Shown here: one piece after another, positions 1 to 38,376 of the stretch
How the letters are laid out: each line of letters opens with the position of its first letter
How positions within the stretch are numbered: the first letter of the stretch is position 1
Virus record (IMG/VR): IMGVR_UViG_3300033571_012668
Coordinates: 1 to 38,376 of that record
Direction: 5' to 3' (one strand)
DNA length: 38,376 nt
Origin: a virus
Program-made: the position numbers and the translations under genes
Notes under the pieces: generated by a model
The model's database searches: none
What the model saw: only the letters and a program-made list of their open reading frames with translations
What the model was told of the DNA's origin: nothing

Positions 1-248
1 CCAACCATTGCCATCTCTCGATCTGCTCCTTTAGCCGTCATGTTGAGTGTCTTTCTCAAGTAGCCTTTTCCGAATTTCTGCCATTCGTCGTACTGTTCAG
101 TAGTCATGGTCCATTCATTAAACCAATCGTCTTTTCTTCCTATGACGTCTTCGAATGTCACAGAGTGACCGGCGATCTTAAACATCTCATTGATCAGATC
201 AATTATTGCCTGATCCATCTTTTGTTCTCGAGTTAATCTCTTTGCCAT
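1..248 (-). CDS. Hypothetical protein, 3' end outside window
   Basis: An open frame on the minus strand starts at the ATG complementary to 246-248 and runs off the left edge with no stop, giving at least 82 residues. The N-terminus reads MAKRLTREQKMDQAIIDLIN and is followed by a mixed helical sequence with several Trp and acidic residues (DDWFNEW). No family is recognised. It is the first gene of a minus-strand pair with the gene at 287-682, separated by 38 bases. An A-rich stretch precedes the ATG, with no clear Shine-Dalgarno sequence, which is usual for Bacteroidota and their phages. The open frame and the good start region suggest it is real. Confidence 0.6.
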   Translation of the reverse strand, partial: MAKRLTREQKMDQAIIDLINEMFKIAGHSVTFEDVIGRKDDWFNEWTMTTEQYDEWQKFGKGYLRKTLNMTAKGADREMAMV

Positions 249-286
249 TTATCTTTTCTAGTTAGTATACAAGGTTTCTACCTAAA

Positions 287-682
287 TTAAAAATCATAGT
301 CCACTAAGTCAATCATTCCTTGAACTGAGTCTAATGCGTCTCTTAAGTTAGTGTGTTTAGTCGTCTTCCAATGGAAGGGAGTCTTGCTGTTGTTTTTAAC
401 AACACTCTTTTTTCCAGGAGATTTTAGGTTTAACGAATCGCGTAATTCGTCTTCGTTCTGCCAACTGACCCTATCTCCCTTTAGGTTTCCGTCATTCCAT
501 TCTATTCGATAAAAGGTGTCGGATAGAAACATCATCTCTGCTCCGGGCCTGACTTCCATTGAGCCTGTTACATGAGCAGCATACAGCTTTTTCTTACCCT
601 TTTTAGGTTTACCCTTTATTAAAACGATTGCGTTGTGCTGAACGTTTTCGAATAATTGCTGAAATGAGATTATGTGTTTCAT
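287..682 (-). CDS. Hypothetical protein with N-terminal capsid-targeting-like motif
   Basis: 131 residues of unknown family. The N-terminus MKHIISFQQLFENV fits the motif shared by many proteins in this window: an aromatic residue, two polar residues, a hydrophobic pair, then Glu. It contains L-F-E, which matches the L/I-x-E pattern cut by T4 prohead protease. The rest is basic and polar, with a lysine-rich stretch (residues about 24-32) and a region resembling a small beta-rich domain (WNDGNLKGDRVSW). It is divergent from the gene at 728, and the 45-base gap holds ATAAATAA-type elements on both strands. Inferred role: a head-packaged or structural accessory protein. The gene is likely real; the function is not known. 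Confidence 0.65.
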   Translation of the reverse strand: MKHIISFQQLFENVQHNAIVLIKGKPKKGKKKLYAAHVTGSMEVRPGAEMMFLSDTFYRIEWNDGNLKGDRVSWQNEDELRDSLNLKSPGKKSVVKNNSKTPFHWKTTKHTNLRDALDSVQGMIDLVDYDF

Positions 683-688
683 ACTAGT

Positions 689-698
689 TTATTTATTA
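689..698 (-). promoter_or_regulatory. Late-promoter-like element before 682
   Basis: TAATAAATAA on the minus strand, 6 bases from the ATG. The spacing is shorter than at other sites, so this copy is less certain. Confidence 0.35.
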
Positions 699-703
699 GT
701 GAG

Positions 704-712
704 GATAAATAA
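704..712 (+). promoter_or_regulatory. Late-promoter-like element before 728
   Basis: GATAAATAA ends 15 bases before the TTG start. It resembles the T4 late promoter TATAAATA. A divergent copy lies just upstream. Confidence 0.5.
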
Positions 713-727
713 AACAAAACAATCGCT

Positions 728-1492
728 TTGAGTAGAGCAGCTAGTTTTAGAAACTTTATATTAGAAGATTTCGAGTATCACAAAGAGTTATGTCCTAAAA
801 TATGGGATGCTTCTGAAGAGACAGGCGGACAGTTTAGGATAAAACCTGAAATAAGAGAAAAGCTAATGGCGATCGCTAAAGACTTTTGGAGTTCTTTAAA
901 GCTAGAAGTAAAGGTGATTGATGTACAGTTAACGGGTTCACTCGCAAACTATAACTGGACAATGGCTTCAGACCTAGACGTTCACATCATAATAGACTTT
1001 GCGGAAGTAAATCCAGACATTGAGTTGGTTAGAAAGGCAATGGACGGGCAACGCTTCGTTTGGAACCTAAGACATCCAGTAATAATTAAGGGACACGACG
1101 TAGAATGCTACATTCAACACAAGGACGCACAGCATAGAGCATCCGGACTTTATTCTCTATTAAGAGACCGATGGATATCAGTTCCTTTCTACAATCCACC
1201 AGTCGTTGACGAAATGGATGTTAAGGAGAAATCTAGAGTAATAACAAAAGAGGTCAAAGAGATAAAGGCCAGATCAAAGTCGGCAACTGGTGAAAAGGCT
1301 AGAGAGCTATTAGACTATTTGGAGAGATTTAAGGCAAAGATAATGGCCGATCGTAAGTTCGGTCTCTATGACACAAAGGCTGGAGAATATTCAGTAGAGA
1401 ACCTAGTTTTTAAGGATCTTAGGAAAAACGGCACGCTAGAAGAGATCATTGATCTTGCATCAGACATATATTCAAAGATCTATTCTGAATAA
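728..1492 (+). CDS. Nucleotidyltransferase-fold protein with capsid-targeting-like N-terminus
   Basis: 254 residues, starting with TTG (no in-frame ATG gives the conserved N-terminus). Residues 70-71 (GS) followed by D82-x-D84 form the GS-x(n)-D-x-D signature of the DNA polymerase beta-like nucleotidyltransferase superfamily. E126 in DVECYIQ is a plausible third metal-binding carboxylate. The N-terminal residues SFRNFILEDF match the window's tag motif and contain I-L-E, so the enzyme may be packaged in the head and injected, as T4 Alt is. The C-terminal half is helical and basic, and could bind nucleic acid. A late-promoter-like GATAAATAA lies at 704-712. The substrate (tRNA, nucleotide or protein) cannot be told. 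The fold is fairly sure; packaging is inference. Confidence 0.7.
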   Translation: MSRAASFRNFILEDFEYHKELCPKIWDASEETGGQFRIKPEIREKLMAIAKDFWSSLKLEVKVIDVQLTGSLANYNWTMASDLDVHIIIDFAEVNPDIELVRKAMDGQRFVWNLRHPVIIKGHDVECYIQHKDAQHRASGLYSLLRDRWISVPFYNPPVVDEMDVKEKSRVITKEVKEIKARSKSATGEKARELLDYLERFKAKIMADRKFGLYDTKAGEYSVENLVFKDLRKNGTLEEIIDLASDIYSKIYSE

Positions 1493-1496
1493 ATAA
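1487..1496 (+). promoter_or_regulatory. Late-promoter-like element before 1513
   Basis: GAATAAATAA overlaps the stop codon of the nucleotidyltransferase gene and ends 16 bases before the ATG. Confidence 0.5.
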
Positions 1497-1512
1497 TAAA
1501 AAAATACAAAAC

Positions 1513-2280
1513 ATGTACAAGTATTTCGACTTTAAAAAGATATTCGAGGCAGATGACTCGATGATGCCAGAAGAAGGCATGAGCCCAACTACTTCTGAAC
1601 CTGAAATAAAAACAGTTGATCTTAAAAAGGCGAACGCTACAAGTAAGCTGCACCTGCTTCTTACTGGAACTGAGGTCGATCAATTAAAGACACAAGGTTT
1701 TTTAAACAAGACTGCTGAGTGGAAGGAGATCGATAATGAGACAAAGATCGTTCCCATGCAGGTTTCAATATACAACGCCGACTCGGGAAAACCTTCACCG
1801 ACCGTTGAAGACGGAGTGTTATCGTTGACCATAACTAATCAAAAGCTTGAAGACATTCTTTTAGGAATTGAGGGAGGTAGTACAGTAGAGACAGAAATCC
1901 CGTCAACTGATAAGACTCTAGAAGGTCAGCCGGTCAGAGTCGCTTTGACTAGAGAGATAGACGTGACTAGCGTAAAACCAGGAGAAATAGCTGTTCCTGC
2001 AAGCGCAGAACAACTAGCAGACGATGTCCCTGCTCCAACCGAAGGATCTCTTCCAGAATCATTTAGAAGTCTTATGAAGTTTGATGACTTCGTCAATGAG
2101 GCAAAGAAGAAGGATAAAGTTACTTCTGACATGATTGCTAAAGAATTAAGTAAGCTTAGCGGTAAAGACAAGGACAAGACGAAAGAAGGTCTTCAATTAA
2201 ACAAGAAGGACGCTAAGAAAAGAAAGCAATTGGTATTAGCTAAAAACCTAATGAAGGCTTCTGGAGCTAAGAAAAAATAA
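1513..2280 (+). CDS. Hypothetical protein with two capsid-targeting-like motifs
   Basis: 255 residues, no recognised family. The N-terminus MYKYFDFKKIFEADD contains I-F-E. A second copy of the motif, MKFDDFVNEA, lies at residues 188-197 and contains V-N-E. Between them is an acidic, beta-rich domain of about 150 residues ending in a Pro/Ala/Glu linker. After the second motif comes a strongly basic lysine-rich tail (residues about 198-255), which could bind DNA. This reads like a precursor with two processing tags: an acidic body and a basic DNA-binding piece. A late-promoter-like GAATAAATAA at 1487-1496 overlaps the stop of the upstream gene. The next gene starts only 7 bases downstream, so the two are probably co-transcribed. 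Confidence 0.7.
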   Translation: MYKYFDFKKIFEADDSMMPEEGMSPTTSEPEIKTVDLKKANATSKLHLLLTGTEVDQLKTQGFLNKTAEWKEIDNETKIVPMQVSIYNADSGKPSPTVEDGVLSLTITNQKLEDILLGIEGGSTVETEIPSTDKTLEGQPVRVALTREIDVTSVKPGEIAVPASAEQLADDVPAPTEGSLPESFRSLMKFDDFVNEAKKKDKVTSDMIAKELSKLSGKDKDKTKEGLQLNKKDAKKRKQLVLAKNLMKASGAKKK

Positions 2281-2287
2281 GAAAGAG

Positions 2288-2767
2288 ATGAGAATAAACG
2301 AATGTTCATGTGGATGTGGTGGAACCAGCACAGCATGTAAAGAAAAGGAATTAGACAGTTACATGTTCTTTGGGAACCTACAGATAATAAAGAGATCGAT
2401 TGATGCTTTGTTACAGATGAATCCTTCAGACGTAGATGCGATCTTAAATGACGGTCATGACTGGGCAGCAGATCACATAGCAACATCAAAGGATGACATC
2501 CAAGAAGTTGCTGACTTCTTCATTAATAAATCTGCTAGAAAGTCTCATTCAGGAGTAATGATGATGGGAGACGATCACCGCTTGATGGATACTCACGCTA
2601 TCAAGACATTTGAAAGCTTCTTATCTGAGAGCAAGAAGGCCAAATCGAAAAAAGACCAGGACGAAGACGGTGACAATGACTTTGCTGATGCTAGGATCGC
2701 ACAGTACATTGCTGGTGGAATGTCTAAGGCCGAAGCGATTAAGAAATCAAGAAGATTTAACAAGTAA
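2288..2767 (+). CDS. Hypothetical protein, Cys-rich N-terminus and internal capsid-targeting-like motif
   Basis: 159 residues. The N-terminus has a compact cysteine cluster (C6, C8, C10, C17) that could bind metal. The middle, around DGHDWAADHIATSKDD (residues about 55-70), reads as a conserved helical domain; I recall similar stretches in other phage proteins but cannot name the family. Residues 105-114 (IKTFESFLSE) are very close to the T4 capsid-targeting sequence MKTYQEFIAE. The C-terminus (DEDGDNDFADARIAQYIAGGMSKAEAIKKS) is an acidic turn plus a helix rich in Ala and Lys. The gene follows 1513-2280 by 7 bases and ends just before a strong bidirectional terminator. Confidence 0.7.
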   Translation: MRINECSCGCGGTSTACKEKELDSYMFFGNLQIIKRSIDALLQMNPSDVDAILNDGHDWAADHIATSKDDIQEVADFFINKSARKSHSGVMMMGDDHRLMDTHAIKTFESFLSESKKAKSKKDQDEDGDNDFADARIAQYIAGGMSKAEAIKKSRRFNK

Positions 2768-2783
2768 TCTCACAATACTTTAC

Positions 2784-2810
2784 AAAAAAGGAGCTCTTCG
2801 CTCCTTTTTT
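2784..2810. terminator. Bidirectional intrinsic terminator
   Basis: The stem AAAAAAGGAGC (2784-2794), loop TCTTC (2795-2799) and stem GCTCCTTTTTT (2800-2810) form a perfect 11-bp hairpin with an A tract on one side and a T tract on the other. It works in both directions and sits exactly between two convergent genes (2288-2767 plus, 2809-3033 minus). It is the only classical intrinsic terminator I found in the window. Confidence 0.9.
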
Positions 2811-3033
2811 ATTCATTTAACTTTCGGAAAGCCTTAATCTTTTCTAGAAGCTTGTCATCATGGTGGTCGAACCATCGTGTGTCCCTAATAGTTGCAGTCA
2901 AAAAGGAAGGAAGTTCAGCAGTTTCTTCTGGAGAAATGGTCCTATAACCTTTAGATACTTCTCTACCTTCTGAGTCAACTAGGTTTGATTCAAAATCAAA
3001 ACCAGTAACGCTAGTTATAAGCTGTCTATCCAT
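2809..3033 (-). CDS. Small hypothetical protein
   Basis: 74 residues starting at ATG (complement of 3031-3033). The sequence MDRQLITSVTGFDFESNLVD is followed by charged stretches and a helical, basic C-terminus (KLLEKIKAFRKLNE). No family is recognised and no signal peptide or membrane segment is visible. Its start overlaps the end of the upstream minus-strand gene (3026-3250) by 8 bases, suggesting translational coupling. Its stop codon lies inside the T tract of the bidirectional terminator. The coupling and tight fit support a real gene. Confidence 0.6.
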   Translation of the reverse strand: MDRQLITSVTGFDFESNLVDSEGREVSKGYRTISPEETAELPSFLTATIRDTRWFDHHDDKLLEKIKAFRKLNE

Positions 3034-3250
3034 TAGTCGCTCTTTTAAATAAACAAGTTTGACCGTGCCAGACTTCAGAGACTTCAGAGTTCATAGCGGC
3101 CCTCTCCATGTATGCCCTGACTGACTTTATCTTATCATAAACTAAAACGGCACCGTCCGTTCTAACTATCTTTACGGTCGCTCCTCCTTCTTCTAGGCTA
3201 AGGTCGTTTGACCTAAAACCGTCCGCTACTTTAATTTCTTTGTTCTCCAT
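3026..3250 (-). CDS. Small hypothetical protein
   Basis: 74 residues, ATG start. It begins MENKEIKVADGFRSNDLSLE and continues with a beta-rich stretch (ATVKIVRTDGAVLVYDKIKSV) that resembles a small barrel. No recognised family. It is the first gene of a two-gene minus-strand unit with 2809-3033 (8-base overlap). The upstream 59 bases are A/T rich and are shared with the divergent gene at 3310. I see no late-type ATAAATAA element on the minus strand here, so the pair may be expressed early. That is inference. Confidence 0.6.
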   Translation of the reverse strand: MENKEIKVADGFRSNDLSLEEGGATVKIVRTDGAVLVYDKIKSVRAYMERAAMNSEVSEVWHGQTCLFKRATNG

Positions 3251-3282
3251 GTGAGTTTTACTTTTTTAAGTTAATGTACCAA

Positions 3283-3291
3283 GATAAATAA
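3283..3291 (+). promoter_or_regulatory. Late-promoter-like element before 3310
   Basis: GATAAATAA in an intergenic region shared with a divergent gene, 18 bases before the ATG. It is not part of any stop codon, which supports a regulatory role. Confidence 0.55.
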
Positions 3292-3309
3292 CTAAAATAA
3301 TTATACAAA

Positions 3310-3912
3310 ATGCCAGGAAGAGTTTTAAACTTTTTTGAGTTTTCTGATAAGTATTCTAGCGGCGAGGCCACTGAGAAAGACTTGCAAGACGTGACAGCGG
3401 CTGCTGCTAACTTCACAGACGGTTTCGATGATTCGACTTACGATCAGCCTGAAATAAAGCCAAATCGACCAGTAAGCGGAGAATATGAAAGCACTCCAAC
3501 CCAACCTAACAGCTTTAATCCAGAAAGCTCTAAGGAAATGGCTGCACCTGTAGAAAAAACTGAACCTTCTGATGAGGAAGAGGACGACGACGACGATGAG
3601 GAAGACGATGACGACGAAGAAGGAAATCCAGAAGAAGGAAATCCAGAAGAGTCTAACGAGTCTCTTACTTACGCTAAGTCATTCAGCAACTACGTAAACG
3701 AAATGTATTCTGATTATTACCCAGAAGAAGAGGACCCAGAAGCAGAGATGCCATACACAATGGAACCTGATTCAACTATGGGACTTGATCCATATGCAGT
3801 AGACGGAGCGGATAGTTTTGGTTACTATCCAGAAGGAGAGGATGTATGTCCAGACTGTGGTGAAGACTACTTTGAAGACGAATATGGAGTCAACTGCGGT
3901 TGTAACATGTAA
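3310..3912 (+). CDS. Highly acidic protein with two capsid-targeting-like motifs and a zinc-ribbon-like end
   Basis: 200 residues, very acidic. The N-terminus MPGRVLNFFEFSDKY and an internal segment AKSFSNYVNEMY (residues 122-133, containing V-N-E) resemble the tag shared across the window. Residues 87-105 are an almost pure Asp/Glu tract. The C-terminus carries C180-x2-C183 and C196-x-C198 (CPDCG and CGC), a likely small zinc ribbon. The middle contains two exact 15-bp tandem copies. T4 prohead core proteins are also acidic and are cut by the prohead protease, so a scaffold or internal head role is possible. A late-promoter-like GATAAATAA lies at 3283-3291. No homologue is recognised with confidence. 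Confidence 0.7.
   Translation: MPGRVLNFFEFSDKYSSGEATEKDLQDVTAAAANFTDGFDDSTYDQPEIKPNRPVSGEYESTPTQPNSFNPESSKEMAAPVEKTEPSDEEEDDDDDEEDDDDEEGNPEEGNPEESNESLTYAKSFSNYVNEMYSDYYPEEEDPEAEMPYTMEPDSTMGLDPYAVDGADSFGYYPEGEDVCPDCGEDYFEDEYGVNCGCNM
3619..3648 (+). repeat. Two tandem 15-bp copies in an acidic coding tract
   Basis: GAAGGAAATCCAGAA occurs twice in tandem (3619-3633 and 3634-3648) and encodes two EGNPE pentapeptides directly after the Asp/Glu tract. Exact copies in coding sequence suggest recent slippage-type expansion. Confidence 0.85.
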
Positions 3913-3924
3913 AATCTAAACATT

Positions 3925-4536
3925 ATGGAAGAAATGTCAGCGATAATAGTCGCTTTTATCACTGGTGTATTAGGTCCAGTAATAGTGATGACTATAAAAT
4001 ACTTTATAGATAAAAAGTCCAAGAAAAAGGACATGATTGCTGACGCTTGTGAAGTTAGCGGAGCAGTAACGCTAAAGCTAGATGAGATAAAAGAAGAGTA
4101 TGGAGCAGACCGTGTATGGATAGCTCAATTCCACAACGGTGGTCACTTTTATCCTACTGGCAAGTCAATCGCCAAGTTCAGCGTCTTCTATGAGACAGTC
4201 GAAGTAGGCGTTTCTTCAATACAATCTAACCTACAGAACATTCCAGTAAACCTATTTAGTAAGTCCATAAATCACCTATTGAAGGATGATTTGATCCGTA
4301 TACCGGATTTTAAGGACGAGACTCAAGCAACTTACGGACTCAAGTATTTTGCAGAAGACAATGGAACTAAGTCCCAATACCTTTTTTCAATAAGAAGCAT
4401 AGACGGTAAATTCATAGGAGTATTCTCATTGGACTATACAAGAAGAAAGACTAGGCTTACTAACGAAGACATCATTGATTTAGAGATAAGTGCCGGTTCT
4501 CTTGGTGGAGTTCTAATGAATCATTTAACTCGATGA
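3925..4536 (+). CDS. Membrane-anchored GAF-like domain protein
   Basis: 203 residues. An N-terminal membrane segment spans about residues 6-28 (IIVAFITGVLGPVIVMTIKYF), followed by a lysine-rich cytoplasmic boundary (DKKSKKKD). The remaining 165 residues read as a GAF-type sensor fold: WIAQFHNGGHFYPTG in an early strand, then SQYLFSIRSIDGKFIGVFSLDY as the hairpin strands and a last helix. The pattern is typical of GAF domains but no ligand residues can be identified. No output domain follows, so it may bind a host partner or ligand at the inner membrane. It overlaps the next gene by an ATGA junction. Fold assignment is moderate; function unknown. Confidence 0.6.
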   Translation: MEEMSAIIVAFITGVLGPVIVMTIKYFIDKKSKKKDMIADACEVSGAVTLKLDEIKEEYGADRVWIAQFHNGGHFYPTGKSIAKFSVFYETVEVGVSSIQSNLQNIPVNLFSKSINHLLKDDLIRIPDFKDETQATYGLKYFAEDNGTKSQYLFSIRSIDGKFIGVFSLDYTRRKTRLTNEDIIDLEISAGSLGGVLMNHLTR

Positions 4537-4823
4537 AAAGAATAGTAGAAAACTTTAGAGAATTCATTGATCTGGCTAAGATAAACCAAGGACCAGACGG
4601 GTGGAGCATCTATGGTTCTAATCCTAAGAACAATGACCGTGAGATGATCGAAGGCGTCATTGAGATACTCAACAAAGTAAAAGACTTAGATAATAGAAGA
4701 TCGATCGCAGTCGATATGTTAGATAAGTTTAAAGAAGAAGGAGTTAAGGTAGATCACGATTCATTCATGAAATCATGTGGATTCTCCTCTAATAGTCGTC
4801 GTCATCGTCGTCAAACGAGATAG
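4533..4823 (+). CDS. Small helical protein with capsid-targeting-like N-terminus
   Basis: 96 residues. The start overlaps the upstream stop (ATGA), which decides the start site. The N-terminus MKRIVENFREFIDLAK resembles the window's tag. The core (DREMIEGVIEILNKVKDLDNRRSIAVDM, then KFKEEGVKVDHDSFMKSCGF) is a compact helical domain. I recall similar short proteins in other large T4-like phages but have no name for the family. The last 11 residues are basic (SNSRRHRRQTR) and arise from sequence that also codes antisense for a poly-Asp tail of the gene at 4789-5025. Confidence 0.65.
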   Translation: MKRIVENFREFIDLAKINQGPDGWSIYGSNPKNNDREMIEGVIEILNKVKDLDNRRSIAVDMLDKFKEEGVKVDHDSFMKSCGFSSNSRRHRRQTR

Positions 4824-5025
4824 CGCTAAGGGATTCAGATTCCCAATTCAATAGAACATCATCAAGTTCATCATCAACCATCAGTAGTATCTGTAGATAA
4901 TCAGGCTGTTGAGCTCCTCTGCTTAGCAAGATACGCTCTTTAATGGCTTCAGTCTTTTTCAAGATTGAAGATCTCAATTCTTCAATTACTGCTTCAGTCT
5001 TTTTATCATTCGCGTCTTTAGCCAT
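4789..5025 (-). CDS. Small hypothetical protein with poly-Asp tail
   Basis: 78 residues, ATG start (complement of 5023-5025). It is mostly helical and charged (MAKDANDKKTEAVIEELRSS, then LQILLMVDDELDDVLLNWE) and ends in six Asp and a Tyr. No family recognised. The 3' end overlaps the convergent gene 4533-4823 by 35 bases. The upstream region contains TATGTTTTG followed by TATAATCTTAT on the minus strand, which is also found before the gene at 14028, and may be its promoter. Likely real, but unnamed. Confidence 0.55.
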   Translation of the reverse strand: MAKDANDKKTEAVIEELRSSILKKTEAIKERILLSRGAQQPDYLQILLMVDDELDDVLLNWESESLSAISFDDDDDDY

Positions 5026-5034
5026 GGCAAACCT

Positions 5035-5060
5035 TTATAAGATTATATCGACAAAACATA
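5035..5060 (-). promoter_or_regulatory. Possible early promoter of 4789-5025
   Basis: On the minus strand: TATGTTTTG, then TCGA, then TATAATCTTAT. Almost the same order occurs on the plus strand at 13958-13978. A sigma-70-like TATAAT is included. It may mark an early promoter class. Confidence 0.4.
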
Positions 5061-5070
5061 AAAAGTTTTA

Positions 5071-5079
5071 GATAAATAA
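5071..5079 (+). promoter_or_regulatory. Late-promoter-like element before 5105
   Basis: GATAAATAA in the 79-base divergent intergenic region, 25 bases before the ATG. Confidence 0.55.
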
Positions 5080-5104
5080 ACTAAAGAAAAATAAGTCTAA
5101 TAAC

Positions 5105-5575
5105 ATGAAGAATTTTATGTCAATCAGAAAGTTGTATGAGGATTTTAATCCAGAAGACGCTGGACAAATGCCACAAGTACAGTCAATGGATCAGATGATG
5201 GCTCAGGAACCTATACAACCTGAAGAACAAATTGAAGCTGGTGCACAAGAAGAACCAGTTGAAATGCCAGCTGCTGAAGAGCCTAAAGCCCTCCCTGATT
5301 TTGACCCGATGAACTTGACAGTAGCTCAATTCATGGAAAGATGTGATAAGATAAATCCATTGGTTTGCATGGGACTTAAGAACTTTATCGAAGAAAATGG
5401 AGAAGCTCTTGCTGCTGAAGTAAACGGAGGAGAATCATTTGACTTAGACAAGGAAGCGAACTTAGACTTTCCACCTGCTGAAGGAACTGAACAGCCTGCT
5501 GATTTTTCTTTAGACCAACCTGCATCTGACCTTAACTTCCCACAAGCACAGAACGCACAAGCTGTTGAAATGTAA
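5105..5575 (+). CDS. Acidic hypothetical protein with capsid-targeting-like N-terminus
   Basis: 156 residues. The N-terminus MKNFMSIRKLYEDFNPE fits the tag motif and contains L-Y-E. A Met/Gln/Glu/Pro-rich low-complexity stretch (residues about 20-65) follows, then a short folded segment (LTVAQFMERCDKINPLVCMGLKNF) with two cysteines, and an acidic Ala/Pro/Asp tail. No enzymatic motif is visible. A late-promoter-like GATAAATAA at 5071-5079 precedes it by 25 bases. The gene opens a run of four small genes (5105-6582) in which three have N-terminal tags and one a C-terminal tag. Probably an internal head or scaffold protein; this is inferred only from the tag and composition. Confidence 0.65.
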   Translation: MKNFMSIRKLYEDFNPEDAGQMPQVQSMDQMMAQEPIQPEEQIEAGAQEEPVEMPAAEEPKALPDFDPMNLTVAQFMERCDKINPLVCMGLKNFIEENGEALAAEVNGGESFDLDKEANLDFPPAEGTEQPADFSLDQPASDLNFPQAQNAQAVEM

Positions 5576-5589
5576 AAACTTTCTGACTG

Positions 5590-5853
5590 ATGAAGAAGGC
5601 TAATGAATGGTATGGTGCAAACACGATGGGCACAGACGTTGACCATTTGATTCCTTCTCCCGACGAAAAGAGAGCAAATCACTTGATGTATACTGCTGGG
5701 ACCAGTACAACAATCCCTTCACATTGGAACAATTCTCCTTTTCTTAGCGGAGGAAGACTTACTAGTGCATTTGGTGCAAATCCAAAGGGTAAGAAAAAAG
5801 CCGTCATGAGTTACGAAGAGTTCTTGACAAGCAAGACTAAAAAGGATAAATAA
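5590..5853 (+). CDS. Small protein with C-terminal capsid-targeting-like motif
   Basis: 87 residues. The body is polar, with GANTMGTDVDHLIPSPDEKR and a Gly/Ser/Asn-rich middle and no predicted membrane segment. The C-terminus, VMSYEEFLTSKTKKDK (residues 72-87), matches the aromatic core of the window's tag (YEEFL next to the T4 sequence TYQEFIAE) but lacks the protease Glu. The tag is thus at the very end rather than the start. The stop codon overlaps a GATAAATAA element at 5845-5853 that may drive the next gene. It lies 14 bases after 5105-5575. No homologue recognised. Confidence 0.6.
   Translation: MKKANEWYGANTMGTDVDHLIPSPDEKRANHLMYTAGTSTTIPSHWNNSPFLSGGRLTSAFGANPKGKKKAVMSYEEFLTSKTKKDK
5845..5853 (+). 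promoter_or_regulatory. Late-promoter-like element before 5865
   Basis: GATAAATAA overlaps the end of the upstream gene (Asp-Lys-stop) and lies 11 bases before the ATG. Because those codons alone would give the same bases, this copy is weaker evidence. Confidence 0.35.
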
Positions 5854-5864
5854 CAAAAAAGGAT

Positions 5865-6131
5865 ATGGGATACATTCAGAACTTTACTAGCTTCACTAAC
5901 ACCGCTCAAAAAATGGTCAGTGAAGAGACTGATGTGATGTTGACTGATGCTACTCTAAAAGATCTGGATTCAAAGATACAAGCATACAAGAACCAGATAA
6001 ACCAGTGGGAGAGAGACATTGAGAATAGAAAAAAGGTTTTGGCTGAAGAAGCTGCTAAGAAACAAGCAGCAACTGCAAATCAGGCTGCTGCACAAGCTGC
6101 TCCAGCTGCGCCTGCCGCTCCTACTACTTAA
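5865..6131 (+). CDS. Small coiled-coil protein with Ala/Pro-rich tail
   Basis: 88 residues. The N-terminus MGYIQNFTSFTNTAQK has the aromatic spacing of the tag but no Glu in the expected place, so it is a weak match. Residues about 28-62 form a likely coiled coil (LKDLDSKIQAYKNQINQWER). The last 25 residues are Ala/Gln/Pro rich and resemble a flexible linker or tail. No family recognised. The gene is followed after 4 bases by 6136-6582 and preceded by a promoter-like element overlapping the upstream stop. Confidence 0.6.
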   Translation: MGYIQNFTSFTNTAQKMVSEETDVMLTDATLKDLDSKIQAYKNQINQWERDIENRKKVLAEEAAKKQAATANQAAAQAAPAAPAAPTT

Positions 6132-6135
6132 CTAA

Positions 6136-6582
6136 ATGGAAAGAAAGATAAAGACATATGATGATTTTGTTAATGAATCGACTAAAGAAGTGGTTTACCC
6201 TACTAATTTTAAAGGTATGGTACAAAGCGCCTTATCTGGACTTTATACTCAGATCATTGCCATAGCTCAAGAGCTAGCTAACGAAAAAGCGGCTAGAAAC
6301 CCAAATAGATATTCTGGTACGATCCAGGAGGTCGACATAACTAGGGCTATGAATATGATATTCCACAGCGATTGGAAGAAGAAGATTAAAGAGAGGGCAA
6401 TCGGAGACGTCTTACAGAATTCTATGAATAGAGCTGGAAAACAGGACGAAGTAATAGGAAAAAAGAACCTTAGAGCGTTAGGTCGTTCTAATGGGGACAA
6501 GGACTTTAACCTCGATATCGATAAGTCAAGCGTTAGATTTAGCGATAAGCGAGAAGGGACTGGCCCAGGTTCAAACCAATAA
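6136..6582 (+). CDS. Hypothetical protein with strong capsid-targeting-like N-terminus
   Basis: 148 residues. MERKIKTYDDFVNES at the N-terminus is one of the two closest matches in the window to the T4 internal-protein tag MKTYQEFIAE, with V-N-E at the expected cleavage point. The mature part would be a basic helical protein (MVQSALSGLYTQIIAIAQEL, then DWKKKIKERAIGDVL) ending in a polar, Asp/Ser/Lys-rich tail. A small basic protein made behind a cleaved tag is exactly the architecture of T4 internal proteins IPI to IPIII. It precedes structural genes (6591, 7335). Function of the mature protein is unknown. Confidence 0.7.
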   Translation: MERKIKTYDDFVNESTKEVVYPTNFKGMVQSALSGLYTQIIAIAQELANEKAARNPNRYSGTIQEVDITRAMNMIFHSDWKKKIKERAIGDVLQNSMNRAGKQDEVIGKKNLRALGRSNGDKDFNLDIDKSSVRFSDKREGTGPGSNQ

Positions 6583-6590
6583 ACAAAGAG

Positions 6591-7325
6591 ATGACAGAAG
6601 TAGAATTGATAGCGGACATAAACGATGAGATCACCTTCTCAGGAGCCTTACCTTATTCCTTACCGGAAAAGGAGATAAAAAGGATCTTGGAAAACGATAG
6701 TCGTTATTTTTACGATAACTGGAAACACGCTGTCGAGTCCCAATACTTGTTATTACCTTTAGAACTATTCACGACTCCACAGTTTACTAAGAAACGTCAG
6801 ATCGTTTTACCGGATTGTGTACAGTTCGTTGTAGACTTTAAAGAAGCAAAAGGCGGTTCGATATTCGCAACAATCGATAGAGACTTTGCTGAACAGAAAT
6901 TCATAGGTTCTGAAGTATTCTTAACTCCATTTATCGGAGAAAGCATCATGTACAGAACAGTAATGTTTTCCTTTTTAGACTTAACGAAAGCGATGTTATT
7001 AGACTCTATCGCATACGACTATAACAAGAACACCAAACTGTTAGGAGTATTAGGAAGAACACCTAGGACGGCGGCAGTATTAAGAGTCTTTAAGAAATTA
7101 GATAGGGATAAGTTATATGAGGATGAGATGTTCCAACGTTTTGTTCGTGCTCACGCGAAGGTTAGACTCTCTCACATGTTACAGACATTCAACTATCAAT
7201 TGCCTGGAGGAATAGCAGTAAACTATCAAAACATAGTCACTACCGCTGAGAAGGAGATGGAAGAGGTAAAGGCCATGATGAAAGGCGAGAACACAGCTGA
7301 TTGGATGTTCTTACACAGACAATAA
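6591..7325 (+). CDS. Probable structural protein (neck or tail)
   Basis: 244 residues, directly upstream of the gp25-like baseplate gene. The N-terminal part (LIADINDEITFSGALPYSLPEKEIKRIL) and RYFYDNWKHAVESQYLLLPLELF are typical of a protein conserved beside tail genes in large marine phages, as far as I recall, but I cannot assign it to a named T4 gene. RQIVLPDCVQFVVDF suggests a beta domain; the C-terminus is helical and ends in an acidic/Lys coiled segment. No tag motif is present. Context and length favour a neck, tail-completion or baseplate part. Confidence 0.55.
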   Translation: MTEVELIADINDEITFSGALPYSLPEKEIKRILENDSRYFYDNWKHAVESQYLLLPLELFTTPQFTKKRQIVLPDCVQFVVDFKEAKGGSIFATIDRDFAEQKFIGSEVFLTPFIGESIMYRTVMFSFLDLTKAMLLDSIAYDYNKNTKLLGVLGRTPRTAAVLRVFKKLDRDKLYEDEMFQRFVRAHAKVRLSHMLQTFNYQLPGGIAVNYQNIVTTAEKEMEEVKAMMKGENTADWMFLHRQ

Positions 7326-7334
7326 ATAAAACAA

Positions 7335-7712
7335 ATGGCACAGCTTAGAGAGATTTACTTTAGGGATCAAAACGATCCTAAATATAGAGCCGATCAGGTT
7401 GAGGTTACTGATGACCTTGAGGCTACTATCCAACAGATCATGATGACGATCTTTACTAAGAAGGGAGAGGTTTTAGGAGAACCTAATTTCGGCCTAAACT
7501 TAGACAACTATCTCTTTGAATTTGATGTTGATCCGACCAGCCTAGGTAGAGCTGCACAAGACCAGATCTATAACTTTGTGGCTGAGACCAGAAAGAGAAG
7601 GATCACAGTGAAGCCTTCTCTTTATCCAGACTCAGTTTCAAACAGGGACATCTTAGTCTTGTTGATAGACATCCCTGAAATAAAGGAAAAGATTGCTGCT
7701 TTCTACGACTAG
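7335..7712 (+). CDS. 25: Baseplate wedge protein, gp25-like
   Basis: 125 residues, the usual length of the gp25/GpW-type baseplate family. The signature E49-P-N-F-G53 (EPNFGLNLDNYLFE) corresponds to the conserved EPR-x-G stretch of this family, followed by a helix that ends in REtrKRRI-type residues and a final strand. In T4, gp25 forms the core of the baseplate wedge together with gp6 and gp53, and it shares its fold with type VI secretion TssE. A gp53-like gene lies at 35717 in the same window. AATAAATAA at 7321-7329 overlaps the upstream stop, only 5 bases before the ATG. The gene converges with 7709-8089 with a 4-base overlap. Confidence 0.9.
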   Translation: MAQLREIYFRDQNDPKYRADQVEVTDDLEATIQQIMMTIFTKKGEVLGEPNFGLNLDNYLFEFDVDPTSLGRAAQDQIYNFVAETRKRRITVKPSLYPDSVSNRDILVLLIDIPEIKEKIAAFYD

Positions 7713-8089
7713 AATATCTCTACTCCAGCAAAAGACTGAATCAAAACTCTCAAGTTTCGTTGTTGATTACTAAGCATTTCAATCTCAGTTCGCTTTAATT
7801 GCATGTTCTTAGAAAGACTAGAACGAGTCGCAACTAATCCTCGGTGTTCGGCGCTTTCGTTACAGTCGCTAACAAATGCCATCTTTCTGGCCTCGTCATT
7901 ACTGTACATCTTTTTACCAGCATCGTCTACTGCAGCAAGTACTTGTGATTTGATTTCAATCTCTAAGTCAGAGATAGCTTTTTCGTTTGCCTCAACTTCA
8001 TCGTTAAGACTGATTATTTGGAGCTGCAAATCATAAACCTTTTCGGGAATGAGAGCTAGCTCTTGTGCCATTTCTTGTGGTGTTTTCAT
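7709..8089 (-). CDS. Coiled-coil hypothetical protein
   Basis: 126 residues. Two long heptad-like segments (residues about 15-55 and 85-120) flank a short conserved-looking loop with KKMYSNDEARKMAF. The YSN-D/E-x-x-R signature recurs in small phage proteins encoded near replication and recombination genes, but I cannot name the family. It is the last gene of the minus-strand block that starts at 13910, separated from the portal gene by 40 bases containing the inverted repeat ATAGTT/AACTAT (8093-8107). That repeat could be its own promoter or operator. Confidence 0.6.
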   Translation of the reverse strand: MKTPQEMAQELALIPEKVYDLQLQIISLNDEVEANEKAISDLEIEIKSQVLAAVDDAGKKMYSNDEARKMAFVSDCNESAEHRGLVATRSSLSKNMQLKRTEIEMLSNQQRNLRVLIQSFAGVEIF

Positions 8090-8129
8090 AAAATAGTTTT
8101 TAACTATAATACTATAAACTTCTTAATGG

Positions 8130-9848
8130 TTAAAGCTGACCTGCTCCAGCGGTTTCGCCTCCTTCTTTAGTCTCACTACCGCCTGCTTCTGCTGGTGCTG
8201 CTGCTCCGCCTGCCGCTGCTCCACCTGCCGGTGGCGCTGCTGGTGCGCCTGGTGCTGCTCCTGCTGCTGGTGGCATCTCAACTTCAATGTCTAGTTTCTG
8301 TTCAAACCATTGTTGGTTAGATTCGATTTCACTCTCAGTCAACTTAAGCTCTTTTCTAACTAAGTATTCGGTAGAGAAGAATGGTGTACCGTCATCGTTC
8401 ATGACTCCTTTCTTAGCTTGGAATGCTGCGATTCGTTTAGCTTCGATATCGTTTTGTTTAGCTTCTTCGAAGATGTTATCGTTGTTATAAGTTATCCCGA
8501 TTGCATTGTTAAACTTATAATCATCTCCTAATTCTGGAAAGTCTAAGCACATTTGCAAGTACCAAGGTTTTACTAGCATTTCAGAGAATGCTGATCTTAG
8601 TCTTCTAATGAATTTCTGATATCTGACTTCCTCCCTTGTGATACCTTCTGCGTTTAGGGTAAATGCACCCATACCGCTCTGTCCTTCCCAACGTGAATAA
8701 GGAATCTTGGAGTCCATCTTTAATTTCTTATAGAAGTAATTTAAGAGTTCAGAACCAGAAAGGTTTGGACCAGGGGTCTGTAATGCTTCGATCTTGATCT
8801 GTTGCTGTTGGTCGTTTACTGGCATAACATAGTTCTTATAGAACATGATGTTCGGTTTACCGTCAACGTTTAGCTCACCAGTATCTCCATTAAAGTAGAT
8901 GTCTTCTTTAAATAAGTTTAGGAATTCACGAACGTCTTCTTGTCCTTTTTGAAAGCTTTTACTTCCGATTGGAACTGTTGTAGTTAACCTGATTGGAGCG
9001 TTCATAACGTGCCAAATTACCTTACTGTGTTCGATTATTCTTAAAAGGTTAAACGATCTGATCAACCTTTCAACAAAACTAACTCGTTTTGTTCTAAAAT
9101 GGTTGGCGTAAGATATGTAGATGACTTGTGAGTCGTTTAGGATTCTAGTTGCACCGTTTGATGGATCGTATTGTACCCACTGTAAGAAAAGCTTTCCTTT
9201 AGGATCCTTTTGTAACTGTGGAGCAATACTAGCTGGGTCGATCTCTTTGAAACCTATGATCTCTTTAGGTTTATCTAAATTATCGTAAAGAACTTCAAAA
9301 GAAAGGTGACCTTCTACTAGGAACTGGAATGCGTATTGCCATGCAGCTATCCCTTCTCCGAATCCCCAAGCAGTATAAATCTTTTCAAAGTTGTCGTTGT
9401 ATTTGTCAAGTACTGCCTTTTGATAATGTAGTCTCTCTTCCTTGTTGTCTCCCCTATAAAGAAGCTTACCTGTCATGTCCTTTGCGTATGCGAATCTACT
9501 CTCTTCATCATAGACTATCATGTCATCGACGATTGTTTCTAGAATGAATTCGATTTCGCCATTGGACGCAACGTCCCTTAGTCTTTCTCTTTTAACGACA
9601 TAATCTAATTGAAAGAAGGCAATGGCCTTTGTTCTTAGTTGGGAAGTAGTATCAGCTATCGCCATTGAGAACTTCATGAGCTCGTCGTTAGCGCTTAGCC
9701 TTGTGCTTCTTGCTTGTAGCTGGCCTTCGATAAAACCAATTGCTTGTGAGTTTCTAAGAAGAAGGTCCTCATGTCGAGTACCGAACTTACTTAGGCCGGC
9801 TAGTGTTCCTCCAACCTTTCCTTTTGATGTGTCTAAAAATCCAGCCAT
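8130..9848 (-). CDS. 20: Portal vertex protein, gp20-like
   Basis: 572 residues (T4 gp20 is 524). Segments typical of the T4-type portal family are visible: EFILETIVDDMIVYDEESRF near the N-terminus, the stem region VFERLIRSFNLLRIIEHSKVIW, and the C-terminal part with KLKMDSKIPYSRWEG, GITREEVRYQKFIRRLRS and LVKPWYLQMCLDFPEL. The portal forms the dodecameric ring for DNA packaging and tail joining. The last 37 residues or so are an Ala/Pro/Gly/Glu low-complexity tail that T4 lacks. In T4 the portal gene is followed by prohead core, protease and major capsid genes; here none of these follow, so head genes are dispersed. A gp4-like gene lies two genes upstream. Confidence 0.9.
   Translation of the reverse strand: MAGFLDTSKGKVGGTLAGLSKFGTRHEDLLLRNSQAIGFIEGQLQARSTRLSANDELMKFSMAIADTTSQLRTKAIAFFQLDYVVKRERLRDVASNGEIEFILETIVDDMIVYDEESRFAYAKDMTGKLLYRGDNKEERLHYQKAVLDKYNDNFEKIYTAWGFGEGIAAWQYAFQFLVEGHLSFEVLYDNLDKPKEIIGFKEIDPASIAPQLQKDPKGKLFLQWVQYDPSNGATRILNDSQVIYISYANHFRTKRVSFVERLIRSFNLLRIIEHSKVIWHVMNAPIRLTTTVPIGSKSFQKGQEDVREFLNLFKEDIYFNGDTGELNVDGKPNIMFYKNYVMPVNDQQQQIKIEALQTPGPNLSGSELLNYFYKKLKMDSKIPYSRWEGQSGMGAFTLNAEGITREEVRYQKFIRRLRSAFSEMLVKPWYLQMCLDFPELGDDYKFNNAIGITYNNDNIFEEAKQNDIEAKRIAAFQAKKGVMNDDGTPFFSTEYLVRKELKLTESEIESNQQWFEQKLDIEVEMPPAAGAAPGAPAAPPAGGAAAGGAAAPAEAGGSETKEGGETAGAGQL
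8140..8278 (-). repeat. Ala/Gly/Pro low-complexity coding tract in portal C-terminus
   Basis: A GCT/GGT/CCT-rich stretch encodes runs of Ala, Pro and Gly (PAAGAAPGAPAAPPAGGAAA) at the end of the portal. Simple-codon repeats of this kind also end the protein encoded at 5865-6131. It may be a flexible tail facing the capsid interior. Confidence 0.7.
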
Positions 9849-9849
9849 A

Positions 9850-10497
9850 TTATCTGTTCAATGAATTTGTTAAAAAGTCCTCGTAGACTCTTGCGAGACT
9901 AACGTTTTCTGGTAGCAGTCCCCTTTCGGAAAGCCTAGGGTTGACTAAAGTGCCAAAGCGGTCCCAGTCAATCAACCTAGCCGAAATGATATCGTCCATG
10001 CTATACTTATTTATCGCATAATAAAGGTTATCTGCACCCGATAACTCTGCTAAAAGGCTTGGAGTTATCATATAGAATTGCTGATCAATTATTTGACGCT
10101 CTTCAAATGGACGAAGGTTACCTTTATTATCATATAGATTAGCAAGACCGTTCTTTAGAGAAAAGTTCCAATATATTTGAAGCATCTTCTCAGCAACGGG
10201 AGGAGGAATCACTCTTAAGTCCAATATTATAGCAGACTCCTTCCAGTTTTCGTGAAAAAAGACTAAACCTGTTGGGTTCAAGTCTAGGTATCGTTTACCT
10301 CTAGTATAAAGAGCTATGAATTCCTCATCGAAGTCAGCTGCAGGCGGTACTATGTCAAAATAATAGAACCTTCCTGGCAATAGATTGAATCGGTCGATGG
10401 GTTTGCTCTTAAGCTTGCCTGACTCGTCTATTTCTGACGCGACTTGCTCAAAAGTAAGGCGGCCGTTGTTCTTTTCTAGGGATTCAAAAGTCTTCAC
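9850..10497 (-). CDS. Hypothetical protein between gp4-like and portal genes
   Basis: 215 residues, starting with GTG (complement of 10495-10497); the first residues are then MKTFESLEKN, which resemble the start of T4 capsid-targeting sequences. The body contains PIDRFNLLPGRFYYFDIVPP and beta-rich segments (RYLDLNPTGLVFFHENW), and the C-terminus ends LARVYEDFLTNSLNR. No family is recognised. It sits 1 base upstream of the portal gene and 8 bases after the gp4-like gene, so it is in a head-assembly block and probably acts in head or neck assembly. Confidence 0.6.
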   Translation of the reverse strand: MKTFESLEKNNGRLTFEQVASEIDESGKLKSKPIDRFNLLPGRFYYFDIVPPAADFDEEFIALYTRGKRYLDLNPTGLVFFHENWKESAIILDLRVIPPPVAEKMLQIYWNFSLKNGLANLYDNKGNLRPFEERQIIDQQFYMITPSLLAELSGADNLYYAINKYSMDDIISARLIDWDRFGTLVNPRLSERGLLPENVSLARVYEDFLTNSLNR

Positions 10498-10505
10498 GAT
10501 ATCTT

Positions 10506-11009
10506 TTACACCTTATTGAACAGAAAGTTTTCGGTTATTATCCCGAATCGCATGTTATTCTTGGTTGCATGCACTCTAGCAGCCTTAAACTTTGCAGTGT
10601 TTATTAAGTACTGCTTAGCGTGTCTAGCATAATTAAGGGTCTGCTTCTCAGTAAGTCGTTTGGGTTCCTCAGGTGGGCTCAAATACTTATTGGGTTTGAT
10701 CTCAATCAGCCATTTAGTTATGACTCCTTCAGGGCTCTTTGTTGCCATGTAACAGTCTACCCAATATGTGCTTTCCTTTTTTAAGATGGGATTCCAATAG
10801 GGAATCCCTACTGGTTCTGATGCATATTCAATAACGCTATCAGTATTATCGCAATAGACAAGAAACTTAAGTTCCCAACTAGATCGATAGATTATTTTGG
10901 TGATGTCGCCTTTGTACTTATCTGGGTTTTGAGGAGTAAAATATCCCTGCTTAACCTTACCACGTTGCGGTTTTAAGAAATCATGGATGTCTCTGCTCTC
11001 CTTTGCCAT
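10506..11009 (-). CDS. 4: Head completion protein, gp4-like (nuclease-fold)
   Basis: 167 residues (T4 gp4 is about 150). The stretch NPDKYKGDITKIIYRSSWEL (residues 28-47) is characteristic of T4 gp4 (also called gp50 or 65). Later residues D85 (YWVDCY) and E103-I-K105 (WLIEIKPNK) match a PD-(D/E)xK-type nuclease core. In T4, gp4 is needed to complete filled heads before tail joining. It is followed by the unknown 9850-10497 and the portal gene, and preceded by a small acidic tagged protein. Operon position fits head morphogenesis. Strong family call; catalytic activity is not proven. Confidence 0.85.
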   Translation of the reverse strand: MAKESRDIHDFLKPQRGKVKQGYFTPQNPDKYKGDITKIIYRSSWELKFLVYCDNTDSVIEYASEPVGIPYWNPILKKESTYWVDCYMATKSPEGVITKWLIEIKPNKYLSPPEEPKRLTEKQTLNYARHAKQYLINTAKFKAARVHATKNNMRFGIITENFLFNKV

Positions 11010-11015
11010 CTTAGA

Positions 11016-11330
11016 TTAACCTATGTGCTTTGCGATAAATTCGTCTGCTGCTTGAGGATCGATCGATCCCATTTCAACAAGCTTCAATACTAAAGAAGCG
11101 ATCGCTAGGTTCTCAGGAACGTCTCCTTCAGATATTTCGACTTCGCCTTTTTCGAAGGCTTTTGCCAAGTCATCATACGCTTCAGATGCAGCAGCCTCGA
11201 TGTCTTCTTCAGAACCGACTATTTCTACTAGTTCATCCAAGATGGAGGTGTCTATGTCTAATGAGTCAGCCTCAGCTGCTTCATTGACCTTTTTAGCGAA
11301 GAACTGTCTTATTGACAAGATCCTATTCAT
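11016..11330 (-). CDS. Small acidic protein with capsid-targeting-like N-terminus; possible prohead core protein
   Basis: 104 residues. The N-terminus MNRILSIRQFFAKKVNEAAE includes an aromatic core and V-N-E, matching the window's tag. The rest is strongly acidic and helical (ILDELVEIVGSEEDIEAAAS, then KAFEKGEVEISEGDVPENL). T4 prohead core proteins gp67 and gp68 are small, acidic and processed, and sit beside the portal gene. This gene is in a comparable place, upstream of gp4-like and portal genes. That is an analogy, not a sequence match. A late-promoter-like GAATAAATAA lies at 11348-11357 on this strand, 17 bases before the start. Confidence 0.65.
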   Translation of the reverse strand: MNRILSIRQFFAKKVNEAAEADSLDIDTSILDELVEIVGSEEDIEAAASEAYDDLAKAFEKGEVEISEGDVPENLAIASLVLKLVEMGSIDPQAADEFIAKHIG

Positions 11331-11347
11331 AAGGTTTTTATTTTTGA

Positions 11348-11357
11348 TTATTTATTC
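11348..11357 (-). promoter_or_regulatory. Late-promoter-like element before 11330
   Basis: GAATAAATAA on the minus strand, 17 bases before the start of the small acidic head protein, between replication (primase) and head genes. It could switch the head genes on late while polymerase and primase are expressed earlier. Confidence 0.55.
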
Positions 11358-12490
11358 TAGATTAAGATAAGATCTAGCTCTGACTCTGAAAAATACTTGT
11401 TTATCAGCTTATTAAAGACTTCTAGATTGGTCTTAGGGTCGATTGTAGAAAGAACTGAGTATGCGTCGTTCACGTCCTTTATGAGCTTTATCTTAATTCT
11501 ATGTTGAGAATATGTTTTTATGAGGTCGGAGATAAACTTTGACCAGAGAAAAACTGAATATCCCTTCTTTATCAACTCAATTGACTGTCTCTTACCTGCG
11601 ATATCATTGTCGAAAAAGACCTTTGCGTTCTTTTTGGTAAGAAGGTTTTCAAGAAGAAGGTTGCTTTTACTGACACCGGTAGTCGCTATACAGTTAAATA
11701 TGAATAGAGAATCGAGCTGGCCTTCTGTGATTATGACGTCCTTTGTGAAGTCGACATTAAGAACGTTAAAATAGTTATTTAGGGAATCTACTTCTTGCAT
11801 GACTTCTTGACTCATGCCCTTCACAAGTCCATTCTTACTGAACTCAGCATAGTTCTTAATTAGATACTTGGGTCCTTCGACCTCGCCTATTCTACGAATG
11901 GCAAAACCTAAAACTCTATCTGACTTATAGTCAATGTTGAAGAGATAGACCTTATCGTCCCTAGAATCGAAGTAAGCAATCTTGTCAAAGTCAGGAAGAA
12001 CGTCTAGGTTTCTAGAAATTATGAAGTCATGTACTTGACTGCCTTCCTCAGCCTCTGAACAAGGCTTTAATGAGAACCTTACTGCTAACTCTTTTAATTT
12101 CAATAGGCTGCTTGCCGCATTAAGTATGATGAACTTTTCAAAGAGCGATCCTTTCTTCTTTGAGCGAGAAGCTAGCTCAAACTTTGGTTTTTCTTGAGCC
12201 AATGAAGGCACACCTAACGAATACTTGGTGGCGAACGATGAGACAAAACCCGTAAGATCAGTCTTGACTCCACAGCCATCGTTGTAACACTTATAGGTAT
12301 GAGTTGTGATGTAGAAGTTTCCTCTTTTCTTTTTTGGATCCTTCTTAGAGTCTCCACAATAGGGACACGCAAAGTTCAACTTATCTCCTGAATCGAAGAT
12401 CTGTTGCTTTAGATTTGAACCTGGAAACTTTTTCTTAAGCAGGTCCTTAACGAAGTCCTGTATGCTGTAACTCACTAAAAAATCAAACAT
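11357..12490 (-). CDS. 61: DnaG-type DNA primase, gp61-like
   Basis: 377 residues. A zinc-binding domain has C42-x2-C45 (CPYCGDSKKDP) and C68/C73 (YKCYNDGCG). A TOPRIM catalytic domain follows, with E256 in EGQLDSL and D294-x-D296 (FFDNDIAG). T4 gp61 (342 residues) has the same order and makes RNA primers at the replication fork with the gp41 helicase. The gene overlaps the polymerase fragment gene (12483-13910) by 8 bases, so both are translated from one message. A late-promoter-like element for the downstream head gene overlaps its 3' end. The missing companions (clamp, loader, helicase) must lie elsewhere. Confidence 0.88.
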   Translation of the reverse strand: MFDFLVSYSIQDFVKDLLKKKFPGSNLKQQIFDSGDKLNFACPYCGDSKKDPKKKRGNFYITTHTYKCYNDGCGVKTDLTGFVSSFATKYSLGVPSLAQEKPKFELASRSKKKGSLFEKFIILNAASSLLKLKELAVRFSLKPCSEAEEGSQVHDFIISRNLDVLPDFDKIAYFDSRDDKVYLFNIDYKSDRVLGFAIRRIGEVEGPKYLIKNYAEFSKNGLVKGMSQEVMQEVDSLNNYFNVLNVDFTKDVIITEGQLDSLFIFNCIATTGVSKSNLLLENLLTKKNAKVFFDNDIAGKRQSIELIKKGYSVFLWSKFISDLIKTYSQHRIKIKLIKDVNDAYSVLSTIDPKTNLEVFNKLINKYFSESELDLILI

Positions 12491-13910
12491 TTTCTTCGAT
12501 TAGCTCGACAACTGCTTCTCCCTTTTCTTTCTTTTTAGTAAGTCTCTTTATGTACTTTTCCAATTCCATCTTAGGAACTATGACTGTGTCTAACCCATAT
12601 TTAGTCAAGACCGAAAGATATTCTGGGAAATCAGTTTCTTCTACCTCTGCTTCTGGATTTCCAATTATTCTCCAAAACTTTTCGGGAACCTCTTCGTGTT
12701 CTAATGAGTCTTGGTTTACAACATATAAAGGATAAAGGTTAGCTTCGTCTTCTGCTTTCTTTCCCTTAGCCTTCACCATCTCGACCGCTCTTTTTAGGTT
12801 TTGATCTAAGGAGCTAATCTTCATTGCAGTCAACAGACGATTCATCGGTTCGACGATTAAGGTAAAGAACTGCGAATCGAAATCCATTCCTGGTGCAATC
12901 TCGTTAGGAAAGTTTCCTGGAACGTATGCAAAGACATCAAACTCATGTTCGTTTTGAGAACAGTAATAAAACTTGATCTTATCCTTCTCTCTAATCTTGG
13001 GATAACGATTGATCAGTCCAGTCTTTATCAATAGGTGATTGTAATACACTGAAGCTCTAGGATAGATCGATATTCCTTTCTTTACTTCGCATCGTGCCTC
13101 ACTAACCACGTACTTTTCATAAACCCTAACGTTATAGTTGAAGGCTAGTTCGTCTGTACTTAAGAGCTTAGCCTCATCCTTAAGTGCTTGAAGTCTTGGG
13201 ATCACGTCATTTTCTAAATTAAGGCGCTTACCTCGCTCTAAGATAAATTCAGTAAGAGCAGTTAACTTCTTTCTTGCCCATATGGGATAGGAACCTTTAA
13301 TGGGCTCAAGTCCCTTAATCACTAGATACCTTTTTTCTTTCGGAATGGTCTCATAGCTAGGATTGGGCTCGTATGCTATCTTAATCGCATAGTTTTTCTT
13401 TTTCAACCATATCCCATGTTCAGAAAGGTTTTCAAGCTTAAACTTAAGACGATTATTTGTGTTGAACAGCTTTCCATACTTATCAAAACACTGATCAAAG
13501 TAATTAGACAAGCGGTGACGGTCGATGTTTATACAAAGGTTCATTACTTCATCCTTAGTAAAGTCTGCACCTTGTATCGATTCAATGGCCGAGTCAAACT
13601 GCACGTAAATGGAATCAGTATCAGTATAAATCGCAGCTTCGTCTTCTACTTTAGCTATCGTGTATTGAGATATTCCTAAAAGTTCATGAAGCTCTGTGTC
13701 TAGATGCCACTTCTCTAAAAAGTAATGATTTACTGCTTTGATCGAAAACTTGATAAGGTCTTGACCTTGCAAAGTAATTGACTGGGCTATGTTTGGGTTA
13801 TAAAAATAGAACCATTTGTTTCCGAAGGCTCCATATATCGAGTTAATGAGGAGCTTTATAGCGTTCTGTTTTAGATCTAGCTTCTTTATTTTTTTTTCTA
13901 CGTCTTCCAT
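12483..13910 (-). CDS. 43: Family B DNA polymerase, C-terminal part (split polymerase)
   Basis: 475 residues. The N-terminus contains motif B almost at once: K19-LLINS-IYG (residues 19-27), then the palm motif C Y95-T-D97-T-D99-S (YTDTDS). Thumb-domain and C-terminal sequence follow. The exonuclease domain and polymerase motif A are absent. T4 gp43 is 898 residues and puts motif B near residue 560, so this protein starts about 20 residues before it. Upstream is a 117-base divergent promoter region and then an unrelated plus-strand gene, so the N-terminal half is encoded elsewhere and the two parts must associate. A similar split between motifs A and B is known in the Methanothermobacter PolB. 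The gene heads the minus-strand block and overlaps the primase gene. Confidence 0.88.
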   Translation of the reverse strand: MEDVEKKIKKLDLKQNAIKLLINSIYGAFGNKWFYFYNPNIAQSITLQGQDLIKFSIKAVNHYFLEKWHLDTELHELLGISQYTIAKVEDEAAIYTDTDSIYVQFDSAIESIQGADFTKDEVMNLCINIDRHRLSNYFDQCFDKYGKLFNTNNRLKFKLENLSEHGIWLKKKNYAIKIAYEPNPSYETIPKEKRYLVIKGLEPIKGSYPIWARKKLTALTEFILERGKRLNLENDVIPRLQALKDEAKLLSTDELAFNYNVRVYEKYVVSEARCEVKKGISIYPRASVYYNHLLIKTGLINRYPKIREKDKIKFYYCSQNEHEFDVFAYVPGNFPNEIAPGMDFDSQFFTLIVEPMNRLLTAMKISSLDQNLKRAVEMVKAKGKKAEDEANLYPLYVVNQDSLEHEEVPEKFWRIIGNPEAEVEETDFPEYLSVLTKYGLDTVIVPKMELEKYIKRLTKKKEKGEAVVELIEENV

Positions 13911-13957
13911 ATGTTTTTATACTAGTTTTCGTCATATAGTTTAAGAATACACAAAAA

Positions 13958-13978
13958 TATGTTTTGCTATAATCTCAT
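13958..13978 (+). promoter_or_regulatory. Possible early promoter of 14028-15430
   Basis: TATGTTTTG, then C, then TATAATCTCAT on the plus strand, in the divergent region between the polymerase fragment and the phoH unit. It resembles the element at 5035-5060 (minus strand). Confidence 0.4.
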
Positions 13979-14001
13979 GTCGATTTGATTTTTTACTTTT
14001 G

Positions 14002-14011
14002 AAATAAATAA
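14002..14011 (+). promoter_or_regulatory. Late-promoter-like element before 14028
   Basis: AAATAAATAA, 16 bases before the ATG, in a true intergenic region. Confidence 0.5.
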
Positions 14012-14027
14012 CAAAAAGAGCGAGACA

Positions 14028-14654
14028 ATGGGGGAGGAGAAAGACGAAATAGTAAAAGACAAGACTACGAAGCTATTTGAAGAAATACCGTTTATGTCGG
14101 AATTTCCATTCGACGACTATGAGATAACCATAGAAGACCTTAGCCTGCCCCTAGAACAACTTGGAATAGCTCCCATTCTTTTAAGCGAGATCGGAGACTC
14201 GAACCTAGTAAAAAGGGTAGACTTTTATTATGCCGAAGGCAGTTCTAGCGTTTCAATATCACTAAGAAAAGACGATATTGAATGGCTGGCCAGTGAAGCA
14301 GACAGCGTCAAAAAGCTTGACGATCTGTGTAAGGAATTAGACCTTGCAATAGAATCAAGAAATCTTATTGAAAAAATGAAGACCATTAAAGTTGGCAGAA
14401 AGTTTTTAAAGAACTTTCCTGATCCCAACCTTCATGGAATAGACTTCAACGTGACTTTATCTGAGTTCCTGGATCTCTATGAAGTCGGATTAGACTCAAA
14501 GGCTAAACTCATTCTACAGAACTTAAACATGAAAGGAGTCTTAGCAATAGAGTTTACCGAAAACCAGTATAGTGCAGTTAGAGCGTTCTTGAACTTTCAA
14601 TTGCACTATGTAAAAATAATACTCGGCATAACAATCGCCGTTAAGATCTATTAG
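14028..14654 (+). CDS. Hypothetical protein upstream of phoH
   Basis: 208 residues, acidic N-terminus (MGEEKDEIVKDKTTKLFEEI). The middle has ITIEDLSLPLEQLGIAPILL and several charged helices; there is a final hydrophobic segment (VKIILGITIAVKIY) that could associate with a membrane or form a core helix. No family is recognised. It starts a plus-strand unit with the PhoH gene (2-base gap). Two promoter-like elements precede it: TATGTTTTG with TATAAT at 13958-13978 and AAATAAATAA at 14002-14011. It may therefore be made both early and late. Confidence 0.6.
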   Translation: MGEEKDEIVKDKTTKLFEEIPFMSEFPFDDYEITIEDLSLPLEQLGIAPILLSEIGDSNLVKRVDFYYAEGSSSVSISLRKDDIEWLASEADSVKKLDDLCKELDLAIESRNLIEKMKTIKVGRKFLKNFPDPNLHGIDFNVTLSEFLDLYEVGLDSKAKLILQNLNMKGVLAIEFTENQYSAVRAFLNFQLHYVKIILGITIAVKIY

Positions 14655-14656
14655 GT

Positions 14657-15430
14657 ATGGCAAATCGCAAAAACAAATTTAGCAAGGAAGAGCAGGAAGA
14701 GTTTGAACTCTGGAGCCAAGAAAGAAGCGAAGTAAACTTAAACAGGACTCTACTATCAAATAAGATAGAGATAAAGTGTAAGTCTAAAGCACAAAAGGAC
14801 GCGATAAACGCCATAGAAGACAAGATAATATCAATCATAACCGGACCTCCAGGAACTGGTAAGACTTATCTTTCTTGTGCTAGGGCTTTAAAGTTCTTAA
14901 AAGAAGACGGAGGCACTTATAAAAAGATCGTCTTGATAAAATCGGTCAACGTTCCTAAGGACGAGGAGATCGGTTACTTAAAAGGTACTCTTGAGGAGAA
15001 GATGGAGATGTACATGTACCCATTCATCTCTAACTTTCAAAAGGTAATCGGTAAACCTGCAGTAGAGACGCTAAAGGCAAACGGTTGCATTGAGATCCTT
15101 CCGATAAAGTTCGCATTAGGAGTGACTCTTGACGACGCGATCATAATCATAGATGAGGCTCAACAGATCTCAAAAGATAACTTAAGGACCTTAATCACTA
15201 GGATCGGTCAAAACGCCAAGATGGTTTTCTTGGGAGACATCAAACAAAAATCAGTAAACAAGAGGGAGAAGAGTGCCTTAGAGATTCTAATCGAACACTT
15301 TGCAAAAATCGAAGAGATTGGAATAGTTGAGCTTGGTAAAGAAGACATCGTAAGACATCCTATCATCAAGAAATTAGAAGAAATATTTGATGAGATAGAG
15401 CAGTCCGAGAAACTTAACGGAAATAAATAA
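14657..15430 (+). CDS. phoH: PhoH-like ATPase
   Basis: 257 residues, typical for the single-domain phage PhoH family. Walker A is G63-P-P-G-T-G-K69-T70; Walker B is I162-I-I-I-D166-E167-A-Q; a sensor-like LGDIKQKS follows, and the C-terminal region carries DIVRHPIIKKL. PhoH proteins are ATPases common in large phages; their role is unclear, possibly in RNA metabolism or phosphate stress. It follows 14028-14654 after 2 bases. Its stop codon overlaps AAATAAATAA (15421-15430), which may be the promoter of the envelope operon downstream. Function of the family is only partly known. Confidence 0.9.
   Translation: MANRKNKFSKEEQEEFELWSQERSEVNLNRTLLSNKIEIKCKSKAQKDAINAIEDKIISIITGPPGTGKTYLSCARALKFLKEDGGTYKKIVLIKSVNVPKDEEIGYLKGTLEEKMEMYMYPFISNFQKVIGKPAVETLKANGCIEILPIKFALGVTLDDAIIIIDEAQQISKDNLRTLITRIGQNAKMVFLGDIKQKSVNKREKSALEILIEHFAKIEEIGIVELGKEDIVRHPIIKKLEEIFDEIEQSEKLNGNK
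15421..15430 (+). promoter_or_regulatory. Late-promoter-like element before the envelope operon
   Basis: AAATAAATAA overlaps the end of the PhoH gene (Asn-Lys-stop) and ends 18 bases before the ATG at 15449. It is the only such element before the nine-gene run, so the run may be one late transcript. Confidence 0.45.
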
Positions 15431-15448
15431 AATAAAACTCTCTCCAAA

Positions 15449-17359
15449 ATGAAAAAACTGTTAATTTTATTAACATTGGTGTGCGCCGTTTTTGTCGGCT
15501 ACTCACAAACGGGACCTCCCGCCCCAAGCAACGGGGTATGGGCCATTATTGATACCAACTATCAAGTAGGTCCGACTTCAACTGGGCATACTCAAGCTCG
15601 ACTTACTCTTAAAAATACTACCTTAACTAAATACGCAGGTGTTCAGTTTAGAGTTTTTTACGATAACGTTGCTTTTACTAATGCCACAGTTGCTCTATTG
15701 GGATCCAATGCAAACTTGGATTTTCAATACTCTACAAACACGGCAAACGGTTACATCACAATGACTCTAGTCTATACTGGAGCCAGTGCTACCTATACTT
15801 TAGTAGATGGCGAAAGGTTTGAAATAGACTTTACGCATGCAGTTGAAGCGACTTTTAATAACTTACCTTCAATTTCTAACTTGACTTGGACTGGTGCACA
15901 GGCCTATTCTCCATATGCTGCCAAGCAGGACGGTATTGATACTACCTTAAACCTTCATAACTATGGAGGACAGTTCGAGTTTCAACAACTATCCTTTCAT
16001 GGAACATTCGTTAACACGACTGGAACACCGGCAAAGAATCTTAGTTTAGCCTTAGAAAGAAAGCCATATAACAGTAACACTTGGGCACAACACTCAACTT
16101 ACTTGACTGACATAAATGGTGACTTTAACTTTACTGTAAACTTAGACACTTCTTATTGGGACGTTCGTTTGGCAATCCAAGGAGACTCGATGGATGTAGG
16201 TAACGTAATCACCGCGACCGATGCACAATTGATAAACCAATGGGTGTTAGGAATAGCTACTCCTTCAGGATTCGACTTCTTTACTGCAGACGTTAACAAT
16301 TCAAACAACGTCACCATATCTGATGTATGGGGAGTATTCGGTAGAGTTTCTGGTAGATTCTCACAATGGCCGAATAACGTTAAAGACATCAAGTTCTTTA
16401 CGCCTGCTGAATACACAGCAATCAACGGCTCAGCTAACAACTTGACTGCTACTTATGCTGGGGTAACTAACTGGTACCACAACATCCTAGCAGGTCAACC
16501 TGATTCTATCGTAAGATACGTATTGGTTCCTGGTGATGCCAACGGTACTGGTTACAACATGGCTCGCCAAATCCCTATTGAGATCCTAATTGATCCTACT
16601 CCTGGAATAGAGTCACAAGTATATCACGTGATCGATCATTCAGTAGAATATGACTTTCCTACTGAGAGCATTGAAGTAAACGTTCCTAGATTATCAGTAG
16701 ACGCAGGAAGTCTAGTAAACCTACCGGTAAAAGTTTTCACAAACGGTGTAGACCTAGCTTCATTACAGTTTGGTCTTATCTACGATCCTGAAGTATTAGA
16801 GTTTAAGGGAATCTTCTCTAACTCTAACGCGATGAAGTGGATAACTTACGTAAACCCAAATGACGGTCAAGTCGATTGGGGAGGATATGATCCTACTAAC
16901 GTAGAGAATCCTATCAAGGACGGTGAAGAAGTAGTAAACCTACAGTTTCTAGCGCTTCAACCACAAGACGAATGGTTAGAAAGCCCGCTCTATACTACTA
17001 GAAAATTCGCAGGAGACGTTTCATCTAGCGACCTTAGTCTAACTCCGACTAACGGAATACTTCAAGTATTGAAGGCAGTAGGCGCTGGAGTGATTGATGA
17101 TAACTCAATCGAATTGTTTCCTAATCCATTTAATGAAGAGGTGACTATGACCTTTAAGGTGAATGCGATGACTGATGCTACACTAGCGGTATACGACATA
17201 TATGGAAAAAAAATAGTAACTGTCCTTTCAGGCCCTCTACCTGAGGGACAGTTTACATACACAACTAATCTTGGAAAACTAGCAGATGGAATCTATGTTG
17301 TGACTTTAACGTCAGACAACGAGACTCCGCTCTTTGAAAAGATAGTAAAACAAAAATAA
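15449..17359 (+). CDS. Exported cohesin/dockerin-like protein with T9SS C-terminal sorting domain
   Basis: 636 residues. Signal peptide 1-19 (cut after YSQ, Bacteroidota style). Residues about 28-150 resemble a cohesin-like beta sandwich (GVQFRVFYDNVAFTN). Residues 180-245 are a carboxypeptidase-regulatory-like or SD-type module. Residues 246-303 are dockerin-like, with two EF-hand-type segments (MDVGNVITATDAQLINQWVL and ADVNNSNNVTISDVWGVFGR). A second cohesin-like domain lies at 407-540 (NLPVKVFTNGVDLASLQFGL, YDPEVLEF). Residues 551-636 are a clear type A T9SS sorting domain (LFPNPFNEEV, VYDIYGKKI, ADGIYVVTL). Such domains direct export through the outer membrane and attachment to the surface. 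It heads the envelope operon. A phage gene with this domain implies a T9SS-bearing host. Domain calls: T9SS and dockerin strong, cohesin moderate. Confidence 0.85.
   Translation: MKKLLILLTLVCAVFVGYSQTGPPAPSNGVWAIIDTNYQVGPTSTGHTQARLTLKNTTLTKYAGVQFRVFYDNVAFTNATVALLGSNANLDFQYSTNTANGYITMTLVYTGASATYTLVDGERFEIDFTHAVEATFNNLPSISNLTWTGAQAYSPYAAKQDGIDTTLNLHNYGGQFEFQQLSFHGTFVNTTGTPAKNLSLALERKPYNSNTWAQHSTYLTDINGDFNFTVNLDTSYWDVRLAIQGDSMDVGNVITATDAQLINQWVLGIATPSGFDFFTADVNNSNNVTISDVWGVFGRVSGRFSQWPNNVKDIKFFTPAEYTAINGSANNLTATYAGVTNWYHNILAGQPDSIVRYVLVPGDANGTGYNMARQIPIEILIDPTPGIESQVYHVIDHSVEYDFPTESIEVNVPRLSVDAGSLVNLPVKVFTNGVDLASLQFGLIYDPEVLEFKGIFSNSNAMKWITYVNPNDGQVDWGGYDPTNVENPIKDGEEVVNLQFLALQPQDEWLESPLYTTRKFAGDVSSSDLSLTPTNGILQVLKAVGAGVIDDNSIELFPNPFNEEVTMTFKVNAMTDATLAVYDIYGKKIVTVLSGPLPEGQFTYTTNLGKLADGIYVVTLTSDNETPLFEKIVKQK
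17218..17253 (+). other. Strong hairpin inside the T9SS domain coding sequence
   Basis: Arms 17218-17225 and 17246-17253 (AACTGTCC/GGACAGTT) and 17228-17232 and 17240-17244 (TCAGG/CCTGA) pair to give 13 bp, with a 2 by 1 internal loop and a 7-base loop. No T tract follows, so it is not a normal terminator. It could pause transcription, process the message or be chance codon choice. Confidence 0.55.
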
Positions 17360-17371
17360 CCCTATAAAACA

Positions 17372-17707
17372 ATGTCAGAGGAAACACAAGAAACAAACGA
17401 TGGAACTTGGACAGGTCTTAAAAAGACTATCATTGGAACTCTTACAACAGTAATTGCAGGCGGAGGCGTCTGGGTAAGTACAATGATATTTGGTGGAGGA
17501 GACGAAGAGCCTAAGGAGGAGACCAAGACTGAACAGTCTGGTGGACAAGCGCCGGTGATCGTAAACGTTCAACAAAACCAAGAGAACAAGCAAAAGGTTG
17601 AGAACGGTGGAGGAACAGTTGTTCGTGAAAGAATAATTGAGAGACCAGCTCAACAGACTCAGCAACAACCTGAAAAACCAAAGAAGGTTGAAGAAGAGTC
17701 TTGGTAA
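17372..17707 (+). CDS. Small single-pass membrane protein
   Basis: 111 residues. A short acidic N-terminus precedes a hydrophobic segment at about residues 18-42 (IIGTLTTVIAGGGVWVSTMIFGG), followed by a polar Glu/Gln/Pro/Lys-rich tail (residues 45-111) with no predicted fold. It lies 12 bases after the T9SS-protein gene and 18 bases before another membrane protein. The layout of short N-terminus, one membrane span and long charged tail could fit a spanin-like or holin-accessory protein, or a tether for the operon's surface proteins. No homologue recognised. Confidence 0.65.
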   Translation: MSEETQETNDGTWTGLKKTIIGTLTTVIAGGGVWVSTMIFGGGDEEPKEETKTEQSGGQAPVIVNVQQNQENKQKVENGGGTVVRERIIERPAQQTQQQPEKPKKVEEESW

Positions 17708-17725
17708 AAAAAATAAAAACTAAAA

Positions 17726-18106
17726 ATGAAATTAAAGGATTTCTTAAAAGCAGACCCAGATTACGTTAAAGTAGAAGACAAGAATCGCTTCTACTTCATG
17801 TTACAACAAATGCAAGCAAACAGATGGAGAATCACAGCAATCATACTTGGACTGTTCTTCTTTATTATCCTAGGAATCAACGTAGGAGTCTTTACTGAAA
17901 TTAAAGTAAGTCAAGACTGGAAGGAAATGCTTCTTATCTTATTAGGAGCTTTCGTTGGTAACTTGAACAAAGTAGTAGACTATTGGTTCAACTCAGAAGA
18001 CAGAGACAAGATGTTGATTCAAAAGGTTGACGAAGAGGACGGAGTCTCTCTTTCAAACGTTGCTGATCCTAATGCAGCTGACGAAACTAACGAAATGGAA
18101 GGATGA
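17726..18106 (+). CDS. Two-span membrane protein, holin candidate
   Basis: 126 residues. The N-terminus MKLKDFLKADPDY is charged. Two membrane segments are visible: about 35-56 (ITAIILGLFFFIILGINVGVF) and 67-88 (EMLLILLGAFVGNLNKVVDYW), followed by a charged, acidic cytoplasmic tail. Small two-span proteins of this form, with a conserved LGAF/LGAL plus V-x-x-W-F in the second span, are widespread in phages and often annotated as holins. The gene overlaps the CsgG-like gene by an ATGA junction. A lysis role is inference; it could instead support the envelope operon. Confidence 0.6.
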   Translation: MKLKDFLKADPDYVKVEDKNRFYFMLQQMQANRWRITAIILGLFFFIILGINVGVFTEIKVSQDWKEMLLILLGAFVGNLNKVVDYWFNSEDRDKMLIQKVDEEDGVSLSNVADPNAADETNEMEG

Positions 18107-18846
18107 AAAAACTAGCGATCATTACATTCGCACTGATTCTATTTAGTTGTAAAACTCTACAGGCCCAGCCTCCACAGAACGGTGGAGGCATAGGCTCTGT
18201 CAAGACAGAACAGTACCAAGCGGATTTCGAAAAGAAACAAGACATTGACGTCGTGGCTAATTACACAGACACGATACAGGTTCCTATTCAGTTATTGAAG
18301 ATTGGAATCAACTCTGAGCTTTATGAGATGTATCCGGAGCTCAAAGACAAAAGAGTAGGTCTGGGTGTGACTAACATTGTGATCGAATACTTAGAATACA
18401 CCAATCGCTTCATATTTACTGAAGAGAAAGAAGACATCAAACAACGAATGATAGCCCAAGACAAGGCATCAGATAAGGGAATATCTTCAAACGAAATAAA
18501 CGTAAAAGGTAACGTTGTCCTTGCTAAATACTTTGTTTACATTGAGGTTTATGACTTCTCAGTTTCTGAAGACGAAGTCGTAAAAGTAAACGGACAACAG
18601 ACGATAACTCAAACGACTAGATTAGGATTACAGATAAAGTTCGTAGATGCTGAGACCAGCCAAGTAATAGTAGGTTCAGGGCTAGGTGAAGCAGTTACGG
18701 TAAAGACCGAATCGATATTGGGAGACATCTCAGACGAAGTAAAATTCAATCAATCTACTATAGGAATAAGCACAAAAAAGGCTCTTGAGACAGCATCGTC
18801 TAGAGTGGTCACAAGATTAATAAGCAAAGGTGTATTTAAGAATTGA
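18103..18846 (+). CDS. CsgG-like outer-membrane lipoprotein
   Basis: 247 residues. A signal peptide with a lipobox-like end (ILFSCKT, Cys at residue 16) marks a lipoprotein. The body carries the features of the CsgG/curli-secretion family: VTNIVIEYLEYTNRFIFTEE, VLAKYFVYIEVYDFS, then the paired strands TTRLGLQIKFVDAETSQVIV with SGLGEA, and a final helix ALETASSRVVTRLI. CsgG forms a nonameric channel in the outer membrane that exports curli subunits. It overlaps genes on both sides (ATGA at 18103; a TTG start overlapping its stop at 18843). Its likely client or partner is the barrel-ended protein immediately downstream. CsgG family is fairly sure; curli export is not shown. Confidence 0.78.
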   Translation: MKKLAIITFALILFSCKTLQAQPPQNGGGIGSVKTEQYQADFEKKQDIDVVANYTDTIQVPIQLLKIGINSELYEMYPELKDKRVGLGVTNIVIEYLEYTNRFIFTEEKEDIKQRMIAQDKASDKGISSNEINVKGNVVLAKYFVYIEVYDFSVSEDEVVKVNGQQTITQTTRLGLQIKFVDAETSQVIVGSGLGEAVTVKTESILGDISDEVKFNQSTIGISTKKALETASSRVVTRLISKGVFKN

Positions 18847-20498
18847 AACTAAAACTACTCATATCGTTTGCTCTGCTAATAGTAGGGACGTTCAGTCTTA
18901 CTGCACAAAGCTATAGTTATAGCTATGCTGATCCCTGTACTGGGAATACACAAACGATAACGGTTCCAGTAAACGGCGAAGTAACTGTCGGTTACTATGG
19001 ATTCGTAGAAACCTTTTCATACAACGAATTTAATAACGGAACATTTGATACGTGGACAAACACGGTATTTTCACAATTTGAAGGTTCTCCATGTGCAGAG
19101 ATAGTTGGACTAAGCAGCACAGTCAGCATAGCACAAGATGCTGCGTTCAACGTCATGGGAATCTTAAACTCGTTAACTGCTTTATCTGACTTTGCGGGTG
19201 CATCTGGCGCTACTGACATGTTGACTGGAAGTATAGGCGCTGCTTCTAATTCTTCGGGTTCTTCCGAAGATGAAGAAGAAAATAACGAAGGTAATGGAAG
19301 CTCAAATAATCAAACAGGCCAAACCTCTACTGGATCAAATCAGGTCGGCTCAGGAACCAGCAACGGTGAAGGAACTGGCGGATCAACTGGAGAAAGTCCT
19401 GCTGGAAACGGAGTGGCAACTTCAACTCAAACTGGATCAAATGAAACAGGAGGTACATCGACTGGCCAGTCTGTAAATCAAGGAGGAAGTGCTGAAAATT
19501 CAAATAATCAAACAGCTAATGGAAATTCTAATCAAGGTAACGAGTCTAATGGTTCTGGGAACACTGGTGGTAATGGGAATGGTGGGACTGGTAATGGAAC
19601 TAGCGAAACATCGCAAGAAGGACAAGAATCAGGGGTAAATAATAACAACAGCGAAAATAATCAATCCCAAAATGAAAGTGGAAATAATGGCTCCAATAGC
19701 GGCGGCAGTGGTTCTTCTAATCCCGGTTCTTCTGAAGGTGGTGGACAGCCTGGAGGAGAAGAAAGCACAACGGAAGAAGCAGCAGAAGGAGGAGGACAAA
19801 CCAACATAACTGCTGGTGCAAACAAGACTATAAACGCAAACAAAGAGGGCGGAGGTGCTCCAACCGTGATTGCGTCTAGCGATTTTGTCGGCTTCAACTT
19901 TAAAAACTCTGAGGTGACTACTGGTCTTAAACTCACAGGAGGTTATCATTCCTTAAGGTGGGACGGATTAAGAGCTAAGGGAGTACTAGTAGATTATGTC
20001 TCTGCGATAAAGGGCCCTAATGCAACTACTTATTATGCTTGGGTAAAACCTAAGTCTATCTCGATGCTCTCACTGACTGGGACTTTCGGTTTTGAGGGTA
20101 GAGGATCGATGTATGGAACAATTGCAGGTGGACAGATGCTAATGTTCCCGAAGGTTAAAAACCTAAAGGCCGTCTATATGGGAACAATCTCATACGGCCA
20201 GGTATACAAGACAGAGTTCTTAGGTAGCGCATTGATCGCAGGAGGAATGTACGACCTAAAGTTATTAAAAAGAATAGACGTTAAGATAATGGGTCTCTTT
20301 GTGTATGTCCCATATATTAGCTATTACAACGATTTGGTGTTAAAGTCTCCATATGTAGTGATTCCTAGTTTAGGAACCAACATTTCGATAACGAAGAGAT
20401 TTAAGTTTAACATCAATGCTGGTGGGGCATGGGCGATAAAGGAGAACGCTTTAAATTATACAATAACATGTGGAACAAGATTATTAGTTGGGCAATAG
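18843..20498 (+). CDS. Exported protein with long Ser/Gly/Asn linker and C-terminal beta-barrel-like domain
   Basis: 551 residues, TTG start overlapping the CsgG-like stop. Signal peptide 1-21 (SLTAQS). Residues about 22-138 are a small folded domain with Cys pair (DPCTGN, SPCAEI). Residues about 140-330 are a disordered Gly/Ser/Asn/Thr/Glu linker with an acidic start. Residues 345-551 have alternating amphipathic strands (GFNFKNSEVTTGLKLTGGYH, SMLSLTGTFGFEGRGSMYG, VYMGTISYGQVYKTEF) ending in TCGTRLLVGQ, typical of an outer-membrane barrel. Genes coupled to CsgG are often accessory or substrate proteins. It could be a surface-exposed partner of the CsgG-like channel. Its stop overlaps the start of the lectin gene. 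Confidence 0.7.
   Translation: MKLKLLISFALLIVGTFSLTAQSYSYSYADPCTGNTQTITVPVNGEVTVGYYGFVETFSYNEFNNGTFDTWTNTVFSQFEGSPCAEIVGLSSTVSIAQDAAFNVMGILNSLTALSDFAGASGATDMLTGSIGAASNSSGSSEDEEENNEGNGSSNNQTGQTSTGSNQVGSGTSNGEGTGGSTGESPAGNGVATSTQTGSNETGGTSTGQSVNQGGSAENSNNQTANGNSNQGNESNGSGNTGGNGNGGTGNGTSETSQEGQESGVNNNNSENNQSQNESGNNGSNSGGSGSSNPGSSEGGGQPGGEESTTEEAAEGGGQTNITAGANKTINANKEGGGAPTVIASSDFVGFNFKNSEVTTGLKLTGGYHSLRWDGLRAKGVLVDYVSAIKGPNATTYYAWVKPKSISMLSLTGTFGFEGRGSMYGTIAGGQMLMFPKVKNLKAVYMGTISYGQVYKTEFLGSALIAGGMYDLKLLKRIDVKIMGLFVYVPYISYYNDLVLKSPYVVIPSLGTNISITKRFKFNINAGGAWAIKENALNYTITCGTRLLVGQ
19260..19800 (+). repeat. Low-complexity Gly/Ser/Asn/Thr coding tract
   Basis: About 180 codons are biased to Gly, Ser, Asn, Thr, Gln and Glu, with imperfect repeats of SN-x-QTG and GNGGTGNG type. 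The tract lacks predicted structure and links the N-terminal domain to the C-terminal barrel-like domain. Long reading frames in other phases across it are compositional artefacts. Confidence 0.8.
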
Positions 20499-22177
20499 TG
20501 CTGTTAGCGGCAATTGACTTGAATGCACAAAGTGTGATTAGCCCTAGCGCAACATCATTCCCACAAAGCACATCGAATCAAGTAGTCAGCGGGTTCTCTG
20601 TGACTGGATTCAATTCAACTTCGACCCTACTAATAACGATAGGTCTAGTAAACCCTCCTTCTGGAACAACACTACGCCTAAACACGACAACAGGGGCAAC
20701 CGCGAGTACAGGTTATAACTTGACTTCTAACTTTACTAGGATAAGCTTTACTGGAACTCAAGCGAATGTTAATAACGTATTAGCATCATTAAGACTAAAT
20801 ACTGGTGCAACTCCAGGAAACGTTTACATTGCTGTTACTGCTACTGAGAATCCAGTTGGGTATTTTTATCTACCATCAAACGGTCACTTTTATAGACCGA
20901 TTTCGACTGGAGCATTCTATAATGCAGCTAAATCAGCGGCTGCTGCAACCACATTTAAAGGACAGTCAGGTTATCTAGTAACCATTACTTCAGCAGATGA
21001 GGATGCTTTCATATACAACAACGTACCTCAGTCACAAATTTGGTTTGCGCTATCCGATGCTGCACAAGAAGGATATTGGAGAATAGATGCAGGTCCAGAA
21101 GCAGGAACTTTGATTAAAACTCAAAATGGACAATTTGCTGGAAATATAGCTGGTCAATATAACAATTGGGCCGGAGGAGAACCTAATAACTCTGGAGGTG
21201 AGCATTATGCAGTAACCAAATGGAACGGGTCTCAATGGAACGATTTACCTAATGGTTTTTCATGTCCTTATGTAATTGAATACGGTACATGGACAGACCC
21301 AGCCAACCAAACGTTTACTGATTTCTTTACTGGGTTCGTGACTCATCAAATTTCTTGTACTGCAGCAAACGCACCTGCTGCACCTACTGGAGTCAATGGA
21401 AGTCGAATGTTGGCTGGAACGGTTACTCTGTCGGCTACTCCACCAGCCGGTTCTACTGTAGACTGGTATGCAAACTCAACTGGAGGAAACGTTTTGTCAG
21501 GAGGTCTAGGTGCCACTACATATACTACGCCAAGCATATCAAACACGACGACTTATTTTGCTCAATCTAGGAATTCAACAAGTGGTTGTGTTAGTTCCAC
21601 TAGGACTGCAGTAGTAGCAACGGTCAACTACCCGATTCCTTTTACTTATTCTGGTAACATTTACAATTCACAAGCAGTCGGAGTCCCAAACATACAAGTA
21701 AAGCTTTTCTATAAACTAAAGTCGGCAAGCACATACACTCTATTTCAAACGTATACGACAAACATACTGGGTGCCTTCTCAATAACTACTACCTTTGATA
21801 TTGCGTTGTATGATTTCCAAGTGACGGTAGATGCTCTCAGCGTATCTAATCCTATCGTTTCAGACGCAAACTTTTTCACAAACAAGGTTTTAAACCAAAG
21901 CTTCATTCCTATCGATTACTATAGAATGGATGTAAACGGTAATTCTAACTTGACTGTGACTGACATTCTTTTGATTTACAAGAAGATGAATGGCTTTTCT
22001 TGGACAAATGGAATGCCGACTTATAGAATATTTACTCAACCCCAATGGACTGCGATCCAATCGACTGGAGGAAACCCAGCGCTAGTTTTTCCAGGATCGC
22101 AAAGCATTACTTTGACGAATCCCACAGCCGGTGGATCGTCTTCTTTATACATAATAAAAACAGGACACGCTAACTAA
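20468..22177 (+). CDS. Exported C-type lectin-like protein with Ig-like and dockerin-like domains
   Basis: 569 residues from the ATG at 20468, chosen over the upstream in-frame start at 20429 because it begins a proper signal peptide (residues 1-21, cut near LNAQ). Residues about 22-125 form a beta domain. Residues about 131-263 are a C-type lectin fold with E238-P-N240 (GGEPNN, the mannose-type calcium motif) and W257-N-D259. Residues about 303-388 are an Ig-like domain typical of secreted Bacteroidota proteins. Residues 390-455 match the SD-type module of the 15449 protein, and residues 455-510 match its dockerin-like part (YRMDVNGNSNLTVTDILLIY). It ends SSLYIIKTGHAN, where the 15449 protein has IVRYVLVPGDAN, so it stops before the cohesin and T9SS parts. 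Likely a surface sugar-binding partner of that protein. Confidence 0.82.
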   Translation: MWNKIISWAIVLLAAIDLNAQSVISPSATSFPQSTSNQVVSGFSVTGFNSTSTLLITIGLVNPPSGTTLRLNTTTGATASTGYNLTSNFTRISFTGTQANVNNVLASLRLNTGATPGNVYIAVTATENPVGYFYLPSNGHFYRPISTGAFYNAAKSAAAATTFKGQSGYLVTITSADEDAFIYNNVPQSQIWFALSDAAQEGYWRIDAGPEAGTLIKTQNGQFAGNIAGQYNNWAGGEPNNSGGEHYAVTKWNGSQWNDLPNGFSCPYVIEYGTWTDPANQTFTDFFTGFVTHQISCTAANAPAAPTGVNGSRMLAGTVTLSATPPAGSTVDWYANSTGGNVLSGGLGATTYTTPSISNTTTYFAQSRNSTSGCVSSTRTAVVATVNYPIPFTYSGNIYNSQAVGVPNIQVKLFYKLKSASTYTLFQTYTTNILGAFSITTTFDIALYDFQVTVDALSVSNPIVSDANFFTNKVLNQSFIPIDYYRMDVNGNSNLTVTDILLIYKKMNGFSWTNGMPTYRIFTQPQWTAIQSTGGNPALVFPGSQSITLTNPTAGGSSSLYIIKTGHAN

Positions 22178-22767
22178 TGAAAAATTTACTATTAACCTTA
22201 TCAATCTTATTTTCAATTAATGTTTGGTCGCAAAAGACCTTACGCGATTCGATCTATATCAAATCAGACATATTTGAAATAGTCTATTCTGAAAAGCTAC
22301 AACAACCGAAATTCATTAGGTACACAGTACAGTGTCCAAACGGTGATGCCTCTAGAAAAGGAATGGACTTTTATGTTTGTGATTCAATCCTTACTTCAGA
22401 TAACCTAGACTACGTAAACAACCAATACGACAAGGGTCACCTAGCGCCGGCTGCTGACTTTAACTGTAATAAGGAGATGCTGTATAAGACCTTTAGCTAT
22501 CTAAACTGTTCCCTCCAACAGGAAAACCTAAATCGAACTACTTGGAGACTTCTTGAAGCTAGAGAAAGAGAGCTGGCAAAGACTCATGGAAAAGTGGTCG
22601 TTGAGATAAGATGCGTATTTTCTAAAAGTTCGATTGTTCTCCCAAGCGGAGCGACCATTCCGGACGGATATTATAAGACCATAAAATACGGAAAGTCAAC
22701 AGAGAAGTATTACTTTAAAAACGAGAAACCTCTTTCTACTGATTACACAAAATATAAGATAAAATGA
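22177..22767 (+). CDS. Secreted DNA/RNA non-specific endonuclease
   Basis: 196 residues. Signal peptide 1-18 (SILFSINVWSQ). The catalytic motif Y84-D-K-G-H88-L-A-P (YDKGHLAPAADF) is the D-R-G-H-type signature of the His-Me finger NUC1 endonuclease family; a further Asn region (YLNCSLQQENLNRTTW, residues 109-124) fits the metal-ligand Asn. The family cleaves DNA and RNA without sequence preference and needs a divalent metal. Its start overlaps the stop of the lectin gene (TAATGA) and its stop overlaps the next gene. In the periplasm or outside the cell it could degrade nucleic acid released at lysis or incoming DNA from competing phages. Role is inference. Confidence 0.85.
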   Translation: MKNLLLTLSILFSINVWSQKTLRDSIYIKSDIFEIVYSEKLQQPKFIRYTVQCPNGDASRKGMDFYVCDSILTSDNLDYVNNQYDKGHLAPAADFNCNKEMLYKTFSYLNCSLQQENLNRTTWRLLEARERELAKTHGKVVVEIRCVFSKSSIVLPSGATIPDGYYKTIKYGKSTEKYYFKNEKPLSTDYTKYKIK

Positions 22768-23216
22768 GAAAACTAACATTACTTTTTGCAATAATCTTGA
22801 TTATAATAGACATAAATGCTCAAGAATGTGTCTATGTCGATTCAGTATATTCGACTGCAAAGCTTAGAGAGATGGGAAATCGTGACATCAAGTTTGGAAT
22901 AAGACAGATAGTAGAGGACGAACTCTCTGAAAAGTATTGTTTGGGCGAAGGTTCAGATATAGACGTGGAAGTATTCTATTTTGGAATACCTAAACACTCG
23001 ATCCGAATCGTAGGAGTAGAAAAGACTAATCAGATAACACAAGTCGGAGTTAGGTTATATTACAAAGGAGTCAAGTATGAGGGAATCGGAGAATCGGATG
23101 TTGAAGTTAGAGCAGTCATGATAGAACTAGTCGATAACAAGGTTCCATTCGATAAGATGACGGTCTCATCTGCCCTAAAAAAAGCAATACATGAAGCAGT
23201 TACTAGCATGCCTTAG
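22764..23216 (+). CDS. Small exported protein, distantly CsgG-like
   Basis: 150 residues. Signal peptide 1-19 (IIIDINAQ). The mature part begins ECVYVDSVYS and includes IDVEVFYFGIPKHSIRIVGV, TQVGVRLYYKGVKYEGIGES and a C-terminal helix (ALKKAIHEAVTSM). The order of strand, short loop, strand with a GxGxS turn and final helix recalls the CsgG-like protein encoded at 18103, but sequence identity is low. It overlaps the nuclease gene by ATGA and the zincin gene by 26 bases. It may be a periplasmic partner or chaperone for the operon. I would not name a function. Confidence 0.6.
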   Translation: MRKLTLLFAIILIIIDINAQECVYVDSVYSTAKLREMGNRDIKFGIRQIVEDELSEKYCLGEGSDIDVEVFYFGIPKHSIRIVGVEKTNQITQVGVRLYYKGVKYEGIGESDVEVRAVMIELVDNKVPFDKMTVSSALKKAIHEAVTSMP

Positions 23217-23655
23217 TTTACTAATCACACTGACTGTCTCTGCTCAAATAAAGGTGGACGATATCGGTGAGGGTTGGAAAGACAGCGTAAATAGAGCGAT
23301 AGAAAAGATCAAGGAGTCAGACCCTTTTTATCATGTCTTTTTAAACGCAAACTGCAATCACATAAGCTACACGATGGCCAGCTTCTCAACGACTGAGGGC
23401 GATTCGACCATACTCATTTCTACTAGACAGATGAAGGCAGGATACGTAAACGATATCGCCTCTACGTTGGTCCATGAATCTCTACACCTATATTTGAAAA
23501 GGCTGGGTTTGAAACTAACTGAACGTGAAGAAGAACTCATGTGTTATAGGTTTGAACTCATGTTTCTATTTAGGGTGATAGATGTGGAGGCATGGCTAAT
23601 GTCTCACGCAATAACTATGATCAACCACTATTCTATTGAAGATGAGAGGAAATAA
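23191..23655 (+). CDS. Secreted zincin-like protein (HESLH motif)
   Basis: 154 residues, signal peptide 1-18 (LLACLSLLITLTVSAQ). H95-E-S-L-H99 is a zinc-metallopeptidase HExxH motif, followed by acidic residues at 111-115 (EREEEL) that could give a third ligand. The region before it (DSTILISTRQMKAGYVNDIA) resembles the edge strand and helix of small zincins. The fold is truncated relative to classical metallopeptidases, so enzymatic activity is not certain. It is the last gene of the envelope operon. A role in opening the cell wall, processing surface proteins or lysis are all open. Confidence 0.65.
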   Translation: MKQLLACLSLLITLTVSAQIKVDDIGEGWKDSVNRAIEKIKESDPFYHVFLNANCNHISYTMASFSTTEGDSTILISTRQMKAGYVNDIASTLVHESLHLYLKRLGLKLTEREEELMCYRFELMFLFRVIDVEAWLMSHAITMINHYSIEDERK

Positions 23656-23658
23656 AGT

Positions 23659-25224
23659 TTATCGATTCGACAGGTTGACTGTCTTCTTGGCGATCTCAAA
23701 CTTTTGTTCCCTATAGATCTCCTCTCTCACCTTTGAATGTTTTATAGAATAACCGCTCAAACCATCGATGAGATCCCAAACGATCACGTTGTTCTTTTCA
23801 GCAAGCTTACGCATGCCTCGACCGATGGCCTGTCTTAGGGTGATTTCAGCCTTAATGGACTCTGCTAGGATTATGTGGTGTAGGTTCTTAGAGTCGATAC
23901 CTGTCGCAAACGTTCCGTAACTCGCAACGATTATCACCTCGTCTTGGGACTCAAGCACGACCTTAAACTGGTCTCGATCGATTGAGTCTACCTCACCGTC
24001 TATGTAGAAGGTTTTCTTATTCCATTCTAATAGCTTGGACTGAATCATCTTACCGTATCCGTTTTTAACATCGGAAAATAGGATTAGCGTGTTTTTGTTT
24101 ACTTCCTTACAAAGGTCACTGATGTAGTCTAAGCGCTCCTTACTCTCAAAGATTATTCCTTTTTCGATGGCAAGCATGTCCCTTCCAAAGTCCTTAGGAT
24201 CCTTGTACATTTCCTTACCTGTCTCCTTTAAGTGCCAATACTTTTGGATTTGTGGATCGTTTTCATCATACTTAAGGCTCACCATCTCTATCTTGATGTT
24301 TGGAGAATATCCGTTATCGATTAGGTGCTTAGCCGAAAGAACCATGACTAGAGGACCGACTGTTTCTTGTACCCTAAAGAAGTCCGAAAACTCCTCATCT
24401 ATCTTAACGGTTCCAGAGAGACCCAATCGATATTCCCAATTGATACAAGAAAGAAGAATGTCTCTAATCGAGTTTCCCTTAGACTTGTGGACCTCATCGA
24501 CTTGAACGATTGAGAACTTGCTAAATACTTCTATCGGTAGGTTGACTAGGCTTTGATATGTTGAGATGACTACTTCAGCATCTTCAAACTTTTCTTGAGT
24601 AAACTTCTCCTTTCCGCCTATTGATAAGACCTTCCATTCCTTACCAGGCTTGGCGTACATCTCAAACTTTTCAGCAGTCTGACTGACTAACGAAACGTTT
24701 GGAACTATGATTAGGCTTTTCTTGTCCTTTGAGATCTTACCGCCGTCTCTTAAGAAAGAGTTGTATATGTAAAAGATTAGAGTCTTACCAGCAGAGGTCG
24801 CAAGCTCCTCGGTACAGAACCTGTATTTGATTGCTCTAAACGCTCCTTCGATCTGATAGTCCCTAGGAACTATTGGGAATCCTCTCTCATCAACTATACC
24901 ATCCAGTAAGTTAGACACATACTTTAGATAAAGATCCTTTGATATGGTAGGATTAACGAATATCTCTGATCCTTCTATCTCACATTCATATCCATACTTG
25001 TCGCAGAAGTTATAGATCTCCTTCCACAGACCGATTGCTATTTCTCCGTTTTTAGTTATGAATGTGTCCAGTCCATCCCAAATACCACGGTCAACTAGAA
25101 CGTTGAATGCTGCTTTCTTAGACTTCTTTTTAAACGCGTTGAACAACGCTGTCCTCTCTTGATTTAGAGTGGTCTCAACCAATTTAATGAATTTCTTATC
25201 TTGGGTGACCTTGAATTTTAACAC
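23659..25224 (-). CDS. uvsW: UvsW-type superfamily 2 helicase
   Basis: 521 residues (T4 UvsW 587), with a GTG start (complement of 25222-25224). Walker A is T143-S-A-G-K147-T148, preceded by the Q-like PRDYQIEGAF. Motif II is D243-E-V-H246, motif III S270-G-T272, and motif VI Q465-A-I-G-R-G-M-R472. The N-terminal 110 residues match the small UvsW accessory domain. T4 UvsW unwinds branched DNA and R-loops and is needed to switch from origin to recombination-dependent replication. It lies 3 bases after the coiled-coil gene 25228-25662 and converges with the zincin gene, 3 bases away. Confidence 0.9.
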   Translation of the reverse strand: MLKFKVTQDKKFIKLVETTLNQERTALFNAFKKKSKKAAFNVLVDRGIWDGLDTFITKNGEIAIGLWKEIYNFCDKYGYECEIEGSEIFVNPTISKDLYLKYVSNLLDGIVDERGFPIVPRDYQIEGAFRAIKYRFCTEELATSAGKTLIFYIYNSFLRDGGKISKDKKSLIIVPNVSLVSQTAEKFEMYAKPGKEWKVLSIGGKEKFTQEKFEDAEVVISTYQSLVNLPIEVFSKFSIVQVDEVHKSKGNSIRDILLSCINWEYRLGLSGTVKIDEEFSDFFRVQETVGPLVMVLSAKHLIDNGYSPNIKIEMVSLKYDENDPQIQKYWHLKETGKEMYKDPKDFGRDMLAIEKGIIFESKERLDYISDLCKEVNKNTLILFSDVKNGYGKMIQSKLLEWNKKTFYIDGEVDSIDRDQFKVVLESQDEVIIVASYGTFATGIDSKNLHHIILAESIKAEITLRQAIGRGMRKLAEKNNVIVWDLIDGLSGYSIKHSKVREEIYREQKFEIAKKTVNLSNR

Positions 25225-25227
25225 GGT

Positions 25228-25662
25228 TTATAGGCCTAATGTTTTTTCGATATCGATTCTAGTCTTTATTCCAAAGATGATGCTATCGATAGTCTTTATC
25301 GACTCGTTATAGAACGATACTTGGTTCTCAAACAGTTCAAGAGACTCTTTTGTGCTTGACGTCTTTCCTTCGATCACGACAGTCTTTTCGTTTGACTGAT
25401 ATCTGATCTGTAGGTTTTTTGATAGGTTTTCCATTTCAGTAGAACGTTCTTCCCTAAACTTTTTACGTAGAGTCGTGATGTTTTCCAACAAGGTGTGATT
25501 GTCTTCAAGAAGTCTTTGTCTTAAGGAAAGCATGTTTACTTGAGCCTCTTTCAAGGTCTTTAGGTTGCTTAACTTCTCTATGTTTTCATAGATCTCAGAG
25601 GAAGTTGTTGCTCTACTCTCACTAAACTTCTTAGTTATCTTCTTCTTGGTCTCTTCGTTCAT
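25228..25662 (-). CDS. Coiled-coil protein, UvsY-like candidate
   Basis: 144 residues. Long helical segments span about residues 30-85 and 105-140, interrupted by a basic/polar strand region (RYQSNEKTVVIEG). The C-terminal helix is YNESIKTIDSIIFGIKTRID. T4 UvsY (137 residues) has the same length, a similar central RYEKSEMKTVLSAD stretch and a final helix LDAIKSRGFAIKHI, and its gene is a close neighbour of uvsW in T4. The pattern suggests the recombination mediator that loads UvsX. This is a motif-level match only. A promoter-like TATAATTAACTATC (25688-25701) lies 25 bases upstream. Confidence 0.45.
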   Translation of the reverse strand: MNEETKKKITKKFSESRATTSSEIYENIEKLSNLKTLKEAQVNMLSLRQRLLEDNHTLLENITTLRKKFREERSTEMENLSKNLQIRYQSNEKTVVIEGKTSSTKESLELFENQVSFYNESIKTIDSIIFGIKTRIDIEKTLGL

Positions 25663-25687
25663 CTCAGTTCTTCTTAAATGGATTTTT

Positions 25688-25701
25688 GATAGTTAATTAT
25701 A
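25688..25701 (-). promoter_or_regulatory. Second-class promoter-like element before the UvsY-like/uvsW pair
   Basis: TATAATTAACTATC followed by AAAAATCC on the minus strand, 25 bases before the start. It is nearly the same as the element at 29852-29865. Confidence 0.45.
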
Positions 25702-25722
25702 CTAAGAAAATCGAATGGGTTC

Positions 25723-26208
25723 CTATCCTACAAAGTCTATGAACTTATAATAGTTTGAGTTCATTTGGAAGTGATCGTCGTTTTCCATATCGTCCTTACT
25801 CAATGAAGTGATGATCTCGTTTCCTAAGTCAGTAGATGAACCGTCTGCAAAATAGTACTTTGCATACTCGTCGCCTTGACCAGCAACCACCATTGCCTTT
25901 ATCTTGTACTTCTCATACATCTTAGGTATCGATTCCACAAAAGCAGGCTCATCGTCTAGTTTTATGAAGACTGATGGGTAACCTATGAGAGTACCGTTCT
26001 TAGAAAGAAAGGCAGTCTGCTTAACGTTAGTGTGATTGAAAAACATTTTTGACTTTGCCTTTGAATAACTGTCCTTGTTTAGGAACACGATTATTGCGAA
26101 GGGCAGTCGATTTTGTATTGTGTCTCTAAGCTCTTGCCAAGAAGGAGCAAAGCTTTCCTTGTCCTCTTCTTTAGAGAAATCTTCAAACAATTTAAGGTAT
26201 TTAGTCAC
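25723..26208 (-). CDS. Hypothetical protein with capsid-targeting-like N-terminus
   Basis: 161 residues, GTG start (complement of 26206-26208). MTKYLKLFEDFSKEED fits the tag motif and contains L-F-E. The rest looks like a mixed alpha/beta domain (LPFAIIVFLNKDSY, FIKLDDEPAFVE, YKIKAMVVAGQGDEYAKYYF). No family is recognised. A late-promoter-like GATAAATAA (26229-26237 on the minus strand) lies 20 bases before the start in the divergent region shared with the HAD gene. Under the tag hypothesis it would be head-packaged. Confidence 0.62.
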   Translation of the reverse strand: MTKYLKLFEDFSKEEDKESFAPSWQELRDTIQNRLPFAIIVFLNKDSYSKAKSKMFFNHTNVKQTAFLSKNGTLIGYPSVFIKLDDEPAFVESIPKMYEKYKIKAMVVAGQGDEYAKYYFADGSSTDLGNEIITSLSKDDMENDDHFQMNSNYYKFIDFVG

Positions 26209-26228
26209 GATAAAGCTAAAACTTTTTA

Positions 26229-26237
26229 TTATTTATC
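26229..26237 (-). promoter_or_regulatory. Late-promoter-like element before 26208
   Basis: GATAAATAA on the minus strand in a true divergent intergenic region, 20 bases before the GTG start. Confidence 0.5.
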
Positions 26238-26256
26238 AATAAAATATAGTATAACT

Positions 26257-26823
26257 ATGTTTATGACAGAAATAACTAAGATATCAGTATTCGATTTTGA
26301 TGAGACTATCGTTAGAATGCCGAGCTATACTGCAAGCAAACATGTGGAACGAGCAACCGATGGAGCTCATAAATTTCCTACTCCTTATTCGTTTTACGAC
26401 CATCCGCTTTCATTAGATAGAAGCTTACATAACATTCAGTTCATTTCACCTGTACTAGACGACTGGCGGCTTTCTGTTCATGACCGAAGCAGTAAAACTA
26501 TTTTGATAACCCATAGGATAGAAGAGCTTAAATATGATGTAAAAAAAGTATTAAGCACTAGCGGTCTAGGATTTGACGCTTATTATTATTTAGGTAGAGT
26601 GACTGAAAAGTTCGACACATTGGTTAGAGAGCTCGAAGAAAATCCTTCGATAAACGAGGTCAACATCTATGAAGACTCACTAGAACAAATCATAAAGTAT
26701 AGAACTGGTTTTGAATCTTTGAGTAAATTTTATGACGTAAGATTCTATTTCGTCGATAAAACTAAGGTAATTAGGCTTTATGACTTTAAGATAGGAGAAA
26801 AAAGAAGAATTCAATTGATATGA
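26257..26823 (+). CDS. HAD-family phosphatase, Swiss-army-knife RNA repair type
   Basis: 188 residues from the ATG at 26257. The in-frame start at 26113 would overlap the divergent gene and its promoter and gives a basic unrelated leader, so it is rejected. D13-F-D15-E-T17 is the HAD catalytic motif, with KTILITH as motif II and EVNIYEDSLEQIIKY as the acidic motif. The spacing, including SFYDHPLSL, resembles the Swiss Army Knife RNA repair HAD family, known from its fusion or neighbourhood with RNA ligases and kinases. It overlaps the kinase gene by ATGA. A phosphatase/kinase pair is like T4 Pnkp split in two. Family call is moderate. Confidence 0.7.
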   Translation: MFMTEITKISVFDFDETIVRMPSYTASKHVERATDGAHKFPTPYSFYDHPLSLDRSLHNIQFISPVLDDWRLSVHDRSSKTILITHRIEELKYDVKKVLSTSGLGFDAYYYLGRVTEKFDTLVRELEENPSINEVNIYEDSLEQIIKYRTGFESLSKFYDVRFYFVDKTKVIRLYDFKIGEKRRIQLI

Positions 26824-27413
26824 TAGTTTTAATAGAGGGTCACAGACATAGCGGAAAGACTTACTTAATGGAAAGGTTCTTTGAACAGAACACAAATCCC
26901 AAGGTCCATTATTACAAGTTCATGTTTGCCAAGTACATAGATGAGCTTGAGATGAGAGATCAAGAAACTGGTCCAGGTGTTCACTACTTTAGCATCGCAA
27001 ACGTCATGACCATATTAGAACTAAATCAGACTCTGCTAAAGGATGAGATCGTAGTGTTTGATAGGTCCATATTCTCTGCATACGTATGGTCGATATATCG
27101 AGAACGAATGGATAAGGATAGGTTGGTTGAAGAGTTTGGAAAGATTCTTAAAAGTGATCTTTGGCAAAACTGTAGAGTGGTCTACGTAAAACGACCAGTT
27201 GAGATATCTACTGAGACTCGAGAAAAAGACTACTTCGGTAATTTTGAAAACGCTGAAGCTGAGAAAAACCTGTTTGAACAGCTCTTTAGTAATTTCATAG
27301 AACAAATCAGTGATAATAAACGAAACAATAAGCTTTTAAGGTTTACTAATAACTTTGATTTATTAAGCGAGGAAAGGTTCATAATGATGTTAAACAATCA
27401 AGTAAATACTTAG
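26820..27413 (+). CDS. P-loop nucleotide or polynucleotide kinase
   Basis: 197 residues. Walker A is G7-H-R-H-S-G12-K13-T14 (EGHRHSGKTYL), with VVFDRSIFSAYVW as the acceptor-side DRS motif and later VYVKRPVEIS and REKDYF as a lid region. The sequence is of the thymidylate-kinase-like or deoxynucleoside-kinase-like P-loop class; phage polynucleotide kinases belong to the same broad fold. The start overlaps the HAD stop (ATGA), so the two are co-translated. With the HAD partner it may heal 3' and 5' ends of nucleic acids; a dNMP kinase is the simpler alternative. Confidence 0.7.
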   Translation: MIVLIEGHRHSGKTYLMERFFEQNTNPKVHYYKFMFAKYIDELEMRDQETGPGVHYFSIANVMTILELNQTLLKDEIVVFDRSIFSAYVWSIYRERMDKDRLVEEFGKILKSDLWQNCRVVYVKRPVEISTETREKDYFGNFENAEAEKNLFEQLFSNFIEQISDNKRNNKLLRFTNNFDLLSEERFIMMLNNQVNT

Positions 27414-27423
27414 GTCTATTTTT

Positions 27424-27434
27424 AATAAATAACA
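27424..27434 (+). promoter_or_regulatory. Late-promoter-like element before 27449
   Basis: TTAATAAATAA in a 35-base intergenic gap, 14 bases before the ATG of a tagged gene. Confidence 0.55.
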
Positions 27435-27448
27435 AAAAATAGACTACA

Positions 27449-27979
27449 ATGCCAAAGTTAAAAAAGTTTTCGCAATTCGTAAACGAAGCAGAAGTAATGA
27501 CGATGCCTTTAAAGGGATATCCAGCAGAAACAATAATCGCTAGAATAGAAGAATTGATGGAAGCTCTTTCTGATAAAGTTAAATTCGGAGTTCCTTCTGA
27601 TTACTTAGGTAGGGCAACTACATATAAAGATGCGAACGCAGCAATCCAACGAATCAAGGACATTAAGCATTACTATGACAGTAAAGCGGAAGAAGTAAGA
27701 TTCTATTGCTGGTCGATAAGCTATCAAGGAAGCTGGAAGGCTACTAAGAACCTAAAATCTAAGATAGCGACAGACGGCGGTTTTGGCGATCAAGAAAATA
27801 ACTTGAACCTGAAGAAGGTGATAAGCTATTTCATAGAAAACGCAGAAGACTCCGACAACGTTGAAAGCCTTGCAATAAGCATAGACTCACCGACTGTTAG
27901 AAAGTCGATGCAGTCTACTAAACCTAACGTAGAGGTAGCTGACGATAACCAACAAGAACAACAAGAACAACAAGCATAA
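27449..27979 (+). CDS. Hypothetical protein with strong capsid-targeting-like N-terminus
   Basis: 176 residues. MPKLKKFSQFVNEAEV at the N-terminus is, with the 6136 gene, the closest match to T4 MKTYQEFIAE; V-N-E is at the expected processing point. The body has ETIIARIEELMEALSDKV and RFYCWSISYQGSWKATKNL and ends in a Gln/Glu repeat tail (QQEQQEQQA, 27949-27976). No enzyme motif is seen. A late-promoter-like TTAATAAATAA lies at 27424-27434. It separates the kinase gene from the ligase-like gene by a short gap, so it sits inside the repair-like locus. Its function is unknown. Confidence 0.65.
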   Translation: MPKLKKFSQFVNEAEVMTMPLKGYPAETIIARIEELMEALSDKVKFGVPSDYLGRATTYKDANAAIQRIKDIKHYYDSKAEEVRFYCWSISYQGSWKATKNLKSKIATDGGFGDQENNLNLKKVISYFIENAEDSDNVESLAISIDSPTVRKSMQSTKPNVEVADDNQQEQQEQQA

Positions 27980-27985
27980 ACTAGC

Positions 27986-29842
27986 ATGGCCGGTATAAAC
28001 CATTTAAAAGAACTTCAAGAAAAGAAGGGCGACACCTTTTTAAATGGTCTTCTTAACAATTACGTGATAATTAGTGAGAAGATCAGTGGAGCTTTCTTTG
28101 GACTTAAGAAGACAAAAGACGACACTTTCAAGTATTTTAAGAAGAACGGAGAGATCACGTATGTCGATAGAGTCCTCATGCAGTATTACAATCCAGCGGT
28201 TAGCTTCTTTGAGAAGATGCCTCAACCTAAGAGAGAAAGAATACCTTCTAACTTCTTTTTTGGTTTTGAATACTTTAATAGGGGAGACCATAGCGTTTCA
28301 GTAGGCAGACCCGTAAAAAACAACTTAGTCCTATCTTACATACACAGACTTGATGATTCTGGAAACGTGATTGAGACCTTACAATCAGGAGAGCAGCTAT
28401 CTAAATGGGCAGAATACTTGGAAGTAGAGGCGCCACCGATCATATTTGAAGGACGTCTGGACGACGAACAACGTAGGGAGATATTGGACTTTGTCTATTC
28501 AGACCAATCTCAATTAGAAGAAAAGTTTAAGACTAGATCCTTTACTAAACACATAATAGCTATCCTTTGTCCTGAAAAGACTGCTCAGATCGGAGATCGT
28601 GAGATTGGGACCCTAATCTTTAGGTTCTATGGATTAGAAAAGGGAGAAGAGACTTCTTATCTTGCCAAGATCGTGGACCCTCTGTTTCAAAACAAGAAGC
28701 AAAAGGGGACTGAGAAAAACATGTCACAGGATTACATATGGTTGATAGTAATCGATCTAATGAATCACTTTGAGATGTATCAGGTTGATGAGTTAAGAAA
28801 TTGTGTGCAAGACGGATCTAACTTTGATCAAAAGTACATCAACCTAATCAATAAGATCTATAAGGATTTTATGAAGGAGTATTCTGTAAAATACGATGGT
28901 CTTGAACTTGAAGTGCCTGAATACTTACAGCGCCCAGAGTTTGCTTTAAACCTACCGTTAGTAGGAGACGACTCTGTGATATCCCTAATCAAAAGAAGCA
29001 CAGTAAACGCAGAGATCTATAAGGTTCTCTTAAACTTCTTTAGAAAGACTAGAAAAAGATCTAGTTCTGGCTTCTTTACGCCTGAACTTGTATCACAACT
29101 AAACCTTACTGTTCAAAAGATCAGAAACATAGTCTTAGGCGATGCAATCTATGAGGGACTATTCCCTAGCTTTAACCAGTTTATATCTTCACCTAGCGAA
29201 GGACTTATGCTTAGCGAAAAGGAATACGCAGAACAGGATGAACCCAAAAAGGCTACCAAGGTCAACATAATGATCGGTCAGTTTCAGCCAGTAACTAGGG
29301 GACACCTAGAAGCTGCGGCTAGACTAAAGGCAAAGAACGGTAAACCGGTAGTATTGATCGCGATTCACACCGGCAAAAGGACAAAAGGGACTCCAATATC
29401 TAAGAAGTTCGTTAACCTGATGCTGAGCAAAACCCAACAGACAAATCCAGATCTCATAAAGGATTATAGGATAATCGAAAGCGGCTTGATAGACGACGTG
29501 ATAAAAGCTCTGACTCCAGACTACGCCCCGATGCTTTGGGGAACAAGCGGACGTCGCTTACACGACTATGCAATACAGTTTGATTACATCAAAAAGAGAA
29601 ATATTCCTCTTAGAATATCAAAAGATTTTAGCCTAATTGAGCTGCCTAGTTTAGTTAGATCAGACGATGTTTTAGCTGCGATAAAAAGTTCAGATTTTAA
29701 CGAATTTAAGAAGCTGACACCGGAAATCATACATTCTGAGTTCTTTAACCTACAGATGGAGATGGGAGTTTCTACTCCAGTAAACGAAACAAACGACAGC
29801 AGATTAGTCGATAAAAACTTTGATAAAGAAGAACTTATTTGA
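27986..29842 (+). CDS. Fusion of ligase-like domain and HIGH-type nucleotidyltransferase
   Basis: 618 residues. The N-terminal domain carries ligase-like motifs: K32-I-S-G35 (SEKISGAFFGLKK, motif I, KxxG), FFGFEYF (residues 91-97, motif III), a motif-IV-like EIGTLIFRF (206-214) and motif V A227-K228-I-V-D-P. The closest family resemblance is T4 Rnl2-type RNA ligase (REKIHG). The C-terminal domain (residues about 425-590) is a cytidylyltransferase-like fold with G431-Q-F-Q-P-V-T-R-G-H440 and ISKKF, as in NMN or pantetheine-phosphate adenylyltransferases. KVP40 and others encode separate NAD-salvage adenylyltransferases; the fusion to a ligase domain is unusual. It follows the tagged gene 27449 by 6 bases. 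Confidence 0.75.
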   Translation: MAGINHLKELQEKKGDTFLNGLLNNYVIISEKISGAFFGLKKTKDDTFKYFKKNGEITYVDRVLMQYYNPAVSFFEKMPQPKRERIPSNFFFGFEYFNRGDHSVSVGRPVKNNLVLSYIHRLDDSGNVIETLQSGEQLSKWAEYLEVEAPPIIFEGRLDDEQRREILDFVYSDQSQLEEKFKTRSFTKHIIAILCPEKTAQIGDREIGTLIFRFYGLEKGEETSYLAKIVDPLFQNKKQKGTEKNMSQDYIWLIVIDLMNHFEMYQVDELRNCVQDGSNFDQKYINLINKIYKDFMKEYSVKYDGLELEVPEYLQRPEFALNLPLVGDDSVISLIKRSTVNAEIYKVLLNFFRKTRKRSSSGFFTPELVSQLNLTVQKIRNIVLGDAIYEGLFPSFNQFISSPSEGLMLSEKEYAEQDEPKKATKVNIMIGQFQPVTRGHLEAAARLKAKNGKPVVLIAIHTGKRTKGTPISKKFVNLMLSKTQQTNPDLIKDYRIIESGLIDDVIKALTPDYAPMLWGTSGRRLHDYAIQFDYIKKRNIPLRISKDFSLIELPSLVRSDDVLAAIKSSDFNEFKKLTPEIIHSEFFNLQMEMGVSTPVNETNDSRLVDKNFDKEELI

Positions 29843-29851
29843 TTTCTTTGA

Positions 29852-29865
29852 TATAATAAACTATC
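29852..29865 (+). promoter_or_regulatory. Second-class promoter-like element before 29886
   Basis: TATAATAAACTATC followed by AAAAAAAATCC, 20 bases before the metallophosphoesterase ATG. It matches 25688-25701 at all but one base of the core. Confidence 0.45.
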
Positions 29866-29885
29866 AAAAAAAATCCTAGCTTCCG

Positions 29886-31451
29886 ATGCGATTTAAAGAA
29901 TTGACTGATGATGATAAGATTCAAATAAGCGAAACCTACTTCAACAAACAACTTACTTGGGACATTCGAATGTCTTCACTAGCAGACCGTTACAGCGTTG
30001 CTCGTAGGACGGTAGAAAAATGGGTATCAAAACTCGGACTGACTACTAGAGCTCAAGAAGATTCACCTCAACTAAAACTAGCAAAGGCTAAGGCCTTTAA
30101 CAAAAAAAGAAAGCGTTTCATAATAACTTGGGCGCAGAACGACACGCCTGTTCATGAGACGTTTATCTCAAATATTGAAGCATACGCAGACTTCATAAAC
30201 GCCGACATTCACGTAATTGCAGGTCGATATAAGAATCCGACTTCTGTCTTTACTGACAAGAAATACGATGTCTGGTCAAAACGAATAGAGAAATACTTGG
30301 ATGCCAATCGACACGACATTCACAGATACGTTTCTATCATGTCTGACGTAAAGATCCAACCAACGGCAGTGAACCCGATGACTGGCCTACAGGGAATGAG
30401 CGGAGTAAACTCATGCGTGTTCGGTTCGCCTAAGGTACAGATGGAGATGATCCCAGTACTAGAGGGCAGCCTACCTAAAATGATGGTCACGACCGGTGCA
30501 TGTACTCTAAGGAATTACACCGACTCTAGAGCAGGAAAGAAGGGAGAGTTTCACCACACCCTAGGTTTCGTGATAGTCGAGATAAAGAACGATGAAGTCT
30601 TCTTTATGAGACAGGTAACGGCAACCGAGGACGGAAGCTTTTGTGATCTTCTTTATAGAGTAGACAAGTATTCAGGAGAAAGCCAAGTAAACTCAATAGA
30701 CGGGGTCTCTGCGATAATTTGGGGAGACCTACACTACGGTCACCATGATCCACAGGTATTTGAGTCTACTCTAGACCTAATGGATAAGATCAATCCAGAC
30801 CACGTCGTTTTACACGATGTGTTTGATGGTAAGTCAATAAGTCACCACGAAGAAAAGGATCCCTTCATCCAGTATCAAAAGGAAATGGAAGGTTCTAATT
30901 CTCTACGTAAGGAGATAGACGACCTCTTAGAAGGACTCGAAGCATTCGAAGACTATAATACGGTGATCGTTAGAAGCAATCACGATGACTTCTTAGACAG
31001 ATGGCTAAAGAACACAGACTGGCGTAGAGCTACTACTCCTAAAAACTCGTTAGAATACATGAAGTATTCGGCCGCCATATTAAGCGGTGACGCTCCAAAC
31101 GGAGTAATACCTTGGGTGATAAATAATAAATATCCCCACTTCGTAACTTTGGGACGAAGCGATAGTTATATGGTTAACGGTTGGGAGCTGGGTCAACACG
31201 GTGATATTGGTTCTGGTGGAAGTAGAGGATCTCTACAACAATTTAGAAACCTTAACACCAAGATAGTGGTAGGTCACTACCATTCGCCTGGCAGAAAGGA
31301 TGGAGCACTGGCAGTTGGAACGTCTACTCATCTAAGGGTAGGATACAACATTGGAGCCAGCGGATGGTTACACTCTCATGTAATCATTCACAAGAACGGA
31401 AAGGCTCAGCACGTTAACCTTATTAAGGGAGAATATACAACCCTAAAATAA
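29886..31451 (+). CDS. HTH-metallophosphoesterase, possibly A1-like
   Basis: 521 residues. The N-terminal helix-turn-helix (residues about 28-53, SLADRYSVARRTVEKWVSKL) precedes a middle domain and then a calcineurin-like phosphoesterase core: G280-D-L-H283 (WGDLHYGHHD), H310-D311 with F-D-G, S364-N-H366-D367 and G463-H464-Y-H466. The order D-x-H, GD-like, GNHD-like, GHxH is that of DNA- or RNA-acting metallophosphoesterases. Phage T5 A1, needed for host DNA degradation, has a metallophosphoesterase of similar size, but I am recalling this and cannot align it. It is preceded by a 43-base gap with TATAATAAACTATC at 29852-29865, suggesting separate early-type expression. Confidence 0.7.
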   Translation: MRFKELTDDDKIQISETYFNKQLTWDIRMSSLADRYSVARRTVEKWVSKLGLTTRAQEDSPQLKLAKAKAFNKKRKRFIITWAQNDTPVHETFISNIEAYADFINADIHVIAGRYKNPTSVFTDKKYDVWSKRIEKYLDANRHDIHRYVSIMSDVKIQPTAVNPMTGLQGMSGVNSCVFGSPKVQMEMIPVLEGSLPKMMVTTGACTLRNYTDSRAGKKGEFHHTLGFVIVEIKNDEVFFMRQVTATEDGSFCDLLYRVDKYSGESQVNSIDGVSAIIWGDLHYGHHDPQVFESTLDLMDKINPDHVVLHDVFDGKSISHHEEKDPFIQYQKEMEGSNSLRKEIDDLLEGLEAFEDYNTVIVRSNHDDFLDRWLKNTDWRRATTPKNSLEYMKYSAAILSGDAPNGVIPWVINNKYPHFVTLGRSDSYMVNGWELGQHGDIGSGGSRGSLQQFRNLNTKIVVGHYHSPGRKDGALAVGTSTHLRVGYNIGASGWLHSHVIIHKNGKAQHVNLIKGEYTTLK

Positions 31452-31462
31452 CCTAAGGTTAA

Positions 31463-31660
31463 ATGTCAGAGCACGAAAGCAGAAAGAATTACAAAAGATA
31501 CATTCAAGGAAAGGACCAACTAAAAAACGCGGTCATTCAACACCCTGACGAGGACGCTAAGACTTCCGTATATGACTACATGAAAGGCAACGTCAAAAGA
31601 AACCTTTGGGTTATTCCCTATGACAGATTCAAAAGGGAGATAAATAAGAAAAAGGACTAA
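31463..31660 (+). CDS. Small basic hypothetical protein
   Basis: 65 residues, very polar and basic (SEHESRKNYKRYIQGKDQLK, then NVKRNLWVIPYDRFKREINKKKD). No membrane segment, signal peptide or known motif. It follows the metallophosphoesterase gene by 11 bases and precedes 31665-33698 by 4 bases, so it is inside a continuous plus-strand unit. It might bind nucleic acid or be an adaptor; this is not supported beyond composition. Confidence 0.6.
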   Translation: MSEHESRKNYKRYIQGKDQLKNAVIQHPDEDAKTSVYDYMKGNVKRNLWVIPYDRFKREINKKKD

Positions 31661-31664
31661 AGGG

Positions 31665-33698
31665 ATGAGTTTTGCCGAATATCTTAATCAGTGGATCAAG
31701 AGTAACAATGCGCTTTTTGAGGCTAAGAAAGGAACAATGGATCCGGAAACAGAGACTGATGCTGAGACCGATAAAAAGGAGGAAGGAGGAGCCAGTGAAC
31801 TTTCTGATCTTTTTACGATAGTAAAGGAAAAGATAGGGGGCGACATACTGGACAACGACGCAAGAAACACATCGTTTCAAGCGATTCGTCAAACGCTAGA
31901 CAGTCTGGATCCTGATCAGCTATCAAAGATAGAGAGATCTAAGGAGCTTTCAGACTTAGTAAAGAACATGGCAGACTCTAAAAACCTTCCATTCTTACAG
32001 GCATACTTAAAGAACCTAAGAAGCAACCTAAATAAGATAGCTTCTGAAAAGAAGAAGTTTAAACACGGTGATGACTTTAAAAAGTTCTATAACATAAAGG
32101 CTAGAGAGTCGTTAGCCATCAATCGTATCTATAAGCTTTACACAATCTTTAACTATCTAAGCAGTCAGACTGACTTGGACATAGAAACGATGACTCTTGC
32201 ATCAATAAGAGAACAAGGAAGCCGCCTTAGAAAACAAGGAGAAGAAGAAACTTTCAAGATCACTAAAATCGGTGGAATCGACAGCGACCTAGAAGCCAAC
32301 GAGTTTGAGATAGAATACGAAGACGGCAATACTGAGAAGCTAATAAAGGCTGACTTAAAGAAATTGGTTAGATTAGACGAAGAAGGTAAGGAATCAGAAG
32401 TTGACGTTAAGATCGCTAAAACGATGCAAGACGCAATCAAGAAGCTTTCTAAATCTAGCGAAGAAGCGATCAAAAAAGAGGTTGCAGAGTCTCTTGAAGA
32501 AGACTCTAAAAAGATAGAAGAGCTACCCGACACAGAGGAAGGTAGAGAGAGCTTAGAGATAAATTGGAAACCTTTAATCGACGCATTAGGCCAACGTGAA
32601 GCCAATCAACCCGCAATAGAGAAGAAGGAAAAGACTACTCCAGTAACTTCAAAGCCTAACTGTAAAAAGAAGATGATGATTAAGAACAAGCTTCTTTCTG
32701 CATTAAGTTCTTGTCTTTTACCTAGGCTTCAAGGCGGAGAGATACTTCCTCCAGGAGGAGACTATTTCAGACTCTTTAAGTCTCTAGAGAAAAGAAACAT
32801 GGTCTGGATGGACTTTGCAATAAAAAAGGAAATGCCGGACGACGGAATTAGAGCTAGGTTTAATTCTGGAGCTAGAATCAATGAGAGTGGATCAGAATCT
32901 GACCAACTAGATTATCTAAAGCTTTGTAAGAAATGGATCATCCAATACATTGAGAGCGAAGAGGACTGTGTCCTTAATGAAAAGGATCAGACTCAAGTGA
33001 TGACTAAGCTTGAAAACATGGTGAAAGAGAAGGAGAGAGAAATAAGAAACTATTACATCTCTAAGGACATCAACATGGGTAACTTTAAAGGGATCCAGTT
33101 AAAACCGGATGTCAGACTACCTCTTTATACTAGAGTTAAGTTAGCAGTTAGCGAAGAGGATAGAATCGCAGAGAGCCCACTCAGAAACATACTAAAGGGT
33201 CTTGGACAGCTTGCTGCAGGCCTTCTTTCTGGAATAGTGGACAAGGGAGACCCGATCGTTGCTAAAAGAAACGCCGATCAAAATCGCGCCATCTTTAATG
33301 GAATAATGAGCATCGTTAGAGGAGGAGTGACAGCAGTCGGAGGAAAGCAGGCAGGTCGAGACTTTGATAAAGGAGTCGAGAAGGTTACTAAAAAGCTTAG
33401 AACTGACGCGATTGGCCTAAAACCTTATGAAAAAGGAGAAGGTGCACAGTTTTTTAAATCTGCCGAAGGCAAGACAGGTAGGGAACGTACTCTTAGAGAA
33501 GACATGTTATCTATCTCAGACGCAGGAGCACCTACAATAAACCCAGAGGCACCTGGACAGACTCACCAAGTACCAGGCACATTACCTACTGGAACAGATC
33601 CATTATTCTTAGCTGGGCCTGGGAAAAAGACTTCTAAAAAGAAGAAGACTATCGGTAAGAAGGTCTTAAGCTTTGGAGATTTCTTGAAAGACAAGTAA
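31665..33698 (+). CDS. Large tagged protein, probably internal head or tail-associated
   Basis: 677 residues. The N-terminus (MSFAEYLNQWIKSNNALFEA) carries an aromatic tag-like stretch and L-F-E; the last 11 residues (VLSFGDFLKDK) are also tag-like. Residues about 25-330 are highly charged and helical, with an acidic KEEGGASEL segment near the start. The C-terminal third has a hydrophobic Gly/Ala-rich segment (ILKGLGQLAAGLLSGIVD) followed by a basic stretch (KVTKKLRTDAIGLK) and a Pro-rich region. A membrane-active or pore-like segment is possible. No homologue is recognised. It lies upstream of the tail genes at 33746. Confidence 0.6.
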   Translation: MSFAEYLNQWIKSNNALFEAKKGTMDPETETDAETDKKEEGGASELSDLFTIVKEKIGGDILDNDARNTSFQAIRQTLDSLDPDQLSKIERSKELSDLVKNMADSKNLPFLQAYLKNLRSNLNKIASEKKKFKHGDDFKKFYNIKARESLAINRIYKLYTIFNYLSSQTDLDIETMTLASIREQGSRLRKQGEEETFKITKIGGIDSDLEANEFEIEYEDGNTEKLIKADLKKLVRLDEEGKESEVDVKIAKTMQDAIKKLSKSSEEAIKKEVAESLEEDSKKIEELPDTEEGRESLEINWKPLIDALGQREANQPAIEKKEKTTPVTSKPNCKKKMMIKNKLLSALSSCLLPRLQGGEILPPGGDYFRLFKSLEKRNMVWMDFAIKKEMPDDGIRARFNSGARINESGSESDQLDYLKLCKKWIIQYIESEEDCVLNEKDQTQVMTKLENMVKEKEREIRNYYISKDINMGNFKGIQLKPDVRLPLYTRVKLAVSEEDRIAESPLRNILKGLGQLAAGLLSGIVDKGDPIVAKRNADQNRAIFNGIMSIVRGGVTAVGGKQAGRDFDKGVEKVTKKLRTDAIGLKPYEKGEGAQFFKSAEGKTGRERTLREDMLSISDAGAPTINPEAPGQTHQVPGTLPTGTDPLFLAGPGKKTSKKKKTIGKKVLSFGDFLKDK

Positions 33699-33719
33699 TT
33701 TTGCCTTTAAATCTGACCT

Positions 33720-33730
33720 TTAATAAATAA
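33720..33730 (+). promoter_or_regulatory. Late-promoter-like element before the baseplate unit
   Basis: TTAATAAATAA in the 47-base gap before 33746, 15 bases from the ATG. This is a clear intergenic copy in front of virion structural genes, as expected for a late promoter. Confidence 0.6.
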
Positions 33731-33745
33731 AAAAAAGAAAGATAA

Positions 33746-35710
33746 ATGGGGCTTTTCAAAGGAGGTAATGGGGTAAACGAAAACTCGGAGATTGAGTTTG
33801 CGGCAAACAGCCAAGCATCTGCAAACATTGTTAGTGGCGTAACTCCATATCAAGCTAATATAGATGCTGCAATAGACGGCTCCGGTAATCAGCCGATTCG
33901 AATAATCGCTACCGAATCTATCTTTAACCCATTCAACGTGTTTAGGTATTCAAAGTTCGGAAAGGCGACAGTAGGTCCAGCCGGAGGAACCGGCAATCCT
34001 GGAAGCCACGAACTAGACCCATACAAACTTACGTATAAAAACAGTCCACGCGAAGTTGGAGAAAACTCAGAAGTAAAAACTGAAGATCTAAGGCAAAGGA
34101 TGGTTGACCACAATCCGAGCGCTAGTAGAATCTGTCAATGGGCAAACGAACAGGCAAAGGACGCCACTAATTCAGCAGGCCCACTATATCCATATCCATA
34201 TGCAATAACTGACTTTCTATGGTGTAAATACTATGGAAAGATCCCAAACAATCGACTAATAACGCTTAGACGATATCCGACTCCAGTCGAAGATAACTTA
34301 ATGGTAAGTAAGGATGTCTTGCCACTGGTTCCCATCGCACAGGCCGTGACTTGGTTTGGAGAAGGCACCGGGAATACGTTGGGTGAGTTACTTGCCCTAA
34401 GCTGGGGACTTTCTTGGACAGACAAAACAGCAGACATGCAAGATGTTGAAGGTAATGAGGTAAACGTTGCTGCCTTGCTTGATGCTGCAGGAATACCTGA
34501 GGATCAAAAATTCTTAAGACAGGCTCTGATCGCTACCCTAGGTCAGTCACAAAACGTTGGAATGTCTGCAAGCGGAGCGGACGTTAAGCTACAGGACTAT
34601 GATAAGGACGCATATGGAGATTCAGGACCCTACTGGAACCGTGTGTTGGGACCAGTCAACGTGATAAGTAAGACTAAGATGAGATCTAAGGGATTAGAAT
34701 TCGGTGAAGGCGCCAAGCCGATATCAGTAGACTTTGAATACAACCTAAGGACTTGGGCAGGAGCAAACCCTAAGATGGCTTTTCTGGATCTTCTTTCTAA
34801 CTTCCTATCCTTAACCTACAACACTGCTCCTTTTTGGGGAGGAGGAATAAGGTACTTCCAACAGACTGGGTTTCTTGCTCCTGGGTTTAATACTGATAAC
34901 TTAGAAAGAGGAAATAACGTTCAGGGAATGTATGACGTTCTAAGCGGAACTGGAGCACAGTTCTTAGGAGCAGCACAAGACCTTAAGGCTTGGGTAGACG
35001 GACTTCAAAAAAATCTAACTGGTGAAAAAAGTTTAGAAGATTGGACTAAGGCCTTAACTGAGAGTGCAGGTAACTCTAAGTTCGGTCAGATATTTGCAGG
35101 AGGTCGACTTGCCGGTCTGACTCAAAAAGGTCTAATGATGAGATCTTTATTGGACGGCCGAGCCGTGGGTGAATGGCATCTAATGATAGGTAATCCGATG
35201 GAACCTATGGCAGTAGTCGGCAACCTAGTATTGGACACGTGTAGCCTAACATTTGGGGAAGAACTAGGAGAAGACGGTTTTCCGACCACTATGAAGTTTA
35301 CGGTAGGTCTACAACACGGACGACCTAGAGCAAAACAAGACATAGAGTCAATGTTTAACTTGGGTGGAGGCCCATTGAGCTCAAGCCCGTTGGCTCCTCC
35401 TTCTAGTGCATCCAACACCTTTGGTGAAAATAATTCACTTAGAATGGCGAGTTACTATAATTCTCCAATACAGGCAGTAGACGGTGTTAAGAACAAGGCA
35501 GCAGGTCAGGACTCTCCTCCAGCAAAAACAACGACGGTCGGTAAGTATACGGCCAGTCCTGACGTTCAGGAGGCGTTAAAGAATAGAGACGCTGCATCAG
35601 AAAACCTAAACAATTACTTTAAGCCAGCGGTGGCTAGAGCATATGGAACTAACTTTGCGAATTCAAACATTCTACCTAGTTATTTCTTCAACCGCGTAAC
35701 AAAAGATTAA
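33746..35710 (+). CDS. Large tail or baseplate structural protein
   Basis: 654 residues, no tag motif. The N-terminus is polar and Asn/Gly rich; segments such as RYSKFGKATVGPAGGTGNP, NNRLITLRRYPTPVEDN and GEWHLMIGNPMEPMAVVGNL, LHGRPRAKQDIESMF look conserved and structural, but I cannot assign them to a named T4 protein. The repeated Gly/Asn turns and lack of enzyme motifs suggest a beta-rich virion component. The late-promoter-like TTAATAAATAA at 33720-33730 lies 15 bases before the ATG and opens the baseplate unit (33746-38376+). The next gene is gp53-like, so a baseplate or tail-tube role is likely. Confidence 0.6.
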   Translation: MGLFKGGNGVNENSEIEFAANSQASANIVSGVTPYQANIDAAIDGSGNQPIRIIATESIFNPFNVFRYSKFGKATVGPAGGTGNPGSHELDPYKLTYKNSPREVGENSEVKTEDLRQRMVDHNPSASRICQWANEQAKDATNSAGPLYPYPYAITDFLWCKYYGKIPNNRLITLRRYPTPVEDNLMVSKDVLPLVPIAQAVTWFGEGTGNTLGELLALSWGLSWTDKTADMQDVEGNEVNVAALLDAAGIPEDQKFLRQALIATLGQSQNVGMSASGADVKLQDYDKDAYGDSGPYWNRVLGPVNVISKTKMRSKGLEFGEGAKPISVDFEYNLRTWAGANPKMAFLDLLSNFLSLTYNTAPFWGGGIRYFQQTGFLAPGFNTDNLERGNNVQGMYDVLSGTGAQFLGAAQDLKAWVDGLQKNLTGEKSLEDWTKALTESAGNSKFGQIFAGGRLAGLTQKGLMMRSLLDGRAVGEWHLMIGNPMEPMAVVGNLVLDTCSLTFGEELGEDGFPTTMKFTVGLQHGRPRAKQDIESMFNLGGGPLSSSPLAPPSSASNTFGENNSLRMASYYNSPIQAVDGVKNKAAGQDSPPAKTTTVGKYTASPDVQEALKNRDAASENLNNYFKPAVARAYGTNFANSNILPSYFFNRVTKD

Positions 35711-35716
35711 TGAGAT

Positions 35717-36304
35717 ATGCTGACTAGTAAGATACTAACTAAGAAAAAGATTTTTAAGACTGCTGTTGGTGACATCATAGACGATCTAATAAGCTCAACG
35801 TTTAGGTATCCTGAACGAACGACTACGTTGGGTCCAGTAATGGTTAAGGAAGATGAGGCAATGCGACCAGACAGGCTAGCAAACAGGATATATTCTGACT
35901 CTTCTTTGTGGGACGTTATCCTAAAGTTTAATGGGATATCTAACCCGTTTTCCTTTGAGCCTGATGAGATAATATTTGCGCCTCAGATGCAAGTGATGAT
36001 GAAGAGCTTAACGAATCCTAGGATAGTTCCTGAAAAAGGAATGGCTGGCGTAGCAAACGAGAATGAGAAGGCACTAATAAACCCTAAGACGAATAAGGAC
36101 AAGAAGATGCTTGAGGCCCTAAGAAAAAAGGTGAATGAGATAGTTCCTCCAAACGTTAACAAGACTGGAGTCAAAAACGTTGTCTCTAGGGACGGAATAG
36201 TTGTGCTTGGCGGAAGCATGAGCCAATCTAAGGAAGCAAACACTACAGGTTCACTAAGCAGGTCTAGGGTGATAAACAACTTAAATAACTCTAATAACTT
36301 ATAG
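35717..36304 (+). CDS. 53: Baseplate wedge protein, gp53-like
   Basis: 195 residues (T4 gp53 is 196). The LysM-like core at residues about 40-95 reads EAMRPDRLANRIYSDSSLWD, then LKFNGISNPFSFEPDEIIFAPQ, close to the T4 gp53 family pattern R-P-D/x-L-x-x-x-x-Y-G-x-x-x-x-W-W/x-I-x-x-x-N-G-I-x-N-P-F. In T4, gp53 joins the baseplate wedges together with gp25. The C-terminal half is basic and polar. It follows the 33746 gene by 6 bases and precedes 36306 by 1 base. Family call is strong. Confidence 0.85.
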   Translation: MLTSKILTKKKIFKTAVGDIIDDLISSTFRYPERTTTLGPVMVKEDEAMRPDRLANRIYSDSSLWDVILKFNGISNPFSFEPDEIIFAPQMQVMMKSLTNPRIVPEKGMAGVANENEKALINPKTNKDKKMLEALRKKVNEIVPPNVNKTGVKNVVSRDGIVVLGGSMSQSKEANTTGSLSRSRVINNLNNSNNL

Positions 36305-36305
36305 C

Positions 36306-37784
36306 ATGGCATTTAATCAAATTTTAAAGAAGACTCTTGATGCCACTCTAAAGCTAGTTGAGTTGAGTGATGTTGATGACTCTAACGAGAAGGAATCAGT
36401 ATCTCTGTTAAAGAAGCCGCAAACCAAACCCACGACCGCACAAAAGGCCGGTCGAGACGAACCTTTCATAAAGATTAACGGTTACTCGGTTTTGAACATA
36501 GATTCATTGGTAATAGACGAGACCGATTTCGTGCCTAAGGTACACTTGGTTTTTGTTGACGCTGCTGGCGAGTTTAACGGAACTGCATTTCCTAAGACTA
36601 ACATGATAATGAGTGTCTATGTCAAGACGGCAAACAGTAAGTTTCTGCCTTTACGTCAAGACTTTTTGATAACTTCAATAAGATCAATGGCACCTTCACG
36701 AGGAGGAACAGACATGGGATCTACAGGAATAGAGTATGTGATAAAGGGAGAGTTATTTGTGCCTAGGCTCTATAACAATGTATCTAAGAGTTATCCTAAC
36801 CTAACTTCTAGGGATGCCTTATTTAAGGTAGCAGAGGAGTTAAAGATAGGATTTGCTGAAAATGCGGTCGCTCCGATTGACACCATGACTTGGATCAACT
36901 TTAACACGAGTCCAGCAAACTTCATAAAGGACGTGGCTAGCCATGCGTACCAAGACGTAGACTCCTTTTTTACTGCATTCATAAGCAAGGAATACTGTCT
37001 TTGTTATGTTAATGTAAATGAGCAGATGATTCCTGGAGAGTCAGACCAGACCTTTGTGAATTATACTAATGCAGCAGCAGTAGACCTAAACTCACAAGCA
37101 AAATTCGATGATGAAAGCGGAACCGTCCTTAACTTCTTAAGCACGCTTAGCTCAAGCAAAGGCAAGCCGAATTACATAATGGAGATGACTCTTATCTCAG
37201 ACCAAGGACAGATATTAAAGTCAAACGGTTATAAGAAGAAGGTCTATTACTATGACCAGTCACTGACTTCTGAACCTTCTGAGAAATTCATAGACTATTT
37301 CGTGGCTCCGACAAACACGGTAGGCCTACCGGAAGATCAGATACTTTTGCCTGAACCCGAAGGACTAAGCGATATTGGGCTAAAGAAATGGATGAATATC
37401 GAGTATGGTAACACTCACTCTAAATGGAATCACGCAAGGGTGACTAACGATGTAAACCTAAAGGAATTAGAAAAGATTTATATGAAGATTACCCTTGATG
37501 GAATAAACTTTCAAATCATACGAGGTTCGGTGATTCCATTGGTGATATCACAAAGGGTTGCCCAGCAAGTAAGAAAGGAATTTAGCAAAGAAAACTATGA
37601 GGAGGTATTAGACCAAAACGAGAGTCCAGAAAACGAGGTGCCAGACAAACAGTTAAGCGGAAAGTATTGGGTCAAGGCTGCAAAGTATCACTTTGATGGA
37701 TCTACTAAGAAATTTCAAACCGAACTCTTCTTAGCTAGAAGAGAATGGGTTCCTTCTAAAAAAATAGAAACGCCTAATGTATAA
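36306..37784 (+). CDS. Baseplate hub-like structural protein
   Basis: 492 residues. The middle has PFIKINGYSVLNIDSLVIDE and FVPKVHLVFVDAAGEF, then LRQDFLITSIRSM, in the order of a hub-like beta-rich domain (tail-associated gp27/GpD type). Later come TMTWINFNTSPANFIKDVAS and the end GKYWVKAAKYHFDGSTKKF, TELFLARREWVP, a stretch typical of baseplate-hub proteins of contractile phages. No lysozyme motif is present. It starts 1 base after gp53 and its stop overlaps the start of the next gene by 8 bases, so these are coupled. The hub assignment rests on pattern and context. Confidence 0.6.
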   Translation: MAFNQILKKTLDATLKLVELSDVDDSNEKESVSLLKKPQTKPTTAQKAGRDEPFIKINGYSVLNIDSLVIDETDFVPKVHLVFVDAAGEFNGTAFPKTNMIMSVYVKTANSKFLPLRQDFLITSIRSMAPSRGGTDMGSTGIEYVIKGELFVPRLYNNVSKSYPNLTSRDALFKVAEELKIGFAENAVAPIDTMTWINFNTSPANFIKDVASHAYQDVDSFFTAFISKEYCLCYVNVNEQMIPGESDQTFVNYTNAAAVDLNSQAKFDDESGTVLNFLSTLSSSKGKPNYIMEMTLISDQGQILKSNGYKKKVYYYDQSLTSEPSEKFIDYFVAPTNTVGLPEDQILLPEPEGLSDIGLKKWMNIEYGNTHSKWNHARVTNDVNLKELEKIYMKITLDGINFQIIRGSVIPLVISQRVAQQVRKEFSKENYEEVLDQNESPENEVPDKQLSGKYWVKAAKYHFDGSTKKFQTELFLARREWVPSKKIETPNV

Positions 37785-38376
37785 CTTTTTCAATGTCACT
37801 AGAAACGTAAGCACCTTTAAAAGAGGTTATGTTACTGACCCATACGATGAACCTACTTATCTTAGCTTTGGGATAGACTTTCACTTTGAAGGACTTGATC
37901 CTCTTACTGAGTATTCGCTTTGGGACAGCCCACTGTTCGCTAAGGGAAGCACAGCCAATCCAAACTCAGCTAGAAGCTATTTAGGATCGATCGGTAGAAA
38001 CTACATGGAAGAAGCACTAGGTACGTTTAGAGGCCTGCTTGAGTTCGTCTCTACCCAGGCACCATGGTATTTCCAAGGCATTACTGGACTAGAAAAGCTG
38101 CATGCGGCTTCGACTGACATGTTCAAGGCAAAGAAATACGATCAGGTACTAACCATTGATACGCTTGAGGCAGTCGATCTTAGGATAACTCAACTGGCTA
38201 ACCTTTATAGGTCAGCGATATATGACAAGGCAGCACTATTAGCCAGAGTTCCTGAAAACCTTAGATGGTTCTCAATGGACGTTTGGGTCGCGGAAACTAG
38301 AAACATTAGGTTCGAGATTCCAGGACTTGCAGGTAATGCCGCAAACGCGCTAGGGATAAACACGGCCGCAATAAAC
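37777..38376 (+). CDS. Tail/baseplate protein, 5' part only
   Basis: An open frame starts at the ATG at 37777, overlapping the previous stop by 8 bases, and runs off the right edge after 200 codons with no stop. It begins MYNFFNVTRNVSTFKRGYVT and contains APWYFQGITGLEKLHAAS, TIDTLEAVDLRITQLANLYR and ENLRWFSMDVWVAETRNIRF, a pattern of tail-tube-related or baseplate proteins in T4-like phages as far as I recall. No enzyme motif. It is probably co-translated with 36306-37784. Confidence 0.6.
   Translation, partial: MYNFFNVTRNVSTFKRGYVTDPYDEPTYLSFGIDFHFEGLDPLTEYSLWDSPLFAKGSTANPNSARSYLGSIGRNYMEEALGTFRGLLEFVSTQAPWYFQGITGLEKLHAASTDMFKAKKYDQVLTIDTLEAVDLRITQLANLYRSAIYDKAALLARVPENLRWFSMDVWVAETRNIRFEIPGLAGNAANALGINTAAIN

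Follow-up and report, generated by a model that had tools for sequence, protein, structure and literature searches.

Tags resembling the T4 capsid-targeting sequence on many unrelated proteins of a large phage, and a fusion of protease and scaffold-like array with the same residue pattern in its relatives

Tagged genes in the window

The window, that is the whole stretch of 38,376 nucleotides analyzed here (IMG/VR record IMGVR_UViG_3300033571_012668, positions 1 to 38,376), is a 38-kb fragment of a larger phage genome, and its source is probably a large uncultured T4-related jumbo phage of Bacteroidota. Genes are named by their start coordinates in the window. Between 287 and 6582, 10 of 14 genes carry a short tag or a close variant of it, in 12 copies (counted by eye, then checked on orthologues), when compared with the at least nine tagged proteins announced by the sequence-only reading of this DNA; genes 2809, 3026, 3925 and 4789 lack the tag. 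Four further tagged genes (11016, 25723, 27449 and 31665) lie outside this region. The tag occurs with two spacings, class A ([FY]xx[FYW][ILV]xE) and class B ([FLI]xx[LI][FY]E), and its placement is N-terminal, internal or C-terminal. The tagged genes are:

287–682, minus strand: 131-aa protein, N-terminal class B tag SFQQLFEN (aa 6–13; 644–667), ATAAATA box upstream
728–1492, plus strand: nucleotidyltransferase-like protein (PF01909, phrog_36119) with a TTG start, N-terminal tag SFRNFILED (aa 6–14; 743–769)
1513–2280, plus strand: 255-aa protein, N-terminal class B tag DFKKIFEA (1528–1551) and internal class A tag KFDDFVNEA (2077–2103)
2288–2767, plus strand: 159-aa protein, internal tag TFESFLSES (aa 107–115; 2606–2632)
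3310–3912, plus strand: acidic 200-aa protein, N-terminal aromatic-pair tag without Glu, NFFEFSDK (3328–3351), and internal tag SFSNYVNEM (3679–3705), from the profile scan and orthologue conservation
4533–4823, plus strand: 96-aa protein, N-terminal tag NFREFIDLA (4551–4577), aromatic pair retained, without Glu
5105–5575, plus strand: acidic 156-aa protein, N-terminal class B tag SIRKLYED (5120–5143), 9.7 bits with the cross-validated profile
5590–5853, plus strand: 87-aa protein, C-terminal tag SYEEFLTSK (5809–5835) without Glu (pW=0.028)
5865–6131, plus strand: 88-aa protein, N-terminal tag NFTSFTNTA (5880–5906), Glu mostly missing
6136–6582, plus strand: 148-aa mainly helical protein, N-terminal tag TYDDFVNES (6154–6180)
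11016–11330, minus strand: 104-aa protein, N-terminal tag variant SIRQFFAKKVNEA (11277–11315), from orthologue conservation
25723–26208, minus strand: 161-aa protein, N-terminal tag LFEDFSKEE (26164–26190), 15.8 bits with the held-out profile
27449–27979, plus strand: 176-aa protein, N-terminal tag KFSQFVNEA (27464–27490), 16.9 bits with the held-out profile
31665–33698, plus strand: 677-aa protein with tag-like ends (SFAEYLNQW, NALFEA; C-terminal SFGDFLKDK)

The three motifs quoted in the sequence-only reading were located in these proteins: KTYDDFVNE at aa 6–14 of 6136–6582, KTFESFLSE at aa 106–114 of 2288–2767 and FDDFVNEA at aa 190–197 of 1513–2280. Its statement that most copies have L-, I- or V-x-E agrees with our count for the region (8 of 12 copies), the Glu-type site being missing in the N-terminal copy of 3310 and in 4533, 5590 and 5865. 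Apart from the tag the proteins are unrelated in sequence, as it had also proposed: the best pairwise BLASTP match among the 14 tagged proteins has an E of 0.014, and that alignment spans the tag. PHROGs and Pfam searches of the window cluster returned mostly matches to unknowns, and Pfam gave a functional hint for 3 of 20 long tagged proteins. Gene 728 matches phrog_36119 (E 3.6e-35), and PF01909 with an E of 0.0013, under that family's cut-off. The 6136 family model from AlphaFold is of moderate quality (mean pLDDT 68.7), and a fold search at E <= 0.001 returned one match, an uncharacterised relative with 76% identity.

The tag positions are conserved in orthologues. All 8 distinct orthologue matches of 287 and 23/23 orthologues of 5105 retain the tag Glu; in an alignment of 28 sequences that are 45–93% identical to 6136, Glu14 is invariant, and Phe11 and Asn13 are conserved at 90% or more. 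The tag is present in 10/10 members of the 27449 family. The internal tag of 1513, which precedes a Lys-rich tail, reads F (8/8), F (8/8), V/L (8/8) and E (7/8) in orthologues, and the remainder of that protein averages 0.49 conservation. Where Glu is missing the aromatic pair stays: orthologues of 4533 have F/Y (17/17) and F (17/17), none of the residues listed for the Glu position being Glu; those of 5865 have F (14/14), F (14/14) and Glu in 1/14; and those of 5590 retain the pair. In G006, the 728 orthologue begins MSRAVSFRNFLLED and the 31665 orthologue terminates MNFGDFLKEK. Gene 31665 is the weakest tagged member, and its profile score is not significant.

Correspondence with the T4 tag and tag frequency

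The mutagenesis of the T4 tag (MKTYQEFIAE) described in PMC9026906 assigns targeting to the head to residues 4 (Tyr4) and 7 (Phe7), and processing to residues 8 (Ile8) and 10 (Glu10); with Asp10, processing is blocked and targeting is intact. The gp21 cleavage rule given there is L/I-x-E, and an ADP-ribosyltransferase and an inhibitor of restriction are among the T4 internal proteins delivered to the host. The likeness drawn by the sequence-only reading holds position by position, the two aromatic residues of the tag corresponding to Tyr4 and Phe7, its aliphatic residue to Ile8 and its Glu to Glu10. The two targeting aromatics were recovered within a short N-terminal motif by an a priori rule, by conservation and by de novo motif discovery on the N-termini of relatives, which returned the tag with T4 spacing unprompted; aliphatic-x-Glu follows them in the 8 region copies counted above. 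Applied to T4 itself, the four-position rule selected 3 of 223 proteins, namely IpII, IpIII and gp61.1. With a 14-column tag profile the T4 internal proteins were not among the 12 best matches, probably because their tag starts too close to the N-terminus for the profile width.

A strict regular expression restricted to the window gave a weak signal (2 of 48 proteins within the first 40 aa; shuffles mean 0.46, max 3). Across relatives, a cross-validated profile scored 45/556 families at 10 bits or more, versus 1.7 shuffled, 0 reversed and 1/429 mid-protein segments; in the window it reached at least 8 bits in 7/48 proteins versus 0.6 expected, a count that omits 728 (TTG start) and 4533, both missed by the gene caller. 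With a held-out de novo profile, trained only on families without window members, 6136, 5865, 25723 and 27449 each gave p<0.001, and the internal copies of 2288 and 1513 gave p=0.0005 and p=0.003. The class A rule at residues 2–22 selected 65 of 1192 proteins from ten related contigs versus 3.3 expected, and the motif is far commoner than in shuffled proteins. We estimate that about a tenth of the proteins in the phage are tagged. An excess of internal copies was also present in control phages (T4, 14 vs. 7.2; PTm1, 18 vs. 8.7), so it is conservation in orthologues that supports the internal and C-terminal copies, and the genome-wide excess of internal or C-terminal motifs was dropped as evidence.

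Other phages carry the tag or a sister of it. In an uncultured phage of 462 kb, of which 400 kb was examined, 20/529 N-termini have the class A tag versus 2.2 expected, and the cultured relative MA9V-2, a Chryseobacterium phage with four class A tags, is tagged on a small gene between portal and protease. The cultured phage PAU has a sister tag in 19/267 ORFs, among them 4 of the 5 genes labelled 'internal capsid protein' (p 9e-5; the basis of the label is not stated in the record); gp70, which has the same label, lacks the sister tag.

Late boxes, prohead protease and scaffold-like array

A T4-late-type ATAAATA box lies upstream of 51/97 tagged vs. 188/992 untagged genes. With one gene per family the median was 23/46 tagged vs. 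69/459 untagged (p 4e-7), and the reverse-complement control gave 6/97 vs. 70/992. The boxes in the window, and the portal gene that served as the query for finding relatives, are:

705–711, plus strand: ATAAATA box upstream of a tagged gene (example)
1489, 3284, 5072, 5846, 27425 and 31640, plus strand: ATAAATA boxes 5′ of tagged genes
690, 11349 and 26230, minus strand: boxes 5′ of tagged genes, read as TATTTAT
8130–9848, minus strand: portal protein, gp20 type (phrog_213, E 2.8e-56)

A profile search revealed no prohead protease in the window, a 38-kb fragment. The gp21-like protease that the sequence-only reading called for was found in relatives: an S77 (gp21-type) prohead protease exceeds the Pfam cut-off in 12 of 16 large related contigs, and the other 4 are all fragments. 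On contig G012, whose portal is 84% identical to that of the window, tagged genes, portal and the protease fusion described below occur together. The protease matches the solved T4 gp21 (PDB 5jbl) at the profile level (E 1.4e-5). LDHP/VDHP and SSR (T4 contexts LNHP and SSR) are present in 9/9 full-length rows of its alignment, and we take the His of DHP and the Ser of SSR to be the catalytic residues of the S77 protease; both positions are Ala in the 5jbl chain, in agreement with this assignment.

In the relatives a single fusion protein joins the protease to a scaffold-like array of ∼11 units of 14 residues (about residues 250–445 in the G001 fusion), and its gene adjoins the major capsid gene where checked. 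This position and the 14-residue period fit a gp22-type scaffold. The 14-residue period is interrupted by a one-heptad insertion in 4 of the 10 rows of the same alignment, and AlphaFold predicts a helix at 289–441 with low confidence (mean pLDDT 43). The pattern aromatic-xx-aromatic-aliphatic-x-Glu is in register in 82 of 90 distinct array units, a protease-array fusion whose units carry the tag's four-position pattern being new: in the literature searched, which covered few subscription papers, we found no earlier account of the tag set or the array. This register suggests mimicry of a single scaffold unit by the cargo tags.

Interpretation and comparison with known systems

We propose that short tags load many proteins into the procapsid, as the T4 capsid-targeting sequence does. 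The aromatic pair, three residues apart, would dock the protein on the assembling core, and the aliphatic-x-Glu that follows would be the S77 prohead protease cut site, the tag being trimmed at maturation. Tagged genes would be transcribed late. In this lineage the protease is the N-terminal domain of the fusion, a scaffold-like putative core protein whose putative coiled-coil array repeats the tag code ∼11 times, and a cargo tag may dock as an additional scaffold unit that is cleaved along with the scaffold. Because the aromatic pair is conserved in tags without Glu, their cargo is predicted to be loaded and left uncut. In our judgement the best and a highly probable reading of the tags is a greatly expanded capsid-targeting system of the T4 type; it predicts that tagged proteins are packaged, present in the virion and, where Glu is kept, cut after it, and that some may be injected.

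Proteins often begin with an amphipathic stretch rich in Lys, Ile and Phe, and the enrichment might reflect such a generic trait of N-termini in AT-rich phages. This is barely credible, since the same class A test gave 0/267 in PAU, 2/279 in PTm1 and 0/163 in HTVC008M, shuffles confined to the N-terminus preserve composition, and orthologue conservation picks out the four tag positions. The tags might instead be prohead-protease cut sites only, with another feature bringing the proteins into the head. The frequent L/I/V-x-E fits the gp21 rule as given in PMC9026906, and the scaffold array is likewise full of such sites; but a pure cut site fails to explain the families without Glu (5865, 4533, 5590 and the N-terminus of 3310), in which the aromatic pair is nearly always retained, and in T4 that pair does the targeting (PMC9026906), so that we consider this reading unlikely. 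An address for another virion part or for a site in the infected cell (tail or baseplate, membrane, replication compartment) would accord with the neighborhood of 6136 (adjoining 6591 and 7335) and of 31665 (near 35717), these neighbors being tail or connector genes, and with the cell-wall domains PG_binding_1 and Hydrolase_2 in two tagged relatives. However, 6591, 7335 and 35717 themselves have low tag scores, the MA9V-2 tag lies on a gene between portal and protease, the PAU tagged genes are labelled internal capsid, and the correspondence to the T4 head-targeting residues is clear; such a destination is very doubtful.

The mimicry step is weighed separately from the capsid-targeting reading. 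Column permutation of tag-unit likeness gave p 0.021 with 20 letters, and 0.0057 and 0.0008 with 10 classes, the column range of the last being picked afterwards; together with the 82 units in register, this argues against coincidence. The tag profile scanned over the scaffold arrays was not above shuffles, and the scaffold-unit profile scanned for tags did not clearly exceed shuffles, either in the window or in most contigs. Both scans count against mimicry, and units favor Tyr and Ala where tags favor Phe and Asn. We give about even chances to a fortuitous likeness, tags and units both being amphipathic helices and L-x-E being frequent in this protein set. The joint reading, somewhat short of an even chance and held tentatively, is that (i) tags mimic one scaffold unit, the fusion being a ladder of ∼11 targeting units; (ii) tagged cargo would be built into the procapsid core as rungs; (iii) the fused protease would cut both at the same Glu; and (iv) loss of Glu would uncouple loading from cutting, giving cut and uncut cargo. 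If true, mimicry would identify the long-sought docking partner of the T4 capsid-targeting sequence, and a single peptide together with a single array protein makes it directly testable. The tag offers a sequence rule that predicts head-borne proteins among hundreds of unknowns in large Bacteroidota phages and the 462-kb megaphage, and these are therefore candidates for delivery to the host at the very onset of infection.

The closest known system is the T4 IpII/IpIII tag with gp21 and gp22, which shares the four positions, their spacing, the mostly N-terminal placement, the S77 protease (here in relatives), late-promoter-like boxes and unrelated cargo under a common tag. In contrast with T4, where a handful of proteins are tagged, roughly a tenth are tagged here, with internal and C-terminal copies, a second spacing, variants without Glu, and a protease fused to a scaffold-like protein that repeats the tag code. 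Sphingomonas phage PAU (MK[TS][LI]xxL[YF]E...) likewise bears a common N-terminal tag, ending in L-x-E, on many small proteins that are unrelated to one another and whose genes neighbor those for the portal, the protease and the major capsid protein, but it uses class B spacing only, and its protease (gp151) and scaffold (gp152) are annotated as separate genes. In Salmonella giant phage SPN3US and the phiKZ type, many internal head proteins are cleaved after Glu by the prohead protease, as PMC5694885 describes; their propeptides, unlike the tags here, mostly exceed 100 residues and have no one short common tag, and a gp22 counterpart is not confirmed. Phage P1 DarB also has an N-terminal signal, in P1 sufficient to carry a reporter into the head (PMC9024508); the N-termini of the Dar proteins are described there as lacking a consensus, whereas here the consensus is clear.

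The window phage and its relatives

The window, a 38,376-base IMG/VR fragment, is by its sequence a piece of a T4-related phage, with the following genes:

7335–7712, baseplate gp25-like
8130–9848, portal (phrog_213, E 2.8e-56)
10506–11009, head closure
14657–15430, PhoH

A search with the portal kept 80 relatives among viral contigs, several of these contigs exceeding 100 kb. The nearest named portal records (30–38% identity) come from the uncultured 462-kb phage LR756500, other uncultured megaphages, the Prevotella phages Lak and Tenacibaculum phage PTm1, and because of these relatives a Bacteroidota host is likely. The moraphages are an aquatic Bacteroidota phage lineage, and the available part of their description makes no mention of tags (PMC12619734). 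The product of 29886–31451 strongly matches phrog_1745 ‘DNA transfer protein’ (E 8e-156), unexpected for a T4-type phage, and is also similar to metallophosphoesterase. Gene 15449–17359 encodes a secreted-looking protein of 636 aa, with a C-terminus that seems to resemble the Bacteroidota type IX secretion sorting domain.

A short tag shared by otherwise unrelated proteins

The sequence-only reading had proposed that 287–6582 holds a dense cluster of at least nine proteins sharing a short tag like the T4 capsid-targeting sequence (an aromatic residue, two polar residues, a hydrophobic pair and Glu) and otherwise unrelated. The tag was found in 10 of the 14 genes there and in four genes elsewhere in the window. 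When all pairs of the 14 tagged proteins were compared, the lowest E value was 0.014, for a match spanning the tag; by this comparison the proteins are unrelated apart from it, and both parts of the proposal are borne out.

When family representatives (559 families, window plus nine related contigs) were searched for motifs in their first 35 residues, with no pattern supplied, the result was [KN][YH][ILV]Kx[FY]xx[FW][VIL], with a log-likelihood of 309 vs. 172–182 in three shuffles and 218 with mid-protein segments. A tag profile was then subjected to five-fold cross-validation on 556 families. At ≥8 bits, 60 families were recovered, compared with 7.2 for N-terminal shuffles, 10 for reversed sequences and 5 of 429 for mid-protein segments. 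Raising the cut-off to ≥10 bits gave 45 vs. 1.7, 0 and 1 of 429. The window tags were recovered by a profile whose training left out the window families. With the cross-validated profile at ≥8 bits, tagged proteins numbered 7/48 in the window (0.6 expected), and among the related contigs 18/206 in G001 (2.5), 12/87 in G012 (0.7), 14/147 in G003 (1.7) and, lowest of the ten contigs, 5/99 in G008 (1.4).

The aromatic pair is nearly invariant across orthologues, unlike the remainder of the proteins: in the internal tag of gene 1513 both Phe residues are kept in 8/8 orthologues, with conservation elsewhere of 0.49. Glu14 of the 6136 tag is invariant in 28 aligned sequences. Orthologues of 5865, 4533, 5590 and the 3310 N-terminus retain the aromatic pair, with Glu rare or absent. 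In the T4 IpIII tag, mutagenesis assigned residues 4 and 7 to targeting and 8 and 10 to processing, and Asp at position 10 blocked processing with targeting intact (PMC9026906). Because these results separate targeting from processing, the Glu-less proteins are predicted to be loaded and left uncut.

The T4 late promoter is TATAAATA, with the core ATAAATA (PMC1524935). This core lies upstream of 51/97 tagged vs. 188/992 untagged genes (98 genes with intermediate tag score excluded), mostly 12–26 bases before the start. With a single member per family (median of 50 draws) the counts were 23/46 vs. 69/459 (p 4e-7, worst 9e-6), and its reverse complement showed no comparable excess upstream of tagged genes. 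In the window, 14/49 genes have the core, 10 of them tagged.

Three further observations concern individual proteins. The product of 31665–33698, before the baseplate genes, is a Lys/Glu-rich protein of 677 aa with both ends tag-like, for which a PHROG search gave no match. Past its internal tag, the C-terminal part of 2288–2767 contains DQDEDGDNDFADARIAQYIAGGMSKAEA, which looks like an EF-hand-type calcium loop. Two tagged proteins in other sequences, L097:10558–11823 and L125:2726–3529, carry domains of the peptidoglycan-binding and cell-wall hydrolase kinds, and by these domains read as lysis-type enzymes bearing the head tag.

The protease fusion and its scaffold-like array

The gp21-like protease sought on the T4 analogy is present in relatives: an S77 protease above the Pfam cut-off was found in 12/16 large related contigs, as the first part of a ∼660-aa fusion ORF, and a profile of ten homologues matched solved T4 gp21 (5jbl, E 1.4e-5). 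In G012, whose portal is 84% identical to that of the window, a single contig holds tagged genes, the portal (28502–30226) and the fusion (55509–57485). In all five contigs whose fusion neighbours were inspected (G001, G002, G003, G008 and G009), a DnaJ-like gene lies directly upstream, which suggests a head-assembly chaperone, and a conserved gene of 551–567 codons comes after the fusion. The latter starts like T4 gp23 (WKP[VIL]LE), and from its place and this start we take it to be the major capsid gene.

The protease and the C-terminal domain are separated by an array made up of some eleven exact 14-residue units, for example INYSEYIKENLNNS; 4/10 aligned homologues have one additional heptad, an insertion compatible with a coiled coil. 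In the distant fusion of LR756500 the array is similar and more degenerate. The tag pattern aromatic-xx-aromatic-aliphatic-x-Glu, at tag spacing and with His scored as aromatic, occurs in 82/90 distinct units. Column permutation of the possible array-tag likeness gave p 0.021 on 20 letters and 0.0057 on ten classes (0.0008 with the column range picked afterwards), and profile scans from array to tags and from tags to array gave nothing above shuffles.

Comparison with T4 and PAU

Positions 4, 7, 8 and 10 of T4 MKTYQEFIAE are Tyr, Phe, Ile and Glu, a spacing identical to that of the window-phage tag. This four-position rule was fixed and scanned in residues 2–22 of called proteins. In T4 it selected 3/223 (IpII, IpIII and gp61.1), and in the ten clade contigs 65/1192 vs. 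3.3 expected, so that the motif does exceed its frequency in shuffled proteins. Counts were 20/529 in LR756500 (2.2 expected), 4/246 in Chryseobacterium phage MA9V-2 (0.6 expected; one of the four lies between portal and protease), 2/279 in PTm1, 6/261 in P-SSM2 (two tag-like), 0/267 in PAU and 0/163 in HTVC008M. A second spacing, [FYLI]xx[LI][FY]E, occurs in 28/1192 clade proteins (5.1 expected) and 21/267 in PAU (1.4 expected).

T4 gp61.1 (AF158101 18966–19130), a 54-aa hypothetical protein, starts with MKTFKEFIKED, resembling the capsid-targeting sequence, and is a candidate unrecognised internal head protein. The MA9V-2 gene between portal and protease (L216:6688–6936) encodes an 82-aa hypothetical protein that starts with MKTFTYFINEA, ends with NFVNE and occupies the position of T4 gp67/gp68.

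In the cultured Sphingomonas phage PAU, MKx[LI]xx[LM][YF]E opens 19/267 called ORFs. Four of the five genes labelled ‘internal capsid protein’ in the record notes, which give no basis for the label, are tagged (gp142, 154, 199 and 270; Fisher p 9e-5), and the fifth, gp70, is without tag. The PAU major capsid protein has 585 residues, 520 in its processed form (PMC5646251). Directly before its gene, the unnamed acidic protein gp155 (L145:10256–11002) contains SFRNFLLENA, nearly identical to SFRNFILED, the tag of window gene 728; the actual PAU scaffold may be gp155.

A T4-type capsid-targeting interpretation is supported at the level that sequence can give. The window-phage tag system would work like that of T4 and is very probably an enlarged member of it. 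What is new is how many proteins are tagged, the existence of a Glu-less class and a scaffold-like array that repeats the code of the tag.

Follow-up and report, generated by a model that had tools for sequence, protein, structure and literature searches.

The nine genes P1 to P9 in the window (the whole viral stretch of 38,376 nucleotides that was analyzed) belong to a conserved mobile unit with genetic linkage to genes for endolysins and holin-like proteins, and our belief and our doubt are evenly balanced that this unit acts as a cassette for the late egress of large lytic Bacteroidota phages. Relatives of the CsgG-like protein, P4, were found at no fewer than 576 IMG/VR loci, and in most non-redundant loci the genes 1-2-(3)-4-5-6-8 stayed grouped, in six or more different arrangements. 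The operon was thus present in related phages as a linked unit, which contradicts a distribution in which homologues occur only singly and unlinked. The genes flanking the cassette differed between genomes, and the identity of the CsgG-like protein (87-88%) was discordant with that of the portal protein (~26%), indicating that the cassette moves between phage lineages. Among 84,980 species genomes, the relatives amounted to three MAG contigs, all phage-like and each with phage lysis genes, so a lysogenic-conversion or host gene set was rejected. No description of the cassette as a module was found in the literature, in agreement with the original prediction that the combination is not a known phage module.

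The proposed nine-gene envelope operon (15449-23655, + strand) was reproduced in its coordinates, strand, and tight spacing (Table 1). Neighboring genes overlapped or were separated by 18 bp or less, with spacings from P1 to P9 of +12, +18, -4, -4, -31 (with the P6 start set at 20468), -1, -4, and -26 bp. The expectation of seven exported and two membrane proteins was borne out, signal peptides being found in seven products, with the caveat that the hydrophobic stretch of P2 is weak, the hydropathy of the putative transmembrane (TM) segment lying below threshold. Among relatives, a crude signal-peptide rule was satisfied by 37/38 sequences of P4, 54/62 of P5, 18/18 of P7, 41/47 of P8, and 38/43 of P9. 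The catalytic and sorting motifs of the cassette proteins were intact.

Table 1. Positions of the cassette genes and of selected domains in the window.
Feature	Position	Strand	Description
P1	15449..17359	+	636 aa; signal peptide followed by one or more cohesin domains, a dockerin-like region, and a T9SS sorting domain at the C terminus
P1 cohesin domain	16670..16972	+	residues 408-508
P1 T9SS type A sorting domain	17114..17347	+	PF18962, 45.5 bits, E 3e-13, above cut-off
P2	17372..17707	+	111 aa; short head on the cytoplasmic side, a single stretch of weak hydrophobicity, ~70-residue Q/P/E-rich tail
P3	17726..18106	+	126 aa; two-TM holin-like protein; 98 loci
P4	18103..18846	+	247 aa; CsgG-fold protein (from structure model), signal peptide
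P5	18843..20498	+	551 aa; signal peptide, small N-terminal domain (two Cys conserved), helix, linker, C-terminal barrel
P5 12-strand barrel	19863..20492	+	residues 341-550
P6	20468..22177	+	569 aa; signal peptide, lectin domain of the C type with EPN and WND motifs, Ig_7, tail resembling P1 dockerin region
P7	22177..22767	+	196 aa; exported nuclease, non-specific for DNA/RNA, with DKGH in the active site
P8	22764..23216	+	150 aa; small P4 paralogue, exported
P9	23191..23655	+	154 aa; exported HExxH metallopeptidase-like protein

A single late-like promoter ahead of the operon, as had been claimed, was not confirmed. The T4-type late element TATAAATA before P1 was rejected, as it was not conserved in relatives, and sigma-70-type promoters were rejected as well, since their sites showed no excess over shuffled sequence. 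The gap from the phoH-like gene to P1 was only 18 bp. In relatives, ATATTTAT was located upstream of P1 in 17/54 cases, compared to 1.0 in shuffles, and was absent before P2, P4, and P5; the exact element does not occur in this window. This distribution, before P1 and not before P2, P4, or P5, supports one putative transcription start ahead of P1.

No recognizable endolysin was detected in the 38-kb window, and the strongest clue to lysis lies outside it, in relatives whose cassette adjoins or encloses genes for endolysins and holin-like proteins. Of 29 non-redundant loci with flanks, 18 had a GH19 endolysin no more than 2 kb from the cassette, as did 8 of 9 additional non-redundant contigs, where the distance was mostly 19-50 bp; in these counts, GH19 had first been spotted as a frequent neighbor and related contigs are non-independent. 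Among the 17 same-strand GH19 copies of the first set, five were separated from the cassette by 100 bp or less and two were inside it. Where a record of more than 100 kb had one full-length GH19 gene, this gene was no more than ~5.4 kb from P4 in 15 of the 19 distinct records. One locus (L142) carried GH19 between P4 and P5, and another (L055) was arranged as nuclease-GH19-P8-P1-P2-f7-P4-P5 on a single strand. Here, f7 is a two-TM protein unrelated to P3 that occupies the P3 slot in some genomes; it filled the space between P2 and P4 in several and adjoined GH19 in others. One or the other of these two-TM, holin-like proteins was present in 27/29 and 9/9 loci (36/38 altogether), and neither matched any holin family. 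No P3 was found among cultured phages, and contigs with P3 alone yielded no P5 relatives; in one such case (L131), P3 overlapped an endolysin-like gene and the rest of the cassette was missing. Further, family f6 matched a PHROG endolysin (1.1e-70) and family f11 an endolysin profile. In a few other records, the cassette was far from or unlinked to an endolysin. Accessory non-lysis genes can adjoin lysis genes, as bor and lom do in lambda. The suggestion that the operon helps lysis and spread, which came last of the four originally offered, is favored by the genome context in relatives (endolysin and holin-like neighbors), and the mechanism of the egress role is one that we infer.

The surface proteins also fit a different account, in which T9SS-anchored P1 and P6 would coat the cell and mask or occupy receptors, P7 would act in the periplasm to destroy the DNA of incoming phages, P4 and P5 would be export channels, and the lysis genes would be mere company in a late operon. 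P1, a predicted surface-anchored scaffold, has the signal peptide and the conserved C-terminal sorting domain of a T9SS cargo. The sorting domain assigned to it earlier held up, as Por_Secre_tail (1.3e-10), like cohesin (1.9e-11), scored above the Pfam cut-off; its occurrence in every P1 relative (31/31, with cohesin in 29/31) favors such a coat. Phage proteins with T9SS sorting domains are also known from the cryoconite phage Cryophage, for whose T9SS cargo superinfection exclusion was proposed (PMC7468147), but that cargo consists of single variable proteins (endoglucanase, GH39, PA14), whereas the cassette is conserved and multi-gene. In P6, Lectin_C and Ig_7 were above the cut-off and the EPN and WND motifs were present in 46/55 sequences, which upholds the C-type lectin. 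Its head differed between relatives (Lectin_C in 19/33, Laminin_G_3 in 5/33) with the tail kept, as a receptor arms race predicts. Dockerin matches in P1 and P6 of the window were below cut-off, and the two proteins fell into a single cluster. The exported nuclease was likewise verified in P7 (Endonuclease_NS, PF01223, 4.6e-21; D[RK]GHxxP in 18/18) and would suit defense against incoming DNA, but its distribution among relatives was patchy. Moreover, the best conserved members of the cassette were P3, P4, and P2, not the lectin, and in many genomes the endolysin was inside the cassette or tens of bp off. Surface remodeling and superinfection blocking by P1 and P6 are possible, and we consider superinfection exclusion unlikely as the explanation of the cassette. 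P9 contained HExxH in 43/43 sequences, consistent with the zincin-like protein originally described, and gave weak SprT-like and DUF4344 matches; many relatives had P9 in place or shifted upstream, and some were without it.

The assignment of P4 as a CsgG-like channel stood at the level of fold and failed at the level of sequence. Judging from an AF2 model of moderate confidence (pLDDT 72.6), P4 is a protein of the CsgG fold: Foldseek matched it to CsgG (4uv2, E 1.8e-9), VIA-align gave a Z of 12.5 against CsgG (rmsd 3.7, 165 residues) and lower values of 8-10 against LptE, PelC, and FlgT, and the best named match in a viral structure library was an annotated phage CsgG (E 3.8e-8). A pore would be a fold-based assignment. 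The window protein failed the Pfam CsgG model; a few divergent members matched it weakly, below cut-off. A PDB sequence search gave no match, hhalign against the CsgG of HTVC008M reached 2.3%, and sequence-based proof of a CsgG was rejected, the support coming from fold comparison. Each subunit of the nonameric CsgG pore contributes two transmembrane hairpins; the model of P4 contains one long hairpin (143-182), the second return strand not being predicted, and the amphipathic pattern of the hairpins was weak and not clearly membrane-like. The alignment of 38 sequences had 40 invariant columns, and a lipobox was found in 14/38 sequences only, the window copy among them, indicating that lipidation is not conserved. 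When the mature parts of P4 and P8 were compared by hhalign, the probability was 96.0% (E 4.7e-9), and shuffled controls reached 0.7% at most.

As P4 and P5 both have folds like those of amyloid secretion channels, they might secrete a fiber which, aided by P1 and P6, would bring infected cells and new hosts together in clumps. Full curli sets occur in pelagiphages, for which the same was proposed (PMC9599517). The csgGF or T8SS sets of pelagiphages and of methylophage Melnitz (HTVC008M gp14-gp16) resemble the cassette in that a myovirus encodes an outer-membrane protein of the CsgG fold which its host lacks, and for Melnitz an involvement in the timing of lysis was suggested (PMC9004378). However, HTVC008M CsgG matched Pfam CsgG at 1.8e-54, whereas P4 was below cut-off, and HTVC008M has CsgF and CsgB neighbors, whereas neither CsgF nor CsgE was found with the cassette, and the curlin repeat (PF07012) was absent from 23 records, the E. 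coli control being detected; a curli (type VIII) system was rejected. Compared to the csgGF sets, the cassette adds holin-like and endolysin genes, a barrel, T9SS cargo, and a lectin. The barrel-like protein P5 was predicted to form a 12-strand outer-membrane barrel, which matched the EspP and NalP autotransporter barrels (Z ~23) better than FapF (Z 18.4). It shares the predicted barrel, an N-terminal domain, and a helix with FapF and type V autotransporters, the latter having a passenger on the same chain and the helix within the barrel, and differs from them in a disordered, G/N/S/Q-rich linker of ~220 residues between helix and barrel (AF2) and in having no sequence similarity. Adhesion, 'sibling capture', or amyloid-type secretion appears improbable. 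An uptake function, in which P4, P5, and P1/P6 supply the infected cell with captured polysaccharide or nutrients, would suit the lectin, cohesin, and dockerin-like domains, which glycan-using surface systems often contain, and the resemblance of the P5 barrel to NanC/KdgM porins, but is very improbable for a cassette without a glycoside hydrolase, SusC/D, or TonB element that is linked to cell-wall lytic enzymes.

For the egress reading, the closest comparison is with spanins (lambda Rz/Rz1, T4 PseT.3/PseT.2). Like them, P2 and P4 pair a small, putative inner-membrane protein with a periplasmic tail (the T4 i-spanin has 117 aa) and an adjoining or overlapping gene for a protein exported to the outer membrane, close to genes for holin and endolysin. 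An i-spanin has one N-terminal TM segment and a periplasmic coiled domain; P2 has a single stretch of weak hydrophobicity. In genomes with an empty P3 slot, P2 lay immediately before P4 or overlapped it, and its tail ended in an invariant Trp (W111; 26-sequence alignment); P2, which had no Pfam match, is proposed to be the inner-membrane partner of P4. In contrast to the o-spanin, a small outer-membrane lipoprotein, P4 is larger and has a lipobox in a minority of sequences; the cassette also has an extra barrel and surface proteins, and shows no sequence match to Rz. A canonical Rz spanin was rejected, as PF03245 was absent in 23 records, where other spanin families may exist. In a survey, phages of Bacteroides and Croceibacter are counted among those in which no spanin was found (PMC6139136).

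We propose that P3 (or f7) would permeabilize the inner membrane as a holin and that a GH19 and/or LD-type endolysin encoded alongside would cleave peptidoglycan. P2, reaching across the periplasm with its tail, might then touch outer-membrane P4 and its paralogue P8, and these together with the P5 barrel could bridge, destabilize, or perforate the outer membrane, a job done elsewhere by spanins. The host T9SS would carry P1 out to the surface, where, once anchored, it would hold P6 through cohesin-dockerin-type contacts, and P6 may be a swappable lectin that covers glycans on the surface, keeping progeny from sticking to debris or blocking other phages. P7 would digest DNA set free, and P9 might cut a protein or peptide of the envelope. 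P1 has to leave through the T9SS before lysis, and P1 and P6 may therefore have another job. Tentatively, P2-P4-P5-P8 could be a machine, not described before, that opens the outer membrane in place of spanins in large Bacteroidota phages; with it would go a lectin-swapping coat, displayed by way of the T9SS, that releases progeny from debris, all mobile as one cassette. If this reading is true, the cassette would be a conserved example, spanning several genes, of a phage that co-opts the T9SS of its host to decorate the cell surface, in a coat whose lectin head differs from phage to phage.

How Bacteroidota phages breach the outer membrane can be put to the test, given the number of loci tied to holin-like and endolysin genes and a cultured carrier, Flavobacterium phage vB_FspM_immuto (Immutovirus). 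Its cassette corresponds to gp12-gp19 and comprises the nuclease, lectin, cohesin protein, P2, P4, P5, and P8, without P3 and P9 and with P1 split into two ORFs; the endolysin is ~27 kb away. The products of gp12-gp19 are mostly annotated as hypothetical.

The nine genes that the original prediction had placed in one run form a same-strand block, with neighbouring genes overlapping or separated by at most 18 bp. The 38,376-base IMG/VR fragment comes from a T4-like myovirus, and its portal matches T4-type phages. The polymerase gene of this phage looks split, as the N-terminal half does not adjoin the polymerase ORF. Several cassette-bearing phages carry two tandem T4-type portal paralogues (G007/L031, 136085-139363; G010/L039, 29233-32440; G016/L047, 28635-31826; and L073); in the three G records, both copies share about 41-44% identity with the portal of the window.

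Features of the window
Feature	Position	Strand	Description
Nine-gene block (P1-P9)	15449-23655	+	phoH-like gene on one side, convergent UvsW-like helicase on the other
P1 (gene 1)		+	cohesin protein with type IX secretion (T9SS) sorting domain
P2, P3 (genes 2, 3)		+	small membrane proteins
P6 (gene 6)		+	C-type lectin protein with Ig_7 domain
P7 (gene 7)		+	Endonuclease_NS enzyme
P9 (gene 9)		+	exported HExxH protein
DNA polymerase B ORF	12483-13910	-	starts near the catalytic NSxYG motif

Scans with P4 and P3 yielded 58 and 284 loci, respectively, and a profile scan found at least 576 P4 relatives in IMG/VR. Around P4, the same neighbour families recurred in 38 non-redundant loci, so the homologues stay together and the predicted operon is a conserved unit. 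The order varied: 1-2-3-4-5-6-(7)-8-9, 1-2-4-3-5-8-6, 1-3-2-4-5-6-8, 9-1-3-2-4-5-6-8, 8-1-2-f7-4-5 (f7 being an extra neighbour family), and 7-6-1-1-2-4-5-8 in the Flavobacterium phage Immuto. Retention of the gene set while its order changes points to a joint function. The genes flanking the cassette also vary. In L018 and L022, P4 is 87-88% identical to that of the window, while the portals are only 26-27% identical over part of their length; in L138 and L091, the values are about 68-71% for P4 and 62% for the portals. This discordance points to transfer between phage lineages. Among 84,980 species genomes, only three MAG contigs carry the cassette, and these look like phage DNA. Other large viral contigs (L072, L079, L102, L119, and L130) have P3 (about 70-77% identical) but no cassette, and some of them carry DnaK-like or sigma-factor-like genes.

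The predicted protein types were largely recovered. The P1 sorting domain was kept in 31/31 relatives; in a divergent branch (L055 and L142), the ORF at this position ends without an obvious one and is followed by a lipoprotein of about 122 aa (8938-9306 and 8204-8575, respectively) whose C-terminus we read as sorting-domain-like. P1 is two consecutive ORFs in Immuto (L140, 11598-13422) and L053 (7014-8906), by a split or frameshift. P2 ends in an invariant Trp. P4, P5, and P8 had no useful match in Pfam or PHROG. The AF2 model of P4 (pLDDT 72.6) matched CsgG best, so the predicted CsgG likeness held for the fold and was not recovered by sequence comparison. Conservation of P4 is striking, with 40 invariant columns, and P8 is a paralogue of P4. 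In P5, a disordered linker separates an N-terminal domain from the expected barrel, which is predicted to have 12 strands and to resemble autotransporters and FapF. The P5 start codons were ATG, TTG, and GTG in 24, 23, and 15 cases (window, 18843, plus relatives), and the frequent 4-bp overlap with the P4 stop suggests translational coupling. Unlike P4, P6, the anticipated lectin, is not strongly conserved, and its lectin type swaps among relatives (Lectin_C 19/33, Laminin_G_3 5/33). The nuclease and the zincin-like protein correspond to P7 and P9.

The cassette is linked to lysis genes. Three further families turned up most often beside it: the peptidoglycan-binding GH19 protein f6 (a PHROG endolysin at 1.1e-70); f11, with a match to an endolysin profile; and the two-TM, holin-like f7, which fills the P3 slot in several genomes. 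Of the 29 loci flanked on each side by 2 kb or more of sequence, 18 had GH19 within 2 kb, a count that stayed flat out to 5 kb, includes related, non-independent phages, and concerns a family picked for being a frequent neighbour; 27 of the 29 encoded P3 or f7. With models fixed on this set, later-fetched non-redundant loci gave 8/9 and 9/9, respectively. In 15 of 19 distinct records above 100 kb with a full-length GH19, the sole full-length copy was no more than about 5.4 kb from P4, against a chance expectation that we estimate at about 1/10 by area alone. GH19 sits between P4 and P5 in L142, and L055 reads nuclease, GH19, P8, P1, P2, f7, P4, P5. In L131, which lacks the rest of the cassette, P3 lies directly 3ʹ of an f11 gene. 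L055 also encodes a repetitive Ala/Gly/Val-rich protein (3996-4799, 267 aa) directly 3ʹ of a short P3-like gene. The window itself contains no recognisable endolysin, that of Immuto is 27 kb from the cassette, and no Rz-type spanins were found in 23 records.

We read the block as an egress cassette, building on the conserved unit, its mobility, the lysis linkage, the folds, and the intact motifs; every mechanistic step is inferred. Holin and endolysin would be its partners, P2, P4, P5, and P8 would together span the envelope and open or bridge the outer membrane, P1 and P6 may provide a surface coat, and P7 and P9 may clear DNA and protein. Of the roles originally proposed, help in lysis and spread is the one favoured by the genome context in relatives. 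The main rival is surface remodelling with superinfection exclusion, the lysis genes being merely late-operon neighbours. Phage CsgGF sets in pelagiphages and Melnitz have been proposed to act in lysis, uptake, or sibling capture (PMC9004378, PMC9599517). HTVC008M carries csgF-csgG-csgB, whereas curlin repeats were absent from the 23 records searched here. T9SS cargo is known from Cryophage (PMC7468147). Our literature search found no paper describing the cassette, in line with the original view that the combination is not a known phage module.

The single late-like promoter originally proposed was not confirmed. Within 120 bp before P1, ATATTTAT was enriched in relatives (17/54 versus 1.0 in shuffles; for example, L017, L034, L069, and L095) and did not occur before P2, P4, or P5, consistent with one transcription start at P1; the exact element is missing from the window. 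A weaker excess preceded P8 (5/47). The recurrent element, ATATTTAT(A), is a candidate promoter of the cassette phages, opposite in orientation to the T4 late promoter TATAAATA.

Follow-up and report, generated by a model that had tools for sequence, protein, structure and literature searches.

Phage genes for T9SS cargo were already reported in 2019 and 2020 (PMC6949934, PMC7468147). In the cryoconite phage Cryophage, described in 2020, three variable genes located in flexible islands (endoglucanase, GH39 and PA14) encode T9SS type A domains; use of the host T9SS was proposed, and the authors called these phage domains a unique occurrence (PMC7468147). In gut phages, T9SS sorting domains are found near the crAss-BACON ORFs, whose BACON repeats lie beside head genes (PMC6949934). 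Genes of Porphyromonas gingivalis phages are tailored to the Sec pathway of Bacteroidota, their products having Q at +1, and the text of the paper that describes them makes no mention of T9SS (PMC10367356). Lastly, pelagimyophages and Melnitz, which infect SAR11 and OM43, encode csgG and csgF, and the available portions of the papers describing them reveal no T9SS cargo (PMC7029224, PMC9004378). In the following paragraphs we compare these systems with a locus in which a conserved T9SS-cargo gene shares a cassette with a gene for a CsgG-fold protein.

The stretch of DNA analysed (the window) runs to 38,376 bases and is a virus record of IMG/VR; coordinates refer to it unless another record is named, and the T9SS-cargo gene, its domains and its cassette are on the plus strand. 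It encodes T4-type portal, head closure and baseplate-wedge proteins, together with PolB, primase, PhoH and helicase, and on the basis of this T4-type gene set the window is a fragment of a T4-like phage and not host DNA. The view that the gene of interest is a phage gene, taken in an earlier reading made from the sequence alone (the sequence-only reading), is thus borne out by its neighbours. The structural genes form a block at 27-38 kb, apart from the T9SS-cargo gene; adjoining them is a gene (27986-29842) whose 618-aa product has a cytidylyltransferase-like domain around residues 428-533. The PolB ORF (12483-13910) matches only the C-terminal part of its family (phrog_262 positions 500-841). 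No N-terminal half lies next to it, a hint that the polymerase is split or rearranged.

The T9SS-cargo gene (15449..17359) is a complete ORF of 636 aa beginning with ATG, and no PHROGs family matches it. Its product comprises, in order, a signal peptide, a cohesin fold, an X/dockerin-like module, a cohesin, and a T9SS type A sorting domain (CTD) at the C-terminus. The sequence-only reading had placed the gene at 16250-17359; this stretch is open and reads as described, and represents the C-terminal 370 residues of an ORF that starts at 15449. Its assignment of the type A domain and of the phage context stands, and its interpretation is supported in part; it had overlooked the signal peptide, the cohesins, the dockerin-like module and the surrounding cassette.

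The CTD occupies positions 17114..17356 (residues 556-636) and is predicted to form a seven-strand beta sandwich. The motifs by which it had been recognized are all present, namely LFPNPF at residues 556-561, VYDIYGKKI at 581-589 and ADGIYVVTL at 612-620. A T9SS type A profile search had been proposed as a check, with a non-significant score to count against the domain; the scores are significant and above the cut-offs for both TIGR04183 (NCBIfam; residues 556-635, 41 bits versus a cut-off of 23, E 1.4e-10, model positions 1-72 of 72) and PF18962 (Pfam; residues 556-632, 41.8 bits versus 27, E 1.3e-10). In an AlphaFold2 model of the protein built from 65 relatives (mean pLDDT 71, pTM 0.52) the seven strands of the CTD have a pLDDT of about 75-90. 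T9SS CTDs are Ig-like sandwiches. The nearest CTD fold is that of PorU (6za2_A, Z 10.3, rmsd 2.4 over 86 residues), with which unrelated Ig-like domains in the PDB tie to within Z 1; PorU is the sole T9SS CTD among the top 50 VIA matches, a result which excludes nothing. Phmmer with the CTD alone found no match in the PDB, and the family profile matched a sorting-domain protein there (8glj_D) with an E value of 0.015. The loop glycine before strand 4, G586, sits in the VYDxxG loop and is present in 65/65 relatives. For RgpB to be secreted, the loop joining strands 3 and 4 must have its glycine, and CTDs may be species-specific (PMC11285876). By our own reading, G586 probably corresponds to the RgpB residue. 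In three of 14 phage records searched (L111, L112 and L113, the phage records of L019, L085 and L025) another large ORF carries a CHU_C C-terminal domain above the Pfam cut-off. CHU_C is a gliding-motility-associated C-terminal domain in the style of T9SS type B, and given these matches, type B cargo may also occur in those three phages.

Relatives were recruited with peptide patterns from the N-terminal half of the protein. Scanned with the first alignment, IMG/VR yielded at least 263 contigs that encode one, of which the best 80, up to 290 kb in length, were kept. Eighty-five ORFs are full-length; the ten others are eight truncations at contig ends and the two halves of the protein in the isolated phage immuto. 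Apart from that split version, the C-terminal region is missing only from ORFs truncated by a contig end. The alignment comprises 65 full-length relatives, including one from a metagenome-assembled genome (MAG) contig, and both TIGR04183 and PF18962 match in 65/65 of these (E 0.01 or better), a figure which covers the full-length ORFs of the best 80 contigs, so that distant relatives devoid of the CTD may lie outside it. Invariant throughout the alignment are Q20, P558-N559-P560, G586, G600, Y604, G614 and Y616, and K634 is found in 62 of the 65. The CTD evolves faster than the body of the protein (mean pairwise identity 0.45 versus 0.59-0.72), and its pooled dN/dS of 0.135 (17 independent pairs; 0.09 for the body) indicates that it is under purifying selection. 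Its presence in every full-length relative aligned, together with this dN/dS, means that the match is not due to chance. Furthermore, distances in the CTD correlate with distances in the rest of the protein (r 0.86; 0 of 999 permutations), so that the CTD is no recent graft. Each of 13 phage records possesses one CTD above the cut-off, and in immuto it is on ORF15.

Cellular homologues, sought in a single pattern scan that may miss distant host-side relatives, are limited to one full-length and one C-terminal-only match. The former is on a 16.5-kb contig (L015) binned in a Sphingomonadaceae MAG, and is accompanied by the same cassette; the contig probably strayed into the bin from a phage. As a rule, T9SS cargo belongs to bacteria (PMC5445135), and host DNA or an assembly artefact could in principle cause a bacterial T9SS gene to be taken for a phage gene. 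This is, however, extremely improbable, since the gene and its cassette are present in many independent virus contigs of up to 290 kb as well as in an isolated phage genome, and the sole full-length cellular match has the cassette too; the first two of these observations led us to reject host contamination. A search of the 14 phage records for SprA returned no match, and is uninformative because the control genomes gave no signal either.

Among the phages in INPHARED, only the Flavobacterium phages immuto match the T9SS-cargo protein. Flavobacterium is a genus known for T9SS, and the host of immuto (MW353176) is Flavobacterium sp. LMO8. As in the window, immuto ORFs 12-19 contain the same gene set, and the cohesin ORF bears the CTD. 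Unlike in the window, the immuto homologue (about 32% identity) is split into two ORFs (L014:11598-13422), each with a signal peptide, and the nuclease and lectin genes lie upstream. ORF14 represents the N-terminal part, while ORF15 has its own signal peptide, a cohesin, and a CTD scoring over the cut-off. The split gene sits beside replication genes. The annotation of ORFs 12-19 goes no further than hypothetical or cohesin domain-containing, and our literature search found no paper detailing the immuto genome.

The Sec signal peptide of the T9SS-cargo protein (15449..15505, residues 1-19) is predicted to be cleaved between GYS and Q20, the latter residue being invariant in 65/65 relatives. 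Using a heuristic based on the hydrophobic core and cleavage site, which favours Q, signal peptides were assigned to seven of the 43 genes in the window; the seven are contiguous within 15449-23655 and all have Q at +1. The heuristic also flagged an N-terminal membrane anchor at 3925, which was set aside by eye. Independently of the heuristic, the alignments of four cassette families show an invariant or almost invariant Q at +1. The presence of Q at +1 in the seven exported proteins of the window agrees with the Bacteroidetes Q-rule, by which Q occupies +1 after signal-peptide cleavage (PMC5837995).

Two independent conserved signals, the signal peptide and the CTD, strongly suggest that the phage protein is exported, and because the sorting domain is conserved, use of the host T9SS appears to be the best reading. 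We propose, with a probability of roughly 0.75, that this protein is a T9SS type A cargo made during infection, which leaves through the host Sec system and T9SS and is then displayed by the infected cell. Against this speak the faster evolution of the CTD, the tie of its fold with unrelated Ig-like domains and the species-specificity that CTDs may have. The signal peptide would route it through Sec, whereupon signal peptidase I would expose glutamine 20; the CTD would then take it via the T9SS of the host to the outside of the cell, and there the CTD would be cleaved and the cargo anchored by the host, as normally happens. The protein might instead be a component of the virion, decorating the capsid or tail, in which case the CTD would be another Ig-like domain. 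Such sandwiches are common on virions, and generic Ig-like domains score level with PorU as matches to the CTD fold. Q20 of the signal peptide is invariant, however, and a virion protein put together in the cytoplasm would have no need of it; the gene is remote from the structural block, and in immuto the replication genes are its neighbours; and the profile matched is a curated T9SS profile, not that of a phage family. We consider a virion role most unlikely.

The body of the T9SS cargo is built of modules resembling those of scaffoldins. The first cohesin-fold domain (15530..15988, residues 28-180) is detected by structure only, the predicted model matching 3ul4_A with a Z of 13.0 and an rmsd of 2.9 over 139 residues. 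An X-like beta domain (residues 181-250) precedes the dockerin-like module (16199..16354, about residues 251-302), which possesses a single canonical calcium loop, DVNNSNNVTISD, at residues 281-292; as judged by eye, this is the second loop, and the first is degenerate. The canonical loop pattern is present in 49/65 relatives, where 0.18 are expected from shuffled sequences. A family profile search of the PDB found the dockerin 4uyp_B (E 0.00018). The match to type I dockerin (PF00404) is below the gathering cut-off (18.4 bits versus 22.9, E 0.0025), and for this reason the module is named dockerin-like. The second cohesin (16658..17032, residues 404-528) is recognized by PF00963 (residues 408-508, 44.8 bits versus a gathering cut-off of 24.1, E 1.9e-11), which matches in 60/65 relatives. 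The best Foldseek match of the model is a Coh-X-Doc scaffoldin fragment, and residues 26-306 have the cohesin, X, dockerin-like order of the CipA scaffoldin (PDB 4fl4, 3kcp). The phage protein differs from CipA in its sequence (12-16% identity), in having only one canonical calcium loop, and in carrying two further domains, another cohesin and the T9SS CTD. Cohesin and dockerin modules are also found outside cellulosomes.

The T9SS-cargo gene heads a syntenic cassette (15449-23655), the products of which are mostly exported; the counts that follow are out of 35 contigs with enough room, near-duplicates included. Immediately downstream is a gene for a small protein (17372..17707; 35/35) with one hydrophobic, probably transmembrane, segment as read from the sequence, followed by that for a small membrane protein with two such segments (17726..18106; 8/35), which is holin-like by appearance only and has no family match, the holin families included. 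The next product (18103..18846; 35/35) has a signal peptide and the fold of the outer-membrane pore protein CsgG: Foldseek matches it to 4uv2_P (E 1.4e-8, prob 1.00), membrane hairpins included, and by VIA the top eight matches are all CsgG (Z 12.1; mean pLDDT of the model 67.6). No CsgG family appears among the Pfam matches up to E 1 (47 members), nor any CsgG chain among profile matches to the PDB up to E 10, and since sequence profiles do not detect CsgG we call this protein CsgG-fold rather than CsgG. The neighbours, the products beginning at 18843 and 22764 among them, show no significant family match by sequence to the partners CsgA, CsgB, CsgE or CsgF.

The exported protein at 18843..20498 (35/35) consists of a conserved N-terminal domain, a long Ser/Gly/Asn linker and a beta-rich C-terminal part, features consistent with a probable outer-membrane protein. 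It is followed by an exported lectin (20429..22177; 33/35), likely starting at 20468 (MWNKII), with C-type lectin and Ig_7 domains, an X/dockerin-like C-terminal module and no CTD. Its tail is homologous to residues 175-365 of the T9SS-cargo protein (hmmsearch profile, E 2.5e-23). In this lectin and its relatives the heads vary (C-type lectin, Ig_7, Laminin_G) ahead of the conserved X/dockerin-like tail, as would be expected of exchangeable binding modules. The remaining members of the cassette are an exported DNA/RNA non-specific endonuclease (22177..22767; PF01223, E 4.6e-21; 14/35), an exported 150-aa protein with no recognised fold (22764..23216; 35/35), and an exported protein with a HESLH metallopeptidase-like motif (23191..23655; 34/35), the match of which to SprT-like is not significant (E 0.029). 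Profiles of the products beginning at 18843 and 22764 gave nothing significant or coherent against the PDB and Pfam.

The adjacency of a CsgG-fold pore and small membrane proteins raises the question of a cassette for lysis or egress, in which the pore, the holin-like proteins and the nuclease would come into play during lysis, with the T9SS protein aiding release or the handling of debris. A lysis role was proposed for the phage CsgG in Melnitz (PMC9004378). The protein with two hydrophobic segments, however, occurs in only 8/35 contigs and matches no holin family, the cassette is without an endolysin, and adhesion is a better fit for the lectin, cohesin and dockerin modules, so that we regard this explanation as improbable.

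Displayed on the cell, the T9SS cargo may act as a scaffold or adhesin, in superinfection exclusion or as an aid to lysis. From the modules we tentatively suggest, in a more weakly inferred step and with some doubt, that the cohesins hold dockerin-bearing partners such as the downstream lectin, giving the infected cell an adhesive or shielding layer. A full cellulosome-like scaffold, in which the T9SS-anchored cohesin protein recruits dockerin-bearing variable lectins and the result is sticking of cells or exclusion of rivals, is rather unlikely. In such a scaffold the lectins, which have a signal peptide and no T9SS tag, would leave the periplasm either through the CsgG-like pore of the phage or carried along by the cargo; the separation of the dockerin half from the cohesin-CTD half in immuto fits a non-covalent assembly of this kind. 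Superinfection exclusion, as proposed for the Cryophage cargo (PMC7468147), would follow the same route of export with no scaffold, the displayed protein itself shielding or blocking a surface receptor. The surface-coating architecture of the model and the variable lectin heads of its partner are congruent with this, but the body of the protein is strongly conserved and not diversifying; we hold it to be possible, if somewhat unlikely.

Our literature searches found no work joining CsgG, phage, Bacteroidetes and T9SS, and none joining cohesin, dockerin and Flavobacterium phage; we have found no prior description of a conserved cassette pairing phage T9SS cargo with a CsgG-like pore in Bacteroidota-type phages. 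The window resembles the P. gingivalis phages in its Sec-adapted genes with Q at +1 (PMC10367356), and pelagimyophages and Melnitz in its CsgG-fold pore, small cluster and want of an obvious curli fibre gene (PMC7029224, PMC9004378). It differs from the latter in that CsgG is recognized by fold only and neither CsgF nor CsgE is found by sequence. With the crAss-BACON ORFs it shares the sorting domain, and no common architecture with the window protein was seen (PMC6949934). As in Cryophage, type A domains occur in a phage gene, but in place of three variable genes there is one conserved gene with a cohesin/dockerin-like body in a syntenic cassette. The sequence of such a gene could mark large phages, as yet uncultured, whose hosts possess a T9SS. 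As the cargo is linked to both a CsgG-fold pore and a lectin, and a cultured phage has it too, remodelling of the infected cell's surface by phages through the Bacteroidota secretion machine becomes testable. The phage T9SS cargo noted earlier consists of variable accessory genes; in the present lineage, with at least 263 contigs, it is conserved and under selection.
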